64,000 nucleotides of DNA from Cellulomonas composti. GTDB taxonomy: Bacteria > Actinomycetota > Actinomycetes > Actinomycetales > Cellulomonadaceae. The notes under the pieces were generated by a model that was given only the letters and a program-made list of their open reading frames with translations, ran no database searches and was not told the DNA's origin. The translations under genes were made by a program, and so were the position numbers. The stretch is taken from contig NZ_BJWG01000001.1 in the NCBI RefSeq assembly GCF_007990245.1, positions 62,001 to 126,000 on the forward strand. Direction: 5' to 3'. Shown piece by piece: positions 1-64,000 of the stretch (the first letter of the stretch is position 1; each line of letters starts with the position of its first letter).

Positions 1-165
1 GAGCGGCAGCGCGACGACCGCCACCGTGAGCCCGGCCAGCAGGTCGCGGCGCCACGATCGGCTCAGCCCGGCGTAGTCCAGGCGGTGCGGGGCGAGGGCT
101 CTGGCCCGGCGCCGGGCGAGCGTCCACCAGGAGATCTCGTCGGCCGGCGCGGCGTCTGCGCTCAC
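1..165 (-). CDS. SulP-family sulfate/anion permease, N-terminal fragment (cut by window start)
   Basis: Reading leftwards from a GTG at 165, 55 codons stay open to the window edge. After about 35 polar, basic residues (WWTLARRRARALAPHRLDY) comes RRDLLAGLTVAVVALPL, which is the entry into the first transmembrane helix of SulP/SLC26 transporters. SulP proteins import sulfate, bicarbonate or dicarboxylates. The GTG overlaps the stop codon of the upstream arsR gene (shared GTGA), so the two are probably translationally coupled. ArsR-SulP pairs are common in actinobacteria. Substrate cannot be judged because the transport core and any STAS domain lie outside the window. Confidence 0.8.
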   Translation of the reverse strand, partial: MSADAAPADEISWWTLARRRARALAPHRLDYAGLSRSWRRDLLAGLTVAVVALPL

Positions 166-557
166 GGGTGCGCCTCGAGGGCGAGCAGGTCCTGGCGACG
201 CGCGGCGGCGTCGACCAGCACGGCGCGGGCCGCGGAGAGCATGTCCGCCACGGCTGGCAGCGCGAGCGCGTACTGGACGGCGTTGCCGGTGCGGCTGGCG
301 GTGACGACCCCGCTGCGGCGCAGCACGGCGAGGTGCTGGGACAGGAGCGAGGCCTCCAGACCCAGCTCGGTGAGCAGCTCGCTGACCTGACGGTCCTGGT
401 CGACGAGGAGCTCGAGCACGCGGACGCGCACGGGATGGGCGAGGGCCTTGAAGAGGTCGGCCTTGACGTCCGCGAGCGGGCGGTCGACCCCCAGTGCGCG
501 CAGCGGCACGACTTCTCCGGGAGATGAGGCGGTTTGGTGACTTGATGAATCGATCAA
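162..557 (-). CDS. ArsR/SmtB-family winged-helix transcriptional regulator
   Basis: A 131-residue protein with a single ArsR-type winged helix: KALAHPVRVRVLELLVD (helix 1-2), VSELLTELGLEASLLSQHLAVLRRSGVV (recognition helix and turn), then the beta-wing ASRTGNAVQYAL. It contains no cysteine, so a thiolate metal site as in ArsR/CmtR is excluded; it may sense another ligand. The start is the TTG at 557; a GTG about 17 codons further in (VPLRALGVD) is equally possible and would leave the inverted repeat at 541-558 wholly upstream. The stop overlaps the SulP start by four bases, so this is the likely local repressor of that permease. Confidence 0.85.
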   Translation of the reverse strand: MIDSSSHQTASSPGEVVPLRALGVDRPLADVKADLFKALAHPVRVRVLELLVDQDRQVSELLTELGLEASLLSQHLAVLRRSGVVTASRTGNAVQYALALPAVADMLSAARAVLVDAAARRQDLLALEAHP

Positions 558-558
558 G
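541..558. promoter_or_regulatory. Inverted repeat, candidate ArsR operator
   Basis: CTTGAT-N6-ATCAAG is a perfect 6-bp inverted repeat lying at the 5' edge of the arsR gene. Spaced TTGAT/ATCAA arms are typical of sites bound by ArsR-family dimers, and the position fits autorepression of the arsR-sulP operon. That this ArsR binds it is inference. Confidence 0.45.
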
Positions 559-636
559 TGCTTCTGACGATACTCCGCTGTTCGGGGTGGGTGCGACCAG
601 TTGACAGTGCGGCCGGGGAAGGCGTGTACTAGGAAG

Positions 637-652
637 TCGAACAGACGTTCGA
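637..652. promoter_or_regulatory. LexA (SOS) box of the imuA'-imuB-dnaE2 operon
   Basis: TCGAACAGACGTTCGA is a perfect match to the actinobacterial LexA operator TCGAAC-N4-GTTCGA. It lies 67 nt before the imuA' start codon in the arsR-imuA' spacer. LexA control of this cassette is established in mycobacteria, so DNA damage should induce the three genes. Confidence 0.92.
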
Positions 653-719
653 AAATGACAGTTCGGGGGAAGCTCGAACGGCCTGTTGTTGCAGGTCAGA
701 GGCATGCACAGAGGTAGCG

Positions 720-1541
720 ATGACGGTCGACGTCCAGGAGCGTGCGGCGCACGCGCGGCTCGTCCTGGCACGAGCCGAGCAGCGCACCGGTGCGCGCAGC
801 ATCGTCCGGCCGGACGTCGAACAGGACCGGGCAGAAGTGGGCCGGGCGGGCGATGTCGAGCAGGACCAGGGCACTCCTCGGGTGTCGTTGCTCACGGCGG
901 AGCGGCCGCCGCTGCCCGTCCCGGTCGAGCTCGCCCCGCTGCTGCCGGACGGGTTGCGCCGCGGGGCCACCACGGTGGTGGCGGGTTCGACGTCGCTGGT
1001 GCTGGCCGTGCTGGCCGCGGCGTGCTCGGGCGGCGCCTGGGCGGCCGTGGTCGGTCAGCCGACGCTCGGCCTGCTGGCCGCCGCGCAGGCCGGGGTCGGG
1101 CTCGACCGGCTCGCCGTGGTGCCCGCGCCCGGGGCAGACTGCGCCCGGGTGCTGGCCGCTCTGCTGGACGGGATGGACGTGGTGGTCGCCGGACCCGAGG
1201 CCCGGCTGGTGGACGCGGACCGGCGGCGGCTGTCGGCGCGGGTCCGGGAGCGGGGTGCCGTGCTGCTCGCGGCGCAGCCCTGGCCGGGTGCGGACACGGT
1301 GCTCACGGCCGGGCCCGGCCGCTGGACGGGGGTCGGCGACGGTCAGGGGCGGCTGCGCACGCATGCCGTCCGCGTCACGCGGTCGGGTCGCAGCAGCGCG
1401 TCGAGTCCCGCGTGGGTCGACCTCACGCTGCCTCTGTCGGGTGAGGTCGGCACCCGCAGCACCACGCAGAAGGTGGCGCAGTCGGCTGCGCAGGCGACTG
1501 TGCTGGCCGCCGGACGCCCGGACCTGAGGCTCGTCGGATGA
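720..1541 (+). CDS. imuA': ImuA'-type SOS mutasome accessory protein
   Basis: A 273-residue protein, first gene of the LexA-controlled mutasome operon. Its middle (LRRGATTVVAGSTSLVLAVLAAACSGGAWAAVV) has the layout of a degenerate RecA-like fold, without a convincing Walker A. Actinobacterial ImuA' has no catalytic activity of its own; it interacts with ImuB and is needed for damage-induced mutagenesis. The identification rests mainly on position: the stop overlaps the imuB start (ATGA), and dnaE2 follows. ATG 720 is the natural start, shortly after the LexA box. Family members diverge strongly in sequence, so synteny carries most of the weight. Confidence 0.82.
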   Translation: MTVDVQERAAHARLVLARAEQRTGARSIVRPDVEQDRAEVGRAGDVEQDQGTPRVSLLTAERPPLPVPVELAPLLPDGLRRGATTVVAGSTSLVLAVLAAACSGGAWAAVVGQPTLGLLAAAQAGVGLDRLAVVPAPGADCARVLAALLDGMDVVVAGPEARLVDADRRRLSARVRERGAVLLAAQPWPGADTVLTAGPGRWTGVGDGQGRLRTHAVRVTRSGRSSASSPAWVDLTLPLSGEVGTRSTTQKVAQSAAQATVLAAGRPDLRLVG

Positions 1542-3268
1542 GCACCCGCACCACCGTCCTGTGGGTGCCCGACTGGCCGGTCGTCGCCGCGGCGCTCGCC
1601 CAGGAGACCCCCCGCCACCTGCCCGTCGCGGTCCTGGCAGGGCAGCGCGTGACCGCGGTGAACGCGCTGGCCAGGCTGGAGGGCGTGCGGCGCGGCATGC
1701 GTCGGCGGCAGGCGCAGGGCTGCTGCCCGGAGCTGGTGGCGCTGGCGGCCGACGACGCACGGGACGTCCGGCTGTTCGAGCCGGTCGTGCTCGCTGCGGA
1801 GACGGTGGTCGCGGGTCTCGAGGTGGCCCGGCCCGGGCTGCTCCTGCTGCCCTCGGACGGGGCGAGCCGCTACCACGGCTCGGAGGAGACGCTCGCGGAC
1901 CGGCTGGCCGAGGCGGTCGCGGAGCGCACCGGGCACGAGTGCGCCGTCGGGACGGCGGACGGCCTGCTCGCGGCGGTGCTGGCGGCACGCACCGGCCGAC
2001 GGGTGCCGCCCGGCGGGTCGCCGGCGTTCCTGGCGGACCGGCCGGTGAGCGAGCTCGCGTTCGTCGCGACCAGCGAGGAGGCCGTGCGGGAGGTGGACGC
2101 CCTGGTGGACCTGCTGCACCGTCTCGGCCTGCGCACGCTCGGCAGGCTCGCCGCGCTGCCCGCCGCAGACGTGCACGCGCGGTTCGGCCGGCTCGGGTCG
2201 TGGGCCCACCTGCTGGCCAACGGTCAGGACGAGCGACCCCCGGTGCGGCGCCGGCCCGAGCCGGACGTCGCGGTGAGCAGCGACCTCGACCCGCCCGTGG
2301 ACCGGGTGGACACCGCGACCTTCGCGGGACGCCGGCTGGCCGAGGAGCTGCACCACATGCTCGTCGGACGGTCGGCGACGTGCGGGCGGCTCGAGATCGC
2401 CGCCCGCACCGACGAGGGCGCCGACCTGGTGCGCACCTGGCGCACCGACCTCGGTGGCTGGGGCGGGCTGACGCCGGCGCGCATCACCGACCGCGTGCGC
2501 TGGCAGCTCGAGAGCTGGCTCACGGCCACCGCGGTCGCCACCGCCCGCGACCGGGTCCGGGACGCCGCCCGCGACCGGTCGCGCGACGTGTCCCGCGCCG
2601 CCCGTGTCGCGCGCGGGCGCGAGGAGGACCAGCCCGCGCCGGGTGAGCTCCCGGACTGGCCGGGCGAGCACGAGCCCGCGCGGCCGGTGACGCTGGTGCG
2701 GCTGGCGATCACCGCGCTGGACGTCGCGCCCGCCGGTGCGGAGCAGCCGCGGCTGTGGGGTGGGCCCTCGGGCGGGGACCTACGCGCCCAGCGCGTGCTC
2801 GAGCGCGTGCAGGGCATCGTCGGCGGGTCCGGTCTGCTCACCGCGAGCCTGCAGGGCGGGCGGGACGTGCGCGAGCAGGTCCACCTGCGGCCGTGGGGGG
2901 AGCAGGCCGCGGCGCCCCGGTCCACCGACCGCCCCTGGCCCGGTCGGCTGCCGGACCCGGCTCCCGCCACGGTGCTCCCGGACCCCGAGCCGGTCGAGGT
3001 GCAGGACGCGGCGGGTCGGCCCGTCCTGCTCGACGAGCGCGCCCGCCTGAGCGGGTCGCCGGCCTGGGTGTGCGGGCCGGGCCGACGGGACCGGGTGGCC
3101 GGCTGGGCCGGGCCGTGGCTGCTGTCGGGCCGGTGGTGGGGGTCGCCCGCCGACGGGCCGCGGGTGGGCCGGCCGCGTGCGCACCTGCAGGTGACGTTCG
3201 ACGACGGGCCGGCCGTGCTGCTGGTCACCACCGCGACCGGCTGGGCGTGCGAGGCGCGCTATGACTGA
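1538..3268 (+). CDS. imuB: ImuB, catalytically inactive Y-family polymerase (mutasome hub)
   Basis: A 576-residue Y-family polymerase homologue. The palm begins TTVLWVPDWPVVAAA where active enzymes have the DxDxFF metal motif, so the catalytic carboxylates are not conserved, as expected for ImuB. The little-finger region is followed by QPRLWG (about residues 403-408), corresponding to the beta-clamp-binding motif QLPLWG of mycobacterial ImuB. Known role: bridging the sliding clamp, ImuA' and DnaE2 during translesion synthesis. An Arg-rich stretch (RDRVRDAARDRSRDVSRAARVARGR) lies just before the clamp motif. The start overlaps the imuA' stop by 4 nt, and the end overlaps dnaE2 by 8 nt. Confidence 0.9.
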   Translation: MSTRTTVLWVPDWPVVAAALAQETPRHLPVAVLAGQRVTAVNALARLEGVRRGMRRRQAQGCCPELVALAADDARDVRLFEPVVLAAETVVAGLEVARPGLLLLPSDGASRYHGSEETLADRLAEAVAERTGHECAVGTADGLLAAVLAARTGRRVPPGGSPAFLADRPVSELAFVATSEEAVREVDALVDLLHRLGLRTLGRLAALPAADVHARFGRLGSWAHLLANGQDERPPVRRRPEPDVAVSSDLDPPVDRVDTATFAGRRLAEELHHMLVGRSATCGRLEIAARTDEGADLVRTWRTDLGGWGGLTPARITDRVRWQLESWLTATAVATARDRVRDAARDRSRDVSRAARVARGREEDQPAPGELPDWPGEHEPARPVTLVRLAITALDVAPAGAEQPRLWGGPSGGDLRAQRVLERVQGIVGGSGLLTASLQGGRDVREQVHLRPWGEQAAAPRSTDRPWPGRLPDPAPATVLPDPEPVEVQDAAGRPVLLDERARLSGSPAWVCGPGRRDRVAGWAGPWLLSGRWWGSPADGPRVGRPRAHLQVTFDDGPAVLLVTTATGWACEARYD

Positions 3269-6200
3269 CCCGACGAGCGTGACGCCGAGTGCACCGACGA
3301 CGAGTGCACCGACGACCGACGTGCCGACGGCCAGTGCGTCCACCAGCTCGTCGACCAGTGCCTCGACCAGTGCCTCGAACACGCCCGGCCCGCGGTACGG
3401 CGAGCTGCACGCGCACTCGGCGTTCAGCTTCCTCGACGGCGCCAGCCAGCCCGAGGAGCTCGCGGCGGAGGCTGCCCGGCTGGGCCTGACGGCGCTCGCG
3501 CTGACCGACCACGACGGGTTGTACGGCGTGGTACGCCTCGCCGAGGCGGCCCGGCGGGTGGGCGTGCCCACGGTGTTCGGGGCGGAGCTGCACCTGCCGG
3601 CGCCCGATGCGCGTCGGCACGGACGCCAGCCGGCACCGACGCCCGGCCCCCCGGTGCTCGACGAGCCCACGGGCGTCCCCGACCCCCGGGCAACCCACCT
3701 CGTCGTGCTGGCCCGCGGCCCGGACGGGTACCGCGCGCTGTCGAGCGCGATCGCACGGGGTCACCTGCGCACCGGGCGCAAGGGAGCCGCGGAGTACCGG
3801 CTCGAGGAGCTGGCGGAGGCGGCCGCAGGCCAGTGGCTGGTGCTCACCGGCTGCCGCAAGGGTGCCGTGCGGCGGGCGCTGGCGGGTGGCGACCCGACGG
3901 GGGTCGTCCCGGTGACCGCGGGCGGCCCCGAGGCGGCGGCGCGCGAGCTGGACCGGCTCGTCGCGCTGTTCGGCCGGGACAACGTGGCCGTCGAGGTGAC
4001 CCGGCACGACGACGCGTACGACGACGAGCGCGCGGACGCCCTCGACGCGCTGGCCAGGGCGGCCGGGTTGCCGCTGGTCGCGACGACGGCGGCGCACCAC
4101 GCCACGCCGCGGGACGGCGACCTCGCGGCGGCGCTGGCGGCGGTGCGGGCCAGGTCCTCGCTCGACGACCTGGACGGCTGGCTGCCGGGTGCGTCCACCG
4201 CCCACCTGCGCTCCGCGACGGAGATGCTCGAACGTCACCGTCGGCACCCGCGGGCGGTCGCCACGGCGGCAGCGCTGGCGGCCGAGTGCGCGTTCGACCT
4301 CTCGCTCGTCGCGCCGGCGCTGCCGCCCTACCCGGTGCCGCCCGGTCACACCGAGGCGACCTGGCTGCGCGAGCTGGTGCGCCGCGGCGCGCTCGAGCTC
4401 TACGGCCCGCCCGAGGCCGAACGGGTGCAGGGCGCCTACCGTCAGCTCGAGCACGAGCTGACGATCATCGAGGAGCTGGGGTTCCCGGGCTACTTCCTCG
4501 TCGTGTACGACCTGGTGGACTTCTGCCGGCGCAACGGGATCCTGGCGCAGGGCCGCGGCTCGGCCGCCAACTCGGCGGTCTGCTACGTGCTGCGGGTCAC
4601 CGCGGTGGACGCGGTGCGCCACGGGCTGCTCTTCGAGCGGTTCCTGGCGCCCGAGCGCGACGGGCCGCCGGACATCGACGTCGACATCGAGTCCGCGCGT
4701 CGCGAAGAGGTCATCCAGTACGTCTACGCCAAGCACGGACGCGAGCACGCCGCGCAGGTGGCGAACGTCATCTCCTACCGGCCGCGCTCGGCGATCCGGG
4801 ACGCCGCGCGGGCGCTGGGCTACGACGTCGGGCAGCAGGACGCCTGGGCGAAGTCGATCGAGCGCTGGGGAAGCCTGCGCCCTGTCTCGTCGGGAACGGT
4901 CCCGACGACGGGCCGCCAGGAACGGGGCCGGGCGCGCGAGGCGATGTGGGGGACCAACGGGGAGCCGGACGCGCGTACGGGCGCTCCGACCGGTCGGCCC
5001 GCGGGCTCGTCTCAGACCGCGCGCTCGCCGCGAGGGACCGAGGTGCCCGGGCTGGCGACCGCGGACGGGCACGACGTGGTCCCGACGCACACCCCACCCG
5101 CCGCGAGCGACCTCGAGGAGATCCCGGAGCAGGTGATCGACCTGGCGGACCGGTTCCTGCGCCTGCCGCGGCACCTGGGCATCCACTCGGGCGGGATGGT
5201 GATGTGCGACCGGCCGGTGATCGAGGTCTGCCCGGTCGAGTGGGCGCGGATGCCCGGGCGCACGGTGCTGCAGTGGGACAAGGAGGACTGCGCCGATGCG
5301 GGACTGGTGAAGTTCGACCTGCTGGGCCTCGGCATGCTCACCGCGCTGCGGATCGCGTTCGGGTTCGTCGGCGAGCACGAGGGACGCGCGCTGGACCTGC
5401 ACGCGCTGCCGCAGGAGGACCCGCTGGTGTACGACCTGCTGTGCGCGGCGGACACGGTCGGCGTGTTCCAGGTGGAGTCGCGCGCGCAGATGGGCACGCT
5501 GCCGCGGCTCGAGCCGAGGTGCTTCTACGACATCGTCGTCGAGGTGGCGCTCATCCGGCCCGGCCCCATCCAGGGCGGCTCGGTGCACCCGTACATCGAA
5601 CGCTCGCGGGGGCGGCAGAAGGTCGAGTACCTGCACCCGCTGCTCGAGGCGTCGCTGAGCAAGACGCTCGGCGTGCCGCTGTTCCAGGAGCAGCTCATGC
5701 AGATGGCGATCGACGTCGCGGCCTTCACCCCGGCCGAGGCGGACCAGCTCCGGCGGGCGATGGGGTCCAAGCGGTCCACCGAGCGGATGCTCGCGCTCAA
5801 GGGCCGGCTGATGGACGGGATGGCCGACAACGGGATCACGGCCGAGGTGGGCGAGCAGATCTTCGCCAAGCTCAAGGCGTTCGCGGACTTCGGCTTCCCC
5901 GAGTCGCACGCGTACTCCTTCGCGTACCTGGTCTACGCGAGCGCGTGGCTCAAGGTGCACCACCCCGCCGCGTTCTACGCGGGGCTGCTGGCCGCGCAGC
6001 CGATGGGGTTCTACTCGCCGCAGAGCCTGGCGGCCGACGCCCGGCGGCACGGCATCGAGGTGCGGCGGCCCGACGTGCAGCTCTCGGACGCGCAGGCGAG
6101 GGTCGAGCGCGCGGCGCCCGCACCGGCCGGGGGAGAGCCACGCCTCGAGCCGCGGCCGAGCGGTACGGGGCCGACGCCGCCCTCGGGCGTCCCGACGGGC

Positions 6201-6920
6201 CGGGGCCGGGGGCGCTCGCTCGTCGTGCGGCTGGGCCTGGTGGCGGTGCGCGAGATCGGCACGGACCTCGCGGAGCGGATCGCCGACGAACGCGCGGCGG
6301 GCGGGCCGTTCGTCGACCAGCGCGACCTGGTGCGCCGCGTGCGGCTGACCACCGCGCAGGTCGAGGCGCTCGCGACCGCGGGTGCGCTCGACGGGCTGGG
6401 CGTGACTCGGCGCGAGGCCTTGTGGGCCGCGGGCGCGCTCGCACAGGAGGGCCCCGAGACGCTGCCGGGGGTGAGCGTCGGCGTGCAGGCGCCTACGCTG
6501 CCGGGCCTGAGCGAGCTCGAGACCGCGACCGCGGACGTGTGGGCGACCGGCGTCTCGGTCGACTCCTATCCGACGCAGTTCGTGCGCGCCGGACTCGACG
6601 CGGAGGGGGTGCTGCGCGTCGAGCAGGCCTACCGGCACGAGGTGGGTCGGCGGGTCGCGGTGGCCGGGGTCGTGACCCACCGTCAGCGGCCCGGCACCGC
6701 CGGCGGGATCACGTTCCTGTCGCTCGAGGACGAGACCGGGCTGCTCAACGTCATCTGCTCGGCGGGGCTGTGGCAGCGCCACCGCGCGGTGGCCCGGACC
6801 TCGCGCGCGCTCGTCGTGCGCGGCCTGCTGGAACGCGCGGACGGCGCGACCAACCTCGTCGCCGAGCACCTGGCGCCGTTGTCGTTGCGCGTGCGCAGCT
6901 CGTCGCGGGACTTCCGGTGA
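3261..6920 (+). CDS. dnaE2: DnaE2, error-prone DNA polymerase III alpha subunit
   Basis: A 1,219-residue C-family polymerase. Residues 1-37 are a Thr/Ser/Ala-rich extension; the PHP domain starts at YGELHAHSAFSFLDGASQ. The palm carries PDIDVDIE with D471, D473 and D475, and a C-terminal OB domain (VAVAGVVTHRQRP) ends the protein. DnaE2 extends past lesions when brought to the clamp by ImuB. Two poorly conserved insertions stand out: about residues 537-620, Gly/Arg/Thr/Pro-rich, just before IPEQVIDLADRFLRLPRH, and a shorter one near residues 950-985. Both stay in frame, so the enzyme is probably intact. Last gene of the SOS operon. Confidence 0.95.
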   Translation: MTDPTSVTPSAPTTSAPTTDVPTASASTSSSTSASTSASNTPGPRYGELHAHSAFSFLDGASQPEELAAEAARLGLTALALTDHDGLYGVVRLAEAARRVGVPTVFGAELHLPAPDARRHGRQPAPTPGPPVLDEPTGVPDPRATHLVVLARGPDGYRALSSAIARGHLRTGRKGAAEYRLEELAEAAAGQWLVLTGCRKGAVRRALAGGDPTGVVPVTAGGPEAAARELDRLVALFGRDNVAVEVTRHDDAYDDERADALDALARAAGLPLVATTAAHHATPRDGDLAAALAAVRARSSLDDLDGWLPGASTAHLRSATEMLERHRRHPRAVATAAALAAECAFDLSLVAPALPPYPVPPGHTEATWLRELVRRGALELYGPPEAERVQGAYRQLEHELTIIEELGFPGYFLVVYDLVDFCRRNGILAQGRGSAANSAVCYVLRVTAVDAVRHGLLFERFLAPERDGPPDIDVDIESARREEVIQYVYAKHGREHAAQVANVISYRPRSAIRDAARALGYDVGQQDAWAKSIERWGSLRPVSSGTVPTTGRQERGRAREAMWGTNGEPDARTGAPTGRPAGSSQTARSPRGTEVPGLATADGHDVVPTHTPPAASDLEEIPEQVIDLADRFLRLPRHLGIHSGGMVMCDRPVIEVCPVEWARMPGRTVLQWDKEDCADAGLVKFDLLGLGMLTALRIAFGFVGEHEGRALDLHALPQEDPLVYDLLCAADTVGVFQVESRAQMGTLPRLEPRCFYDIVVEVALIRPGPIQGGSVHPYIERSRGRQKVEYLHPLLEASLSKTLGVPLFQEQLMQMAIDVAAFTPAEADQLRRAMGSKRSTERMLALKGRLMDGMADNGITAEVGEQIFAKLKAFADFGFPESHAYSFAYLVYASAWLKVHHPAAFYAGLLAAQPMGFYSPQSLAADARRHGIEVRRPDVQLSDAQARVERAAPAPAGGEPRLEPRPSGTGPTPPSGVPTGRGRGRSLVVRLGLVAVREIGTDLAERIADERAAGGPFVDQRDLVRRVRLTTAQVEALATAGALDGLGVTRREALWAAGALAQEGPETLPGVSVGVQAPTLPGLSELETATADVWATGVSVDSYPTQFVRAGLDAEGVLRVEQAYRHEVGRRVAVAGVVTHRQRPGTAGGITFLSLEDETGLLNVICSAGLWQRHRAVARTSRALVVRGLLERADGATNLVAEHLAPLSLRVRSSSRDFR

Positions 6921-6935
6921 CCGGTTCCGTGCGTG

Positions 6936-7703
6936 TCAGCGGGCGGTCTCCGACGATGGGCGTAGCGCGTCCCGCACCCGCAGCGCCGTCGCCGGCCGGT
7001 TCGTCGTCACGGCCCACGCCCGGTCGTCGAGCCAGTACGCGAGGTCGCGGGTGCGGTCCACCGTCCAGACGAGCATCGGCAGACCGGCCCCGTCCGCCAC
7101 CGCGGCGAGATGCGTGCGGGCCAGCCGGTGGTGGGCGACGACGAGCGTCGCGTCGCACGCGGCCAGCCGGTCGGCGAGCGCGCCGCGCACCCGTTCGCGG
7201 TCCGGTCCGCCCGGCGCCCGCTGCATCGACAGGCCGACCCTCAGCCCCGGCGCGGCTGCGCGTGACCACGCCCGGACGGCCGCGACCACGGCGTCGTCCT
7301 CGCTGGTCACGACGACGTGCGCCGCCCCGAGCCGCTCGACCGCACGCCGCGCCGTGCCGACCGCCCACTGCGGCGGGCTGCCCGCGAGGTCGCTCGTGGG
7401 GTCGCTCTTGAGGTCGACGTGGGCGCCCGCGCGCCCGGCCAGGAGACCCAACGCCTCGTCGAACGTCGCGCGGCCGGTGCTCGCACGGAACGTCGCCAGG
7501 TCGAGCGAGGAGACGGCCCGGCGCCGCCCGCGCAGCCGCGTCGTCGGGTCGTGCTGCAGCACCGTCGACCCGTCCGCCAGGACGCGCACGTCGATCTCCA
7601 CGAGGTCGACCCCGAGTCGGCTCGCCTCGTCGATCGAGGCGAGTGTGCCCTCGCGGCGCCGCTCCCTGCCCACACCGCCACGGTGGGCGCTGACCAGCGT
7701 CAT
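6936..7703 (-). CDS. Glycerophosphodiester phosphodiesterase
   Basis: A 255-residue GDPD TIM barrel. It begins MTLVSAHRGG with the first catalytic His-Arg, continues to VEIDVR (metal-binding Glu/Asp) and VLQHDPTTRLRG (second catalytic His), and ends with LVWTVDRTRDLAYWL, the usual last strand. The family splits glycerophosphodiesters into sn-glycerol 3-phosphate and an alcohol. No signal peptide is seen, so it should act in the cytoplasm. The ATG at 7703 was preferred to longer in-frame options because the HRG motif normally lies within the first ten residues. It is convergent with dnaE2, 15 nt away. Confidence 0.88.
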   Translation of the reverse strand: MTLVSAHRGGVGRERRREGTLASIDEASRLGVDLVEIDVRVLADGSTVLQHDPTTRLRGRRRAVSSLDLATFRASTGRATFDEALGLLAGRAGAHVDLKSDPTSDLAGSPPQWAVGTARRAVERLGAAHVVVTSEDDAVVAAVRAWSRAAAPGLRVGLSMQRAPGGPDRERVRGALADRLAACDATLVVAHHRLARTHLAAVADGAGLPMLVWTVDRTRDLAYWLDDRAWAVTTNRPATALRVRDALRPSSETAR

Positions 7704-7714
7704 GCGACGCGACG

Positions 7715-8338
7715 CTACGGGACCTCTGGCCCCCGCGCGCCCTGCACCCGGTCGCGGATACCGCGCAGCATCGCGCGGCTCATCACCGTGCTCGCCACCC
7801 CCAGCACCTCGAACGCCGCCCGCGACCACCAACCGAGGCGTGCGTACCGCTCGCGCACGACCAGGCGCGTCGTCCCGTACCGCCCGGGCCGCAGGACGAA
7901 CGCCCACACCCACGCCGAGTCGGGCGCCGCGAGCACCATCGCGGCGTTGCGATCGAGGCGGACGACCTCGAGCGCGACCTCGGGACCGAGGTGGACCGCG
8001 TCGCCGACGGCGAGCGACTGCCACCGCTGCTCGACCCGGTCGGCGGAGTGCACGTCCAGGCCGAACGCGCGCTCCAGCCGGTCGTAGGAGTAGAACCCGC
8101 CGCGGCCCAGGCCCAGCTGCACGACCCACGGCCAGACCTGCTCGGGCGGCGCGTCGATCGTGATCGCGCGGGTCGCGCCGATCAGCGGGTCGGGTACCAG
8201 CTCGTCACCCGGCAGGTCGGCGTCGAGATCGTCGTCCGTCGCGCCCCACTGCAGCGCCCACGTCCGGGCGAGCGGGACCACGACGGCCGCGAGCCCGGCG
8301 ATGAGCACGAGCGTTCTCGTCGTCCGTCGCGGGGTCAT
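7715..8338 (-). CDS. SRPBCC-fold membrane-anchored protein
   Basis: A 207-residue protein with an N-terminal transmembrane anchor (TLVLIAGLAAVVVPLARTW). A START/SRPBCC domain follows, beginning TRAITIDAPPEQVWPWVVQLGLGRGGFYSYDRLERAFG and ending with the long C-terminal helix of the fold (YARLGWWSRAAFEVLGVASTVM). Such proteins bind hydrophobic ligands, but no function can be given. It ends 11 nt before the start of the glycerophosphodiesterase gene on the same strand, so the two may be co-transcribed. The ATG at 8338 puts the anchor directly at the N-terminus. Confidence 0.65.
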   Translation of the reverse strand: MTPRRTTRTLVLIAGLAAVVVPLARTWALQWGATDDDLDADLPGDELVPDPLIGATRAITIDAPPEQVWPWVVQLGLGRGGFYSYDRLERAFGLDVHSADRVEQRWQSLAVGDAVHLGPEVALEVVRLDRNAAMVLAAPDSAWVWAFVLRPGRYGTTRLVVRERYARLGWWSRAAFEVLGVASTVMSRAMLRGIRDRVQGARGPEVP

Positions 8339-8503
8339 GTCCCCATCCGACCCCGGGAACCGCGCCGCGCGGAACCGACGAACGTCCCGAGACCCCGCGC
8401 GCCGCGTCCCCGACGGGCGCACCCGACCCGAGGACATCCGTCGCGTCCGCCCGACGACAGCCCGCAGCCCGCGGATGTCGGGGGTCCGGGTCAGGATGGA
8501 GCC

Positions 8504-10063
8504 GTGCTGCTCGCCGAGCTCGTGACGACGTCCCTCGCGGTGGCCGCGACGCGGTCGCGGCTGACCAAGCGCGCCCTGATCGCCGACCTGCTGCGTCGGG
8601 CACCCGATGACGAGGTCGGGGTCGTCGCGCGGTATCTCGCCGGCGAGCTCACGCAGCGGCGCACGGGTCTGGGATGGCGGTCGGTCGCCAGGCTGCCTGC
8701 ACCTGCGTCGACCGAGACGCTCACGGTGCCTGCGGTGGATGCCGCGTTCGAGCAGATGGCGGGTCTGTCCGGGCCCGGCTCGGCGGGGGAGCGGGCGGTG
8801 CTCGCTGCAGCCCTGTTCGGCGCGGCGACCGAGCCGGAGCAGAGGTTCCTGCGCGGTCTCGTCACGGGCGAGGTGCGCCAGGGTGCGCTCGATGCGCTGC
8901 TGCTGGACGCCGTGGCGGAGGCGGCGGGTGTCCCGGCCGACGACGTGCGCCGCGCGGCGATGCTGGCCGGTGCGACACCGCCGGTCGCGGTCGCCGCGCT
9001 CACCGCCGCGGATCCGGCGCAGGCCGCCGCGAACCTGGCCGGCTTCCGGCTCACCGTCGGCCGCCCGGTCCGCCCGATGCTCGCGCAGTCGGCCCCCGAC
9101 GTCGGCGCGGCTCTGGCGACCGTCGCGCCCACCGACGCCGACGGTGCGCCCGGAGCCGTCGCGGTCGTCGACACCAAGCTCGACGGCATCCGCATCCAGG
9201 TGCACCGCGACGGTGCGGACGTCCGCGTCTTCACGCGCAGCCTCGACGACATCACGTCCCGCGTCCCGGAGATCGTGGCCGTGGCCCGCGGCCTGCCCGC
9301 GCGCACGTTCGTCCTGGACGGCGAGGCCCTGGTGATCGGTGACGGTGGGCGCCCGGTGCCGTTCCAGGACACGTCCGCGCGCACGTCCACCCGCGACGCC
9401 GACCTCGCCGACGGGGGCCGGCTGCGGCCGTTCTTCTTCGACTGCCTCCACCTCGACGGCCAGGACCTGCTCGACGAGCCGCTCCAGCACCGGATCGCCG
9501 AGCTCGACCGGCTCCTCGCGGGCACCGGGACCGCGGTCGCGCGCGTGCTCGCGCCGGACACGGCGACCGCGGGCGCCCAGCTCGCGGCGGCAGTCGCGGC
9601 GGGCCACGAGGGCGTCGTCGTGAAGGCGCTCGACGCGCCGTACGCCGCGGGCCGTCGCGGCGCCGCCTGGGTCAAGGTCAAGCCCCGGCACACGCTCGAC
9701 CTCGTGGTCCTCGCGGTCGAGCGCGGCTCCGGTCGTCGTGCAGGCCTGCTCTCGAACATCCACCTGGGCGCTCGAGACCCCGCAGGCGGCTTCGTCATGC
9801 TCGGCAAGACCTTCAAGGGCATGACCGACGAGCTGCTCGCGTGGCAGACGCAGCGCTTCCGCGAGCTCGAGGTCCAGGACGACGGCTGGGTCGTGACGGT
9901 CCGCCCGGAGCAGGTGGTCGAGATCGCCTTCGACGGTGTCCAGCGCTCGACCCGCTACCCGGGCGGCGTCGCGCTCCGCTTCGCCCGCGTCCTGCGCTAC
10001 CGGGACGACAAGCCGGCCGCCGAGGCTGACACGATCGACGCGGTGCGTGCACTCGTGCACTGA
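8504..10063 (+). CDS. ligB: ATP-dependent DNA ligase, mycobacterial LigB type
   Basis: A 519-residue ligase: an N-terminal helical DNA-binding domain (residues 1-200), then the nucleotidyltransferase domain with motif I TKLDG (adenylated Lys about residue 225), motif III FVLDGEALV, motif IV GHEGVVVKAL and motif V WVKVKPRHTLDLVVL, and an OB fold to the end. Length and order match LigB rather than the Ku-associated LigD or LigC. These enzymes seal nicks using ATP beside the NAD-dependent LigA. The GTG at 8504 lies 6 nt after CAGGAT, a -10-like hexamer, so the mRNA may be leaderless. Confidence 0.9.
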   Translation: MLLAELVTTSLAVAATRSRLTKRALIADLLRRAPDDEVGVVARYLAGELTQRRTGLGWRSVARLPAPASTETLTVPAVDAAFEQMAGLSGPGSAGERAVLAAALFGAATEPEQRFLRGLVTGEVRQGALDALLLDAVAEAAGVPADDVRRAAMLAGATPPVAVAALTAADPAQAAANLAGFRLTVGRPVRPMLAQSAPDVGAALATVAPTDADGAPGAVAVVDTKLDGIRIQVHRDGADVRVFTRSLDDITSRVPEIVAVARGLPARTFVLDGEALVIGDGGRPVPFQDTSARTSTRDADLADGGRLRPFFFDCLHLDGQDLLDEPLQHRIAELDRLLAGTGTAVARVLAPDTATAGAQLAAAVAAGHEGVVVKALDAPYAAGRRGAAWVKVKPRHTLDLVVLAVERGSGRRAGLLSNIHLGARDPAGGFVMLGKTFKGMTDELLAWQTQRFRELEVQDDGWVVTVRPEQVVEIAFDGVQRSTRYPGGVALRFARVLRYRDDKPAAEADTIDAVRALVH

Positions 10064-10081
10064 GCAGCGCGGTGAGGCGGG

Positions 10082-10636
10082 TCAGGCGCCGAGGGTGACG
10101 TCGGCGGTCGATGCCACGTCGGCCGTGCGGCCCGGTCCGCCCTGGAACTGCCAGTACAGGTTGGTGTGCGCGACGACGAGGTCGGGCGTGGGGGCTCCCC
10201 ACTGCGAGAAGTCGTCGGTCGTGTGGGCGTCCGATACGAGCGTGACGTCGTAGCCGCGGACGAACCCGCCGTGCAGCGTGGAGCGCACGCACGCGTCGGT
10301 CTGTGCACCGGTCACGACGAGCCGGCCCACACCCTGCTCGGCGAGGGTCGCCTCGAGGGTCGTGTCCTCGAAGGAGTCGCCGTAGCGCTTCTCGACGATC
10401 GGCTCGTCGGGAGCAGGCGCGAGCTCGGGGGCGATCTGCCACTGCTCGCTCGCGAGCGGGAGCTCGTCGCTCGAGTGGCGGACCCACACGACGGGGGTGC
10501 CCTGCTCGCGCGCGCGGTCCACGAGAGCGGCGATGTTGGCGAGCACCTCGTCACGGCGGTAGGCCTGGGCGACGACGCCGACCTGCACGTCGACGACGAG
10601 GAGTGCGGTTCCTGGGCGGTTCTCGAGAGTGGTCAT
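10082..10636 (-). CDS. Isochorismatase-like cysteine hydrolase
   Basis: A 184-residue isochorismatase-fold hydrolase with the complete triad: D16 (ALLVVDVQVG), K83 (VEKRYGDSFE) and C116 (VTGAQTDACVRST). Members hydrolyse isochorismate, nicotinamide, N-carbamoyl compounds and others; this sequence alone does not fix the substrate. It starts in a spacer shared with the divergent alpha/beta hydrolase at 10759. That spacer carries one of the four CCCG-N3-CGGGTGA sites, so it may belong to the LuxR-centred regulon. Confidence 0.85.
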   Translation of the reverse strand: MTTLENRPGTALLVVDVQVGVVAQAYRRDEVLANIAALVDRAREQGTPVVWVRHSSDELPLASEQWQIAPELAPAPDEPIVEKRYGDSFEDTTLEATLAEQGVGRLVVTGAQTDACVRSTLHGGFVRGYDVTLVSDAHTTDDFSQWGAPTPDLVVAHTNLYWQFQGGPGRTADVASTADVTLGA

Positions 10637-10706
10637 GGCACCAGTGACTCACAGGGGTCTGACACGCACCCCTCCCGCACCATGCGGACGCGCGGTCACC
10701 GGCGGA

Positions 10707-10722
10707 TCACCCGTGTCGGGCG
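10707..10722. promoter_or_regulatory. Shared LAL-block operator candidate, site 1 (variant)
   Basis: On the minus strand this reads CGCCCGACACGGGTGA, continuing with T. It keeps the invariant half ACGGGTGA and the CCCG of the other arm but differs at the outer two bases from the sites at 13047, 21517 and 22232. It sits between the divergent genes 10636 (70 nt away) and 10759 (36 nt away). It is weaker evidence than the other three sites. Confidence 0.45.
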
Positions 10723-10758
10723 ACACACGCGGGGCGCCCGACGTGCGAGGCTCAGAGG

Positions 10759-11631
10759 ATGGTGCACAGCGAGACGGCGGTGGACGGCTGGACCGAGCGC
10801 TGGGTGGTCGTCGAGGGTCACGAGATGCTGGTGCGTTGCTCCGACGAGGTCGAGGGCGCGACGCCTCAGGTGCACATCCACGGGTTCGCGATCTCGGGCC
10901 GGTCGCTCATGCCGACGGCCCGACTGCTGGCGAGCCGCGCGACGTGCTACGTGCCCGACCTGCCGGGATTCGGCCGTTCACCCGGCTGGGGATACACGCT
11001 GGGCGTGCCGGCGCTCGCCGACGCGGTCGTCGGGCTGCTCGACGCGCTCGAGCTCGACAAGGCGGTGCTCGTCGGCAACTCGATGGGCTGCCCGATCTCG
11101 CTCGAGGTCGCACACCGCGAACCCGACCGGGTCGAGCGGGTCGTGCTGTGCTCGCCGGCCGGAGGTGTGCACAACCAGCCCCTCGTGCGCGCGGTGCAGC
11201 AGCTCGTGCGCGACGCGGTGCGGGAGAGCCCGCGGATGGCGAGCGTGGCGGTGCCGGACTACCTGCGCTTCGGACCCGTGAACGCGATGCAGCTGTTCGC
11301 AGAGCTCATGCGCTTCCCCTCGATGGAGCGGCTGCTGCGCATCACCGTGCCCACGCTCGCGATCGTCGGGACGCGTGACCCGATGATGCCGCCGCCGTGG
11401 CGCGTGCGCGAGCTCGCCCGGCTCGCCCCCGACAACCTGACGGTCGCCGTGATCCGCGACGCCGCGCACGCGATGAACTTCAGCCACCCCGAGGAGCTCG
11501 CCCGCGTCGTGTCCTGCTGGCTCGACGGGATCGACATCACCGACGAGGTTCTCGACGAGGCAGCCACGGCCGGCACGCCGGGGGCGAACGGCACCGCGCG
11601 TCGCCCGCGGGTGTTCCAGGTGCGAGGCTGA
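10759..11631 (+). CDS. Alpha/beta-fold hydrolase
   Basis: A 290-residue alpha/beta hydrolase with the full catalytic triad: nucleophile S108 in GNSMG, acid D207 in GTRDPMM and H237 in DAAHAMNF; the oxyanion region is HIHGFAISG. The family includes esterases, C-C hydrolases and haloperoxidase-like enzymes, and the substrate is unknown. The C-terminal tail (about residues 260-290) is low-complexity. The ATG follows GAGGCT by 6 nt, suggesting a leaderless message. It is divergent from the cysteine hydrolase with a shared operator candidate between them. Confidence 0.85.
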   Translation: MVHSETAVDGWTERWVVVEGHEMLVRCSDEVEGATPQVHIHGFAISGRSLMPTARLLASRATCYVPDLPGFGRSPGWGYTLGVPALADAVVGLLDALELDKAVLVGNSMGCPISLEVAHREPDRVERVVLCSPAGGVHNQPLVRAVQQLVRDAVRESPRMASVAVPDYLRFGPVNAMQLFAELMRFPSMERLLRITVPTLAIVGTRDPMMPPPWRVRELARLAPDNLTVAVIRDAAHAMNFSHPEELARVVSCWLDGIDITDEVLDEAATAGTPGANGTARRPRVFQVRG

Positions 11632-11649
11632 CTCACCCCTGGAGCGCAC

Positions 11650-11684
11650 GACAGCCCCGGTCGCTCGAGGCGCTCGGGGCTGTC
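11650..11684. terminator. Bidirectional intrinsic terminator candidate
   Basis: A perfect 10-bp stem (GACAGCCCCG / CGGGGCTGTC) with a 15-nt loop lies between the convergent genes ending at 11631 and 11704. There is no clear U tract, as is usual in very GC-rich actinobacteria. Confidence 0.6.
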
Positions 11685-11703
11685 GGCGTCTGCGAAGGAA
11701 TGC

Positions 11704-12027
11704 TCAGCCGAGAAGCTGAGCCTTCTGCGCGTCGAACTCCGCCTGCGTGAGCACGCCCGCGTCGCGCAGCCCGGCGAGCTCCTTCAGGTGGGCGATCTTC
11801 TCGTCCATCGTGAGCTCGGGCTCCGCCGGCTCGGGCGCCTGGGTGACGTAGACCGGCGCCGGTGCGTACGTCGGCTGCGGTGCGGCGTAGGTGGGCTGCG
11901 GGGCGTACTGCGCCGCCTCCTGCTCGGCCCACCGACCCTGCTGGCGGTGGTGCACGCGCCCCGAGACCGCACTCGCCGTACCGGCGACCACGGCCGTGCG
12001 GGCGACCCCGCGGATCAGTCCTGGCAT
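11704..12027 (-). CDS. Small SHOCT-domain protein
   Basis: A 107-residue protein. A short N-terminal hydrophobic/Ala segment (ARTAVVAGTASAVSG) is followed by a basic patch, an Ala/Pro/Tyr/Gln-rich linker (repeats like YAPQPTYAAPQPTY) and a C-terminal SHOCT helix pair (IAHLKELAGLRDAGVLTQAEFDAQKAQLLG). SHOCT domains are short oligomerisation modules of unknown specific role, often on stress-linked membrane proteins. The ribosome site GAGGAGGACGAC precedes the ATG. It lies 49 nt downstream of the DUF6325 fusion gene on the same strand, so it is probably in the operon read from the operator at 13047. A second SHOCT protein lies at 22321. Confidence 0.8.
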   Translation of the reverse strand: MPGLIRGVARTAVVAGTASAVSGRVHHRQQGRWAEQEAAQYAPQPTYAAPQPTYAPAPVYVTQAPEPAEPELTMDEKIAHLKELAGLRDAGVLTQAEFDAQKAQLLG

Positions 12028-12076
12028 GTCGTCCTCCTCGTTCCTGTCCTGGTGCTCGTCGAGATCGCTGTGGGTG

Positions 12077-12991
12077 TCACTCGTCCTCGGACGCGTCGAG
12101 CGCCGCGAGGATCGCCTGGATCGGGATGCGCCCGCCGGCGACCAGCTGGCCGCCGCCCTTGCGCAGCGCAGCGGCGAAGGGCGCCGCCCACGCGTTCTCG
12201 TACACCAGGACACCGGCCGCGCTGCCGGGCTCGAGCGCGGCACCGACCTCCTCGAGGTCGTCGTCGCCGAGGAGCGAGGACGAGGCGCCCGCGAAGATCG
12301 TCATGTCGACGTCGCCGCTGGTGTCGAGGTCGTGCAGCTCGACACCGGTGACGATCCCGTCGGCGTCCTTCGTCACGAAGGCCAGGTCGAGCACGCGGAT
12401 GATGCCGCGGTCCACCAGATCGACGAGCAGCGGGAACGCCGTTCCGTCGAGCCGATCCTTCGGGAACTCGACGACGAGGTAGTCGACGGGTCCCATTACC
12501 TCCAGGTCGACATCCATCATTTCCTCCTCACGCACCGGGGCGGTCCCGGTGCCGTTCGTGCGTGGGGTCGACGACCCCGCGCGGTGCATCAGCCGGTCGG
12601 GCGCGCGGCGCGACCGGTCGTCGTGGCTCGCAGTCTCGACCCGAACGAGCAGGTCGGCCAGCTGGACGTCTTCGAGATGGTAGGTGTGCGAGCTCGACCG
12701 TAGCGCGGCGTTCTCGTCGCCGAGCATCTGGGCCATCAGTGGTCCGACGGCGCCGCGCACGACGATCTCGACGTCCGGACGTCCCCCCGCGTCGGTGGTG
12801 CGCAGCCCGACGACGTCGAGCCCGAGCGAACCCATGCGCTGCAGGAGTCCGAACAGCGCGGCGGTGTCGCGGATCTCCGCCTCGAGAACGGTGTGGTCGG
12901 CCGCACGACGCACACCGGAGTCCTCCAGGTACTCGAGCGCTTCCTCGCGCACCGGTCCCTCGATCGTGAGCTCGATCGTCCTGGAACGCAC
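12077..12991 (-). CDS. DUF6325-family protein fused to an N-terminal domain of unknown function
   Basis: One open frame of 304 codons from a GTG at 12991 with a strong ribosome site (GGAGGAGGGCGC). Residues 1-110 form a small alpha/beta domain (RTIELTIEGPVREEALEYLEDSG to HLEDVQLADLLVRV), not recognised. Residues 113-157 are a polar linker. From MMDVDLEVMGPVDYLVVEF onward comes a complete DUF6325 domain, normally a stand-alone protein of about 140 residues. A second perfect AGGAGG (12523-12528) precedes two adjacent ATGs at 12520 and 12517, so the DUF6325 part can also be made alone. No stop codon separates the two parts. It is divergent from the LuxR gene, with the operator candidate 55 nt before the GTG. 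Confidence 0.75.
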   Translation of the reverse strand: MRSRTIELTIEGPVREEALEYLEDSGVRRAADHTVLEAEIRDTAALFGLLQRMGSLGLDVVGLRTTDAGGRPDVEIVVRGAVGPLMAQMLGDENAALRSSSHTYHLEDVQLADLLVRVETASHDDRSRRAPDRLMHRAGSSTPRTNGTGTAPVREEEMMDVDLEVMGPVDYLVVEFPKDRLDGTAFPLLVDLVDRGIIRVLDLAFVTKDADGIVTGVELHDLDTSGDVDMTIFAGASSSLLGDDDLEEVGAALEPGSAAGVLVYENAWAAPFAAALRKGGGQLVAGGRIPIQAILAALDASEDE

Positions 12992-13046
12992 GCGCCCTCC
13001 TCCGTCGTGGCTGCGTCCACTCTGTGCGGGCCGCGCCCGTGGGTAA

Positions 13047-13062
13047 TCACCCGTTCCGGGTA
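13047..13062. promoter_or_regulatory. Shared LAL-block operator candidate, site 2
   Basis: On the minus strand this reads TACCCGGAACGGGTGA: inverted arms ACCCG/CGGGT with a 3-nt spacer. The gap to the GTG of the DUF6325 fusion gene is exactly 55 nt, the same as for site 3 and the ATPase. On the other side it ends 24 nt before the luxR ATG and so overlaps that gene's promoter, which suggests autoregulation. Confidence 0.65.
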
Positions 13063-13086
13063 TGGGGACGACGTAGGCTTCGGCTC

Positions 13087-15726
13087 ATGTCGGTAGAGGT
13101 CGCGAGCACCGTTCGCGCCGCGGTCGCGGCGCATGGCGCTCCGGCGATGCTGCGGGCGCGTTGCACGGTTCCGACACCCGCGCGCGTGGTGCGTCGCGCC
13201 GCCCTCGACGAGCTGCTCGAGAATGCGGTCGACCGTCGGCTCACGGTCGTCTCGGCAGGACCTGGCTGGGGAAAGACCGTCGCTGTGGCGCAGTGGGCTG
13301 CGACGACGGACCGCGCGGTGGCGTGGCTCACGCTCGAGGCGAGCAACGACTCGTCGGTGCCGTTCTGGTCCGAGGTGCTGGCGGCCCTGCGCGCGAGCGA
13401 GGTCGTCCCCGCCGATCACCCGTTGGCCGCCCTGCGGGTGCCGGCCGTCGAGACCTCCGAGTTCCACGCCCAGCTCTTCCACGCGCTCGAGGCACTTCCG
13501 GAGCGCGTCGTCCTCGTCCTCGACGACTTCCACCACGTGACGCGGCGCGAGATCCTCGACGTGATCGACGAGCTGCTGCGCTACGACCTGCCGCTGCGCC
13601 TCGTCGTCGTCACGCGCATCGACCCGCTGCTGCGCCAGCACCGGCTGCGGGTCGAGGGGGAGCTGAGCGAGGTGTTCGCCGCCGATCTCGCGTTCGACGG
13701 GACCGCGGTCGCCGAACTCGCGCGGTCCCGGGGACGTGAGCTCACGGGCGACGACGTCGCTCGGGTGCTCGAGCAGACGGACGGCTGGGCGGTCGGCGTG
13801 CGGCTCGTCATGCCGGCACCCGGACACCCTGGCGCGACCGTCGTGCCCCAGCAGCACGCGTCCGAGTACCTCGTCGCCGAGGTGCTCGACCGCCTCGAGC
13901 CGGACATGCGGCACGTGCTGCTCATGACCAGCGTGACGACGGCGGTGTGCGAGGACCTCGTGGAGGCTGTCCTGCCCGGAGGCGAGGCGAGGCGACGGTG
14001 GCGCGCCTTCGTCACCCGCAACGCGTTCGTCACGCCGATCGGCGCCGACGGCACCTGGTACCGCTACCACCCGCTGCTGCGCGACATGCTGCTCGGCCGG
14101 CTCCGTGCGGACGCGCCGCAGGACGCGCTGCGGGCACACCGCCGCGCGGCTCGATGGCTTGCGTCGCACGGCGAACCGGTGCTCGCGCTCGTGCAGGCCA
14201 GGCACGCGGGGGACTGGGCGTTGTTCGGGCGGCTGTTCGTCGAGGTCGGCTCCGTCCCGCTGGTCTCCGCCGCGCGGGGGCAGATGATCGACCTGCTCGG
14301 GTCGATCCCGTACGCGGAGCTGGAGCCCGATGTCGGGATCGAGCTGTGCGTCGCGTCGCTCGCGGTCGCGACCGGGCGCTTCGCCGCAGCGACCACCCAC
14401 GTCATGCGGGCTCGCGCGCTCCTCGACGACGATGCCGACGCGGCCGACACCGCGCTGCTGGAGATCGTCGCGGCGACCGCGTCCCGGGGAGCGGGCGACC
14501 CGGAGGCGGCGCGCCGCGCGGCCGCCGCGGCGCTCGTCGCGCTCGACGGGGCCATCCGACCGTCGGCCGCATGGCCCGGCTACCACGTGCTCGCGGTGAA
14601 CAGCCACGCCGTCGGACTGCTGTGGCGCGGCGACGTCGAGGAGGCGCGGCGCCAGCTCGACGCCCTCGTGGCCACGACCCGGACGATGGCGCCGCTGCTG
14701 CCCGTGCTCAACGCCCGCTCGTACCACGCGTTCGCCGAGGCTCTCCTCGGGCGGCTCGACCTCGCGCGCGAGCACGGCCTGCAGGTGATCGACGACGCCC
14801 GCGATCTCGGCTGGGCCTCCCACCTGCAGTGTCGTCCGGCGTACGCGGCCGTCGCCTGGGCCGCGCTGCTGCGTGGCGTCGAGGACGAAGCGGACCGGAT
14901 GCTCGCACTGGGGCTCGCGAGCGACCTCAACGGCCAGGAGCCGCAGACGACGCTCGCCGTCCGGTTGATGCAGGCGATGGTCGCGGTCCAGCGCGGTCGG
15001 TTGCGTGCGGCGGAGGCTGCCCTGCGCTCGGCCGGCCCGTTGGACGACACGATCCCGCCGGCGCTGGCGGACCTCGCCGCGCGCGTGGTGCGCGAGGTCG
15101 CGCAGCGCGCGGGCCGCGCCGAGCTCACCGATGGCACGACGATCGATCCGACGACCGCGCTGGGCCACGTGCACGACGCGCAGGCGCACCTCGACCGAGG
15201 CGACACCGGCGATGCGATCACGTCGGCGATCGAGGCGAGCGTGCTCGCGGATCGTGAGCAGGACCCGCTCGTGCAGGTCGAGGCGCTGCTCATGCTCGCG
15301 CGCGCGTACGAGAGGACAGGGACGACCGCCTCGTGCGACGAAGCGCTCGAGCGGGCGCTGCGCGTCGCGGCCGAGCCGGTGCTCGTGCGCCCGTTCCTGC
15401 TGCTGCCGACCGCGAGCCTGGTGGCCAGGACACGCACACTGCTGGACACGCATCCCGGCGAGCTCGCGAACCGCCTGCGCACCCGGCTGCTCGTCGACCA
15501 GCGGCACCACGAGCACGAGCCGGAGCCGCTGGTGGAGGCGCTCACCAGTCGTGAGCTCGCGATCCTGGGCGCCCTGCCCACCATGGGGACCAACTCGGAG
15601 ATCGCCTCCGACTTCTTCGTGTCGGTGAACACCGTCAAGGCGCACCTGAAGTCGCTGTACCGCAAGCTCGGCGTCGACAGCCGCCGTGAGGCCGTGCGGC
15701 GCGGGCGCGAGCTCGGCCTGCTCTGA
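13087..15726 (+). CDS. Large ATP-binding LuxR-family (LAL/MalT-like) transcriptional regulator
   Basis: An 879-residue LAL regulator. The N-terminal P-loop is SAGPGWGKTVAVAQWA (Walker A), the Walker B is VVLVLDDFHHV, and the STAND-type ATPase runs to about residue 330. A helical repeat (TPR-like) middle follows, and the C-terminal LuxR helix-turn-helix is LTSRELAILGALPTMGTNSEIASDFFVSVNTVKAHLKSLYRKLGV. Such proteins act as ligand- and ATP-dependent activators that oligomerise on DNA. The ATG at 13087 is 7 nt after TAGGCT (leaderless). It lies at the centre of the block whose spacers share the CCCG-N3-CGGGTGA site, making it the obvious candidate to bind them; that is inference. Confidence 0.92.
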   Translation: MSVEVASTVRAAVAAHGAPAMLRARCTVPTPARVVRRAALDELLENAVDRRLTVVSAGPGWGKTVAVAQWAATTDRAVAWLTLEASNDSSVPFWSEVLAALRASEVVPADHPLAALRVPAVETSEFHAQLFHALEALPERVVLVLDDFHHVTRREILDVIDELLRYDLPLRLVVVTRIDPLLRQHRLRVEGELSEVFAADLAFDGTAVAELARSRGRELTGDDVARVLEQTDGWAVGVRLVMPAPGHPGATVVPQQHASEYLVAEVLDRLEPDMRHVLLMTSVTTAVCEDLVEAVLPGGEARRRWRAFVTRNAFVTPIGADGTWYRYHPLLRDMLLGRLRADAPQDALRAHRRAARWLASHGEPVLALVQARHAGDWALFGRLFVEVGSVPLVSAARGQMIDLLGSIPYAELEPDVGIELCVASLAVATGRFAAATTHVMRARALLDDDADAADTALLEIVAATASRGAGDPEAARRAAAAALVALDGAIRPSAAWPGYHVLAVNSHAVGLLWRGDVEEARRQLDALVATTRTMAPLLPVLNARSYHAFAEALLGRLDLAREHGLQVIDDARDLGWASHLQCRPAYAAVAWAALLRGVEDEADRMLALGLASDLNGQEPQTTLAVRLMQAMVAVQRGRLRAAEAALRSAGPLDDTIPPALADLAARVVREVAQRAGRAELTDGTTIDPTTALGHVHDAQAHLDRGDTGDAITSAIEASVLADREQDPLVQVEALLMLARAYERTGTTASCDEALERALRVAAEPVLVRPFLLLPTASLVARTRTLLDTHPGELANRLRTRLLVDQRHHEHEPEPLVEALTSRELAILGALPTMGTNSEIASDFFVSVNTVKAHLKSLYRKLGVDSRREAVRRGRELGLL

Positions 15727-15739
15727 GCGCCGGCAGCAG

Positions 15740-15760
15740 CCGAGCGTCGGAGGCGCTCGG
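15740..15760. terminator. Terminator candidate between luxR and the MHS transporter
   Basis: A perfect 7-bp stem CCGAGCG / CGCTCGG with a 7-nt loop lies in the 39-nt spacer between convergent stop codons. It is short, and there is no U tract. Confidence 0.45.
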
Positions 15761-15765
15761 GCGCG

Positions 15766-17088
15766 TCAGGCCGCGTGCCCCGTGCGCGACCACGTGGCCG
15801 CCGCGACGAGAGCCGCGAGGAGCCACGTCACCGCGTAGAGCCCGACGAGCTGGACGCCGGCGCCCTCGACGAGCGACGCGACGAGCGGCGCGGAACCGCC
15901 GACGACGGCGCTCGCGGCGGTCAGGGAGTACGCGATCCCCGACGCGCGGACACGCGCGGGAAGCACGTCGCCGAGGGCGGACTGGATGACGAACGCCCCG
16001 AGCGCGACGCCCGCGAGGGTGTCGGCCGCGAACAGGCCTGCTGCGCCGCGACCCATGAGCCAGTCGCACGCGAGCCAGGCCACCGTCATCGTGATCGCCC
16101 CCCCGAGCAGGACGGGGCGTCGCCCGATGCGGTCCGAGAGTCGCCCGCTGAGCACCGCGGACGCGGCGAGCGCGAGGGTCCCGACCACGGAAGCCGTGAG
16201 CGCGACGTCCAGCGCGTACTCGCCGTCGGTCACGAGCCGCGCGGGCAGGTAGACGAACCAGATGTTGTACGAGCTGCTGAAGGCCGCCGACAGCGCGAAG
16301 CCCCGCACGATGTGCGGCAGGTAGGGCCCGATCGCGGGTCGAGGCCCAGGCCCACCCGCCGCGGCGTCGTCGGGCGTCTCGAGGTCGGGTGACTCGAAGT
16401 CGGGCGACTCCGCGGCGCGGCGCAGCAGACCCACCGCGAGCAGGCCGAGCGGCAGGGCGACGAGGAACGGCACGCGCCAGCCCCACGCGAGCAGCGCGTC
16501 GTCGTCGAGCGCGGCACGCACGGCCGCGACCGCCCCCGTGCCGGCGGCGAAGCCGAGCGCGGTCGTCGCGAGGTGCGTCCCGCCCCACAGCCCGCGTGCG
16601 CGCGGCGGTGCGTGCTCGACGAGGTAGGCGACCGAGACCGGCATCTCGCCACCGGACGAGAAGCCCTGCACGAGCCGCAGGACCAGAAGGGCCACGGTCG
16701 CGGCGACCCCGATCGCCGCCCACGAGGGCAGCAGGCCGATGCCCGCCGTCGCGGCGGTCATGAGCCCGAGCATGCTCGTGAGCACACGGCGCCGACCGCG
16801 CCGGTCCGCCACGCGTGCGACGAGCACGGCGCCGAGCGGCCGCGCGAGGAACGAGATCGCGAACACCGCGTAGACGCCGGTGAGGGCAGCACCGCCGCCG
16901 GGGGTCAGCACCGCCGCGAGCAGCACGATCGACGCCCCGAAGACCGCGAAGTCGTACCACTCGATGAGGTTGCCCGCGGAGCCGACGATGCGCGAGACCC
17001 GGGCCCGGCGCGTGGCCGTGGCCGTGACCGGGCGTGCCCTGCTCGTCGTGCTCGTCGTGCTCGTCTCGCTCGTCGTGTCGGTCTTCAC
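15766..17088 (-). CDS. MFS transporter, metabolite:H+ symporter (MHS/ProP-like) family
   Basis: About 440 residues with 12 predicted membrane helices. The family hallmark GNLIEWYDFAVFG lies in helix 1, RVADRRGRRRVL in the 2-3 loop, and a matching GRLSDRIGRRPVL in the second half. The N-terminus is a Thr/Ser-rich tail. MHS members import organic acids, betaines or alpha-ketoglutarate; the substrate here is unknown. The GTG at 17088 was chosen because it begins just after GGGGCGAGG, while longer extensions are Arg/Pro-rich nonsense-like sequence. It is third in the apparent ATPase-DHA2-MHS operon, 52 nt after the DHA2 gene. Confidence 0.82.
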   Translation of the reverse strand: MKTDTTSETSTTSTTSRARPVTATATRRARVSRIVGSAGNLIEWYDFAVFGASIVLLAAVLTPGGGAALTGVYAVFAISFLARPLGAVLVARVADRRGRRRVLTSMLGLMTAATAGIGLLPSWAAIGVAATVALLVLRLVQGFSSGGEMPVSVAYLVEHAPPRARGLWGGTHLATTALGFAAGTGAVAAVRAALDDDALLAWGWRVPFLVALPLGLLAVGLLRRAAESPDFESPDLETPDDAAAGGPGPRPAIGPYLPHIVRGFALSAAFSSSYNIWFVYLPARLVTDGEYALDVALTASVVGTLALAASAVLSGRLSDRIGRRPVLLGGAITMTVAWLACDWLMGRGAAGLFAADTLAGVALGAFVIQSALGDVLPARVRASGIAYSLTAASAVVGGSAPLVASLVEGAGVQLVGLYAVTWLLAALVAAATWSRTGHAA

Positions 17089-17140
17089 CCTCGCCCCTTC
17101 GTCGCGACCGAAACTGTAGTCGCGGGACGGGACGCGACGA

Positions 17141-18736
17141 TCAGCCGCCCAGCACCGACTCCGCGGCCTCGTTGGGGGTCGGGTCGGGCTGGCGTCGCAT
17201 CCGCAGCGCGCCGACGACGCCCGCGAGACCGGCCAGCAGCGGCACCAGGAGGGCGATCTGCAGCGCACGCGGGCGGACCTCGGTGTTGATCCGCATGATC
17301 TCGGCACTGACGTCGGCCGGCTCGTCGGCCAGCAGGGTCTGGAGCTGCGCGTCGCTCATCAGCTGGGCGTCCTCCTTGAGGACGCTCGCGACATGCGCCT
17401 TGTCGTCGGGCGGGAGCACGTCGCTCGCCTGCGTCTGGGTGGTGAAGCCGGAGACGACGGCGGCCAGCATCACGGCACCCGCCAGCGCGAGGCCGAACGA
17501 CAGCCCGAACGAGCCGGTCGCGGAGTTGACGCCGGCCGCCTCGCTCACGCGCTCCTGGCTGACGGGCGAGAGCGTGTAGTTGTTGAGCTGCGAGACGAGC
17601 AGTCCGAGCCCGCTGCCCGCGATCACCAGCGGCACCGCGAGCCACCAGCCGGCGGTGGCGCGCGGCACGATCGGGAGCAACGCGCCCACTCCGACGACGA
17701 GCAGCGAGAACCCGGTGAGGACCACCGTTGCCGGGCGGCGGCGTCCGGCGCGCTTCCCGGCGAGCAGCGCCGCCGCGAACATGCTCAGCGACAGCGGCGC
17801 GAGCGAGAGGCCCGCGAGCATCGCGTTGTAGCCGAGCACCATCTGCAGGAAGATCGGCAGCGAGATCATCGCGCCGCCCAGCGCGATCTGCTGGAGCATC
17901 TGCTGCGTCACGCCGAGCCGGAACAGCGGCGAGCGGAACAGGTCCGGGTCGATCAGCGTCGCGCGTGCGCGGCGGTGGCGCACGACGAGCCAGCGGGCGA
18001 GCCCGAGGAGCGCGCCGACACCCAGCACGATCAGTGCCGCGACGGACTCCCCGCCCTCCTGCCAGACGAGGACGCCGAGCACCACGCCACCCATGCCGAC
18101 CACGGACAGCGCCGCCCCGAACAGGTCGATCGAGCGTTCGCCGACGTACGGTGCATCCTTGACGAGCCCGGCACCCGAGAGCACGACGAGGATCACGACC
18201 GCCTCGAGACCGAACGCGACGCGCCATGACAGGTACGTCGTGATGAAGCCGCCGACGAGCGGACCGACGGCCGCCGCGATCGACGCCGCCGCGCCGACCA
18301 GCGCGTAGACGCGCTTGCGGACAGGCCCGGGGAAGTTGCCGTGGATGAGGGACTGCATCGCGGGCAGCAGCAGCGCGGCGCCGAGCCCGCCGACCACGGC
18401 CCAGCAGATGACCACGATCGTCAGCCCTTGCGCGACGGTCATCGCGAGGGCGCCGACGAGGTAGCCGCACAGACCCAGGAGGTAGGCGCGCTTGCGGCCG
18501 AACAGGTCGCCGATCTTGCTGCCGATGAGGATGAACGCGGCCGAGACGAGCGCCTCGAGGGCGATCGCCGTCTGCACGCCGCTCACGGTCGTCCCGATGT
18601 CGTGCACGACGGCCGAGATCGAGACGTTCATGATCGACGTGTCGACGACGAGCACGAACATCGCCATCGCGAGCAGGATCGCGAGCCGACGCTGCGGCCC
18701 GGCGATCGTCGTCGAGTCGCCCGTGTCGGTGCTCAT
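17141..18736 (-). CDS. MFS drug exporter, DHA2 (EmrB/QacA) family
   Basis: 531 residues with about 14 membrane helices, typical of DHA2. Motif A is GSKIGDLFGRKRAYLLG; helix 1 carries MFVLVVDTSIMNVSISAVVHDI, and motif C is VGPLVGGFITTYLSWRVAF. A periplasmic-side loop near residues 430-490 (ASDVLPPDDKAHVASVLKEDAQL) precedes the last helix. Such pumps export cationic drugs or lipophilic compounds with the proton gradient. The start ATG is 10 nt after the ATPase stop, and GAGGGG overlaps the intercistronic gap, so translation is probably coupled to the ATPase. Confidence 0.88.
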   Translation of the reverse strand: MSTDTGDSTTIAGPQRRLAILLAMAMFVLVVDTSIMNVSISAVVHDIGTTVSGVQTAIALEALVSAAFILIGSKIGDLFGRKRAYLLGLCGYLVGALAMTVAQGLTIVVICWAVVGGLGAALLLPAMQSLIHGNFPGPVRKRVYALVGAAASIAAAVGPLVGGFITTYLSWRVAFGLEAVVILVVLSGAGLVKDAPYVGERSIDLFGAALSVVGMGGVVLGVLVWQEGGESVAALIVLGVGALLGLARWLVVRHRRARATLIDPDLFRSPLFRLGVTQQMLQQIALGGAMISLPIFLQMVLGYNAMLAGLSLAPLSLSMFAAALLAGKRAGRRRPATVVLTGFSLLVVGVGALLPIVPRATAGWWLAVPLVIAGSGLGLLVSQLNNYTLSPVSQERVSEAAGVNSATGSFGLSFGLALAGAVMLAAVVSGFTTQTQASDVLPPDDKAHVASVLKEDAQLMSDAQLQTLLADEPADVSAEIMRINTEVRPRALQIALLVPLLAGLAGVVGALRMRRQPDPTPNEAAESVLGG

Positions 18737-18746
18737 CGTGCGCCCC

Positions 18747-21461
18747 TCACGCCTCGGCGCGACGACGGGTCGCGAACCGCATGATCGCCTTGCCGATCTC
18801 GGCGATCACGAGGTACGCGAGCGTGATCAGCAGGCACGCGCGCCACTGCTCGCCGCTGAGCTCGGTGGTCCCGAAGATCCGCTGCAGCCCGCCCAGCGTC
18901 GTCACGAGGAAGGTCAGGCCGATGCAGATGAGCATGAGCATGACGAACCGGCCGTTCTTCAGCGTGTCGCTGGAGAAGATGCTCGCGAGCGGGTCGCGCC
19001 ACTGCATCGCGACGACGACGTGCATGAGCGACATGGCCGTCAGGCCCATGGTCGTGGCGACCGTGAGGTCGTAGCGGTCCTCGCCCCACGCGACGACGAG
19101 CAGCGTGCCGACCGAGATGAGCACGCCGCCGATGGCGAGCCGCGCGCCGAGCGAGCGGCCGATCACCGGTTCCTCGGGCGAGCGCGGCTTGCGCAGCATG
19201 AGGCCGGCGGTCGCGGCGTCGAAGCCGAGGCCGATCGCGAGCAGCACGTCGATCGCGAAGTTGATCCACAGGATCTGCAGCGGCGTCAGCGGCGTGCCGT
19301 TCGCGACCGTGAAGACGCCCGCGCCCACGAACGTGAGGATGAACGCGGTGAGCACGACCATCTGGAAGCGGATGTACTTCATCAGGTTGTCGTAGAGCCC
19401 GCGGCCACCCTCGACGGCCGCGACGATCGTCGCGAAGTTGTCGTCCGTGAGGATCATCTCGGCCGCGTCCTTGGTGACCTCGGTGCCCGTGATGCCCATC
19501 GCGACGCCGATGTCGGCGCGGGTCAGTGCCGGCGCGTCGTTCACGCCGTCACCGGTCATCGCGACGATCTCGCCGCGCCGCTTGAGCACGTCGACGAGCC
19601 GGACCTTGTCCTCCGGGGCGACGCGCGCGACGACGCCGATCTCGTCGATCTCGGCCTCGAGCTGCGCGTCGGGCATCGCGGCGAACTCCGCGCCGGTCAG
19701 CGCACGGCCCTCGATGCCGAGCTGCTGCGCGATCGCCGCGGCGGTCGTCGCGTGGTCGCCCGTGATCATCCGCACGCGGATGCCTGCCTCGCGGCACTCG
19801 GCGATGGCCGCGGCGGCCTCGCGCCGGGGCGGGTCGACGATGCCGACGAGCGCGAGGATCTCGAGGCCCTGGACCAGCGCGAGCAGCTCGTCGGGCCCGG
19901 CGTCCACGAGGTCCGCGGCCGCGACGTCGCGCTGCGCGACCGCGAGGACACGCATGCCCTCGGCGGCGAGCAGGTCGTTCTCCTCGAGGACCTTCGCGCG
20001 GTCGCCGTCCTCGAGGACCGTGGCGAGACCGCCGTCGGCCCGCGCGTGGGTCGAGCGGGCGAGCAGCACGTCCGGCGCGCCCTTGACGTAGCACCGCACG
20101 CCGCCGTCGATCTCGTGGAACGTCGCCATCAGCTTGTACTCGGCGTCGAACGGCACCTCGGCGATGCGCGGGAACGTGCGTCGCGTCTCCTCGACGTCGA
20201 GTCCCGCCTTGGCGGCGAGCACGACGAGCGCGCCCTCCGTCGGGTCGCCGACGCATGCGCCGTCGCGGACCACCGCGTCGCTCGCGAGCGCCATGGGCAG
20301 CGCGAACGGTTCGAGCGGGAGGTCGCCGGTGCCCGCGACCGTCATGATCCGGCCGACCGTCGAGTAGCCCTCGCCGTCCACGGACAGGCGGTGTCCGGCG
20401 ACGACCATGCGGCGCGCGGTCATCTGGTTGAGCGTCAGGGTGCCGGTCTTGTCGGAGCAGATCGCCGAGGTCGAGCCCAGCGTCTCGACCGACTTGAGCC
20501 GCTTGACGATCGCGCCCTTCTCGGCGAGCTGGCGCGTGCCGAGCGAGAGCAGCATCGTGACGACCGCGGGCAGGCCGGTCGGGATCGCGGCGATCGCGAG
20601 GCTGATGCCCACGACGAACAGCTCGTCGAACTCCTGGCCGCGGGCGAGCCCGAGCGCGACGATCGCGACCAGCGCGATCGCGGCCATCGTCGTGATGAGG
20701 ATCGTGATCCGGTCGAGCTGTTTGGTGAGCGGCGTCTTGTCCTGCTCGACGCCGGTGAGCATCCCGGAGATGCGCCCGACCTCGGTCGACATGCCCGTCG
20801 CGGTGACGACCATCTCGCCGCGACCGCGGGTGACCTGCGAGTTCATGTACGCCATGTCGACCCGGTCGCCCAGCGGGACGTCCTCACCGGGCACCGCGCC
20901 GATCGACTTGGGCACCGGCGCGCTCTCGCCCGTCAGGCCCGACTCCTCGATCTCGAGCGCCGCCGCGACGAGGATGCGGCCGTCCGCCGGCACCTTGTCG
21001 CCCGCCTCGAACCCCACGATGTCGCCGGGCACGAGCTCCTCGGCCGGGACGATCACCTGCTGGCCGTCGCGCCGCACGCGCGCGTTCATGACGAGCATCT
21101 GGCGCAGCGAGGCGACGCTCTCGGCGGCCTTGCCCTCCTGGTGCAGGCCCATCAGCGCGTTGAGCACCGTCAGGCCCAGCACGACGACGCCCGTCGTCAT
21201 GTCCTGGAGCGCGATGATGCTGACGAGCGCCGCACCGACGAGGACGAGCTGCATGAGGTCCTTGTACTGGCGCGCGAACGCCTGCCACGCCGGCTCCTTC
21301 GCCTCCTCGGCGAGGGCGTTCGGTCCGTAGCGGGCGCGCCGCTCGGCCACCTGCTCGGACGTGAGGCCGAGCGCGGGGTCCACGCCGAGTTCGCCGCACA
21401 CCTGCTCGGCGGCTACGGCGTGCGGGCGGACGGCGACGCGGGAAGCCGTGGGTGTGGTCAT
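18747..21461 (-). CDS. P-type cation-transporting ATPase, P2 (Ca2+/Na+-type)
   Basis: 904 residues with all P-type landmarks: actuator SGLTGESAPV, phosphorylation site SDKTGTLT (D337), PEGL-like helix motif AIPTGLPAVV, nucleotide-domain KGAPDVLL, and hinge MTGDGVNDAPALTRADIG. The ten-helix layout and N-terminal cation-ATPase domain are those of P2A/P2B pumps related to SERCA and mycobacterial CtpF. Transport of Ca2+ is likely; Na+ or K+ is possible. The ATG at 21461 follows GGAGAAGGAG. It is first in the apparent operon with two MFS genes. An operator candidate lies exactly 55 nt upstream, which fits co-control with the LuxR block. Confidence 0.93.
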   Translation of the reverse strand: MTTPTASRVAVRPHAVAAEQVCGELGVDPALGLTSEQVAERRARYGPNALAEEAKEPAWQAFARQYKDLMQLVLVGAALVSIIALQDMTTGVVVLGLTVLNALMGLHQEGKAAESVASLRQMLVMNARVRRDGQQVIVPAEELVPGDIVGFEAGDKVPADGRILVAAALEIEESGLTGESAPVPKSIGAVPGEDVPLGDRVDMAYMNSQVTRGRGEMVVTATGMSTEVGRISGMLTGVEQDKTPLTKQLDRITILITTMAAIALVAIVALGLARGQEFDELFVVGISLAIAAIPTGLPAVVTMLLSLGTRQLAEKGAIVKRLKSVETLGSTSAICSDKTGTLTLNQMTARRMVVAGHRLSVDGEGYSTVGRIMTVAGTGDLPLEPFALPMALASDAVVRDGACVGDPTEGALVVLAAKAGLDVEETRRTFPRIAEVPFDAEYKLMATFHEIDGGVRCYVKGAPDVLLARSTHARADGGLATVLEDGDRAKVLEENDLLAAEGMRVLAVAQRDVAAADLVDAGPDELLALVQGLEILALVGIVDPPRREAAAAIAECREAGIRVRMITGDHATTAAAIAQQLGIEGRALTGAEFAAMPDAQLEAEIDEIGVVARVAPEDKVRLVDVLKRRGEIVAMTGDGVNDAPALTRADIGVAMGITGTEVTKDAAEMILTDDNFATIVAAVEGGRGLYDNLMKYIRFQMVVLTAFILTFVGAGVFTVANGTPLTPLQILWINFAIDVLLAIGLGFDAATAGLMLRKPRSPEEPVIGRSLGARLAIGGVLISVGTLLVVAWGEDRYDLTVATTMGLTAMSLMHVVVAMQWRDPLASIFSSDTLKNGRFVMLMLICIGLTFLVTTLGGLQRIFGTTELSGEQWRACLLITLAYLVIAEIGKAIMRFATRRRAEA

Positions 21462-21516
21462 GGCGACTCCTTCTCCATACTCCGGGCCAACTTCACAGGT
21501 GAATGGTCGCGATGCC

Positions 21517-21532
21517 TCACCCGTGGCGGGTA
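21517..21532. promoter_or_regulatory. Shared LAL-block operator candidate, site 3
   Basis: On the minus strand this reads TACCCGCCACGGGTGA, identical over 16 nt to site 4 at 22232. It ends 55 nt before the ATPase ATG, the same gap as site 2 to its gene, and lies just after the stop of the upstream membrane-protein gene, so the ATPase operon has its own control point. Confidence 0.7.
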
Positions 21533-21547
21533 CCGCGACCCGAGTCG

Positions 21548-22165
21548 TCAGTGCAGTGCGTGCTTCAGCACGATCATCGCGATGCCGAACATGCCGGTGC
21601 TGACGGTCGCGCCGACGCGGCCCCACCCGGTCAGCCCGCCCGCGCGTGACATCCGCCAGCCGACGATCAGCAGCAGCACGACGTTCACGACGAGAGCGAT
21701 GTCGACCCCGCGTTCGGTCTCGACCCCGAGCAGGGCCTCGGTGACGAGGACCCCCGCCGGGATCAGGCACGCGGCAACGAGCGGTAGCCCGTCGCTGAGC
21801 ACCATGCGGCGCTCCTGCCGCGTGAGGTCGCGGCGGTGGATCGTCCTGGCCGCGATCCAGTGCGCGTAGGACTCCGCCGCCCAGTACACGAAGAGCGTCA
21901 GCACGAGGGCGAGTGCGATGCGCCCGAGGCCGAACGACGACGGCGCGGCCGCGAGGACCGAGCCGCTGACCACGAGCCCGTACAGGTGGGACGCGCGTCG
22001 TCGGTGCAGCCGCTCGGGTGACGTCTCGTGCTCGGCCGTCGCCGTCAGGTCGCGTTGGATGTCGGCACGGACCACTTCGGGGTCGACGACCTCGTCCCGG
22101 TCCGGACCGGCCGTGGGGTGCAGCGGTGCCGGCGTCGGCGGAACTGGCCCGGGGGTGTCGGTCAC
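21548..22165 (-). CDS. Small polytopic membrane protein, unrecognised
   Basis: 205 residues from the GTG at 22165 (AGGA eight nt upstream). An N-terminal cytoplasmic stretch of about 60 residues, rich in Pro at first, leads to YGLVVSGSVLAAA. About five membrane segments follow (IALALVLTLFVYWAAESYAHW, LPLVAACLIPAGVLVTEALL, VDIALVVNVVLLLIVGW, GRVGATVSTGMFGIAMIVL). I do not recognise the family. It is divergent from the SHOCT gene at 22321, with operator site 4 between them. Confidence 0.6.
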   Translation of the reverse strand: MTDTPGPVPPTPAPLHPTAGPDRDEVVDPEVVRADIQRDLTATAEHETSPERLHRRRASHLYGLVVSGSVLAAAPSSFGLGRIALALVLTLFVYWAAESYAHWIAARTIHRRDLTRQERRMVLSDGLPLVAACLIPAGVLVTEALLGVETERGVDIALVVNVVLLLIVGWRMSRAGGLTGWGRVGATVSTGMFGIAMIVLKHALH

Positions 22166-22231
22166 CGAAGCATCCTGACACCTGACGCCGCAGGACGACA
22201 GATCACGCGACACCGTGCGCGAGAGGACGAC

Positions 22232-22247
22232 TACCCGCCACGGGTGA
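22232..22247. promoter_or_regulatory. Shared LAL-block operator candidate, site 4
   Basis: TACCCGCCACGGGTGA on the plus strand, followed by T. It ends 73 nt before the ATG at 22321, and on the other side lies 66 nt from the GTG at 22165. It is identical to site 3 across all 16 positions despite being in a different spacer. Confidence 0.7.
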
Positions 22248-22320
22248 TGGACACTGCAGTCGGGGCACGGAAGGTGATGGACTAACGGCACCCGTGCCGA
22301 TCGACGACAAGGAGAGACTG

Positions 22321-22701
22321 ATGGAGTTCTGGGACTGGTTCTGGCTCATGGTGTGGTGGTTCTGCTTCTTCGCCTACCTCATCCTGCTGTTCCAGATCAT
22401 CGGTGACCTGTTCCGCGACACCGCGACGAGCGGGTGGGCGAAGGCGTTCTGGACGATCGGCCTGATCGTCATGCCGTTCCTCATCGCGCTGATCTACATC
22501 ATCGCGCGTGGCCAGGGCATGGCCGAGCGGCAGATGAAGGACGCCGTGCGCGTGCGCAACGCGCAGGACGAGTACATCCGCGCGACCGCCGGGCCGAGCC
22601 GTTCCGCGGCGTCGGACATCGCCGAGGCGAAGTCGCTGCTCGACTCGGGCGCGATCACCGCCGACGAGTTCGCGTCGCTGAAGGCCAAGGCCCTCGCCTG
22701 A
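22321..22701 (+). CDS. PLDc_N-type membrane protein with C-terminal SHOCT domain
   Basis: 126 residues. Two membrane helices, the first strikingly aromatic (EFWDWFWLMVWWFCFFAYLI) and the second FWTIGLIVMPFLIALIYIIA, form the module also found ahead of phospholipase D nucleases (PLDc_N). A coiled linker (MAERQMKDAVRVRNAQDEYIR) and a SHOCT domain follow (IAEAKSLLDSGAITADEFASLKAKAL). The start is set by AAGGAG 8-9 nt upstream; a GTG at 22294 lacks a ribosome site. Second SHOCT protein of the block, followed by a strong terminator. Confidence 0.82.
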   Translation: MEFWDWFWLMVWWFCFFAYLILLFQIIGDLFRDTATSGWAKAFWTIGLIVMPFLIALIYIIARGQGMAERQMKDAVRVRNAQDEYIRATAGPSRSAASDIAEAKSLLDSGAITADEFASLKAKALA

Positions 22702-22710
22702 CATCTCACC

Positions 22711-22744
22711 GAAGCCCCCGGTCCCGCCTGGGACCGGGGGCTTC
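22711..22744 (+). terminator. Strong intrinsic terminator
   Basis: A perfect 15-bp stem (GAAGCCCCCGGTCCC and its complement) around a GCCT loop, 9 nt after the SHOCT gene stop. From here to 22959 I see no gene, only spacer before the convergent lipoprotein gene. Confidence 0.85.
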
Positions 22745-22959
22745 GTCGTACCCGAGCTGCGCCGAGGCCACATGGACGATCGAGCGAGAGATGATCGTGC
22801 GAGGACATGGCTACGGATCCTTGTGACCAGTCCTGCGCACGATCCCGATCCTGACCCGACGCGCGGGCGCACGGCGGTCAGGGCGGCGCCCGCCACCAGC
22901 GCCGGCGACCACAGCGCGGATGACCGTCGGCGCTGTGCACGAACGGCCCGATGCGACCG

Positions 22960-23625
22960 TCAGGCCTCGCCGGGCCCGGCGGCCTGGGCGGCCTGACGGC
23001 GCGACCGGACGACGAGCGGGATACCGACGCCGAGCCCGACGACGAGCAGCCCCAGGAGCCACCACACCCACGCGGGCGTGCCGCCCTCGTCCGTCGGCGT
23101 CGACTCGTCGGCCGAAGCGGACGGCGACGGCGTGACCTCAGGGGTCGGGGTCGGGGTGGGCGTGGGTGTCGGCGTCGGCGTAGGGGTGGGCGTCGGAGTC
23201 GGCGAGGGCGTCGGGCTGGGCGTCGGCGACGTGGTCGCCGGCGGGATCGGCGCCTCGGCGCTCTCGGTCGGCTCCGGCTCCTGCGTCGGCTCCTGCGTGG
23301 GCTCCTGCGTGGGCTCCTGCGTCGGCTCCTGCGTGGGCTCCTGCGTCGGCTCTGACGTCGGAGCCGGCGTGCCCTCCGACGTCCGGGTCGGGCGGGGTAG
23401 CGGGTTGCGGGTGCGGGTCGGCTCGGGTGACGGTTCGGCGCTCGGCGTCGGCTCGGCGCTCGGCGTCGGCCGGGGCGGGATCGAGAACGACGGCGACGGC
23501 CGCGCGGTGCGCGTGGAGTCGGGACGGTTGATCCCCTCGCCGTCGCACGACGTCACCAGCAGCCCGACGACGAGCACGCCCACCACGGCCACCCACCGGC
23601 GCACGGCCGGCCTCGTTGCACTCAC
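22960..23625 (-). CDS. Repeat-rich lipoprotein with C-terminal membrane anchor
   Basis: 221 residues. The signal peptide ends in a lipobox LLVTSC (lipid-modified C27). The mature part is almost wholly low complexity: TPSAE and PRPTRTS segments, six PTQE repeats, then a long Thr-Pro run and a Ser/Pro/Ala tract. It closes with a membrane helix (WVWWLLGLLVVGLGVGIPLVV) and a basic tail RSRRQAAQ. There is no LPXTG, so it is not a sortase substrate. It may be tethered at both ends as a wall-spanning stalk. No enzymatic domain is visible. Confidence 0.7.
   Translation of the reverse strand: MSATRPAVRRWVAVVGVLVVGLLVTSCDGEGINRPDSTRTARPSPSFSIPPRPTPSAEPTPSAEPSPEPTRTRNPLPRPTRTSEGTPAPTSEPTQEPTQEPTQEPTQEPTQEPTQEPEPTESAEAPIPPATTSPTPSPTPSPTPTPTPTPTPTPTPTPTPTPEVTPSPSASADESTPTDEGGTPAWVWWLLGLLVVGLGVGIPLVVRSRRQAAQAAGPGEA
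23276..23347. repeat. 12-bp tandem repeat, six units, inside the lipoprotein gene
   Basis: GGCTCCTGCGTS is repeated six times without interruption (plus strand), encoding the six PTQE units on the minus strand. Being a multiple of three, unit gain or loss would change protein length without frameshift. A (TP)n tract with similar short-period DNA lies at about 23140-23220. Confidence 0.85.
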
Positions 23626-23765
23626 GTCAAGCCTCCGTCAGTCTCCGACGAGAACGCTGCGGCCGGTGCCGGAACGCGTGGGCCCGACCGTACAGAGTGC
23701 AACCCTCCAGGTGGAAGTACGCCACGACACCGTGACCGACTTGGGACGGTCGACGTCGCCCGATC

Positions 23766-23801
23766 GGCCGACGTCGTCGCGGTCTCCACGAGTGTCCGGA
23801 G
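23766..23801. repeat. Left copy of tRNA-Leu 3'-end direct repeat (att-like)
   Basis: 36 bp matching 25760-25795 at 32 positions in the same orientation. The matching core includes AACGAGTGTCCGGAG with one change. In tRNA orientation the copy holds the last nine nt of tRNA-Leu (CTCCGGACA) plus 27 nt of its downstream flank. It abuts the vanW start and marks the far edge of the islet. Confidence 0.75.
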
Positions 23802-24574
23802 CGGGGCGTGTCGCCTACGTTGCGGGGGAGTGGCAGTGGCGGCGGGCCGGGGTCCCCGCACGGCTGGACCGTGCGGCATCGGACTGCTTCGAGCACGAGG
23901 TCGCGTCCCACAGCACGCCGATCTACCGCGAGCTGGCCGGTGTGGACCGTCGGCTGCAGGAGAACAAGGCGGTCAACCTTGCGATCGCCGCCACGCGGCT
24001 GGACGGCATCGTGCTGCGGCCCGGGCAGCGGATGTCGTTCTGGCGTCTGGTCGGCAGACCGAGCTACCGACGCGGGTTCAAGGACGGCTTGGTCCTGCGG
24101 CAGGGCCAGGTCGACGAGGCAGTCGGCGGCGGGCTGTGCCAGATGACCAACCTGCTGTACTGGATGACCGTGCACTCGCCGTTGACCGTGGTGGAGCGTT
24201 GGCGGCACACCTTCGACGTCTTCCCGGACAACGGCCGCACGCAACCGTTCGGCAGCGGTGCGACGTGCTCCTGGCCGGTTCTCGACCTGCAGATCGAGAA
24301 CCGCACGGCTGCGACGTTCAGGCTGTCGCTGACGGTCGAGCAGACGGACCTGGTCGGAGCGTGGACCAGCGACCAGCCGCGGTCGAACACCTACGAGGTG
24401 TACGAGGCCGAACATGTGATGACGAACGATCTGCCTGGTGTCTTCACTCGGCGCAACGTGCTGAGGCGACGGATGCTCGATCTGGCTGGCAACGAGGTGA
24501 GCGACGAGCTCGTCGCGGTCAACGAGGGCCGGCTGATGTATCAGCCGTTCCTGGAGGCCGGCGGCGCCGGATAG
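23792..24574 (+). CDS. VanW-family protein
   Basis: About 260 residues with the VanW domain: VNLAIAATRLDGIVLRPGQRMSFWRLVG, then GGGLCQMTNLLYWMTVHSPLTVVERWRH and the RTQPFGSGATCSWPVLDLQ block. VanW was named from glycopeptide-resistance clusters, but its biochemical role is unknown; no other van gene is here. The start is uncertain: GTG 23792 and GTG 23732 are both possible, neither with a good ribosome site. The region between lies largely inside the att-like repeat, so the 5' end may have been remade by recombination. Third-position GC looks lower than in the flanking genes. Confidence 0.8.
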   Translation: MSGAGRVAYVAGEWQWRRAGVPARLDRAASDCFEHEVASHSTPIYRELAGVDRRLQENKAVNLAIAATRLDGIVLRPGQRMSFWRLVGRPSYRRGFKDGLVLRQGQVDEAVGGGLCQMTNLLYWMTVHSPLTVVERWRHTFDVFPDNGRTQPFGSGATCSWPVLDLQIENRTAATFRLSLTVEQTDLVGAWTSDQPRSNTYEVYEAEHVMTNDLPGVFTRRNVLRRRMLDLAGNEVSDELVAVNEGRLMYQPFLEAGGAG

Positions 24575-24634
24575 TCGCGCATGGTCACGTCCCGCGATCC
24601 GAGCCGTCGGGGTGGCGTGCCCCCGGGGGGACTT

Positions 24635-24660
24635 GGCCGTCCGCGACACGCGGGACGGCC
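24635..24660. terminator. Hairpin between vanW and yoeB genes
   Basis: GGCCGTCCGCG pairs with CGCGGGACGGCC with a single bulged G, in the 160-nt space between the convergent genes. It probably terminates one or both. Nothing else is seen in that space. Confidence 0.55.
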
Positions 24661-24734
24661 TTCCTCGTCGGTCGGAGAACACGATCGTCACCAGGGTCGT
24701 GGCATCCACCGGCCTGGGCAGACACCGACGACTC

Positions 24735-24989
24735 TCAGTAGTGGTACCGCGCCTGGAGCACGACGACGTCCTCACCGTCCACCAGGTAGACCAGCCTGTG
24801 CTCGTCGGTGATCCGTCGCGACCACGCGCCCGGCACCCCGAACCGAAGCTGCTCCGGCTTGCCGACGCCTGCATAGGGATCGCGCAGGGCCTCGTCGAGC
24901 AACCGATTCAGACGCTTCAAGACAGCGCGGTCGGCGGTCTGCCAGTGCGTGTAGTCATCCCAGCCGTGCGACGTGAAGACAAGCCTCAC
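24735..24989 (-). CDS. yoeB: YoeB/Txe-family mRNA interferase toxin
   Basis: 84 residues with the RelE/YoeB fold: LVFTSHGWDDYTHWQTADRAVLKRLNRLLDEALRDPYAG, then GKPEQLRFGVPGAWSRRITDEHRLVYLV, and the terminal ARYHY signature of YoeB (catalytic His and Tyr). YoeB cleaves mRNA at the ribosomal A site. The GTG start overlaps the antitoxin stop (GTGA), the usual coupling. It lies in the tRNA-flanked islet and so was probably acquired horizontally. Confidence 0.93.
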   Translation of the reverse strand: MRLVFTSHGWDDYTHWQTADRAVLKRLNRLLDEALRDPYAGVGKPEQLRFGVPGAWSRRITDEHRLVYLVDGEDVVVLQARYHY

Positions 24990-25234
24990 CCGCGGTCCAG
25001 CGAGTGTTCGGCGACCGCGCCACGGCTTGCCTGCTCGGCCGCGTCGAGAAGTCGTCGCGCGTTGGCGGGCGACCGGAACAGGTACGCGGTCTCCTGCCAG
25101 GCGGCATAGTCCTCACCCGACATCAGGACCGCGGAGCCGTGCTTGGAGACGATCTCGACGGCGTCGTGGTCGTCGTTCACGCGTTCGATCAACGGGAACA
25201 GCGTCCGGCGCGCCTCGCTGGCGGTGATCGCCAT
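24986..25234 (-). CDS. yefM: YefM/Phd-family antitoxin
   Basis: 82 residues. The N-terminal DNA-binding Phd/YefM domain is MAITASEARRTLFPLIERVNDDHDAVEIVSKHGSAVLMSGEDYAAWQETAYLF; the C-terminal toxin-wrapping tail is RSPANARRLLDAAEQASRG. It neutralises YoeB and represses the operon. Start supported by AGGAGG six nt upstream. The inverted repeat at 25249-25268 lies over the promoter. Confidence 0.93.
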   Translation of the reverse strand: MAITASEARRTLFPLIERVNDDHDAVEIVSKHGSAVLMSGEDYAAWQETAYLFRSPANARRLLDAAEQASRGAVAEHSLDRG

Positions 25235-25248
25235 CTCGAACCTCCTAG

Positions 25249-25268
25249 TGGTACCGAAAAGCGTACCA
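25249..25268. promoter_or_regulatory. Inverted-repeat operator of the yefM-yoeB operon
   Basis: TGGTAC-N8-GTACCA lies 14 nt before the yefM ATG, immediately ahead of its ribosome site. Palindromic operators at this position are the rule for YefM autoregulation. The arm sequence is close to, but not identical with, the E. coli TGTACA box. Confidence 0.6.
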
Positions 25269-25269
25269 G

Positions 25270-25683
25270 TCAGCCTCGCGCGATCTGAAGGTCAGCCACG
25301 AGCTCGACCTCGAAGCCATCCGCGTTCTCGAGGTACGCCGCATAGTGCCGGGGGCCGCCGGCCCACGGATGCCGGTCCTCGAACAGCAGGTACCAGCCAT
25401 GCCGGCCGGCCCGCTCGACGAGGTTGTCGACGTCGGCGATGGCACCGGCGTGGAAAGCGAGATGGTTGAGACCGGGGCGTCGGCGCTCGTGGCGCTCGCT
25501 CGTGACGTCGGGTCCGGCCTCCAGGACGACGTACGCATCACGGCGTCCCCAGCTCTCACCGGTGGCCCACGTGTCGGCGACGGTGTAGCCGAGCTCGCCC
25601 AACAACCATCCGATCGACGCGCTCGCCACGGCGAGATCGGGCACCCACAGCTCGACGTGGTGGATCGCTCCGCGCTCGGTCAC
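25270..25683 (-). CDS. VOC-family (glyoxalase-like) protein
   Basis: About 137 residues forming one vicinal-oxygen-chelate unit: IHHVELWVPDLAVASASIGWLLGELGY at the start, LNHLAFHAGAIADVDNLVERAGRHGWYLL in the second half, and YAAYLENADGFEVELVAD with the last metal-ligand Glu. Metal ligands of the family (His in HHVEL, His in NHLAF, Glu in FEVEL) are present. The substrate is unknown. GTG 25683 puts the first beta-strand near the N-terminus. Confidence 0.78.
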   Translation of the reverse strand: MTERGAIHHVELWVPDLAVASASIGWLLGELGYTVADTWATGESWGRRDAYVVLEAGPDVTSERHERRRPGLNHLAFHAGAIADVDNLVERAGRHGWYLLFEDRHPWAGGPRHYAAYLENADGFEVELVADLQIARG

Positions 25684-25722
25684 CTCGCCATCCAACCAGG
25701 CTGCGAGTCTGCCGCCGCGGCG

Positions 25723-25772
25723 GACGACGAAGGCCCCGACCTGCGTCTCCGCTGGTCGAGGCCTTCGTCGTC
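25723..25772 (-). terminator. tRNA-Leu terminator hairpin
   Basis: An 18-bp stem with one mismatch (arms at 25723-25740 and 25755-25772, each containing GACGACGAAGGCC or its complement) closes a 14-nt loop. It starts 14 nt downstream of the tRNA 3' end on the minus strand, the right place for its terminator. Confidence 0.75.
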
Positions 25773-25795
25773 GCTGTCTCAACGAGTGTCCGGAG
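25760..25795. repeat. Right copy of tRNA-Leu 3'-end direct repeat (att-like)
   Basis: 36 bp spanning the last nine nt of tRNA-Leu and 27 nt beyond, including one arm of the terminator. It matches the copy at 23766-23801 at 32 of 36 positions. The four differences are scattered, so the duplication is old or came with the element. Confidence 0.75.
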
Positions 25796-25869
25796 GGGGA
25801 CTTGAACCCCCACGCCCTTACGGGCACTAGCACCTCAAGCTAGCGCGTCTGCCATTCCGCCACCCGGAC
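25787..25869 (-). tRNA. tRNA-Leu, anticodon GAG
   Basis: 83 nt, folds as a class II tRNA: acceptor GTCCGGG/TCCGGAC (one G-T pair), anticodon stem CTAGC/GCTAG with loop TTGAGGT giving anticodon GAG (codon CUC), an expanded variable arm (GCCCGTAAGGGC), and T arm GGGGGTTCAAGTCCCCC. The discriminator base is A, as needed for leucine, and CCA is not encoded. The long variable arm confirms the leucine/serine class. Confidence 0.96.
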
Positions 25870-26010
25870 GGGGTGGACCGTGCGGGAGCCCGTGGGCGCC
25901 CTGCGGTGCGGCAGAAAAGATAGCACGGTGTGCCGGACGGGCATGCATCGGTCACCGGGGGCAGACTCGGGTCGAGACGGGCCGACGAGCCTGCGACGAG
26001 GGGTGGTGAC

Positions 26011-27216
26011 ATGGCCGACCTGAGCGACCGGCCGCGAGCTTCCACGACCCCACCGGTCCGACGGGTGGCGGGGATACGGCGCGGCTCCACGCAGGTCCCC
26101 GAGCCCGACGCGCCGCACTGGCTGCGCAACGCGGCCGGCGTCTCGTGGCGACTGATCGTGGTGGTGGCCGCCATCGGGCTGGTGTTCTACGCGACCGCCA
26201 AGATCGAGCTGCTGTTCATCGCGCTGTTCCTCGCGCTCGTCTTCACTGCCGTCCTGCGCCCGCTCGTCGAGCTGTTCGCCAGGGTGATGCCGCGGTTCGT
26301 GGCCACCGGGGCGGCGATCCTGTCGGGCTTCCTGTTCTTCGCGGGCCTGCTGACCTACGTGGGCTACTCGGTCGCGAACGAGTGGGAGGAGCTGACCGAG
26401 AAGTTCGGGGACGGACTCTCGCAGATCACGGACTACCTCGAGAGCGGCGCGCTGCCGTTCACGATCACGTCCGAGCAGATCGCGAGCTGGATCGCCGAGG
26501 CGCAGAAGTGGGTCCAGGAGCATGCCGGCGACCTCGCGGGCGAGGCCGCCTCGCGCGCCGGGTCGGTGGTCGAGATCTTCACGTGCCTGGCGCTCGCGGT
26601 GTTCTGCACGGTCTTCTTCCTGGCCCGGGGCCAAGAGCTCTGGACGTGGTTCCTCAACCAGCTTCCGGCCAGGGTGCGTGAGGGCTGGACGGACGCGGGC
26701 GGCGCCGGCTGGTACACGTTCTCGAACTACACGCGCGGGACCGTGATCATCGCGGTCACCGACGGCATCCTCGCGTTCATCCTGCTGAGGATCATCGGCG
26801 TGCCGCTCGCGGCGCCGCTCGCGGTGCTCGTGTTCATCGGTGCCTTCATCCCGCTCATCGGCGCACCCGCGGCCATGATCATCGCGATGATCGTCGCGCT
26901 CGCGGCCGAGGGGTTCTGGCCCGCGGTCTTCGTCGGGCTCGGGATCGCGCTCATCGGGCAGTTCGAGGGACACATCCTGCAGCCGTTCGTCATGGGCAAG
27001 CAGGTCGCGCTGCATCCCGTCGTGGTCGCGCTCGCGGTGATGGCGGGCACGCTGACGGCGGGCATCCTCGGCGCGGTCGTGGCGGTCCCGCTCGTCGCGG
27101 TCTGCTGGTCGGTCTTCTCCCGGCTGCGCACCGTCGATCCGCCGATGGGCGCGGACGAGCTCGAGGAGGCGCAGGAGGCCGTCGAACCCGTCGACGAGGT
27201 ATCGATCGAGTCCTGA
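26011..27216 (+). CDS. AI-2E/PerM-family transporter
   Basis: 401 residues. A polar, basic N-tail of about 45 residues leads into paired helices WRLIVVVAAIGLVFYATAKIE and LLFIALFLALVFTAVLRPLVEL. A large amphipathic helical section follows (residues 130-190), and then the conserved C-terminal bundle YTRGTVIIAVTDGILAFILLRIIGVPLAAPLAVLVFIGAFIPLIGAP and EGHILQPFVMGKQVALHPVVV. The family includes the AI-2 exporter TqsA and Na+/H+ antiporters; a specific substrate cannot be given. The acidic C-tail is EELEEAQEAVEPVDE-like. ATG 26011 follows GAGGGGTGG. Confidence 0.88.
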   Translation: MADLSDRPRASTTPPVRRVAGIRRGSTQVPEPDAPHWLRNAAGVSWRLIVVVAAIGLVFYATAKIELLFIALFLALVFTAVLRPLVELFARVMPRFVATGAAILSGFLFFAGLLTYVGYSVANEWEELTEKFGDGLSQITDYLESGALPFTITSEQIASWIAEAQKWVQEHAGDLAGEAASRAGSVVEIFTCLALAVFCTVFFLARGQELWTWFLNQLPARVREGWTDAGGAGWYTFSNYTRGTVIIAVTDGILAFILLRIIGVPLAAPLAVLVFIGAFIPLIGAPAAMIIAMIVALAAEGFWPAVFVGLGIALIGQFEGHILQPFVMGKQVALHPVVVALAVMAGTLTAGILGAVVAVPLVAVCWSVFSRLRTVDPPMGADELEEAQEAVEPVDEVSIES

Positions 27217-27254
27217 GACGACATCGGGCGCCCCGCCCGGGAACGGAGCACTGC

Positions 27255-28370
27255 ATGATCGTCGGCATCCCGACCGAGACGAAGAACCGTGAGTACCGCG
27301 TCGCGCTCACGCCCGCGGGCGTGCACCAGCTGGTCTCCGACGGGCACCGCGTGCTCGTCCAGGAGGGTGCAGGGCTCGGGTCCGCGCTCGACGACGACGA
27401 GTACCGCGCCGCGGGCGCGACGCTCGTCGCGAGCGCCGAGACCGTCTGGGGCGAGGCCGAGCTGGTGTGCAAGGTCAAGGAGCCGATGCCCGCCGAGTAC
27501 CCGTTTCTGCGCCGCGACCTCGTGCTGTTCACGTACCTGCACCTGGCCGCCGACCGTTCCGCGACGGACGCGCTGCTGGCCGCGGGTACCACGGCGATCG
27601 CGTACGAGACCGTCCAGCTCGCCGACGGCTCGCTGCCGCTGCTGGCCCCGATGAGCGAGGTCGCCGGCCGCCTGGCGACCCAGGTCGGCGCGTACCACCT
27701 GATGCGCAACGAGGGCGGCGCGGGGCGGCTGCTCGGCGGCGTGCCGGGCGTTCCGCCTGCGCGGGTAGTGGTGCTCGGCGCCGGGGTGGTCGGGGCGCAC
27801 GCCGCCGAGATCGCCGTCGGCATGCGCGCGGACGTCACCGTGCTGGACCTGTCGATGCCGCGACTGCGGGACCTGGATGCGCGGTTCGGCGGCCGGGTGC
27901 GCACGCTCGCGTCGAGCCGATGGGTGCTCGAGCGCGAGGTCGCCGCCGCGGACCTCGTGATCGGCGCGGTGCTCGTGCCGGGCGCCCGGGCGCCCCGGCT
28001 CGTGCCCGACGAGCTCGTCGCGCGCATGCGTCCGGGTTCCGTGCTCGTGGACGTCGCCGTCGACCAGGGCGGGTGCTTCGAGTCCACGCGCCCGACGACG
28101 CACGACGAGCCGACGTTCCTGGTGCACGACTGCGTCTTCTACTGCGTCGCGAACATGCCCGGAGCGGTCCCGGTCACCTCGACGCACGCGCTGACCAACG
28201 TGACGTTGCCGTACGTCGTGGCGATCGCCGGCCGAGGCTGGCGCGGGGCGCTGGCGGCGGACCGGGCGCTCGGCGGCGGCCTGACGACGCAGGGCGGGCA
28301 CCTGGTCAACGCGGCGGTCGCCGCCGCACACGGCTATCCGAGCGTCCCGCTCGCGGAGGCCCTGGGCTGA
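27255..28370 (+). CDS. ald: Alanine dehydrogenase
   Basis: 371 residues, the family's usual length. It opens MIVGIPTETKNREYRVALTPAGV; the active-site Lys is in KVKEPMPAEY and His in FTYLHLAADR; the Rossmann glycine motif is VVVLGAGVVGAHAA; and VDQGGCFESTRPTTHDEPTF with NMPGAVPVTSTHALTN are diagnostic of Ald. It interconverts L-alanine and pyruvate plus ammonium with NAD(H). It is followed at 44 nt by a lactate/malate dehydrogenase gene that has its own -10, so co-regulation is not shown. Confidence 0.95.
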   Translation: MIVGIPTETKNREYRVALTPAGVHQLVSDGHRVLVQEGAGLGSALDDDEYRAAGATLVASAETVWGEAELVCKVKEPMPAEYPFLRRDLVLFTYLHLAADRSATDALLAAGTTAIAYETVQLADGSLPLLAPMSEVAGRLATQVGAYHLMRNEGGAGRLLGGVPGVPPARVVVLGAGVVGAHAAEIAVGMRADVTVLDLSMPRLRDLDARFGGRVRTLASSRWVLEREVAAADLVIGAVLVPGARAPRLVPDELVARMRPGSVLVDVAVDQGGCFESTRPTTHDEPTFLVHDCVFYCVANMPGAVPVTSTHALTNVTLPYVVAIAGRGWRGALAADRALGGGLTTQGGHLVNAAVAAAHGYPSVPLAEALG

Positions 28371-28413
28371 CAGTCGTGACGCCCTGGCGACGTGGGCGCC
28401 CTACGCTCACCGC

Positions 28414-29514
28414 ATGGACGTGGCAGTGCTCGGCGCGACGGGCGATGTGGGACGGCAGGTCTGCACGCAGCTCGTCGAGCGGCGCGTGCTGCCGCCGACC
28501 TCGCGCCTGCAGCTCGTCGGACGCCCGCAGGGCCCCTCGGGCCGGGCCGTGCACGGCCTCGCAGCGGACCTCACGGACGCGTACGACGAACATGCCCCGA
28601 TGCTCGACGTCGCCCTCGACCCCTCGGAGGTCGTCGCGGACGTCGTCGTGGTGGCCGCGGGACGTACGGGGGGAACCGAACCGGGTGTCCCGACCGACCG
28701 CGCGCAGCTCGCGGCGCACAACGCGCAGGTGTTCGCGACGTATGCGGACGCGCTGGCCGAGAACGGTTCGGGGCACGAGGTCGTCGTCGTCGTCGGCAAC
28801 CCCGTGGAGCTCGGGGTGGCGATCATGGCGCAGCGGCTCCCGCGCCGCCGCGTCATCGGGATGGGCGCGTGGCTCGACACGCTGCGATTCCGGCGTGAGG
28901 TCGCGGTCTCGATCGGCGTGCGGCGGCACCGCGTCACGGGCTTCGCGGTCGGCCAGCACGGCGACGACCTGGTGCCGTTGTGGTCCACGGTGCGCGTGAG
29001 CGGGCTGTCGGCGGACGAGCGTGCCGGGGTGGTGGCGCAGGTGCGCGGGGAGCGCACGCTCGACGACTACGGCGCCGAGCTCCAGGCGGCGAAGGGCGCG
29101 CTCGCCGAGCGCGCGAGCAGTGACATGGGTGCGGCGTTCCGGCTCGTCGACTCGTGGCCGCCCGACGTGCGACTCGCCGCGAGACCGTGGATGACGCAGC
29201 AGAGCGGGGCGAAGACGGCGGTCGCGACGGCGAGCGCGACGATCGACCTCATCGAGACCGTGCTCGACGGTCGGGACATCGTCGTCGCAGGTCAGGTGGC
29301 CCTCGACGGCGAGGTGACGCTCGAGGGCGCGCCCGTGCACGGCGTCCTCGGTGTCCCCGTCGTGCTCGGACCCGAGGGCTGGACGCAGGTGCTGCTGCCC
29401 GAGCTGGCGCCCGATGAGGAGCGGCGGCTGGCGGCCGTCGCGGGCCGCATCGCGGCGGGTGTCCGACCGTGGCTCGACGAGCGGGTCGACGCACAGGTCG
29501 ACGGCCGTCGATGA
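28414..29514 (+). CDS. Lactate/malate dehydrogenase-family protein
   Basis: 366 residues. The NAD motif VAVLGATGDVGRQV is followed by VVVVAAGRTGGTEPGVPTDRAQLAAHNAQVF, the substrate Arg region GMGAWLDTLRFRREVA and catalytic His in AVGQHGDDLVPLW, matching the LDH/MDH fold. Extra sequence after residue 200 and a longer C-terminus than typical MDH (about 310-330) make substrate assignment unsafe. The ATG follows TACGCT by 6 nt (leaderless). The next gene begins 41 nt downstream and may be co-transcribed. Confidence 0.8.
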   Translation: MDVAVLGATGDVGRQVCTQLVERRVLPPTSRLQLVGRPQGPSGRAVHGLAADLTDAYDEHAPMLDVALDPSEVVADVVVVAAGRTGGTEPGVPTDRAQLAAHNAQVFATYADALAENGSGHEVVVVVGNPVELGVAIMAQRLPRRRVIGMGAWLDTLRFRREVAVSIGVRRHRVTGFAVGQHGDDLVPLWSTVRVSGLSADERAGVVAQVRGERTLDDYGAELQAAKGALAERASSDMGAAFRLVDSWPPDVRLAARPWMTQQSGAKTAVATASATIDLIETVLDGRDIVVAGQVALDGEVTLEGAPVHGVLGVPVVLGPEGWTQVLLPELAPDEERRLAAVAGRIAAGVRPWLDERVDAQVDGRR

Positions 29515-29555
29515 GTCGGCCCGGGACCGACCCGGCACACGAGAGCGGAGGACGC

Positions 29556-30068
29556 ATGGACGACGAGCGCTGGGTGGTGTTCGCGCGCGGTGCGAACCGG
29601 CCGGGCACCGTGGCCGCCGTGACGGCGGTGTTCTCGACGCGCGGCGTGAGCTTCGACTCGCTGTCGACGAGCCCCCTGTCCACGGGTGACGACGACGGCG
29701 GTGGCCTGGTGACGGTGACGTTCCGGACGACCGACCGGCGCCGACGGGAGCTCGTGCGCGCCGTCGAGCGGCTCGCGGCCGTCTCGGGAGTCGTGGTGCG
29801 GCGGTCCGCCGACCTCGGCGTCCGCGCCGCCGCGGCGGTGCACCTGCCGCGCGACGTGCCGTTCCGCCCGCCACCGCAGGCGGGCGTGAGCTGGTCGGGC
29901 CGCGCGGAGCTGGGCGAACCCGTGCTCGTCGAGGGGCCGCTGGTCGACGTCGAGCTCGTCGTGGCCGCCGCGCGGGCAGCGGGCGCGACGAGCACGGCAC
30001 TCGTCATCGAACCGCCACCCGCCCCCTCCGGCCCGGAGCCCGTGGCGGTCGTCAACGCGGACCGATGA
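29556..30068 (+). CDS. ACT-domain protein, acetolactate-synthase-small-subunit-like
   Basis: 170 residues. The first half is an ACT domain with the IlvN-like opening VVFARGANRPGTVAAVTAVFSTRGVSFDSLSTSPL. The second half (residues 90-150) resembles a second, divergent module. ACT domains bind amino acids; IlvN-type proteins regulate acetolactate synthase, but no ilvB is nearby, so the partner is unknown. Ribosome site GCGGAGGACGC. The last 17 nt overlap the convergent gene at 30052. Confidence 0.65.
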   Translation: MDDERWVVFARGANRPGTVAAVTAVFSTRGVSFDSLSTSPLSTGDDDGGGLVTVTFRTTDRRRRELVRAVERLAAVSGVVVRRSADLGVRAAAAVHLPRDVPFRPPPQAGVSWSGRAELGEPVLVEGPLVDVELVVAAARAAGATSTALVIEPPPAPSGPEPVAVVNADR

Positions 30069-30519
30069 ACCGCGTCGCGAGCCCCGAGGCCAGCAGCGCG
30101 AGGGCGACGAACGACGAGACGAACCCCGCGAGGATCGCGACCAGCGCAACCCACTGACCCGCCGTGAGCGCCAGATCGAGAGATCCGAGGTCCTGCGACG
30201 CCGTGACGACCGCCTCGAACGCGACGAACCCTGCCCCCAGGGTCAGCAGGACCGCGGCGGTGCGCCTCGCCCCGAGCGCCCGCGCGATCGCCCCGGGCGT
30301 CACGGCGAGCCCGAAGAACACCAGGATCATCGCCGTTCCGAGGGCGCTGAACTCGCCGGGCTCCCCGGCCGCGACCGTCACCAGCCGCATGAGCAGCCGT
30401 GCCGCGGTACCGGCGACCAAGCCGGCGAGAAGGCCCGCGCCGATGCCGGCACCGACCTTGGCGGTGATCGCGGCGCGAGACCGCCGGGGGGAGTGGGCGG
30501 TGGTGGTCGTGACGGACAT
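30052..30519 (-). CDS. Small membrane protein, unrecognised
   Basis: 155 residues with four likely membrane helices (VGAGIGAGLLAGLVAGTAARLLMR, ALGTAMILVFFGLAVTPGAIA, TAAVLLTLGAGFVAFEAVV, WVALVAILAGFVSSFVALALLA) and a basic N-terminus. No family is recognised. ATG 30519 with GAGAGGA upstream. It converges on the ACT gene with a 17-nt 3' overlap. The 205-nt spacer before the M3 peptidase holds an 8-bp inverted repeat AGGCGTGA/TCACGCCT at 30667-30691, possibly an operator of that gene. Confidence 0.55.
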   Translation of the reverse strand: MSVTTTTAHSPRRSRAAITAKVGAGIGAGLLAGLVAGTAARLLMRLVTVAAGEPGEFSALGTAMILVFFGLAVTPGAIARALGARRTAAVLLTLGAGFVAFEAVVTASQDLGSLDLALTAGQWVALVAILAGFVSSFVALALLASGLATRFIGPR

Positions 30520-30724
30520 CGGGGTCCTCTCGTCGTCGGTGACTTCACCAGGACAGGAGCGCGACGAGCGCCGGCCGTGCGGGTGAAACCGCGCGCCCGT
30601 GACGATTTCGCCCACGCCCGTCCCCGCGCCGCGACCGTGCACCCAGGTGGATCGCCCGGCTCGGTGAGGCGTGACACCGCCGCTCACGCCTGCCGCACCG
30701 GAGAACATGGGCGAGGATCTGTGC

Positions 30725-32866
30725 ATGAGCGACGCCCACCTCGACGCCGACAACCCGTTCGCCGCGCCCTCGACGCTGCCCTATGGACTGCCGGACTACA
30801 CGCGCATCCGCAGCGAGCACTACCGCCCGGCGCTGCTGGCCGGGATGGCCGAGCACCGCGCGCAGGTCGAGGCGATCAGCGCGGACCCCGCGGAGCCGAG
30901 CGTCGAGAACACGCTCGAGGCGCTCGAGCGATCGGGGCGGCTCCTGCAGCGGGCCGCCGTGGCGTTCTTCAACCAGACCAGCGCTGACGGCACGCCCGAG
31001 CTCGACGCGGTCGAGGAGGAGATCGCCCCGCTGCTCGCGGCGCACCAGGACGCGATCCGCCTGGACGCGCGTCTGTTCGCGCGGCTCGAGTCGTTGCACT
31101 CCCGCGCGCAGGCGGGCGAGTTCGAGCTGGCGCCCGACACGGCGTGGCTGCTGCACCGCACGCGCACGCAGTTCGAGCGTGCGGGCGTGCGGCTCGACGA
31201 GGCCGCCCAGGCGCGGCTGCGCGAGCTCAACGGACGGATCACGACGCTCGAGACGGTGTTCGGCCGTGAGGTGCTCGCGGCGACGAACGACGCTGCGGTG
31301 CTCGTCACCGACGAGGACGAGCTCGACGGTCTGCCCGACGACGCACGCGACGCGGCGGCGCGAGCAGCACGCGAGCGCGGTCACGACGAGGGCTGGCTGC
31401 TCGAGCTGCAGCTCCCGACCGGTCAGCCGCAGCTGGCGGTGCTGACCGACCGGAGCACGCGCGAGCGGCTGTTCCGCGCGTCCGTCGGGCGTGGACTGGG
31501 CGGCGCGCACGACACGCGGGCCACCCTGCTCGAGCTGGCCCGGCTGCGTGCCGAACGTGCCAGCCTGCTCGGGTACCCGCACCACGCCGCGTTCATCGCA
31601 GCGGACGCGACCGCAGGCTCCGCCGAGGCGGTCGAGGAGATCCTCACGCGGCTCGCGCCGGCCGCGGTCGCCAACGCGCGCGCCGAGGCCGCGCCGCTGC
31701 AGGCGCTGCTCGAGCAGGACGAGCCCGGCGCGACGCTCGAGCCGTGGGACTGGGCGTTCTACGCCGAGCGGGTCCGGGCGCACGAGCGGGCGCTCGACGA
31801 CGCGTCGATGCGGCCGTACCTCGAGCTGGACCGGGTGCTCGCGGACGGTGTGCTGCACGCCGCGAACGCGCTGTACGGGCTCACGTTCGCCGAACGGCAC
31901 GACCTGGTCGGCTACCACCCGGACGTGCGCGTGTTCGAGGTGTTCGACGCCGACGGGTCGGGGCTGGGGCTGTTCCTCGCGGACTACTGGACGCGCGAGT
32001 CCAAGCGCGGCGGGGCGTGGATGAACAACCTCGTCGACCAGTCGACGCTGCTGGGCGAGGCGCCCGTCGTCGTGAACAACCTCAACATCCGCAAGCCGCC
32101 GGACGGCAAGCCGACACTGCTGGCCTGGGACGAGGTCATCACGATGTTCCACGAGTTCGGCCACGCGCTGCACGGCCTGCTCTCGGCCGTGCGCTACCCG
32201 TCGCAGTCGGGCACCGAGGTGCCGCGCGACTTCGTCGAGTACCCGTCGCAGGTCAACGAGATCTGGGCGTGGGAGCCGAACGTCGTGCGGGCGTTCGCGC
32301 TCCACCACGACTCGGGTGAACCCATGCCGGTGGAGTGGGTGCGCACGCTGCTGGCGGGCCGGCAGGACGGCGAGGGTTTCAGGACCACCGAGTACCTCGC
32401 TGCCGCGCTGCTCGACCAGGCCTGGTACCGGCTGGGGCCCGACGAGGTGCCGACCGACCCGGAGCAGGTCGAGCCGTTCGAGCTCGCGGCGCTCGCGGCC
32501 GCCGGCGTCGACCTCGCGTCCGTTCCGCCGCGCTACCGCTCGGCGTACTTCAACCACGTGTTCAGCGGCGGCTACTCGGCGGGGTACTACTCGTACATCT
32601 GGTCCGAGGTGCTCGACGCGGACACGGTCGAGTGGTTCCGCGAGAGCGGCGGGCTGCGCCGCGAGGTCGGCGACGCGTTCCGGACGCGGCTGCTGGGACG
32701 GGGTGGCTCGGTGGACCCGATGGAGGCGTGCCGCGACCTGCTCGGCCGCGACCCGCGCATCGAGCCGCTGCTCGCGCGGCGCGGCCTGCTCGCCGCTGCG
32801 CAGGCGCCGGGCGCGGGGTCGGGCGCGGGGTCTGTTGCGGGGTCGGGCGCGGGGGCAGAGCGATGA
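30725..32866 (+). CDS. M3-family metallopeptidase (peptidyl-dipeptidase/oligopeptidase A-like)
   Basis: 713 residues with the M3 zinc site FHEFGHALHGLLS plus the downstream Glu in VEYPSQVNEIWAWEP. Conserved WDWAFYAERVR precedes it and FNHVFSGGYSAGYYSYIWSEVLDAD follows, as in bacterial Dcp. It degrades short peptides in the cytoplasm; no signal peptide. The C-tail is a Gly/Ala/Ser repeat (APGAGSGAGSVAGSG). ATG 30725 was preferred to an upstream ATG at 30671, which would add a Pro-rich lead. It overlaps the next peptidase by four nt. Confidence 0.93.
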   Translation: MSDAHLDADNPFAAPSTLPYGLPDYTRIRSEHYRPALLAGMAEHRAQVEAISADPAEPSVENTLEALERSGRLLQRAAVAFFNQTSADGTPELDAVEEEIAPLLAAHQDAIRLDARLFARLESLHSRAQAGEFELAPDTAWLLHRTRTQFERAGVRLDEAAQARLRELNGRITTLETVFGREVLAATNDAAVLVTDEDELDGLPDDARDAAARAARERGHDEGWLLELQLPTGQPQLAVLTDRSTRERLFRASVGRGLGGAHDTRATLLELARLRAERASLLGYPHHAAFIAADATAGSAEAVEEILTRLAPAAVANARAEAAPLQALLEQDEPGATLEPWDWAFYAERVRAHERALDDASMRPYLELDRVLADGVLHAANALYGLTFAERHDLVGYHPDVRVFEVFDADGSGLGLFLADYWTRESKRGGAWMNNLVDQSTLLGEAPVVVNNLNIRKPPDGKPTLLAWDEVITMFHEFGHALHGLLSAVRYPSQSGTEVPRDFVEYPSQVNEIWAWEPNVVRAFALHHDSGEPMPVEWVRTLLAGRQDGEGFRTTEYLAAALLDQAWYRLGPDEVPTDPEQVEPFELAALAAAGVDLASVPPRYRSAYFNHVFSGGYSAGYYSYIWSEVLDADTVEWFRESGGLRREVGDAFRTRLLGRGGSVDPMEACRDLLGRDPRIEPLLARRGLLAAAQAPGAGSGAGSVAGSGAGAER

Positions 32867-34173
32867 CGACGACCGCGGCCGACGAGGTCGTCGACCTGTG
32901 CCGTGACCTCATCCGCATCGACACGTCGAACTACGGCGACGGCGAGGGTCCGGGGGAGCGGGCGGCGGCTGAGCACGTCGCCGGGCTGCTCGACGAGGTC
33001 GGGCTCGAGCCCGAGGTCTTCGAGAGTGCGCCGCGGCGCACGAGTCTCGTCGTGCGCCTGCCGGGCGTGGACCCGGCACGACCCGCGCTCGTGCTGCACG
33101 GCCACCTTGACGTGGTCCCCGCACAGGCGCAGGACTGGAGCGTCGACCCGTTCGCCGGGCACCAGGACGACGAGCTGCTGTGGGGGCGCGGCGCGGTCGA
33201 CATGAAGGACATGGACGCGATGATCCTGGCGGTCGTGCGGCAGATGGCCCGCGAGGGTCGTCGGCCCGCGCGCGACGTCGTGCTCGCGATGTTCGCCGAC
33301 GAGGAGGCGGGCGGCACGTTCGGCGCCGGCTGGGCGGTGCGCAACCGTCCCGAGCTGTTCGAGGGCGCTACCGAGGCCGTCAGCGAGGTCGGCGGTTTCT
33401 CCGTCACGCTGGCCGGGCGCCGCGCGTACCTCGTGCAGACCGCCGAGAAGGGCCTGTCCTGGCTGCGGCTCGTGGCCGACGGGCGCGCCGGGCACGGCTC
33501 GCAGGTCACGCCCGACAACGCGGTGACCAAGCTCGCGGAGGCGGTCGCGCGGATCGGGCGGCACCCCTGGCCGCTGCAGCTCACGCCGACCGTCCGGGCG
33601 CTGCTGGAGGGCGTCGCCGACCTCACCGGCCTGCCGTTCGACCCGCAGGACCCGACGAGCGTCGACGCGCTCGTCGCGGCGCTGGGCCCCGCCGCGAGGT
33701 TCGTCGGAGCGACGCTGCGGCACACGACGAACCCCACGCAGCTCGACGCGGGCTACAAGGCGAACGTCGTGCCCGGCAGCGCGCAGGCCGTGGTCGACGG
33801 GCGGTTCCTGCCCGGCCTCGAGGAGGAGTTCACGACGACCGTGCGCGAGCTGGCCGGGCCCGACGTGCGGATCGAGCGCGTGCACCACGACGTCGCGCTC
33901 GAGGCGCCGACGACGGGCGCGCTCATGGACGCCATGACCGACGCGCTGCTCGCGGAGGACCCCGGTGCGGCGGTGCTGCCGTACACGCTCTCGGGCGGGA
34001 CGGACAACAAGTCGCTGTCGCGGTTGGGGATCACCGGGTATGGGTTCGCGCCTCTGCGGCTGCCGCCCGAGCTCGACTTCGCGGGGATGTTCCACGGCGT
34101 CGACGAGCGCGTGAGCACCGACGCGCTGCGGTTCGGCACGCGGGTCCTGGACCGGCTGCTGGCGACCTGCTGA
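32863..34173 (+). CDS. M20-family metallopeptidase
   Basis: 436 residues. Metal ligands are visible as LVLHGHLDVVPA (His, catalytic Asp), WGRGAVDMKDMDA (bridging Asp), FADEEAGG (Glu pair) and a final His in GMFHGVDERV. A lid domain lies in the middle (LVADGRAGHGS onward). M20 enzymes remove N-terminal residues from peptides or deacylate amino acids. It starts within the stop of the M3 peptidase (ATGA), so the two form a peptide-catabolic operon. Confidence 0.92.
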   Translation: MTTTAADEVVDLCRDLIRIDTSNYGDGEGPGERAAAEHVAGLLDEVGLEPEVFESAPRRTSLVVRLPGVDPARPALVLHGHLDVVPAQAQDWSVDPFAGHQDDELLWGRGAVDMKDMDAMILAVVRQMAREGRRPARDVVLAMFADEEAGGTFGAGWAVRNRPELFEGATEAVSEVGGFSVTLAGRRAYLVQTAEKGLSWLRLVADGRAGHGSQVTPDNAVTKLAEAVARIGRHPWPLQLTPTVRALLEGVADLTGLPFDPQDPTSVDALVAALGPAARFVGATLRHTTNPTQLDAGYKANVVPGSAQAVVDGRFLPGLEEEFTTTVRELAGPDVRIERVHHDVALEAPTTGALMDAMTDALLAEDPGAAVLPYTLSGGTDNKSLSRLGITGYGFAPLRLPPELDFAGMFHGVDERVSTDALRFGTRVLDRLLATC

Positions 34174-34226
34174 CGACGGTGCTGACGATCAGCTGACGAC
34201 CAGCTGACGGTCGGGCGCCGGCCGGC

Positions 34227-34463
34227 CTACGCGTCGGCGAGCGTGCTGCGGACCCGGATGACCTTGCGCCGCAGCCAGACCTTGCGCTCGCCGCCCACGT
34301 ACAGGACCGTGCGGGCGAGCTCCCAGCGGCCGTACTCGGCGGCCTCGGTGAGCTGGCGCTGCGCGTCGCTGCGACTGATGGACGGCGGGATCGTCACCAC
34401 GCGGAACTCGTACTGGCCGCCCTGGGCGACCCATGTGCGCCGCGTCCTGGTACCGATCGCCAT
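34227..34463 (-). CDS. DUF5703-family small protein
   Basis: 78 residues, core YEFRVVTIPPSISRSDAQRQLTEAAEYGRWELARTVLYVGGERKVWLRRKVIRVR, matching the actinobacterial DUF5703 family, which is often found beside an M20 peptidase gene as here. Function unknown; very basic. It converges on the M20 gene. Confidence 0.82.
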   Translation of the reverse strand: MAIGTRTRRTWVAQGGQYEFRVVTIPPSISRSDAQRQLTEAAEYGRWELARTVLYVGGERKVWLRRKVIRVRSTLADA

Positions 34464-34540
34464 GCGTGCCGCCTCTCACCGTACGAGCCGTGGCGACCCA
34501 TGGTGCCACCGCAGGCGGCCGGCGCGCACGGTAGGCGCGC

Positions 34541-34580
34541 GGACGGCCCGACGAGCGTGTCGCCGCTCGTCGGGCCGTCC
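34541..34580 (-). terminator. Terminator of the GH87 gene
   Basis: A perfect 17-bp stem (GGACGGCCCGACGAGCG and its complement) with a 6-nt loop lies 18 nt after the glucanase stop. Outer arms GTGCCACC/GGTGGCAC extend it further. It also insulates the DUF5703 gene. Confidence 0.88.
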
Positions 34581-34598
34581 GGTGGCACTACCCGATGC

Positions 34599-37500
34599 TC
34601 AGTCCCGGATGATCGTGAACGTCGTGGTGGTGTTCCTGATGTCCTGCACGTTGTTCGAGAGACGCAGGTCGTGGAACGTCGCCGAGCCGACCGCGGGACC
34701 CTGCCCGGCCTCGGGCATCTCGTTCACCCAGATGCCGAACCCGGACTTGGCGTCCCAGGCGTCCCCACTCTTGCGCGCCCCGCTGATCGACGTGTTGGTG
34801 AACACCGTGTCGGTCACCGGGTTCTGCGGCTGTCCGCCGACGTAGTTCGTCTGGAACATGATCCCGGAGTACGTCGGGTCGACGATGTCGGCATCGTTGA
34901 TCCGGATGCCCTGGAACTTCTTGGAGGCCGAGAAGATCCAGATGCCCGGGAACGTCTGGTTGCCCCAGAAGTGCCCGCCCGACCGCACGATCGAGATGTT
35001 CGCGATCGTCGTCGGTGCCGCCGAGCCGAACTCGTCCATCGGGTAGCCGAAGTCGAGCGAGCTCACCGTGACGCCGGAGTAGACGAGCGTGTCCGCGATC
35101 GTGATGTTGCGGAACGTGTTGCCGTAACCGCCGTAGACGGCGAGGCCGGCGGCACGCCACGTGACCAGCGAGGTGAGGTTCTCGTAGACGTTGCCGGTCT
35201 GGCCGAGACCGCCGGAGTCGGTCGCCGCGAACAGGGCGAACGAGTCGTCACCGGTACCGCGGGCCTCGATGTTGGCGACCCGGTTGTTCGCGCTGCCGTT
35301 GGTCATGTTGATGCCGTCGGCAAAGGTGTTGCGGATGCGCGAGTTCGTGATCGTGCTGTTGTCCATGTTGTTCGCCCAGAACATGCAGATCATGTGCTCG
35401 ACCCACAGGTCGTCGACCGTCATGTTCGAGACGTTGGTGAAGTCCAGCACCTTGCCGGGGCCGTCGATGCGCGACGTGTAGTTGCCCCAGTAGGAGAAGC
35501 TGCGGAACTTCGACCCGTTGGCGGACGCCTCGGCACGGAAGCCGATGTCGGTGCCGTCCTGGCCGCTCGGCGCGAAGAACCGGGTGAACCACGGACCGGC
35601 GCCGACGATGTCGACCGCCTTGCCGTACACCTGGAACTTGCTCGCGGTCGAGTAGTCGCCCGTCGGCAGGTAGACGCCCTTGAGCGTGCCCGTGGTGTCC
35701 ATCCGCACCTTGTCGAGCGCGTTCTGCACGTCCTGGTGCGTGAAGCCCGTGGGCTGCACGTACTGGGTCGGGTTCGGGTTGGCCTTCGCGGTCGCCAGCT
35801 CGGTGTTGACGAAGTCCACCGTGACCGGCTGCGGGTTGCTCGCGGTGCGCTGCAGGCGGATCGTCTGGCCCGCGTTCACCGTGGTGCCGAGCAGGATGTT
35901 GGCCTCGTCGTAGATGTGACGGGGGCCGCCCGCGCTCGGGGAGTTGCCCGGCTGCGTCTCGTTGCCGTAGAGCCACGCGAACTTCGACGTGAGCGGCAGC
36001 CGCTTGAGGAACGTGCCGTCGACGTAGACGTCGATCGAGCCGTCGAGGCCCGTGCCCGCTGCGCTGTCCGGGATGGAGAAGCGCGTGACGAGCGTGTTCG
36101 TCGGGTTCTTCAGCGTCCACTCGACGTACGAGCCGGTGGCGGAGAGCTGCACGGCGCGACGGCCGGACGCCTCGCCCGCGAGGTCGCCCACGGTCCGGTT
36201 CGGGCCGAGCACCTGCGCGCCGCCGCCCGTGCGGCCGTCCTCGGCCTCGTAGAAGTCGAACGGCAGGTTGGCGCCGCGGCCGACGTAGATGCCGGCGGAC
36301 GTGGTGTTGTTCGCCTGCTTGCCCGCGACCTCGTTGGCGTCCGCCGCGGCGACGGACGTCACGGTGAACGAGCCGTTCGTGGCCGTCCAGGTGCCGAGCG
36401 TGACGGTGCCCGAGGTCGCCCCCGCGGCCACCGCTCCCGTGACCGAACCGGTGAACGACCGCACGGTCGCCCCGCTCTGCGCGTCCTTGACCGTCACGGT
36501 GATGCCGTGGGCGCCGGCGGCCGTGGCGATGTTGCCGATGTTCGAGATCGAGGCCGTGAACGTCACGGTCGCACCCGCCGCCGGGTTGCTCGGGTTCCAG
36601 GACACCACCGGGACGACGTCGGAGCTCGGCACCGCCGAGACCGTGAGCTTCGTCGGGCTGGTGAACGAGTTGTCGGCCTCGTTCTGCTCGACGACGGTGT
36701 TCGACGGGTCGGCGTTCGCGCCGACCGTGTACTGACCTGCGGCGCGGGCGCCGATGCTCGCGCTCGCCGTCGCGGTGGAACCTGCGGCGATGGCGCCGAC
36801 GTTGCCGGTCGCGACGACCTGCCCGTCGATCGTGAACGCCACGGTGGTGGCGGCCGAGGCCAGCGTGCCGGAGTTGCGGACGGTCGCGGTGAGCGTGACC
36901 GGGTCGGACTCGAGCGGGCTCGCCGGGGAGACCGCGACCGCCGTGACCGTGAGGTTCGGGTTCGCGGCCGGTGTGCCGATGACCTCGAGCTCGGCCACCT
37001 GACCGTTGCCGGAGCCCGAGTTCGCGGTCAAGACCAGACGGACGTCGGTGGCGGAGGCCGTCACCGGGATCGTCACCTGGTTGCCGCTCGCCGGGGCGAA
37101 CGAGTAGGTCGCCGACGCCTTGACGGTCGACCACGCGCCGGTGCCCGTGCGTGCCTCGATGGAGAACGTCTGCGTGCGCGCACCCCAGATGGCGTTCGGG
37201 TCGAGCAACACGTCGACGCCCGTGACCGAGCTCTGCGACGCGAGGTTCACGGCGAGCGTGGACGGGTACTGACCGCTCGCGCCCTCCCAGTAGGTCGCAC
37301 GGTTGCCGTCGACGGCGTTCGCGGCGACGAACTGCCACTCGGTCGACGACGCCGTGGCCGGCCGGCTCAGCGCGAGGTTCTGGCCGACCGGCGGGTCGAC
37401 CGGCCCGGCGGTGACGGCGAACGTGCCGCTGGCGCTGTTGTTGTTCTCGTCGGACTCCGTCACCGTCCCGGACGGGTCGACGGTGGCACCCCAGGTGTGG

Positions 37501-38702
37501 GTGCCGGCCGGGCGCGTGCCGATGTTCGTCGAGACCGTCTGCGTCGCTCCGGGGGCGAGGCCCGACACCGCGATCGTCGCGACGTTCGTGCCGTCGACGA
37601 CGAGCACCACCGAGGTCGCGCCGGACGCGCCGGTGCCGGCGTTGCGGACGGTCGCCGACAGCGTGATGCCGTCGGTCGGGCTCGGGCTGGCCGGCGTCGG
37701 CGTGCCGAGCGTGACCTGCAGATCGGGGGCGGTGGGTGTGGTGACCGGCGTGCCGAACACCTGGAGCTCGGCGACCTGGCCGTTGGACGCGCCCGTGTTC
37801 GCCGTCACCTGCAGCCGGACGTCGGTCGCCGTGGCGGACACGGGGATCGTCACCTGGTTGCCCGTCGAGGGCGAGAACGCGTACGTCGCGGACGCCTTGA
37901 GCGTCGTCCACGCGCCCGTGCCCTGACGGCCCAGCACCGCGAAGGTCTGGGACCGGTTGCCCCAGGCCGCGTCGGGGTTGAGCCGCACGACCACGTCGGT
38001 GAGCGCGCTCGACTGCGCGAGGTTCACGTCCAGCGTGCTCGGGTAGGCGTTCGGTGCGCCCTCCCAGTAGGTCGACGTGCTGCCGTCGACCGCGTTGCCG
38101 GCGACGTAGCTCTGCTGGACCGACGACGACTGCGCGGGCCGACCCTGCGCGAGGTTGGAACCCGCGGGCGGTGTCGTCGGAGGGTCCGTCGGGCCGCTGG
38201 TGCCCAGGACCTCGAGCTCGGAGAGCTGCGCGGCCGACCAGCCGGTGTTCGCGGCGAACTGGAGCCGCACGTACCGCACGGAGGAGTCGGTGACGTCGAT
38301 GTTCACCGTGTTCGACGACGACGCGAACGTGTAGGCGGCCTGCGCACGCAGCGTGCTGAACGACGAGCCGTTGCTCGAGCCCTGCACCGTGACCGTCTGG
38401 GAGCGGGTGCCCCAGCCGGTGGGGAGCTTGAGCGTCACGTCGGTGACGTTCGCGTTCGCGCCGAGGTCCACCTGGAACCACTGCGGGAAGCTGTTGTTCG
38501 TCGACTCCCAGTAGCTGCCCTGGTTGCCGTCGACGGCGTTGGCGGTCACGTACGGGTTGTTGGTGCTCGAGGCGGAGGTGGTCCTGCCGGCGGCCAGGTT
38601 GACCGTGGCGGCGTCGGCGCTCTGGAGCACCACCACGCCGGCCGGGACCACCAGCGCGGCCGTCGCCGCGGCGACGACGGCTCTGCGGAACATGCTTCTC
38701 AT
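34599..38702 (-). CDS. Secreted GH87 alpha-1,3-glucanase (mycodextranase family) with three discoidin domains
   Basis: 1,367 residues. Signal peptide 1-31 (cleavage near SADA-ATV). F5/8-type C (discoidin/CBM32-like) domains lie at about 34-167, 183-317 and 441-577, each with NAVDG and YWE motifs; CARDB/Ig-like domains at 327-431, 583-688 and 694-806; then the GH87 beta-sandwich (YEAEDGRTGGGAQVLGPNRTVGDLAG) and right-handed beta-helix to the end. The catalytic aspartates are D1129 (FADGINM) and D1152/D1153 (GTGDDSFALF); the 23/24-residue spacing equals that of the characterised Agl-FH1 triad. It should hydrolyse alpha-1,3-glucan (fungal wall, dental or bacterial glucan). The discoidin domains probably bind substrate. 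Confidence 0.9.
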   Translation of the reverse strand: MRSMFRRAVVAAATAALVVPAGVVVLQSADAATVNLAAGRTTSASSTNNPYVTANAVDGNQGSYWESTNNSFPQWFQVDLGANANVTDVTLKLPTGWGTRSQTVTVQGSSNGSSFSTLRAQAAYTFASSSNTVNIDVTDSSVRYVRLQFAANTGWSAAQLSELEVLGTSGPTDPPTTPPAGSNLAQGRPAQSSSVQQSYVAGNAVDGSTSTYWEGAPNAYPSTLDVNLAQSSALTDVVVRLNPDAAWGNRSQTFAVLGRQGTGAWTTLKASATYAFSPSTGNQVTIPVSATATDVRLQVTANTGASNGQVAELQVFGTPVTTPTAPDLQVTLGTPTPASPSPTDGITLSATVRNAGTGASGATSVVLVVDGTNVATIAVSGLAPGATQTVSTNIGTRPAGTHTWGATVDPSGTVTESDENNNSASGTFAVTAGPVDPPVGQNLALSRPATASSTEWQFVAANAVDGNRATYWEGASGQYPSTLAVNLASQSSVTGVDVLLDPNAIWGARTQTFSIEARTGTGAWSTVKASATYSFAPASGNQVTIPVTASATDVRLVLTANSGSGNGQVAELEVIGTPAANPNLTVTAVAVSPASPLESDPVTLTATVRNSGTLASAATTVAFTIDGQVVATGNVGAIAAGSTATASASIGARAAGQYTVGANADPSNTVVEQNEADNSFTSPTKLTVSAVPSSDVVPVVSWNPSNPAAGATVTFTASISNIGNIATAAGAHGITVTVKDAQSGATVRSFTGSVTGAVAAGATSGTVTLGTWTATNGSFTVTSVAAADANEVAGKQANNTTSAGIYVGRGANLPFDFYEAEDGRTGGGAQVLGPNRTVGDLAGEASGRRAVQLSATGSYVEWTLKNPTNTLVTRFSIPDSAAGTGLDGSIDVYVDGTFLKRLPLTSKFAWLYGNETQPGNSPSAGGPRHIYDEANILLGTTVNAGQTIRLQRTASNPQPVTVDFVNTELATAKANPNPTQYVQPTGFTHQDVQNALDKVRMDTTGTLKGVYLPTGDYSTASKFQVYGKAVDIVGAGPWFTRFFAPSGQDGTDIGFRAEASANGSKFRSFSYWGNYTSRIDGPGKVLDFTNVSNMTVDDLWVEHMICMFWANNMDNSTITNSRIRNTFADGINMTNGSANNRVANIEARGTGDDSFALFAATDSGGLGQTGNVYENLTSLVTWRAAGLAVYGGYGNTFRNITIADTLVYSGVTVSSLDFGYPMDEFGSAAPTTIANISIVRSGGHFWGNQTFPGIWIFSASKKFQGIRINDADIVDPTYSGIMFQTNYVGGQPQNPVTDTVFTNTSISGARKSGDAWDAKSGFGIWVNEMPEAGQGPAVGSATFHDLRLSNNVQDIRNTTTTFTIIRD

Positions 38703-38864
38703 GGGTCGTCCTTGTTCTCCCGCGGGTGCGGGTCGGGGCCCGCGCAGTGGGGAGCGCGGGCTCGGTCGAACTTCGAGGGACCTGCGTGATGCATGTCGAG
38801 CGGTGCGGTCGCCGGGACGGGTCCGATGGGGCTCGCCTTGGCGGCTCGTGCATCTGTTGCCAGA

Positions 38865-38895
38865 GCAGCACTACTTTGTGCTGCGCGTCTGTCAA
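38865..38895 (-). promoter_or_regulatory. Promoter and palindromic operator candidate for the GH87 gene
   Basis: On the minus strand a TTGACA (38890-38895) is followed at 16-17 nt by TAGTGCT. The spacer and -10 contain the 20-bp palindrome GCAGCAC-N6-GTGCTGC (38865-38884), well placed for a repressor. About 160 nt of leader follow, with AAGGACGACCC before the ATG. The rest of the 333-nt space to 39036 holds nothing else I recognise. Confidence 0.5.
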
Positions 38896-39035
38896 CTTCT
38901 TGCAATGTACGATTCGCGAGGCTACGCACGGTTGTCCAGTGCGTCAAGGTGCTGACGGCAAGGTCGACGTTGCGATTCGGCAGCGACGGACGATCGACCC
39001 GGCGCGAGCTGGTCCCGCGGCGGTACCGTCGTCGC

Positions 39036-39353
39036 ATGACCGTCGACCCGCGTGCCGCGCTGGACCGCCTGATCGCCGCCCTGGAGGCGCACTACCACGC
39101 CGTCGTGCAGCGGCACGGCGAGGACGACCCGGCGGTGGACGACGCGTACGACGTGCTCGCGGACGCGTTCGAGGTCTACGACGACGCGCTCGGCACCGTG
39201 CACGGCGAGGCCACGCCGTTCTACCTCGCCGAGGAGGACGACGACGAGGACGAGCTCGACGAGGACGAGCTGGACGAGGACGGGCTCGACGAGGCCGGCG
39301 ACGAGCTGGACGAGCTCGACGAGGACGAGCTGGACGTCGACCCCGTGCACTGA
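39036..39353 (+). CDS. Small acidic protein of unknown function
   Basis: 105 residues. Residues 1-65 are helical (AALDRLIAALEAHYHAVVQRHGEDDPAVDDAYDVLADAFEVYDDALG). The C-terminal third is an acidic repeat of ELDED-type units (EEDDDEDELDEDELDEDGL and on). Similar actinobacterial proteins are sometimes labelled primosomal, without support in the sequence. The ATG is 6 nt after TACCGT (leaderless). The acidic tail could mimic nucleic acid or chelate metal; this is speculation. Confidence 0.7.
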   Translation: MTVDPRAALDRLIAALEAHYHAVVQRHGEDDPAVDDAYDVLADAFEVYDDALGTVHGEATPFYLAEEDDDEDELDEDELDEDGLDEAGDELDELDEDELDVDPVH

Positions 39354-39425
39354 TCGCGCCAGGGCCACGACGATCCCGACCGGGCGTAGGAGTCGTCGGG
39401 AACGGATCCGGGCTGGAGCCTGTAC

Positions 39426-39596
39426 ATGATTCTCCGCGCCGCCGACGAACAGGACGACGCCCTCGACGTCGCGCTCGAGGCGCTCGTCAACACTTTCGCG
39501 GCGTTCCACCATCACCGCGACGACGACGTGCTCGCTCAGGCACTCGCCGCCCTCGACCTCGCCCCGCCGGGCGCCGACTTCCCCCAGCCGCACTGA
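39426..39596 (+). CDS. Small ORF, 56 residues, distant look-alike of the preceding gene
   Basis: ATG 39426 with GGAG eight nt upstream opens a frame to the TGA at 39594: MILRAADEQDDALDVALEAL, then VNTFAAFHHHRDDDVLAQAL and a short tail. The pattern AL-D-AL-EAL with an R-DDD turn resembles the helical part of the 39036 protein, so it may be a shortened paralogue. Acidic, with a His triplet. Coding support is codon pattern, ribosome site and that resemblance only. Confidence 0.45.
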   Translation: MILRAADEQDDALDVALEALVNTFAAFHHHRDDDVLAQALAALDLAPPGADFPQPH

Positions 39597-39639
39597 GCGC
39601 CGCCCCCTGGTGGCCGGGTGCGCGCCCTCGTCGGTCCGC

Positions 39640-40035
39640 CGGTCATGGGTGCAGGGATCGGTGCGGGGATGGGTGCAGGTCTCGGCGGGTAGGCGCCGCG
39701 AGTTCTGCACCCATGGCTGCATCGACGGGTTCGGCGCCCGCCGCCGCGCCCACCGACCGCCGCCCTGCCGCCCCGTCCCACCGGCCGCCGCCCCGCCCTG
39801 CGACGACTATCGGTGCAGGGATCGGTGCAGATCTCGGCGGGTGGACCCCGCGAGTTCTGCACCCATGGCTGCATCGTCGGGTGCGGCGGGCGCCGGCCTG
39901 GCCACCCGCCGACCTCCGCCGCCCCCGCTCCATCGGCGCCCCATCCCCGCGCCGACTGTCGGTGAAGGGGTGGGTGCAGGTCTGGGCGGGTGGGGCCCGC
40001 GAGTTCTGCAGCGGTGGCTGTACCGACGGGTGCGG
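39640..40035. repeat. Three tandem ~150-bp noncoding repeats, each with a long hairpin
   Basis: The same ~80-bp module recurs three times, with core GAGTTCTGCA at 39700, 39852 and 40001 (periods 152 and 149). In copies 1 and 2, GGTGCAG and CTGCACC (39671-39712 and 39823-39864) pair, followed inward by CTCG/CGAG and CGG/CCG, giving a long stem with a small internal loop. Copy 3 keeps the inner part but has CTGCAGCGG. Conserved flanks include CATGGCTGCATCG and CGGGTGCGGC. No convincing gene lies here (439-nt gap). The elements sit just downstream of the aldo/keto reductase stop on its strand. Confidence 0.75.
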
Positions 40036-41010
40036 CTAGAAGCGCTCGGGGTAGCCGAGCGCGGGGGCGCTGACGTCGTCGAGTGCCGCGACGAGCTCGT
40101 CGGGGAGCACGAGGTCGAGCGCCGCCAACGAACCGCGGAGCTGGTCCGCCGTCCGCGCTCCGACGAGCGCGCTCGCGACGCCCTGGCGCTCGGCAAGCCA
40201 CGCGAGCGCGACCTCGAGCGGCGCGCGACCGAGGCCCTGCGCAGCGGTCAGCAGCGCGTCGACCACCGCCGCGGCGCCGGCACCGAGGTAGGGCCGCACG
40301 AAGCCGGCCAGGTGCGGTGACGCGGCACGGGAGTCCGCCGGGATGGTCCGGCGGTACTTGCCGGTGAGCACTCCGCGGCCGAGCGGCGACCAGGCGATCA
40401 CGCCGGCACCGAGGGCCTGTGCCGCGGGCAGCACCTCTCGTTCGATGCCGCGCTCGAGGAGCGAGTACTCCGCCTCGACGGCGGTCAGGGCCGCACCGAG
40501 CGGTCCTGCGCCGGCGAGCAGGGTCGCGACGTGGGCGACCTGCCAGCCGGGATGGTTCGCGAGCCCGACGTAGCGCGCCCGGCCGCTCGAGACGGCGTGC
40601 GCGAGCGCGCCCGCGGTCTCGGCGAGCGGCGTGCGCGGGTCGGGGGTCTGCACCAGGAACAGGTCCACGTGGTCGGTCCGCAGCCGGGCGAGCGACTCGT
40701 CGAGCGAGGCGAGAAGCGCGCCGCGCGAACCGTCGACCACGGCTCCGTCGGCCGTTCGTCGGATCCCCGCCTTGGTGCACAGCACCACGTCCTGACGCGT
40801 GAACGGTCCGGAGAGCAGCTCGCCCAGGAGCTCCTCGGCGCCGCCGTCCGCGTACGACGCTGACGTGTCGACCAACGTGCCACCGGCCTCGACGAAGTCG
40901 CGCAGCTGTTCGGCAGCCTCGTGCTCGTCGGTGTCGCGGCTCCAGGTCATGGTGCCCAGACCGAGGCGCGAGACCCGCAGCCCGGTGCCTCCGACGTGGC
41001 GCAGTTCCAT
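40036..41010 (-). CDS. Aldo/keto reductase with atypical catalytic His position
   Basis: 324 residues, (alpha/beta)8 AKR fold. It opens [21 protein letters not shown]48 and Y53 lie in [11 protein letters not shown] and K80 in VVLCTKAG. The fourth tetrad position, normally His, is Gln (Q121 in LFLVQTPDP). The C-terminal cofactor region is [15 protein letters not shown], consistent with NADPH use. The ATG is 8 nt after TAGGGT (leaderless). It is divergent from uppP. The His-to-Gln change may alter substrate range or rate. Confidence 0.85.
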
Positions 41011-41045
41011 GGTGCGTCACCCTAGCCCGGCTATCGTTGCCGCCC

Positions 41046-41930
41046 GTGGCAGACATGGGCGCGGGCGCAGCGATCATCCTGGGATTCGTGCAGGGACTCA
41101 CCGAGTTCCTCCCGGTCTCCTCGAGCGCCCACCTGCGGATCGTCGGCGAGCTGCTCGGCGCCGACCCCGGCGCGGCGTTCACCGCGATCACCCAGCTCGG
41201 GACCGAGACGGCCGTGCTGCTGTACTTCCGCAGGGACATCAAGCGGATCGTGCTCGCGTGGTGGGCGGCGCTGCGCGGCGCGTACGGCACCGATCTGCGG
41301 GCCCGGCTGGGCGCGCCGCAGGACAGACCCGTGGACCACGACGCGCTGATGGCCTGGTTCATCACGCTGGGGACGGTGCCGATCGTCGTGCTCGGGCTGG
41401 CGTTCCAGGACTCGATCGAGCACACGTTCCGGAACCTGTGGCTCGTCGCGTTCACGCTCGCGGGCTTCGCGCTGGTGCTGGGCTGGGCCGACCGCGTGGG
41501 CACCAAGGTGCGGCCGCTCGACCAGCTCACGCCCCGGCACGCGGTGCAGTTCGGCTTCTGGCAGGCGCTCGCGCTCGTGCCCGGCGTGTCACGCTCGGGC
41601 GGCACGATCACCGGCGGCCTGCTCATGGGCTACACGCGTGAGGCCGCCGCGCGCTACTCGTTCCTGCTGGCCATCCCGGCGGTGTTCGGCTCCGGGCTGT
41701 TCCAGCTCGTGAAGTCCGCGGACGACTTCGGCGCGGCCGGGACGCCGGGGTTCGGTGCGACCTTGTTGGCCACGCTCGTCGCGTTCGTCGTCGGCTACCT
41801 CGTGATCATCGTGTTCCTGAAGATCATCTCGACCTTCAGCTACAAGCCGTTCGTCTGGTACCGGCTCGGGGTCTCCGCGTTCGTCGTCGTGCTGCTGCTC
41901 ACGGGCGCGGTCGAGGCCGTCCCGGCGTGA
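41046..41930 (+). CDS. uppP: Undecaprenyl-diphosphatase UppP (BacA)
   Basis: About 294 residues, polytopic. Both signature motifs are present: [17 protein letters not shown] with the (E/Q)xxxE-type acidic residue, and [16 protein letters not shown]. UppP dephosphorylates undecaprenyl diphosphate to recycle the carrier for peptidoglycan synthesis, and its overproduction gives bacitracin resistance. GTG 41046 was chosen because it lies 8 nt after TATCGT, like other leaderless starts here; ATG 41055 also fits the family N-terminus. The next gene downstream is convergent, so it is probably monocistronic. Confidence 0.95.
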
Positions 41931-41954
41931 CCCGACGGCACGTCCGGCGACGGC

Positions 41955-43025
41955 TCAGAGCCAGCCCGAGCGCCGGAACGAGCGGTACAGCACCGCGCAC
42001 ACGGCACCCATCACGACGAGCACGAGCGGGTACCCGAGCTTCCAGTCCAGCTCCGGCATGTAGCGGAAGTTCATGCCGTAGATCCCCGCGATGAGCGTCG
42101 GCACGGTGATCATCGCGGCCCAGGCCGAGATCTTGCGCATGTCCTCGTTCTGACGCACCGAGACCTGGCTCAGGTGGACCGAGAGCATCGCGTCGAGCAG
42201 GCCGTCGTGCGCGTCGAGGTGGGAGCCGATCCGATCGGCGCGGTCACGCACGTGCCGCAGCCAGGCCACCGACCGGTCGTCGGATCCGGGCCGCAGGCGC
42301 ATGCGTCCGCCGCCGCGCGACGACGACGTCTCGGCCTCCAGCTCCGGCAACGTGCTGCTCATCGGGCCGAGCGCGCGGCGAGCCTCGGCGATCTCGCGTT
42401 TGAGACCGTAGACGTCGCTGAGCGGGTTCGTGCCGTCGCCGTCGTCGGAGAACACCGTCCGCTCGACCTGCGCGACCGCGTCGCCCAGGGCCGCCTCGAC
42501 GTCCGCGGCACGGTTCACGAGCGTGACCAGCGTCGCCGCGAGGACCTGCCGGACGCCGGTGTCCGGCAGCGGGAGCCCGTCGCAGAGCTTCTCCGCCGCG
42601 CGGCTCAGGACCCCCGCGTCGCCCAGCTCGCACGTGATCAGGAAGTCCTCGGTGACGACGCAGGTGAGGATCCCGGTGTGCACGTCGCGCGTCGACTCGA
42701 CGTAGGCGACCGTCGGCATCGAGAGCATCACCTCGCCGTCGTTGGACCGGTTGACGCGGCCCCGCACGTGGCGCCCCGAGTCGTCGAGGTCCTGCGGCGA
42801 GGGTCGAGTGGTGGGGTCCGCCCAGCGCGCGACCTCGTCGAACACCGGGTGCGAGTCCAGCATGCGCAGCCCCTGCACGCCGACCCCGAGTGCCTCCGCG
42901 GCAGCTCGCAGCTCGTGCGGGCCGACGGTGTCGACCCACACCGGCCGTAGCGCGGGGAGCTCGGCAACCCGGTGCCAGCCGCCCTCGCCGGGCACGTAAA
43001 ACGTGCGACCCTGCTCGTCTGCCAC
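41955..43025 (-). CDS. CorA-family Mg2+/Co2+ transporter
   Basis: 356 residues. A large soluble domain is followed by two C-terminal membrane helices (KISAWAAMITVPTLIAGIYGMNF and LGYPLVLVVMGAVCAVLY). The selectivity motif GMNF sits at the end of the first helix, followed by the loop RYMPELDW. It forms pentameric cation channels, usually Mg2+. Basic C-terminal tail RSFRRSGWL. GTG 43025 lies 6 nt after CACAAT (leaderless). Convergent with uppP. Confidence 0.92.
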   Translation of the reverse strand: MADEQGRTFYVPGEGGWHRVAELPALRPVWVDTVGPHELRAAAEALGVGVQGLRMLDSHPVFDEVARWADPTTRPSPQDLDDSGRHVRGRVNRSNDGEVMLSMPTVAYVESTRDVHTGILTCVVTEDFLITCELGDAGVLSRAAEKLCDGLPLPDTGVRQVLAATLVTLVNRAADVEAALGDAVAQVERTVFSDDGDGTNPLSDVYGLKREIAEARRALGPMSSTLPELEAETSSSRGGGRMRLRPGSDDRSVAWLRHVRDRADRIGSHLDAHDGLLDAMLSVHLSQVSVRQNEDMRKISAWAAMITVPTLIAGIYGMNFRYMPELDWKLGYPLVLVVMGAVCAVLYRSFRRSGWL

Positions 43026-43096
43026 GTCCGCATTGTGTCGCGGTCGGCCGCCGAGCGCCGTGCGAACGGCCGCGGCTCGCCGGTTAGGCTTCGGAC

Positions 43097-44383
43097 GTGT
43101 TCACCTGGCCGGCCCCCGCGATCCCTGCCCTACCCGGTCGTGGCGGACCCGTCCGGGTCCGGGACGCCTCGTCGGGCCGGCTCGTCGTGGCGGCCCCGGG
43201 CGAGAACGCGACGCTGTACGTGTGCGGCATCACGCCGTACGACGCGACGCACCTCGGGCACGCCGCGACCTACGTCGCGTTCGACGTGCTCCAGCGCGCG
43301 TGGCGGGACGCGGGGCAGCGCGTGACGTTCGCGTCCAACGTGACCGACGTCGATGACCCGCTCCTGGAGCGGGCCACTGCCACGGGCGTCGACTGGCGGC
43401 TGCTCGCCGACGAGCAGATCGCGTTGTACCGCGAGGACATGACGGCCCTGGGCGTGATCCCGCCCGACGTGTGGTCCGGCGTCGTCGAGTCGGTGCCCGC
43501 GATCGTCGCCGCGGTGGAGAAGCTGCTCTCGTCGGGCGCGGCCTACCGCGTGCCGTTCGAGGGTTCTCGCGAGGGTGTCATCGGGTCCGACGAGCCCGAG
43601 GACGGCGACGTGTACGCGGACCTGTCCGCGGATCCCGCGTTCGGCTCGGTCGCCGGGCTGGACGCCGCGACCATGACCGACCTCGCGCGCGAACGCGGCG
43701 GCGACCCCGACCGGCCGGGCAAGCGTTCGCCGCTCGACCCGCTGCTGTGGCGCCGCGAACGCGTCGGCGAGCCTGCGTGGGACGGCGGGCTGCTCGGCCG
43801 CGGCCGGCCGGGCTGGCACGTCGAGTGCGCCGTGATCGCGCGCGACGCGCTCGGGCTGCCGTTCGACGTGCAGGGGGGCGGGTCCGACCTGCTGTTCCCG
43901 CACCACGAGATGAGCACGTCGCACGCGCGCCTGCTCGACAGCGGCGAGGGCGCCCGGGTGCACGTGCACGCAGGGATGGTGGGCCTCGACGGCGAGAAGA
44001 TGAGCAAGTCGCGCGGCAACCTCGTGCTGGTCTCGACGCTGCGCGCGGCGGGCGTCGACCCCATGGCCGTGCGGCTCGCGATCCTCGCACACCGCTACCG
44101 CGACGACTGGGACTGGACCGACGAGGGCCTGTCGTCCGCGCGCACGCGGCTCGCGACCTGGCGGCGGGCGCTGTCCGGCAACGGCGGCCCCGACGCGTCC
44201 GGAGTGCTGACCGGCGTGCGGGCGGCCGTCGCCGACGACCTGGACACCCCGCGCGCGCTCGAGGTCGTCGACGAGTGGGCTGCGCGTTCCATCGCGGTCG
44301 GCGACGACGAGAGCGAGCTCGTCGAAGGGGCACCCGGCGTCGTCGCCCGGACCGTGGACGCGCTGCTCGGGGTGCGTCTCTAG
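43097..44383 (+). CDS. mshC: Mycothiol cysteine ligase MshC
   Basis: 428 residues, a class I cysteinyl-tRNA-synthetase-like ligase lacking the C-terminal anticodon domain, as MshC does. It has the Zn/Cys site in LYVCGITPYDATHLGHA with HIGH-like THLGH, zinc ligands in WHVECAVIA and FPHHEMSTSHA, and KMSKS in GEKMSKSRGN. It joins cysteine to glucosaminyl-inositol in mycothiol synthesis, the actinobacterial glutathione substitute. GTG 43097 is 6 nt after TAGGCT (leaderless). Convergent with the PAC2 gene, as in related genomes. Confidence 0.95.
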   Translation: MFTWPAPAIPALPGRGGPVRVRDASSGRLVVAAPGENATLYVCGITPYDATHLGHAATYVAFDVLQRAWRDAGQRVTFASNVTDVDDPLLERATATGVDWRLLADEQIALYREDMTALGVIPPDVWSGVVESVPAIVAAVEKLLSSGAAYRVPFEGSREGVIGSDEPEDGDVYADLSADPAFGSVAGLDAATMTDLARERGGDPDRPGKRSPLDPLLWRRERVGEPAWDGGLLGRGRPGWHVECAVIARDALGLPFDVQGGGSDLLFPHHEMSTSHARLLDSGEGARVHVHAGMVGLDGEKMSKSRGNLVLVSTLRAAGVDPMAVRLAILAHRYRDDWDWTDEGLSSARTRLATWRRALSGNGGPDASGVLTGVRAAVADDLDTPRALEVVDEWAARSIAVGDDESELVEGAPGVVARTVDALLGVRL

Positions 44384-44393
44384 AGGTCCGACC

Positions 44394-45248
44394 CTAGGGA
44401 GTGCCCGGCTCGTCCCGGCGGCGCAGGTACCGCTCGAACTCCTGCGCGATCGCCTCGCCGCTGGCCTCCGGGAGCTCGGCGGTGTCCTTGGCCTCCTCGA
44501 GCTGGCGTACGTACTCACCGATCTCGCCGTCCTCGCCCGCGAGCTCGTCGACGCCGTGCTGCCATGCCGCCGCGTCGTCGGGCAGCTCGCCGAGGTCGAT
44601 CGGCTCGCCCAGGAGCTGTTCGAGGCGGTGCAGGATCGCGAGGGTCGCCTTCGGCGACGGCGGGTGCGCGACGTAGTGCGGGACGGCCGCCCACACCGAC
44701 AACGACGCCATCCCGCGGACTCCGGCCTCGTGCTGCAGGATCCCGACGATCCCCGTCGGCCCCTCGTAGGTGCTCGAGTCGATCCCGAGCCGCTTGCGCG
44801 TCGGGGCATGCTCGCTCGAGACGGTCACCGGGATCGGGCGGGTGTGCGGGACGTCGGCAAGCAGCGCACCGACGGTCACGACCGTGCTCACCCCGAGCGA
44901 CTGCGCGATCTCCAGCAGCTCGTGCGTGTACCGGCGCCACCGCATCGACGGCTCGATCCCGTGCACGATCACGACCCGCCGCCCCGACCGCCGCGTCTCG
45001 GCGACGGCCACCGCCGTCGTGGGCCACGTGATCTCGCGCTTGCCGTCGGCGCCGATGCTCACGTGCGGCCGGTTCACCTGGAAGTCGTGGTACTCCTCCG
45101 GGTCGAGCTCGTCGACCTGCTCCGCGTCCAGCACGTCGTGCAGGTGCTCGAGCGCGTGCGTCGCCGCCGAGCCGGCGTCGTTCCAGCCCTCGAACGCGGC
45201 CAGCAGCACCGTCTCACCGGCGGGCAGCTGGCGCGGATCCTCGGTCAT
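44394..45248 (-). CDS. PAC2-family (proteasome-assembly-chaperone-like) protein
   Basis: 284 residues. PAC2 core: ETVLLAAFEGWNDAGSAATHALEHLHDVL, then EEYHDFQVNRPHVSI, VVIVHGIEPSMRWRRYTHELLEIA and GPTGIVGILQHEAGVRGMASLSVWAAVPHYV. Actinobacterial homologues lie near the proteasome/mshC region, but a chaperone role in bacteria is not shown. The C-terminus is acidic and coiled-coil-like. The ATG is 6 nt after TAGGCT (leaderless). Confidence 0.9.
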   Translation of the reverse strand: MTEDPRQLPAGETVLLAAFEGWNDAGSAATHALEHLHDVLDAEQVDELDPEEYHDFQVNRPHVSIGADGKREITWPTTAVAVAETRRSGRRVVIVHGIEPSMRWRRYTHELLEIAQSLGVSTVVTVGALLADVPHTRPIPVTVSSEHAPTRKRLGIDSSTYEGPTGIVGILQHEAGVRGMASLSVWAAVPHYVAHPPSPKATLAILHRLEQLLGEPIDLGELPDDAAAWQHGVDELAGEDGEIGEYVRQLEEAKDTAELPEASGEAIAQEFERYLRRRDEPGTP

Positions 45249-45335
45249 TCGCCCAGCCTATGACGCCGTACCCACGACGTCCTCGGCGTCGTCCGGCGCG
45301 TCGGGGCACGCCGGCGCGTGCGTCTTCCTGGCCAT

Positions 45336-45349
45336 GAGCAGATCTGCTC
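45336..45349. promoter_or_regulatory. Perfect 14-bp palindrome in the PAC2-HAD spacer
   Basis: GAGCAGATCTGCTC is a perfect palindrome in the 249-nt space between divergent genes. It could be an operator. A minus-strand reading frame of 25 codons (45258-45334, MARKTHAPACPDAPDDAEDV and on) begins beside it but has no other support. Nothing else is seen in this space. Confidence 0.3.
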
Positions 45350-45497
45350 GCTCCCTGCGGGCCGGGCCCGGGTTCGGCGTGTCCGCCTCACGGGGTCGGG
45401 CCCCGGGTACGTCAGACTGCACGTGGGACTGCACGTCGTCGGTCGATACCGACATCGTGGTGGTCCACCATTCCGGATGAGGTGCGAGGTCAGAGGC

Positions 45498-46172
45498 TTG
45501 ACAGAGGTGCGGACGCCGCCCGCCGCGGTGCTGTGGGACATGGACGGGACGCTCATCGACACCGAGCCGTTGTGGATGGCGGCCGAGAGCACGTTGGTCG
45601 CCGCGCACGGAGGCGTCTGGACGGCCGCGCAGGCCGTGGCGATGATCGGCAGCCCGATGGCGGTCGCGGGGGCGCACCTGCGCGCGGCCGGCGTCGAGCT
45701 GGAGGACGCCGAGATCATCGCGGCGCTCAACGCGCAGGTGCGCGCTGGGGTCGCCGCCGAGACGCCGTGGCGACCCGGCGCACTGGCCGCACTGGCGCGG
45801 CTGCGGGCGGCCGGTGTGCCGCAGGCGCTCGTGACGTCGTCCTTCGGGGAGCTGGCCTACCCGTTCGCCGACACCGCGCAGGTCTTCGACGTGGTCGTCG
45901 CGGGTGACGAGGTGGTGCACGCCAAGCCGCATCCCGAGCCGTACCGGCGGGCCGCCGAGCTGCTCGGCGTGCCGGTCGAGGCGTGCATCGCGGTCGAGGA
46001 CTCGCGTTCCGGTGTCGCGGCCGCCCTCGCCTCGGGCGCGCGGACGGTCGCGGTGGACGGGCACCAGGTCGTGCCCGACGACGCCCGCCTCAGCAGGACC
46101 GGACACCTCGACGCGCTGAGCCTCGACGTGCTCGCGCGGCTCGTCGCGGGAGAGGTCCTCGACCTGCGCTGA
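45498..46172 (+). CDS. HAD-superfamily phosphatase (beta-phosphoglucomutase-like subfamily)
   Basis: About 224 residues. Motif I is AVLWDMDGTLIDTEPLW (nucleophile and acid Asp), motif II is ALVTSSF, motif III Lys is in HAKPHPEPYRRAAELLG, and motif IV is IAVEDSRSGVAAALASGA. An all-alpha cap sits between motifs I and II. It probably acts on small phosphosugars or phosphoglycolate. The start is uncertain: TTG 45498 has GAGGTCAGAGG ahead of it, while ATG 45477 has no ribosome site. Confidence 0.88.
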   Translation: MTEVRTPPAAVLWDMDGTLIDTEPLWMAAESTLVAAHGGVWTAAQAVAMIGSPMAVAGAHLRAAGVELEDAEIIAALNAQVRAGVAAETPWRPGALAALARLRAAGVPQALVTSSFGELAYPFADTAQVFDVVVAGDEVVHAKPHPEPYRRAAELLGVPVEACIAVEDSRSGVAAALASGARTVAVDGHQVVPDDARLSRTGHLDALSLDVLARLVAGEVLDLR

Positions 46173-46216
46173 CGTGCCGGCAGGCAGGGTTCGGGCACGC
46201 GCCGCTCACGCACCGA

Positions 46217-47122
46217 TCACGCGGCGGGCGTGACGCCGGTGGCGCGCTCGACGGCGGCGGGCTCGAGCACGGGCGGCGTGCCGCCGAACTGCGGGCAGTG
46301 GTCCTGGAACGAGCACCACGCGCAGAGCTTCGAGGGGCGGGGACGCCAGTCGCCCGTGCGTGCGGCGTCCTGGATCCCGGCCCAGATCGACCGGATGCGG
46401 GCCTCGAACGTGGCCATCTCGGCCTCCGTCGGGTCGTGCTGCAGCACCACGCCGTCACCCAGGTACTCGAGCTGCAGGCGCTTGGGCAGGACGCCGCGCG
46501 TGCGCCAGATGACGTAGGCGTAGAACCGGAGCTGGAACATCGCCGAGCTCTCGAACCCCGCGGCCGGCGAGCGGCCCGTCTTGTAGTCGACGACGCGGAT
46601 CCAGCCGTTGGGCGCGACGTCGATCCGGTCGACGATCCCGCGCAGCTGCGGGCCGTCCTCGACGTCCGTGCTCACGCGTGCCTCGCGCTCGGCCGGCTCC
46701 AGCCGCGTGGGGTCCTCGAGCGTGAAGTAGGTGCCGAGCAGCGCGGCCGCGCTCTCGGTCCAGGTGGCGAGCTCCTGCTCGTCGGCGAACAGCGCCGCGA
46801 GGCCGGGCTCGGCCTCGAGCAGGCCGGCCCAGCGCTCCGGCAGCAGCGCGACCGCGCTCGCGTGCGTGCGCTCGGCGGCCGGCAGGTCGAACAGCCGCTC
46901 GAGCACCGCGTGCACGAGCGTGCCGCGCGTGGCGACCGCGCTCGGTGGCTCGGGGAGCCGATCGATCGAGCGGAGCCGGAACAGCAGCGGGCAGCGCAGG
47001 TAGTCACCCGCACGCGACGGCGAGAGGCCCGGACGGTACTCACCCGCCGCAGCGGGCTCGTCGCCGGGTGCGGCCGGGACGGCGGCTGCACCAGGAGCGT
47101 CGGTGCCGAGGGGGGAGGTCAC
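46217..47122 (-). CDS. RecB/AddB-type PD-(D/E)XK nuclease with Fe-S cluster motif
   Basis: About 301 residues, a stand-alone nuclease domain. It has LSPSRAGDYLRCPLLFRLR with the first cluster Cys, RGTLVHAVLERLF (His motif), GIVDRIDV (Asp) and WIRVVDYKTG (D-x-K), and C-terminal LCAWCSFQDHCPQF supplying three more Cys for a 4Fe-4S cluster, as in AddB and Cas4-like nucleases. No helicase motifs. Its neighbour trmI is conserved in mycobacteria. GTG 47122 is 7 nt after TACGCT (leaderless). Divergent from the site-2 protease. Confidence 0.88.
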   Translation of the reverse strand: MTSPLGTDAPGAAAVPAAPGDEPAAAGEYRPGLSPSRAGDYLRCPLLFRLRSIDRLPEPPSAVATRGTLVHAVLERLFDLPAAERTHASAVALLPERWAGLLEAEPGLAALFADEQELATWTESAAALLGTYFTLEDPTRLEPAEREARVSTDVEDGPQLRGIVDRIDVAPNGWIRVVDYKTGRSPAAGFESSAMFQLRFYAYVIWRTRGVLPKRLQLEYLGDGVVLQHDPTEAEMATFEARIRSIWAGIQDAARTGDWRPRPSKLCAWCSFQDHCPQFGGTPPVLEPAAVERATGVTPAA

Positions 47123-47195
47123 GACGACGAGCGTAGATCGGCCCACCCACACGACCGTGCGCGACCCGCACGGGTGGACCGCCTAGCCTGTGCGC

Positions 47196-48329
47196 ATGAG
47201 CAGCCCGTCGTCACGTCGCAAGTCGGGCTGGGTCGTCGGGCACGTCGCGGGAGCGCCCGTGATCGTCGCGCCGTCGTGGCTGCTCGCGGTCGGCGTCCTG
47301 ACGTTCCTGTACGCCGACACGGCCCGCGCGCTCACCGGCCTGAGCGGCAGCGCCGTCTACGTCGTCGCGCTGTCCTTCGTCGTGCTGCTGTTCGCCTCGG
47401 TGTTCCTGCACGAGCTCGCGCACGGTCTCGTCGCACGATCGCGCGGGCAGCAGCCGCGCGAGTTCGTCCTCACGCTGTGGGGCGGCCACACGTCGTTCGA
47501 CGCGGTCTCGGCCACGCCCGCGACCTCGGCGCTGATCTCGGTGGCAGGGCCCGTGGTCAACCTGGTGCTCGCGGCCGCGTTCTTCGTGCCGCTGCGCCTC
47601 GACCTGCTCGAGCCGCACACCGTGCTCTGGGCGCTGATGTGGTCGGGCGCCGCCGCGAACGGCTTCGTCGGGCTGTTCAACCTCGTCCCGGCGCTGCCGT
47701 TGGACGGCGGCCGCGTGCTCGAGGCGATCGTGTGGGCGACGAGCCGCGACCGGCTGCGCGGCACGATCGTCGCCGGCTGGTGCGGGCGCGTGTTCGCGGT
47801 CGGCTTCGTCGCGTGGGCGCTGCTCGCCTCGACGGGCGACGGCGGGGAACCCGACTTCTTCCTCGTGGCCTGGTGCGCAATCATCGGCGCGTTCCTGTGG
47901 TCCGGGGCCTCGGCGGCGATCAAGAACGCGCACGTCGTGCGGCGCGTCGACGGCGTGACGCTCTCGAGCGTCGCGCGACGTGCCGTCACGGTCGGGGCGA
48001 GCGACTCGGTCGCGCACGCCGGGGCCGTCGCGGCGACGGGCGGGGCGCAGGAGGTCGTCGTGCTCTCCCCGGACGGGAGACCGGCCGCGTACGTGGACCG
48101 CGCGGCCGCGGCCGCCGTGCCGGCGGAGGTGGCCGGGACGACGCCGGTGACCGCGGTCAGCGTGCCGTTGCCGGTCGGGGCGAGCGTCGACGGACAGCTC
48201 TCGGGCCGGGCGCTGGTCGACGACGTCGGTCGCGCCACGCGGTACTCACCGGTCGTCGCCGTGCTGGTGGACGGCCGCGTGATCGGCCTGATCCGCGCGA
48301 CGGACGTGATCGCTGCGCTGCGCCCCTGA
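47196..48329 (+). CDS. Site-2-type zinc metalloprotease (M50) with C-terminal CBS region
   Basis: 377 residues. Zinc motif HELAH in VFLHELAHGLVARS within a membrane helix; the second metal motif is LVPALPLDGGRVLEAI. About six membrane helices in all. The C-terminal third (VDGVTLSSVARRAVTVGASDSVAHA to the end) is a degenerate CBS pair, as in cytosol-gated M50B proteases. Targets of such proteases include anti-sigma factors and lipoproteins. ATG 47196 is 6 nt after TAGCCT (leaderless). A short direct repeat (GTCGTCGACACCT twice) lies in the spacer to trmI. Confidence 0.9.
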   Translation: MSSPSSRRKSGWVVGHVAGAPVIVAPSWLLAVGVLTFLYADTARALTGLSGSAVYVVALSFVVLLFASVFLHELAHGLVARSRGQQPREFVLTLWGGHTSFDAVSATPATSALISVAGPVVNLVLAAAFFVPLRLDLLEPHTVLWALMWSGAAANGFVGLFNLVPALPLDGGRVLEAIVWATSRDRLRGTIVAGWCGRVFAVGFVAWALLASTGDGGEPDFFLVAWCAIIGAFLWSGASAAIKNAHVVRRVDGVTLSSVARRAVTVGASDSVAHAGAVAATGGAQEVVVLSPDGRPAAYVDRAAAAAVPAEVAGTTPVTAVSVPLPVGASVDGQLSGRALVDDVGRATRYSPVVAVLVDGRVIGLIRATDVIAALRP

Positions 48330-48427
48330 CGTTCGTCGCGGACGCTCGTCGTCGGGGCTCGTCGTCGACACCTGTCGTCGACACCTGTCGTCGGCGCCCG
48401 ACGGGACGACGCCTAGACTCGTCGCCC

Positions 48428-49459
48428 GTGACCACCCCCCAGCAGGACGCGAGCGCAACCGACGGCCCGACGGGCGCCGCGCTGCGGCGCGGACCGTTCC
48501 GCGTGGGGGAGCGCGTCCAGCTCACGGACCCGCGTGGACGGCTGCACACCATCACGCTCGCGCCGGGCGGGACGTTCCACACGCACCGCGGATTCTTCCG
48601 GCACGAGGAGCTCATCGACGCCGACGAGGGCACGGTCGTGACGATCTCGGGCGGCACCGAGTACCTCGCGCTGCGGCCGCTGCTGGCCGACTACGTGCTG
48701 TCGATGCCGCGCGGCGCCGCCGTGGTCTACCCGAAGGACTCCGGCCAGATCGTCACGATGGCGGACATCTATCCCGGGGCGCGGGTCGTGGAGGCCGGGG
48801 TGGGCTCGGGCGCGCTCACGATGTCGCTGCTGCGGGCCGTCGGCGACGGGGGATCGCTGCACTCGATCGAGCGGCGGGCCGACTTCGCGGACATCGCGCG
48901 CGGCAACGTCGAGCAGTTCTTCGGCGCGCCGCACCCGGCGTGGGAGCTGTCGGTCGGCGACCTCGCCGACGTGCTGCCGACCGTCGCGGAGCCCGGCTCG
49001 GTGGACCGCGTGGTGCTCGACATGCTCGCACCGTGGGAGAACCTGCAGGTCGTCGCGGACGCGCTCGCGCCCGGCGGCGTGCTGATCTGCTACGTCGCGA
49101 CGACTACGCAGCTGTCGCGGCTCGCGGAGGACGTGCGCTCCGACGGTCGCTACACCGAACCCGAGGCGTGGGAGTCGATGGTGCGCGGGTGGCACCTCGA
49201 AGGTCTGGCCGTGCGGCCGCAGCACCGGATGATCGGCCACACGGGTTTCCTGCTCACCACGCGGCGGCTCGCTGACGGTGTCGAGGCCCCGTTCCGCAAG
49301 CGTCGGCCCGCGAAGGGCTCGTACCCCGTGGCCGACGACGGAGCGCCCGCGGTCGACGCGGACCTGTGGACCCCCGAGGCGATGGGCGAGCGCGCCACGT
49401 CGGACAAGAACATTCGCCGGGCGCAGCGTGCCGCCCACCCGGAGCGCCCGCGTCCCTGA
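48428..49459 (+). CDS. trmI: tRNA (adenine58-N1)-methyltransferase TrmI
   Basis: 343 residues. N-terminal beta domain (FRVGERVQLTDPRGRLHTITL), TrmI-specific LALRPLLADYVLSMPRGAAVVYPKDSGQIVTMADIYPGA, SAM motif VVEAGVGSGALTMSLLRAVG, and DMLAPWENL. It makes m1A58 in the T-loop of tRNAs; homotetramer. A lysine/arginine-rich C-terminal extension (FRKRRPAKGSYPVADDG) goes beyond the catalytic core. GTG 48428 is 8 nt after TAGACT (leaderless). trmI upstream of mpa is conserved actinobacterial synteny. Confidence 0.95.
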   Translation: MTTPQQDASATDGPTGAALRRGPFRVGERVQLTDPRGRLHTITLAPGGTFHTHRGFFRHEELIDADEGTVVTISGGTEYLALRPLLADYVLSMPRGAAVVYPKDSGQIVTMADIYPGARVVEAGVGSGALTMSLLRAVGDGGSLHSIERRADFADIARGNVEQFFGAPHPAWELSVGDLADVLPTVAEPGSVDRVVLDMLAPWENLQVVADALAPGGVLICYVATTTQLSRLAEDVRSDGRYTEPEAWESMVRGWHLEGLAVRPQHRMIGHTGFLLTTRRLADGVEAPFRKRRPAKGSYPVADDGAPAVDADLWTPEAMGERATSDKNIRRAQRAAHPERPRP

Positions 49460-49519
49460 GCGACGGACGACCCTGCGGATGCGCGAGTGCGCTCGTCGGG
49501 TGACGTTTGGGTTACGAGA

Positions 49520-49571
49520 GTCAACAACGGGCGCGGACGCGCCGACAGATGTTGACACTGGTGGTTAGGGT
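49520..49571 (+). promoter_or_regulatory. mpa promoter region with nested inverted repeats
   Basis: GTCAAC (49520-49525) and GTTGAC (49551-49556) enclose a second perfect inverted repeat GGCGCG-GA-CGCGCC. TAGGGT at 49566-49571 is the likely -10, leaving a leader of about 30 nt with GGAGGCGGGACC before the mpa ATG. The nested structure could be an operator or the trmI terminator. Confidence 0.45.
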
Positions 49572-49609
49572 GACGAACCCGATGGACCCCAGGGGACGGA
49601 GGCGGGACC

Positions 49610-51238
49610 ATGACCGATCCGACAGGGCGGGACCTGCAGCGGGAGCTCGCGCTCCTGGCCGCCAAGAACGAGCGCCTGAGCGACGCACTGCTCGCGGCGC
49701 GTGAGCAGATCGTCGAGCTCAAGCGCCAGGTGGACGACCTCGCCAAGCCGCCCGGCACGTACGCGACCTTCCTCGGCGCGCGTGCCGACGGCACGGTGGA
49801 CATCATCTCGGCCGGCCGCAAGATGCACGTCGGCGCCAGCCCGGTGGTCGACGTGCACCGGCTGCGCCCCGGCCAGGAGGTCATGCTCAACGAGGCGCTC
49901 ACGGTCGTCGAGGCCGGCGGCTACGAGAACGTCGGCGAGATCGTCACGGTCAAGGAGATGCTCGGGCGTCACCGCGCGCTCGTCGTGGGCCGGGGCGACG
50001 AGGAACGCGTCGTGCGGTTCGCGGGCCAGGTGACCGACTCCAACGTGCGCGTCGGGGACGCGCTCACGATCGACTCGCGGAGCGGGTTCGTGTTCGAGGT
50101 GATCCCGCGCGCCGAGGTCGAGGAACTCGTCCTCGAGGAGGTGCCGGACATCGAGTACGAGGACATCGGTGGTCTGGGGCCGCAGATCGAGGCCATCAAG
50201 GACGCGGTCGAGCTGCCGTTCCTGCACCCCGAGCTGTTCCGCGAGCATGGTCTGCGGCCGCCCAAGGGCGTGCTCCTGTACGGCCCGCCGGGCTGCGGCA
50301 AGACGCTGATCGCCAAGGCGGTCGCGCACTCGCTGGCCGCGACGGCAGCCCAGGCGCGCGGCGAGGACGTGGCGGAGGCCAAGAGCTACTTCCTCAACGT
50401 CAAGGGGCCCGAGCTGCTCAACAAGTACGTCGGCGAGACCGAGCGGCACATCCGCCTGATCTTCGCCCGGGCGCGCGAGAAGGCGTCGCAGGGTCACCCG
50501 GTCGTCGTGTTCTTCGACGAGATGGAGTCCCTGTTCCGCACGCGCGGCACGGGCGTGTCGTCGGACGTGGAGACGACGATCGTGCCCCAGCTGCTCGCGG
50601 AGATCGACGGCGTCGAGCGGCTCGAGAACGTCATCGTGATCGGCGCGTCCAACCGCGAGGACATGATCGACCCCGCGATCCTGCGTCCGGGTCGGCTCGA
50701 CGTGAAGATCAAGATCGAGCGTCCCGACGCCGAGGGTGCGCGCGAGATCTTCACCAAGTACCTCACGACCGACCTGCCGATCCACCCGGACGACCTCGCC
50801 GAGCACGGCGGCTCGAAGTCGGCCGCGGTGGACGCGATGGTCACGCGCGTCGTCGAGCGCATGTACAACGAGACCGAGGAGAACCGCTTCCTCGAGGTCA
50901 CCTACGCGAGCGGCGACAAGGAGATCCTGTACTTCAAGGACTTCAACTCGGGCGCGATGATCCAGAACGTCGTCGACCGGGCGAAGAAGCAGGCCATCAA
51001 GGACCTGCTCGCCACGGGCCAGCGCGGTATCCGCGTCGACCACCTCATGACCGCGTGCGTCGACGAGTTCAAGGAGAACGAGGACCTCCCGAACACCACC
51101 AACCCCGACGACTGGGCGCGGATCAGCGGGAAGAAGGGCGAGCGCATCGTCTTCATCCGCACGATCGTCCAGGGCAAGAAGGGCACGGACGGGTCGCGCA
51201 CGATCGAGACGGTGACCAGCACAGGCCAGTACCTGTAG
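49610..51238 (+). CDS. mpa: Mpa/ARC proteasomal ATPase
   Basis: 542 residues. An N-terminal coiled coil (residues 8-47, binds Pup), two OB domains (about 50-190), then the AAA+ domain: Walker [16 protein letters not shown], Walker [12 protein letters not shown], Arg-finger region [12 protein letters not shown]. It ends GQYL, the penultimate-Tyr tail that docks into the 20S alpha ring. Hexameric; unfolds pupylated proteins and threads them into PrcAB. The start ATG has GGAGG upstream. dop follows 23 nt after the stop but carries its own TAGGGT. Confidence 0.97.
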
Positions 51239-51261
51239 ACATCGGTCACTAGGGTGGCGGC

Positions 51262-52860
51262 GTGACCGTACGCCGCGTGATGGGGATCGAGACCGAGTAC
51301 GGCGTGCTTCAGCCGGGCAAGCCGATGGCCAACCCGATGCTGCTGTCGAGCCACGTCGTCGCCGTGCACGCCGGGCTGCGCGGGGGCGGGCGGACGAAGG
51401 CCCGCTGGGACTACGACGACGAGGACCCGCTGCACGACGCGCGCGGCTTCCACCTGGTCCGCGCGTCGGCGCACCCGTCGCTGCTCACCGACGACCCGGC
51501 GCGGCCCGCGCCGTCGGGCGACGGTCCGCAGGACGTCGAGCGGCCGATGGTGGAGGAGTACGAGGACCCCGGCGCCGCGAACGTGATCCTCACCAACGGT
51601 GCCCGGCTGTACGTCGACCACGCCCACCCCGAGTACTCGTCGCCCGAGGTCACCAACCCGCGCGACGCGGTGGTCTGGGACCGGGCGGGCGAGCTGGTGA
51701 TGCTCGCGTCCGTACGCGCGCTGGCGTCGTTCCCGGCGCTGCCCGACGTGGTGCTCTACAAGAACAACGTCGACGGCAAGGGCGCGACGTACGGCACGCA
51801 CGAGAACTACCTGGTGGACCGCGCGGTGCCGTTCGGTGACCTCGCGGCGCGCCTGATCCCGTTCTTCGTCACGCGCCAGGTCTACACGGGCGCGGGCCGG
51901 GTGGGGCTCGGCCAGCGCGGCGAGCGGCCGGGCTTCCAGCTCTCGCAGCGCGCGGACTACGTCGAGGCCGAGGTCGGGCTCGAGACGACGCTGCGCCGCC
52001 CGATCGTCAACACGCGCGACGAGCCGCACGCCGACCCCGCCCGCTGGCGGCGGCTGCACGTGATCGTCGGCGACGCGACGATGCTCGAGGCGGCCACGTA
52101 CGTGCGGCTGGGGACGACCTCGCTGGTGCTGTGGCTCATCGAGCAGGCGGTCAGCGAGGGCGGCGCGCTGGGGGTGATCGACCGGCTCGCGCTGCGCGAC
52201 CCGGTCGCGGCCACGCACGCCGTCAGCCATGACCCGTCGCTGACCACGCGCCTCGAGCTGGCCGACGGCCGTCGGCTCACGGCGCTCGAGATCCAGCGCG
52301 AGTACCTGCGGGCCGTGCAGGCCCAGCTCGAGGTTCTGGGCGACGAGCCCGACGAGCAGACCGCCGACGTGCTGGCCCGGTGGGAGAGCCTGCTGGACCG
52401 GCTCGCGGTCGACCCCGCCGACTGCGCGCGCGAGGTCGAGTGGGTCGCCAAGCTGCGTCTCCTGGACGGCATGCGCCGCCGCGAGGGCCTGGCGTGGGAC
52501 CACCCCCGCCTGGCCGCGGTCGACCTGCAGTGGTCGGACCTGCGCCCCGAGCGCGGGCTCTACCACCGACTCGCCGCGGCCGGTGCGGTCGAGCAGCTCA
52601 CGACGCAGGCCGAGGTGGACCGTGCGGTCGCGCACCCGCCGACCGACACGCGCGCGTTCTTCCGTGGCGAGGCCGTCGCGCGCTACGGCGAGCACGTCTC
52701 CGCCGCGTCGTGGGACTCGATCGTGTTCGACGTCCCCGGCTCCGCGACGTTGCAGCGCGTCCCGATGCGCGACCCGCTGCGCGGCACCCAGGCCCACGTG
52801 GGGGCGCTGCTGGAGACGAGCCCGGACGCCGCGACGCTGCTCGCCTCGCTCGGCGGCTGA
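51262..52860 (+). CDS. dop: Dop, Pup deamidase/depupylase
   Basis: 532 residues, carboxylate-amine ligase fold. [13 protein letters not shown] carries metal/ATP-binding E10; the catalytic Asp is D119 in ARLYVDHAHPEYSSPEV; and a Dop-specific loop (GLRGGGRTKARWDYDDEDPLHDARG) distinguishes it from PafA. It converts the Pup C-terminal Gln to Glu and also removes Pup from substrates. GTG 51262 is 6 nt after TAGGGT (leaderless). Unlike mycobacteria, where pup follows directly, a 3.7-kb opposite-strand gene intervenes here. Confidence 0.96.
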   Translation: MTVRRVMGIETEYGVLQPGKPMANPMLLSSHVVAVHAGLRGGGRTKARWDYDDEDPLHDARGFHLVRASAHPSLLTDDPARPAPSGDGPQDVERPMVEEYEDPGAANVILTNGARLYVDHAHPEYSSPEVTNPRDAVVWDRAGELVMLASVRALASFPALPDVVLYKNNVDGKGATYGTHENYLVDRAVPFGDLAARLIPFFVTRQVYTGAGRVGLGQRGERPGFQLSQRADYVEAEVGLETTLRRPIVNTRDEPHADPARWRRLHVIVGDATMLEAATYVRLGTTSLVLWLIEQAVSEGGALGVIDRLALRDPVAATHAVSHDPSLTTRLELADGRRLTALEIQREYLRAVQAQLEVLGDEPDEQTADVLARWESLLDRLAVDPADCAREVEWVAKLRLLDGMRRREGLAWDHPRLAAVDLQWSDLRPERGLYHRLAAAGAVEQLTTQAEVDRAVAHPPTDTRAFFRGEAVARYGEHVSAASWDSIVFDVPGSATLQRVPMRDPLRGTQAHVGALLETSPDAATLLASLGG

Positions 52861-52877
52861 CGGGCGCGCCCGCGACC

Positions 52878-55800
52878 TCAGCGCATCGAGCCGACGTAGC
52901 GCGCGGCCTCGCGCGCGTCGCGCAGCCGCGCCTCGTAGGTGATGCCGAGCGCGGTCAGCAGGGCACCGCCGACGAACAGCAGCGGCCACCAGCCGACCCG
53001 GCCGAGCACCGGGCCGGCCGCCGCGACGAGCTGCACGACGACCTCGGCCGTGAGCACGAGCGTGCCCACGACGAACGGCGCCTGCAGCCGCTGCCGCGCG
53101 CCCGCGCCGACCGCGAGGACGCCGCCGACGACCACCACCGCGACGCGCCACGCGGTCGGCTCCACCTGCAGCCCGACGAACGTCGGGACGAGCACCGCGA
53201 CGAGCCCCGGTCCGAGCGCTGGCCACGAGCCCACCGGACCGCGCCGCAGGTCGAGCACGCCGATGACGAGTGAGACGGCGCCGGCCATGGCGAGCAGCGC
53301 GTCGGGCGCCGGACCGGCCTCGACCTGCGCGGCGAGCGCGACGAGCGTGAGCGCGGCGAGCAGCGCGAGCCCCTGGGCGCGCGGCACCGGCCGACCGGTC
53401 GCCGCGCCGCCGACCGCGAGCACCGACGCGACCACCGCCAGCGCGGCGATCCGCACCACCTGCGCGGCCGACCCGCCGGGCGCGGCGGATGCCGTGAGCG
53501 CGGCGACGAGCGTCGGCACCGTCGCGACGGCGAGCAGCAGCCAGGAGGCGGCGACCAGCGCCGGCCGGGACAGCCCGCGGGAGCGCCGCAGCGCGACGAG
53601 CGCGAGCCCGAGGACGGCCGCCGCGGGCAGCGCGTAAGCCTCGACGAGGTCCGTGGTGCCCGTCAGCGCCACGGCGGCCCGTCGCAGCGGTCCCAGCACC
53701 GCGAGCAGGGCGGCGGCCTCGGCGGCCGCGAGGGCAGCGGCGCCGCGCGGCCCCGGCCCGGCGAGGCGCGCCGCCACGGCGGCGACGACGAGGAGCCCGA
53801 GGGTCAGCACCGTGCCGCGCTCGACGGCGGTCGTGCCCAGGTGCCAGGGCTCGTCGACGAGCGCCGACGGCAGGCCGACCATGAGGGTCCCGACACCGAC
53901 GAGGGCCGCGCCGTCGCCGCCGCGCCGGACGCGGCGCGCCCCGATCCCGGCCAGCACCACGCCCCAGGGCGCGAGGTACGCCTCGGGCACCCCGACCGAC
54001 TCGACCGCGAGCCCGTTCCACGACGCGGCCGCGAGCAGGCCGAGCGCCCACCAGCGCAGCGACCGCCGGCCCGGTTCGCGCGCGAGCGCCGCCGCCGTGC
54101 CCGCCGCGAGCACGAGCTGAATCGTCGCGACGTGGTCCGTGCCGGTCGACCAGGCCGTGAGCAGCCCGATCGCGGCCGTCGCGGCCCCGGCGACCTGGAC
54201 CACCGCGCGCGCGGACGCACCCGGCCGCACGAGTTGGACCGACGCGAGGCCGATCACGGTCACGACGAGCAGCGCGGCCGCGCGGTCCGGGACGCCCGCG
54301 AGCGCGTGCAGCGTGCCGACCCAGGCCGCCGCGGCGGGTGCGACGAGACCGGCAGCGATGACCCGGGCGGCGAGGATCCCGGCCGCCGGCGGTACGTCGG
54401 ACGTCGCCGAGTCGTGCGCGTCGGTCCCGCGCCGGGCCGGGTGCCCGACCACGAGTGCTTGCACCACCACGAAGGCACCGACGACGAGCGCGCCGATCCC
54501 GCTCGTGCGGCCGTCGCGCCAGGCGGCGACCAGGTCGGCCGGCGTCCGAGCGGCGGCGTCGCCGCGCCCGAGGACCGCGACCGCCCAGGTCACCGCCTCG
54601 CCGACCGCGGCCGTCGCGAGCAGGGCGTTCGCCTCGACGCTCGTCGTGCCGCGCAGCGCGACCACGACGCACGCGGAGCCGACGAGGGCCGCGGCGAGGC
54701 ACGCGGCGTCGGCACCGGCGAGGTCGACGACGGCGCCGACCTGCACCAGCGCGCACCAGGCGAGCACCGCGGCGGCGACCGAGCAGGCCGCGCGCGCAGG
54801 ACCCGCGGTCGACGACCGCACCGACCACGTCCGGGCGGTCACGGCGAGCCCCGCGGCGACGGCGAGCGCGAGGGCCGACGCCCCCGCGTCCGGCAGCGTC
54901 GCGGCCACACCCGCGAGGGCCGCGAGCACGGCGAGCAGCCTCGGGTGCACCCGCCAGGCCGGCGCCGTGCGGACCGAGGCGAGCGCGCCTCCGGCGACGA
55001 GCGCGGCGAGCGTGAGCGCGAGCGCGACGGGTCCGGGCACGAGCAGCAGGGGAGCGGCCACCAGCGTGACGGTCGCGAGCACGAGACCCGCGTGCCGCCA
55101 GGCGGGCGCCCGCAGACCGGCCACGAGCAGCGCCCCGGCGAGGACCGCGGCGCCGACGAGCGTGGACGCGGCCTCGTCGGGCGCGTCCAGCTCCCCGGCG
55201 AACCGTGCGAGCACCGCGAACCCGGCCAGGACGGCGTCGGGGACCGCGAGCAGCAGCGCGGTCGCGAGCGAGGCGGCGGCGCCGGTGCGCACGAGCGCGT
55301 CGAGGCGGGGCCGCCGGGCGATGCCGGCGAGCGCGCAGCCCTGAGCGGCGAGCGCGACGCCCGCGGCGGCCGGCAGCGACCACACCGAGGCACCCGGGAG
55401 GGCAGGGACCGCGGCCGCGGCGACCGCGGTGGCCAGGACGAGCGTCCCGGCGGCCCAGGCTCGCCCGGCACGACGGGTGCCGCGGGCGAGGACCGCCTGG
55501 GCGCCCAGGAGCAGCACGGCGAGCGCGGCGGCCGCCAGCACCCCGGTCGACCCGACGTCGAACTCGCCCTCGAACGCGCGGTCGAGCACGAGCGCGCCGG
55601 CGATCACGACTCCGGCCACGCCCGCGCAGCCGGCCGCGGCGACACCCAGCACCCGGCGCTCGGCGCGCAGCGCGCGTGCACCGGTCGGCACGAACCGGAG
55701 CGTCGTGAGGGCGAGCGACGCGAGGAACGCGAGCGCGACCTGCGCCGGGCCGTCGGCGGCCAGTGCCAAGGGCACCGCGACGGCCGGGACGAGCACCGCG

Positions 55801-56612
55801 GCCGCGACCGTGCCCGCGCGCAGGCCCGTGGCCAGGCCGTAGCACGCGAGGACCGCCGCGCACACGACGAGCGCGCCGACCGCGTAGGTCGTGCCGCTGA
55901 CCGCTGTCACGAGGCCGGTCGCACGCACCGCCCACGCGTCCAGCAGGACGAGCGCGGCGCCCAGGCCCGCGACCGCCTCCGCCGACTGATCCAGCCCGCG
56001 CCGGCGCAGCGCGACGGCCAGCACGAGCACGCCGCCGGTCGCGACCGCGACGACGAGCGCGCGCACGGGCAGCGACAGCACGTCCCACGTGAACGCGAGG
56101 AACACGAGGCCCGCGAGGGCCAGCAGCGAGGCGCCGAGCACGACGAGGACGGTCTGCACCGGCCACGGCGCGCGCGCCGGCCGCGGGGCCGCCGGGCTCG
56201 CCCGGTACGCGGGCGGCCCGACCGGAGGCGCGCTGACCGAAGGCGCGCCCGGCGCGGGGTGGAGGGGTGCTGGGTGGCCGGATGGGGGGTGGACGGGCGC
56301 AGGCTGGACGGACGCGGGCCGGACGGATGCGGGCTGGACGGACGCGGGTTGGACGGGTGCGGGTGCGGGCGCCGGGGTCGGCGCGGACCGGCGTGCGTAC
56401 TGCTCGGCGAGGACGCGCCGCACGACGTCCTCGCGGTGCGCGACCGCCCCAGCGGCGGCGTGCGAGGCCTGCCAGATCGTCGCGCCGTCCGCGCCGGCCA
56501 GGTCCAGCCCGCACGCCGGGCACGCGGTGCCCACCAGCCACGTGCGGCACGCCGGGCACGTCAGTGTGTCGAGCAGGCGGCGCCGGGCCGCGTCCAGGAT
56601 CGCGTCGTCCAT
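52878..56612 (-). CDS. Giant polytopic membrane protein with N-terminal zinc ribbon (SCO7613-like)
   Basis: 1,244 residues. A zinc ribbon at residues 19-34 (C19-x2-C22-x8-C31-x2-C34: LTCPACRTWLVGTACPACGLDL) is followed by a helical stretch. A Pro/Ala linker with PASVQ/PASVR repeats runs over about residues 85-150. Then come some 30 or more Ala/Val/Leu-rich membrane helices separated by short Arg/Asp loops to the end. It resembles the actinobacterial membrane proteins named after SCO7613; function unknown. ATG 56612 was chosen because the zinc ribbon follows closely. It occupies the space between dop and pup, divergent from pup and convergent with dop (17 nt). Confidence 0.78.
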   Translation of the reverse strand: MDDAILDAARRRLLDTLTCPACRTWLVGTACPACGLDLAGADGATIWQASHAAAGAVAHREDVVRRVLAEQYARRSAPTPAPAPAPVQPASVQPASVRPASVQPAPVHPPSGHPAPLHPAPGAPSVSAPPVGPPAYRASPAAPRPARAPWPVQTVLVVLGASLLALAGLVFLAFTWDVLSLPVRALVVAVATGGVLVLAVALRRRGLDQSAEAVAGLGAALVLLDAWAVRATGLVTAVSGTTYAVGALVVCAAVLACYGLATGLRAGTVAAAVLVPAVAVPLALAADGPAQVALAFLASLALTTLRFVPTGARALRAERRVLGVAAAGCAGVAGVVIAGALVLDRAFEGEFDVGSTGVLAAAALAVLLLGAQAVLARGTRRAGRAWAAGTLVLATAVAAAAVPALPGASVWSLPAAAGVALAAQGCALAGIARRPRLDALVRTGAAASLATALLLAVPDAVLAGFAVLARFAGELDAPDEAASTLVGAAVLAGALLVAGLRAPAWRHAGLVLATVTLVAAPLLLVPGPVALALTLAALVAGGALASVRTAPAWRVHPRLLAVLAALAGVAATLPDAGASALALAVAAGLAVTARTWSVRSSTAGPARAACSVAAAVLAWCALVQVGAVVDLAGADAACLAAALVGSACVVVALRGTTSVEANALLATAAVGEAVTWAVAVLGRGDAAARTPADLVAAWRDGRTSGIGALVVGAFVVVQALVVGHPARRGTDAHDSATSDVPPAAGILAARVIAAGLVAPAAAAWVGTLHALAGVPDRAAALLVVTVIGLASVQLVRPGASARAVVQVAGAATAAIGLLTAWSTGTDHVATIQLVLAAGTAAALAREPGRRSLRWWALGLLAAASWNGLAVESVGVPEAYLAPWGVVLAGIGARRVRRGGDGAALVGVGTLMVGLPSALVDEPWHLGTTAVERGTVLTLGLLVVAAVAARLAGPGPRGAAALAAAEAAALLAVLGPLRRAAVALTGTTDLVEAYALPAAAVLGLALVALRRSRGLSRPALVAASWLLLAVATVPTLVAALTASAAPGGSAAQVVRIAALAVVASVLAVGGAATGRPVPRAQGLALLAALTLVALAAQVEAGPAPDALLAMAGAVSLVIGVLDLRRGPVGSWPALGPGLVAVLVPTFVGLQVEPTAWRVAVVVVGGVLAVGAGARQRLQAPFVVGTLVLTAEVVVQLVAAAGPVLGRVGWWPLLFVGGALLTALGITYEARLRDAREAARYVGSMR

Positions 56613-56757
56613 GGCGCGCATCCTCGCAGTGCACGGGCGCCGCGGGGACCGGTTCGCGTGGTGCGTCCGGGTGAGGACGGCGACGAGACGTCCGTGAGCC
56701 GCCCGGCCGATGGGCCTAGGGTGTGATCGGAGGGACGTCGAGGCGAAGGAGACGGAC

Positions 56758-56952
56758 ATGGCAGGTCAGGAACGCGTCAACCCGCGTCGTGACGACGAGG
56801 AACCGATCGACGACGCCCCCCCGGCACCGGCCACGCCCGCCGCCCAGGCGCGCGACGCCGAGGTGGACGCCCTGCTGGACGAGATCGACGACGTCCTGGA
56901 GCAGAACGCCGAGCAGTTCGTGCGCGGGTTCGTGCAGAAGGGCGGTCAGTGA
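56758..56952 (+). CDS. pup: Prokaryotic ubiquitin-like protein Pup
   Basis: 64 residues, the usual length. Acidic and disordered in the first half; the helix DAEVDALLDEIDDVLEQNAE binds the Mpa coiled coil; it ends FVQKGGQ. The terminal Gln must be deamidated by Dop before PafA can use it. The ribosome site GAAGGAGACGGAC precedes ATG 56758, and a TAGGGT at 56716 is a likely -10. Followed after 6 nt by prcB, so pup-prcB-prcA-pafA form one operon. Confidence 0.97.
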   Translation: MAGQERVNPRRDDEEPIDDAPPAPATPAAQARDAEVDALLDEIDDVLEQNAEQFVRGFVQKGGQ

Positions 56953-56958
56953 GCGCCC

Positions 56959-57813
56959 ATGACGCACGCTGACCCGTTCGCGGCCGGCCGGTTGCCGGCC
57001 GCCTTCCTCACGCCGGGCTCGTCGTCGTTCGTCGAGTTCCTCGGTGCGTACGCACCGGGCCTGCTGCCCGGCAACCGCCCGATGGCGGCCGGCGCGGGTG
57101 ACCTCGTCGCACCGCACGGCACGACGATCGTCGCGTTGGTCACGGCGGACGGCATCGTCATGGCGGGTGACCGGCGCGCGACGATGGGCTCGATGATCGC
57201 GAGCCGCGAGATCGAGAAGGTCTTCCCGGCCGACGACTACTCGGCGGTCGGCATCGCCGGCACGGCCGGGCTGGCCGTCGAGCTGGTCCGGCTGTTCCAG
57301 CTCGAGCTCGAGCACTACGAGAAGATCGAGGGCAGCGTCCTCTCGCTCGACGGCAAGGCGAACCGCCTCGCGACGATGATCCGCGGCAACCTGGGCCTCG
57401 CGATCCAAGGGCTCGCGGTCGTTCCGCAGTTCGGCGGCTTCGACCTGGAGCGCCGGATCGGGCGGATCTTCTCCTACGACGTCACGGGCGGCCGTTACGA
57501 GGAGCACGACCACCACGCGGTGGGTTCGGGTTCGGTCTTCGCGCGCGGCTCGCTCAAGAAGCTGTGGCGCCACGCGATGTCGAGCGCGGACGGCGTCGCG
57601 GTCGCGGTCGAGGCGCTCGTCGATGCCGCGGACGACGACTCGGCGACCGGGGGCCCGGACAGCACCCGCCGGATCTGGCCGGTCGTCGCGACCGTGACGC
57701 AGGCCGGTTACCTGCGCGTTCCCGACGACGAGCTCGCGGCGGTCGTCGCGGACGTCGAGGGACGCAGGCGCGCGGCACATGACCGCGGGCACGAGCGTGG
57801 GGGTGCGCGATGA
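56959..57813 (+). CDS. prcB: 20S proteasome beta subunit
   Basis: 284 residues. A 54-residue propeptide is cut before T55 ([24 protein letters not shown]), the N-terminal nucleophile; the conserved Asp and Lys follow in [22 protein letters not shown] Ser/Thr/Asp-rich C-tail is present. It forms the two inner heptameric rings. Its last codons overlap prcA by 4 nt. Confidence 0.97.
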
Positions 57814-58508
57814 GCATGCCGTTCTACGTCTCACCCGAGCAGCTCATGAAGGACCGCGCGGACTACGCGCGCAAGGGCATCGCGCGCGGCCGCTCGGTCG
57901 TCGTGCTGCAGTACGACGAGGGCATCGCGTTCGCGACCGAGAACGCCTCGCGGGCGCTGCACAAGGTCTCGGAGATCTACGACCGGATCGCGTTCGCCGC
58001 GGTCGGCAAGTACAACGAGTTCGAGAACCTGCGCGTGGCCGGGGTGCGCTACGCCGACCTGCGCGGCTACTCCTACGACCGCGTGGACGTGACGGCCCGT
58101 GCGCTCGCGAACGCGTACGCGCAGACGCTCGGCACGGTCTTCACCACGGAGTCGAAGCCGCTCGAGGTCGAGCTCGTGGTCGCCGAGGTGGGACGCACGC
58201 CGGACACCGACCAGATCTACCGCCTCACCTACGACGGTTCGGTGGCCGACGAGCATGGCTTCGTCGTGATGGGCGGCCAGGCCGACCGGCTCGGCGGGCT
58301 GGTCGCGGAGGGCTGGGGCGAGGGCATGACGCTGCCGCAGGTGCTCGGGCTCGCGGTGCGCGTGCTCGGGTCGCCGGTCGAGGAGGGTGGCGAGCAGCGC
58401 ACGCTCACGTCCGCGCAGCTCGAGGTCGCGGTGCTCGACCGGACCCGGCCGCGGCGCGCGTTCAAGCGCCTCGCGGGCGAGCAGCTGGCCGATCTGCTGG
58501 AGGGCTGA
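57810..58508 (+). CDS. prcA: 20S proteasome alpha subunit
   Basis: 232 residues, outer-ring subunit. The N-terminal gate helix is [37 protein letters not shown], then [31 protein letters not shown], the family hallmark. It docks the Mpa C-terminal tails. ATG in an ATGA overlap with prcB, TGATG overlap with pafA. Confidence 0.97.
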
Positions 58509-59869
58509 TGGACAAGCGGATCTTCGGGATCGAGACGGAGTACGGCGTGACGTGCGCCGCGACGGACGGTCGCGGGCTGTCGGCCGACGAGGTCGCGCGG
58601 TACCTGTTCCGCAAGGTCGTCGCCTGGGGCCGGTCGTCGAACGTCTTCCTGCGCAACGGGTCGCGTCTGTACCTCGACGTCGGCTCGCACCCGGAGTACG
58701 CGACGGCCGAGTGCGACGACGTGCGCCAGCTCGTCACGCACGACCGCGCGGGCGAGCGGATCCTGGAGGGGCTGGTCGCGGACGCGCAGCAGCGCCTCGA
58801 GCACGAGGGGCTGCCCGGGCGGATCCACCTGTTCAAGAACAACACCGACTCCGCGGGCAACTCCTACGGCTGCCACGAGAACTACCTGGTGCGGCGGCAG
58901 GGCGACTTCGCACGCCTGTCGGACGTGCTCGTGCCGTTCCTCATCACGCGCCAGATCCTCACGGGTGCGGGCAAGGTGCTCATCACGCCGCGGGGCGCGC
59001 AGTACTGCCTCTCGCAGCGCGCCGACCACATCTGGGAGGCGGTCTCGAGCGCGACCACGCGGTCGCGTCCGATCATCAACACGCGCGACGAGCCGCACGC
59101 CGACGCCGAGCACTTCCGGCGCCTGCACGTGATCGTCGGCGACTCGTCGATGTCCGAGACGACGACGATGCTCAAGATCGGCAGCACGGACCTGCTCCTG
59201 CGCATGATCGAGGCGGGCGTCCCGATGCGGGACCTGTCGCTCGAGAACCCGATCCGTGCGATCCGCGAGATCAGCCACGACATGTCCGGCCGGCACCCCG
59301 TCACGCTCGCGAACGGGCGGACGGTGACGGCGATCGACCTGCAGGACGAGTACCTGGAGCGGGTGACGGACTTCGTCGAGCAGCACGGCGGCGCGGGGGC
59401 CGAGACGAAGCAGGTGCTCGACCTGTGGGAGCGCGGGCTGCGGGCGCTGCGCACCGACGACCTCTCGCTCGTCGAGCGTGAGCTCGACTGGGTGATCAAG
59501 TGCCGGCTGATCGAGCGCTACCGCGCCAAGCACGACCTGCCGCTCTCGGACGTGCGCGTGCAGCGCCTCGACCTGGCGTACCACGACATCTCGCGCACCG
59601 AAGGCCTGTACAACCTCCTGGCGGCGAAGGGTCTCGTGGACCGGGTGACGACGGACCTCGAGGTGTTCGAGGCGACCGCGCTGCCGCCGCAGACGACGCG
59701 CGCCAAGCTGCGCGGCGACTTCGTGCGCGCGGCCCAGGAGGCACGGCGGGACTACACCGTCGACTGGGTGCACCTCAAGCTCAACGACCAGGCGCAGCGC
59801 ACCGTGCTGTGCAAGGACCCGTTCCGGTCGGTCGACGACCGCGTGGAGCGCCTGATCGAGTCGATGTAG
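58508..59869 (+). CDS. pafA: PafA, Pup-protein ligase
   Basis: 453 residues. FGIETEYGV (E9 metal/ATP site), catalytic base D57 in [37 protein letters not shown], and [31 protein letters not shown]. It joins the deamidated Pup C-terminal Glu to substrate lysines with ATP. It lacks the Dop loop, which separates it from the paralogue at 51262. The start shares a base with the prcA stop. Confidence 0.97.
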
Positions 59870-59926
59870 CGCACGGGTCGGGCACGTACAGTGTCAGGCT
59901 GCACTCCCGTGCGAGGAGAGGTGGAC

Positions 59927-60814
59927 GTGCGACGACTCCGGACGGCCTGCGCCGTCGTGGCCCTCGCGGTGCTCGCCCTGGCGGCCTGCACCGACGCGCC
60001 ACCCGAGCCGATCGAGGTGACCGTGACCGGCGACGCCGGGGTCGCACCGACCCTCACCTACGTCGCGCCGCTCGCGGTCGACAAGACTCAGCGCGAGACG
60101 ATCTGGGACGGCACCGGGCCCGTGCTCGAGGCGGACCAGCCGGTGCTCATCGACTACTGGCTCGAGAACGCGACCGACGCGACCCTGGTGCGCGAGAGCT
60201 ACTCGACGAACCCGAGCTCGCAGTTCCTCACGCCGCAGGACCTGGGTGAGGACCTCTACCACACGCTCGTCGGGCAGCACGTCGGCGCGCGGCTGCTGCA
60301 GATCAGCCCGCCCTCGAGCGACGAGTCCGCGACGGACTACCCGACCGTGACGGTGATCGACGTGCTGCCGACGCGCGCGTCCGGTGACCCCGTGGACGTC
60401 ACACGTACGGACCTGCCGACGGTGACCCGGGACGACGACGGGCGCCCGAGCCTGACGCCGGCGACCGGCGACGCGCCGACCGAGCTGGTCACCCAGCCGT
60501 TGCTGCGCGGAACCGGCCGACAGGTCGCCGCGAAGGACACGATCACCGTGCAGTACACCGGGTGGGCCTGGGACGGCGTGGAGTTCGACTCGACGTGGGG
60601 CCAGCGCATCCCGGTCTCGCTGTCCCTGCTCGACGTGCCGACGTGGGCGGACGCGCTCGTCGACCAGACGACCGGGTCGCAGGTCATGGTCGTCGTCCCG
60701 CCGTCCTACCCGCTGGGCGTGACGCAGAGCGAGGAGCTCGCCGGCCAGACCGTGGTGTTCGTGGTGGACATCCTCGACTCGCGCGCGCCGCTGGGCTCGA
60801 CCGGCGACGGGTGA
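59927..60814 (+). CDS. FKBP-type peptidyl-prolyl isomerase lipoprotein
   Basis: 295 residues. Lipobox LALAAC after VRRLRTACAVVALAVLALAA. Two FKBP-like units: a degenerate first (about 55-150, VLIDYWLENATDATLV) and a clearer second (about 190-290: KDTITVQYTGWAWDGVEFDSTW, VVVPPSYPLG, QTVVFVVDIL). A secreted folding helper anchored in the membrane. GTG 59927 sits 9 nt after AGGAG. FKBP genes follow pafA in several actinobacteria. A TACAGT in the 57-nt gap may be its promoter. Confidence 0.88.
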   Translation: MRRLRTACAVVALAVLALAACTDAPPEPIEVTVTGDAGVAPTLTYVAPLAVDKTQRETIWDGTGPVLEADQPVLIDYWLENATDATLVRESYSTNPSSQFLTPQDLGEDLYHTLVGQHVGARLLQISPPSSDESATDYPTVTVIDVLPTRASGDPVDVTRTDLPTVTRDDDGRPSLTPATGDAPTELVTQPLLRGTGRQVAAKDTITVQYTGWAWDGVEFDSTWGQRIPVSLSLLDVPTWADALVDQTTGSQVMVVVPPSYPLGVTQSEELAGQTVVFVVDILDSRAPLGSTGDG

Positions 60815-60940
60815 CGCTCGCCCGTAGACCCTGGCCGTGGACCTTGCCCGTGCACACGGCCGTGGACACGGCGGCGCGGACGGTGCCGGGCGCGGCAGGA
60901 TGACCGTGCGGGGGAGGCCCCCGGTGGTGAGGAGGTCGTC

Positions 60941-61711
60941 GTGAGCGTGGCCGTGCGCGTCATCCCGTGCCTGGACGTCGACGCGGGCCGCGTCGTCAAG
61001 GGCGTGAACTTCGCGAACCTGCGCGACGCGGGCGATCCTGTCGAGCTCGCGCACCGCTACGACGCCGAGGGCGCCGACGAGCTGACGTTCCTGGACGTGT
61101 CGGCCTCGTCCGGCAACCGCGAGACGACCTACGAGGTCGTGCACCGCACCGCGGGCGAGGTGTTCGTGCCGCTGACCGTCGGCGGTGGCGTGCGCAGCGT
61201 CGACGACGTGGACCGCCTGCTGCGGGCCGGCGCGGACAAGGTCGGCGTGAACACCGCGGCGATCGCGCGCCCGGAGCTGGTCGCGGAGATCGCCGACCGG
61301 TTCGGCAGCCAGGTCCTCGTCCTGTCGGTCGACGCGCGCCGCGTGACGGGCGAGACCCGCACGGAGTCGGGGTACGAGGTGACGACGCACGGCGGCCGTC
61401 GCGGCACCGGCATCGACGCGGTCGCGTGGGCCGCGCGTGCGGTCGCGCTCGGCGCGGGCGAGGTGCTGCTCAACTCGATGGACGCCGACGGCACGACTGC
61501 GGGCTTCGACCTGGAGATGCTGCGCGACGTCCGGGCCGAGGTGGCCGTTCCGCTGATCGCGTCCGGGGGCGCCGGGACACCGCAGCACTTCGTCGAGGCC
61601 GCGCAGGCGGGTGCCGACGCGGTGCTCGCGGCGAGCGTGTTCCACTTCGGCGCGCTCACGATCGGCGAGGTCAAGGCCGCGATGCGCGCCGCGGGCGTCG
61701 TCGTGCGCTGA
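60941..61711 (+). CDS. hisF: Imidazole glycerol phosphate synthase cyclase subunit HisF
   Basis: 256 residues, the usual length. [18 protein letters not shown] with the first catalytic Asp, [14 protein letters not shown], and [22 protein letters not shown] with the second Asp, ending in the phosphate loop [15 protein letters not shown]. Makes IGP and AICAR from PRFAR with ammonia from HisH. GAGGAGG precedes GTG 60941. No other his gene is in the window, so it is detached from a his operon or begins one broken up elsewhere. Confidence 0.95.
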
Positions 61712-61765
61712 CCGTCTTCAGCGTGGATCGTCGTCAGCGCCGATCGTCCTCAGACCGGATCGCGC

Positions 61766-62413
61766 TCAGACCGGCAGGCGCGCGGCGAGCGCGGCGACGT
61801 CGGGGGTGGGCCCCTCGAACGTGACGCCGGCCGCGGCGCCGCGCCCGTTGAGCCACAGCAGCAGCTCGCCCGCACCGCCCCGCACGACGACCGTGCCGTT
61901 CTCGCCGTGCGGTGCGCGGGCACGCCGGCGCTCGCCTCCGTCGCGCACGAGCACGACCCCGGTGGGCACGCCGCGCAGGCTGAGCCGCGAGGCCCGCTCG
62001 ACCTGGCGCCACAGCTCGTCGTCGAGCTCGGGTGCGGGCGACGCCGGGCGTGCGCCGTCGCCACGCAGGACGTCCTGCGTGTGCACCCAGAGCTCGGTGG
62101 TGTTGGCGGCGTCGGGCGCCCACGCGACGGGGTGCCAGCGTGAGGGCCCCGCCGCCACCTGTCCGACGAGCGCGGTGTAGCCCTCGGGCGACTCGGCGCC
62201 CGCCGCGAGCTCCTGGATCGCGTGCTCGGCGCTGTTCGCGAGCGGGCGTACGACGAGCCCGAGCCCGACCTTCACGGAACGTTCGCGCAGCACGACGTGC
62301 GCCGCGAGGTGACGCGTCCGCCAGCCCTCGCACAGGGTCGGCGCGTCGGGTCCGGCGCTGCGCAGCGCGGCGGTCAGGTCGGCCCGCAGGCTCTCGTGCC
62401 AGGTCACCGGCAC
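61766..62413 (-). CDS. TIGR03085-type protein (mycothiol-dependent DinB-like fold)
   Basis: About 215 residues. The opening VTWHESLRADLTAALRSAGPDAPTLCEGWRTRHLAAHVVLRERS is the DinB/MDMPI fold with metal-binding His, and TELWVHTQDVLRGDGARP carries the second and third His. The C-terminal half is a small domain ending with GGAGELLLWLNGRGAA. Members of this group often use mycothiol; that fits mshC in the window but is inference. Start GTG 62413 is uncertain. Confidence 0.82.
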   Translation of the reverse strand: MPVTWHESLRADLTAALRSAGPDAPTLCEGWRTRHLAAHVVLRERSVKVGLGLVVRPLANSAEHAIQELAAGAESPEGYTALVGQVAAGPSRWHPVAWAPDAANTTELWVHTQDVLRGDGARPASPAPELDDELWRQVERASRLSLRGVPTGVVLVRDGGERRRARAPHGENGTVVVRGGAGELLLWLNGRGAAAGVTFEGPTPDVAALAARLPV

Positions 62414-62488
62414 ATGCTGGCACGGACCGGACGAGCGCGCGCAGCGACGTGAGACGATGGCGGCCACCCCCTCCGGAAGGCCGTCTTC

Positions 62489-64000
62489 ATGCCTGCGCCC
62501 GCACCCAGCCCCATGGGGCTGAGCGGATCGGCCCCTCGCCGGGCCACGACGCTGATCTGGCGCGGTCTGCGGGCCCACCCCTGGACGTACACGGTCGCGA
62601 TCGGCACGTCCGCGGTGTTCGGCGCGGCGACCGTGGCCGTGAGCCGGGTGCTCGGCTGGGCGACCGACGAGGTCGTCGTGCCCGCGCTGGCGGGCGACGA
62701 CGTCGCGCAGGGGCGGATCTGGTGGGCCGGCGCGGTGATGGTCCTGGTCGCGATCACGCTCGCGCTGAGCGTGGCCGGGCGGCGCATCTTCGCGGGTCTC
62801 GGCTACGCGCAGATCCAGGAGGACCACCGGCTGCGCGTCACGCGCCAGTACCTGCGACTGCCGATGACCTGGCACCGCCGGCACCCCACGGGCCAGCTCC
62901 TGTCGAACGCCGGTGCCGACGTCGAGGCGGCCACCGGCGTGTTCAACCCGTTCCCGTTCGCGCTCGGCGTCGTCGTCATGCTCGTCGTGGCAGCCGTGAT
63001 GCTGTTCCTGACCGACGTCTGGCTCGCGTTCGCGGCGCTCGCGATCCTGCCGGTCGCGATCGTCGTGAACCTGGTGTTCCAGCGCCGGATGTCGCCCGCG
63101 ATCGCGCACGCGCAGCAGCTGCGGGCCGAGGTCGCGGACATCGCGCACGAGAGCTTCGAGGCGGCCACGCTGGTCACGGCGCTGGGCACGCAGGCGCGCG
63201 AGGAGGCGCGGTTCGCTGCCCGGGCGGGTGAGCTCGCGCGCGCCAACGTCCACGTGGGCGTCGTGCGGGCGTTCTTCGACCCGATCATCGACGTGCTGCC
63301 GGGCCTGGGCACGCTGCTCGTGCTCGTCGTCGGGACCGTGCGGGTCACCGAGGGCGCGATCGGCACCGGGGACGTCGTCGCCGCGGCCTACCTGCTGACC
63401 CTGTTCTCCGTGCCGGTGCGCTCGTTCGGCTGGGTGCTCGGGGAGCTGCCGCGCGCCCTCGTCGGGTACGACCGGGTGGCGCGCGTCGTCGACTCGCGCG
63501 GCGCGTTGCCCGCAGGCGAGCTGCCGTGGCACCCGCACGGTGCGGCGGCGGTCGCGTTCGACGACGTCACGCGCACGGTCGCGACGACGCACGGTCACCA
63601 CGTGCTCGTGCAGGACGTCGACCTGCAGGTTCCTGCGGGCCGCACGGTCGCGATCGTCGGGGCCACCGGGTCGGGAAAGACCAGCCTGGTGCAGCTCGTC
63701 GCGCGGCTCGACGACCCCAGCCGCGGCGCGGTCACGGTCGACGGGCTCGACCTGCGCGACGTGCGCCCGGCGGACCTGGCGCGGCACGTCGCGTTCGTCG
63801 CGCAGCAGGCGTTCGTGTTCGAGGACACCGTGCGTGGCAACGTCACGCTCGCGGACGACGACGCGGCGCCCGGACCCGACGGCACCGGCGGGTCCGACGA
63901 CGCCGGGACGTCCGACGACGACGTGTGGGAGGCGCTGCGGCTCGCGCGGCTCGACGAGACGGTCGCGGCCCTGCCCGGCGGCCTCGACGCCCGGCTCGGC
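62489..64000 (+). CDS. ABC exporter, permease-ATPase fusion (cut by window end)
   Basis: 504 codons open to the last base. N-terminal type I exporter membrane domain with six helices (AIGTSAVFGAATVAVSRVLG and GVVVMLVVAAVMLFLTDVW among them), then the nucleotide-binding domain: Walker A AIVGATGSGKTSLVQLVAR, Q-loop VAFVAQQAFVFEDTVRGNV. The signature LSGGQ and Walker B lie beyond the window. A Gly/Asp-rich insert (DDDAAPGPDGTGGSDDAGT) sits after the Q-loop. Exports lipids, drugs or peptides. ATG 62489 follows GGAAGG. Confidence 0.92.
   Translation, partial: MPAPAPSPMGLSGSAPRRATTLIWRGLRAHPWTYTVAIGTSAVFGAATVAVSRVLGWATDEVVVPALAGDDVAQGRIWWAGAVMVLVAITLALSVAGRRIFAGLGYAQIQEDHRLRVTRQYLRLPMTWHRRHPTGQLLSNAGADVEAATGVFNPFPFALGVVVMLVVAAVMLFLTDVWLAFAALAILPVAIVVNLVFQRRMSPAIAHAQQLRAEVADIAHESFEAATLVTALGTQAREEARFAARAGELARANVHVGVVRAFFDPIIDVLPGLGTLLVLVVGTVRVTEGAIGTGDVVAAAYLLTLFSVPVRSFGWVLGELPRALVGYDRVARVVDSRGALPAGELPWHPHGAAAVAFDDVTRTVATTHGHHVLVQDVDLQVPAGRTVAIVGATGSGKTSLVQLVARLDDPSRGAVTVDGLDLRDVRPADLARHVAFVAQQAFVFEDTVRGNVTLADDDAAPGPDGTGGSDDAGTSDDDVWEALRLARLDETVAALPGGLDARLG

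Follow-up and report, generated by a model that had tools for sequence, protein, structure and literature searches.

A palindromic promoter element at a fixed distance from predicted -10 boxes marks a probable LAL regulon in Cellulomonas composti

The DNA analyzed, called the window below, is a stretch of 64,000 nucleotides from Cellulomonas composti, in which a block of ten genes is arranged around a large transcriptional regulator. Two divergent hydrolase genes lie at one end, coding for an isochorismatase-family hydrolase (10082..10636, minus strand; PF00857) and an alpha/beta hydrolase (10759..11631, plus strand; PF00561 and PF12697). They are followed on the minus strand by SHOCT protein 1 (11704..12027; PF09851), located downstream of a 304-residue DUF6325 protein (12077..12991; PF19850, residues 166 to 300) that has an extra N-terminal domain. 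The regulator gene (13087..15726, plus strand) separates these from a same-strand run that contains a P2-type cation ATPase (18747..21461, minus strand; Pfam), MFS transporter 2 (17141..18736, minus strand; 531 residues, PF07690), placed 10 nt past the ATPase gene, and, at its end, MFS transporter 1 (15766..17088, minus strand; Pfam). The block closes with MEM210 (21548..22180, minus strand), a membrane protein of uncertain start without a Pfam match, and with SHOCT protein 2 (22321..22701, plus strand), which has a membrane N-terminus and matches PF09851 just below the cut-off. The likely start of the latter is the ATG that opens MEFWDWFW (MDFWDWFW in relatives), a longer alternative being the GTG at 22294.

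LAL regulators are common and large, and we know of few operators for them. The sequence of the 879-residue regulator places it in this class on the basis of its size, of a C-terminal LuxR-type helix-turn-helix (GerE, PF00196, E 9.7e-13, residues 818 to 871) and of an N-terminal NTPase (AAA_22, residues 50 to 169) with the Walker A motif GPGWGKT in the translation. The closest solved structure is that of E. coli MalT (8bob), which shares the LAL architecture and matches residues 34 to 381 with an E value of 1.6e-29.

Four spacers of the block hold the inverted repeat that the initial annotation had singled out, with the sequences, coordinates and orientations given there. The copy facing the DUF6325 fusion is ATACCCGGAACGGGTGA (13047..13063, minus strand), whose opposite face overlaps the predicted luxR promoter; GTACCCGCCACGGGTGA (21517..21533, minus strand) faces the ATPase gene, CTACCCGCCACGGGTGA (22231..22247, plus strand) faces SHOCT protein 2 in the spacer shared with MEM210, and the weakest, TCGCCCGACACGGGTGA (10707..10723, minus strand), lies between the two hydrolase genes. 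The half proximal to the facing gene is exact in all four, and the distal half carries one or two mismatches. When the window was searched for an exact proximal GGGTGA preceded at N5 by TCACCC with up to two mismatches, six matches were obtained, two of them coding; the other four are these sites, in line with the earlier statement that no equal intergenic match exists elsewhere in the window. The genome scan for CCCG-N3-CGGGTGA that had been proposed returned 14 copies in 3.54 Mb versus 2 for the reversed-pattern control, including a fifth exact window copy (2633-2646) that falls within a called gene. With A before CGGG (CCCG-NNA-CGGGTGA), the genome holds only four copies, all of them the window sites. 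A frequent motif had been named as grounds for refutation, and this holds in part, since near matches are not rare in the genus. The central A was rejected as an essential base, being a property of the four sites of this genome without conservation in relatives. The gap of 55 nt to the start codon, exact for both the DUF6325 gene (start 12991) and the ATPase gene (ATG at 21461), was likewise dropped as a signature: start gaps vary across relatives, and what is constant is a distance of 22 to 23 nt to a -10-like element.

The comparison set comprised 21 loci, the window and 20 fetched neighborhoods of LAL orthologs (about 39 to 60% identity); the A-type loci L188 and L189 were left out of the counts, and genes in relatives were called with our own codon-model caller, so that starts are approximate. 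Across the orthologous neighborhoods the motif resolves to TCACCC-N5-GGGTGA, with an intact promoter-proximal half and a looser distal half, and this sequence was the top palindrome found de novo in 19 of the 21 loci. With one mismatch allowed, the 21 loci hold 34 intergenic sites, versus a mean of 0.03 and a maximum of 1 for 60 shuffled palindromes. In A-type loci, window included, upstream sites with an exact proximal half occur at 19/19 DUF6325, 18/19 ATPase and 18/20 SHOCT2 genes despite a shuffled gene order, so that the motif is kept in the homologous spacers, as the earlier proposal called for. Upstream sites were counted at 4/9 MEM210-type genes and at 8/25 LuxR genes, the latter count taking in shorter LuxR-type genes. 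SHOCT1 is probably part of the DUF6325 transcript, since its own upstream site was found in 0/12 cases; it was rejected as a direct target together with MFS transporter 2 (2/11), which comes after the ATPase in several orthologous loci, and both are more likely downstream operon genes. MFS transporter 1 was the best match of no called gene in the 20 orthologous loci. The Arthrobacter LALs (L045-L050 and L053; about 30% identity) showed no exact ACCCG-N3-CGGGT or CCCG-N3-CGGGTGA and no shared cargo among called genes; as far as their gene calls go, which are incomplete and miss the LAL of L045 itself, they form an outgroup without the system.

The position of the palindrome relative to the predicted promoter is fixed. 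A -10-like element of the form nAnnnT follows 22 to 23 nt past the palindrome at 60 of 77 facing sites, among them all four of the window: CAGAGT for the DUF6325-SHOCT1 unit (13019..13024, minus strand; 22 nt), GAAGTT for the ATPase unit (21489..21494, minus strand), GAAGGT for SHOCT2 (22270..22275, plus strand) and CATGGT facing the isochorismatase gene (10679..10684, minus strand). The pair A24/T28 was present in 43 of the 77 sites and A25/T29 in 17, without overlap, versus a mean of 1.04 and a maximum of 8 at other offsets; after thinning of similar sites the two offsets retained 30/59 and 15/59 (others, mean 0.73 and maximum 4). Sixty exact palindromes were returned with their locus, 30 from each of two scans, and the -10 box accompanied 30 of the 49 intergenic ones versus 1 of the 11 coding ones, the expectation being 7.6%; removal of the 8 palindromes of A-type LAL loci left 22/41 versus 1/11. 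Every one of the 21 A-type loci has at least one site with a -10 box. In the C. composti genome, two further sites (C5:175397, L275; C13:37436, L018) have a -10 box directed at a gene and are candidates, though weak ones; a third has a box that faces no gene start (L214), and L269, L273, L277 and L019 have no box.

Two other readings were weighed against these data. One holds that chance or base composition has produced the motif in GC-rich spacers, or that it is an inverted repeat of the terminator kind; GC-rich inverted repeats are indeed common at the 0.70-0.79 GC of the window, where one-mismatch matches are only moderately above shuffles (15 versus a mean of 6.3 and a maximum of 14). It is already contradicted, and scarcely credible, because palindromes whose halves were shuffled at unchanged composition hardly occur in the same spacers, the reversed control is low, the half-site bearing T and A is conserved and the -10 spacing is fixed. 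The other, that an alternative sigma factor reads the palindrome as an extended -35, would account for the fixed distance to the -10-like element and for proximal GGGTGA being most constant. It is very improbable given that the palindrome has two sides and five central bases free to vary, that its half-sites change with LAL type and that the -10 is of the ordinary nAnnnT type.

Near matches, with one mismatch allowed, occurred 3 to 32 times per genome in all 60 genomes of the genus (control, 0 to 6). Of these genomes, 48 also figured in the LAL survey, which scored 4 candidates per genome (the other 12 were dropped); the mean was 11.6 where no LAL reached E<=1e-20 (n=22), 14.9 with a more distant LAL (n=14) and 19.3 with an A-type LAL (n=12). 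As a test of LAL dependence these raw counts are weak (p 0.005 versus the LAL-less genomes), and promoter geometry and regulator swap were used in their place. In G071, a genome without such a LAL, none of the 9 sites that could be read out of 24 was accompanied by a -10 box, and 6 of them lay in coding DNA, which makes chance a plausible source of its near matches. The exact palindrome TCACCCGN3CGGGTGA was present in 14 of 31 genomes with an A-type LAL versus 24 of 169 others. G203, a genome outside the family, has 10 exact palindromes, the most among 297 genomes, and 35 near sites versus 2 in the control; its LAL (36% identity, E 7e-106) was the best of 16 other genomes searched, picked for many palindromes. 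The LAL locus of G203 contains one site, without a -10 box, and a 44.6% homolog of MFS transporter 1 lies close to that LAL.

The regulator swap was provided by seven loci of the same family with LALs of groups B and C (L160, L161, L164, L166, L169, L171 and L178), whose cargo is similar to that of the block: DUF6325-type genes beside the LAL in 7/7, SHOCT1 in 4/7, and the ATPase (about 60% identity) and MEM210-like genes in 3/7. Their LALs have a different helix-turn-helix (NTLKFHLK), and TCACCC-N5-GGGTGA was found in 0/12 of their upstream regions; another motif, GGGTGG-N7-CCACCC or CCACCC-N6-GGGTGG, matched 10/12, although it was found in the same loci in which it was scored, and it also matched 1/20 SHOCT2 regions of A loci. 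For the DUF6325 and ATPase regions, the palindrome was present in 37/38 beside A-type LALs versus 0/12 beside those of type B/C. Since similar cargo beside another LAL type lacks the palindrome and in most cases has another motif, the motif follows the regulator.

It could still be that the palindrome is read by another LuxR-type protein or LAL paralog, the adjacent LAL being a mere member of the regulon. The genome has 22 GerE-domain matches, and three others than the block LAL lie in open frames of 899 to 1142 residues, which may be distant LALs. The motif also occurs with LALs of groups D and G, and near matches exist where no LAL reaches E<=1e-20. We consider another reader unlikely given the swap and the boxed sites of all A-type loci. 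In addition, the gene of each of three group D LALs (L121, L129 and L130) is faced by a site with a -10 box, although L154 and L182 have sites without one, and in C. composti only one LAL match reaches E<=1e-15 (33 candidates scored), with the four sites surrounding its gene. Since groups D and G share the motif, binding could be a trait of a LAL clade and not of the 879-residue protein alone.

The nearest described system is the MRLGR regulon of MalT (ACSP50_3915) in Actinoplanes sp. SE50/110, defined by TCATCC-N5-GGATGA and established genetically (Droste et al. 2020, PMC7567727). MRLGR, as portrayed in that report, resembles the block in having a MalT-type LAL within its own clustered regulon, two hexamers 5 nt apart, shuffled gene order between relatives, and many uncharacterized or membrane proteins without maltose genes. 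The MRLGR palindrome ends 34.4 +/- 1.0 nt before the transcription start and overlaps the -35 (PMC7567727), a distance that the -10-like elements would predict for the block as well. The half-sites differ, GGATGA versus GGGTGA, and the GGATGA type was found in 0/58 upstream regions of A loci. The main text of the report mentions neither SHOCT proteins nor an ATPase, and shared cargo is possible, the gene list being in its supplement. The regulon had been called undescribed in the initial annotation; the motif and its cargo were indeed not found in the literature searched, nor was DUF6325, whereas a regulon of this kind is known from Actinoplanes (PMC7567727). The E. coli MalT box, given as GGA[TG]GA in PMC9628970, is one base from GGGTGA, and the boxes of the maltose regulon are described as direct repeats (PMC6099782), unlike the palindrome of the block. 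Pfam scanning of the 10 block proteins found no genes for maltose transport or use.

The spacing of 22 to 23 nt to the predicted -10 would place the operator around -43, the binding position of class II activators. Repression, or action both ways with an operator that blocks the -35, has precedent in the LAL SCO6993, reported to repress at actII-ORF4 and redD (PMC9628970). The luxR gene fits this as well: its predicted -10, TAGGCT (13074..13079, plus strand), lies only 10 nt past the palindrome, so that binding would cover the -35; with the ATG at 13087, its transcript is likely leaderless. For the regulon as a whole we find a repressor or dual role improbable, given that the strict offset and intact proximal half are those needed by an activator that touches RNA polymerase, and that the Actinoplanes LAL activates its regulon, which has this geometry, as deletion and overexpression of malT showed (PMC7567727); for the block, activation is a prediction.

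The homologous spacers, the predicted promoter geometry and the tracking of LAL type lend strong support to a shared LAL regulon. Very probably, then, the genes of the block form one clustered regulon, with the imperfect palindrome TCACCC-N5-GGGTGA placed 22 to 23 bases before a predicted -10 in its promoters, and the central LAL likely binds this palindrome and activates transcription. The LAL would act as a MalT-like ATP-dependent switch that oligomerizes upon a signal at its sensor region and, from about -43, recruits RNA polymerase (class II activation), while the luxR site overlapping its own -35 would provide negative feedback. The atypical ATPase, MFS exporters, SHOCT and DUF6325 proteins and hydrolases may serve ion and envelope homeostasis, close to the ion/envelope stress role suggested for the block in the initial annotation; SulP and ClC transporters are among the predicted targets in one other genome.

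The M4 motif of SERCA is PEGL. The ATPase of the block has the P-type core DKTGT and cation ATPase domains, and its PEGL-like motif contains a Thr (IPTGLP), as in 24/24 of the ATPases listed, so that the acidic M4 residue is absent. Its best solved relative is the Listeria calcium ATPase lmo0841 (LMCA1; 9euq, E 1.6e-155), in which the motif is IPEAL; other Ca ATPases are also among the solved relatives. Without the acidic ligand, calcium transport cannot be assumed.

More tentatively, and with less confidence than we place in the regulon itself, actinobacteria of this order might share an unrecognized family of MalT-like LAL switches with a common promoter grammar, in which two hexamers separated by five bases precede the -10 by 22 to 23 nt, and divergent half-sites (GGGTGA, GGATGA and a respaced GGGTGG). 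Its cargo (atypical P-ATPases, SHOCT, DUF6325, DUF1269, DUF7144, SulP and ClC) would be rewired between switches, forming a general ion/envelope homeostasis response and a readable protein-DNA code. For the LAL studied in PMC9628970, that paper states, a consensus could not be predicted; here, comparative genomics yields a candidate operator, its polarity, its promoter distance and a target set in many genomes. To this is added the natural swap, in which the motif changes and similar cargo stays. Several DUF families, and a P-type ATPase whose ion site is altered, thereby gain a function that can be tested.

The site in the hydrolase spacer is weak, and only this genome links it to an isochorismatase gene, which among the 21 loci was found in the window alone. 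Alpha/beta hydrolase genes have an upstream site in 3 of 4 cases, window counted, and a possible -10 for the gene in the window, GAGGCT (10747..10752, plus strand), is one base off, ahead of the ATG at 10759.

The four inverted repeats reported in the initial annotation were all present in the window, facing the genes for a DUF6325 fusion (13047..13063), the P2 ATPase (21517..21533), the SHOCT protein SHOCT2 (22231..22247) and an isochorismatase-family hydrolase (10707..10723). Scanning the whole own genome for CCCG-N3-CGGGTGA, as had been proposed, gave 14 occurrences; A precedes CGGG at these four sites and at no other. In the window, an exact GGGTGA preceded at N5 by a half no more than two mismatches from TCACCC occurs six times, at the four sites, all intergenic, and at two coding positions. 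Each of the four sites has an intact promoter-proximal half and an imperfect distal half, which accounts for the apparent invariance of ACGGGTGA. Elsewhere in the own genome (G000), two weak additional sites with a predicted −10 element face genes, one for a putative membrane protein, close to a LuxR-type gene (G000:C5:175397-175413, L275), and one for a 395-aa lipoprotein-like protein (G000:C13:37436-37451, L018). Contig C11 carries another pair of DUF6325 and SHOCT1-like genes at ~24.5 kb (L012), with the motif match inside the SHOCT1-like gene.

Of the 200 family genomes, 31 (including the own genome) have the MalT-type LAL regulator (luxR, 13087..15726, +) at E ≤ 1e−60. In the 20 LAL neighbourhoods fetched, where genes were predicted with a purpose-made caller, orthologs of the ATPase, MFS2, DUF6325, SHOCT1, SHOCT2, the membrane protein MEM210 and the alpha/beta hydrolase recur in shuffled order. 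The palindrome is retained in the homologous spacers despite this shuffling. Across the 21 loci, window included, 34 intergenic and 5 coding sites lie within one mismatch of TCACCCGN3CGGGTGA, compared with means of 0.03 (maximum 1) and 0.38 (maximum 9) for 60 shuffled-half palindromes. The exact proximal half was found upstream of DUF6325 (19/19), the ATPase (18/19) and SHOCT2 (18/20), and TCACCC-N5-GGGTGA emerged without input as the commonest intergenic 6-mer palindrome (19/21 loci).

Alignment of the sequence 3′ of the sites revealed A at +24 and T at +28. This pair occurs in 43 of 77 facing intergenic sites and A25/T29 in 17 others, 60 in total, against a mean of 1.04 (maximum 8) at other offsets; with similar sequences removed (59 sites), the counts are 30, 15 and 45, against 0.73 (maximum 4). 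The window elements (CAGAGT, GAAGTT, GAAGGT and CATGGT) are all at offset 24. The predicted start would therefore fall ~34 to 35 nt after the palindrome, whose centre would lie near −43. The predicted luxR −10 is just 10 nt from the palindrome, so that regulator binding there would cover the −35; negative feedback on luxR through this site might operate, as a guess. Both luxR and the gene for the alpha/beta hydrolase appear to be leaderless, their predicted −10 ending 6 to 7 nt before the ATG (10747-10759 and 13074-13087). In wider sampling, 60 exact palindromes with a locus were taken from two surveys, 30 from each; among the matches listed, 49 were intergenic, and a −10 box (nAnnnT) stood on at least one side of 30 of these versus 1 of the 11 coding ones (chance, 7.6%), or 22 of 41 versus 1 of 11 when eight in A-type LAL loci (those with orthologs of this regulator) were left out.

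Three lines of sequence evidence point to the LAL as the regulator of these sites. At least one site with a −10 box is present in all 21 A-type loci (61 of 70 sites overall have the box), where a control palindrome gave no site. LALs with another HTH (NTLKFHLK) adjoin DUF6325 and ATPase relatives in eight loci, and upstream of these relatives the GGGTGA type was found in 0 of 12 regions and the GGGTGG type in 10 of 12; the latter motif was derived from the very loci scored, and the zero was not fitted. The GGGTGG type also matched 1 of 20 SHOCT2 regions of A loci. Genome G203, outside the family, has 10 exact palindromes, the most in the order sample, and 35 sites with one mismatch allowed versus 2 for the control; its LAL is the best match among 16 other genomes searched, all chosen for many palindromes. 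Against the LAL, near matches to the motif occur in 60 of 60 genus genomes. In the 48 also covered by the LAL survey, their mean is 11.6 in 22 genomes without a LAL at E ≤ 1e−20, 14.9 in 14 with a more distant LAL and 19.3 in 12 with the A type. For G071, which is without a LAL at that threshold, 9 of 24 sites were readable; six are coding and none of the nine has a −10 box. LAL groups D and G have the same motif, and thus the operator code may be a property of a clade of LALs.

A second LAL group lies beside DUF6325-type genes in L160, L161, L164, L166, L169, L171 and L178, three of them with ATPase and MEM210-like genes. Their intergenic regions carry GGGTGG-N7-CCACCC or CCACCC-N6-GGGTGG arrays, an operator unlike the A-type one beside similar cargo. 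Other LAL loci (L157, L158, L159, L165, L172, L175 and L177) carry TCATCC-N5-GGATGA, which is the Actinoplanes MalT motif, or hybrid palindromes (one mismatch). Most palindromes of this type have a −10-like element at offset 24 or 25, and one precedes a SHOCT2 gene (L159).

The regulon had been called undescribed. No description of the TCACCC-N5-GGGTGA motif and no mention of DUF6325 were found in the literature searched, whereas this kind of regulon is already described in Actinoplanes. There, according to the main text of Droste et al. (2020; PMC7567727), a MalT-type LAL has the operator TCATCC-5nt-GGATGA, located 34.4 ± 1.0 nt from the TSS, with shuffled gene order and activation demonstrated by deletion and overexpression. 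Each half-site of the present motif is one base away from the Actinoplanes one, and the cargo also differs, as judged by that main text, the gene list being in its supplement. We consider the present system a variant of the Actinoplanes MalT kind, new in its half-site and, by the main text, in its cargo.

Nine of the 10 exact G203 sites have a −10 box on at least one side. Neighbours of these sites include two SHOCT2 genes, DUF6325 with SHOCT1, DUF1269, DUF7144, a sulfate permease, a ClC channel, a sulfatase, a SpoIIAA-like protein and a PNPOx protein; the exact site without a box adjoins a DUF1254/DUF1214 gene. Together with the P2 ATPase, these neighbours favour a putative role in ion and envelope homeostasis. 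The M4 motif of the ATPase is IPTGLP, compared with IPEAL in the Listeria calcium ATPase. Judged by such motifs, the IPTGLP ATPases are a subfamily with a putatively altered ion site. All 24 ATPases listed, the window enzyme (18747-21461, −) and 23 relatives (loci of related enzymes: L100-L119, L161, L171, L178, L188 and L189), have IPTGLP and no acidic PEGL-type motif in M4, and M5 is without acidic residues in 16 of the 24, those in which the search pattern caught it. Elsewhere in the window, an ORF called at 23078-24574 encodes a long GV dipeptide repeat and is overlapped on the opposite strand by a TP-rich ORF (22960-23625, −), the two being candidates for the real gene.
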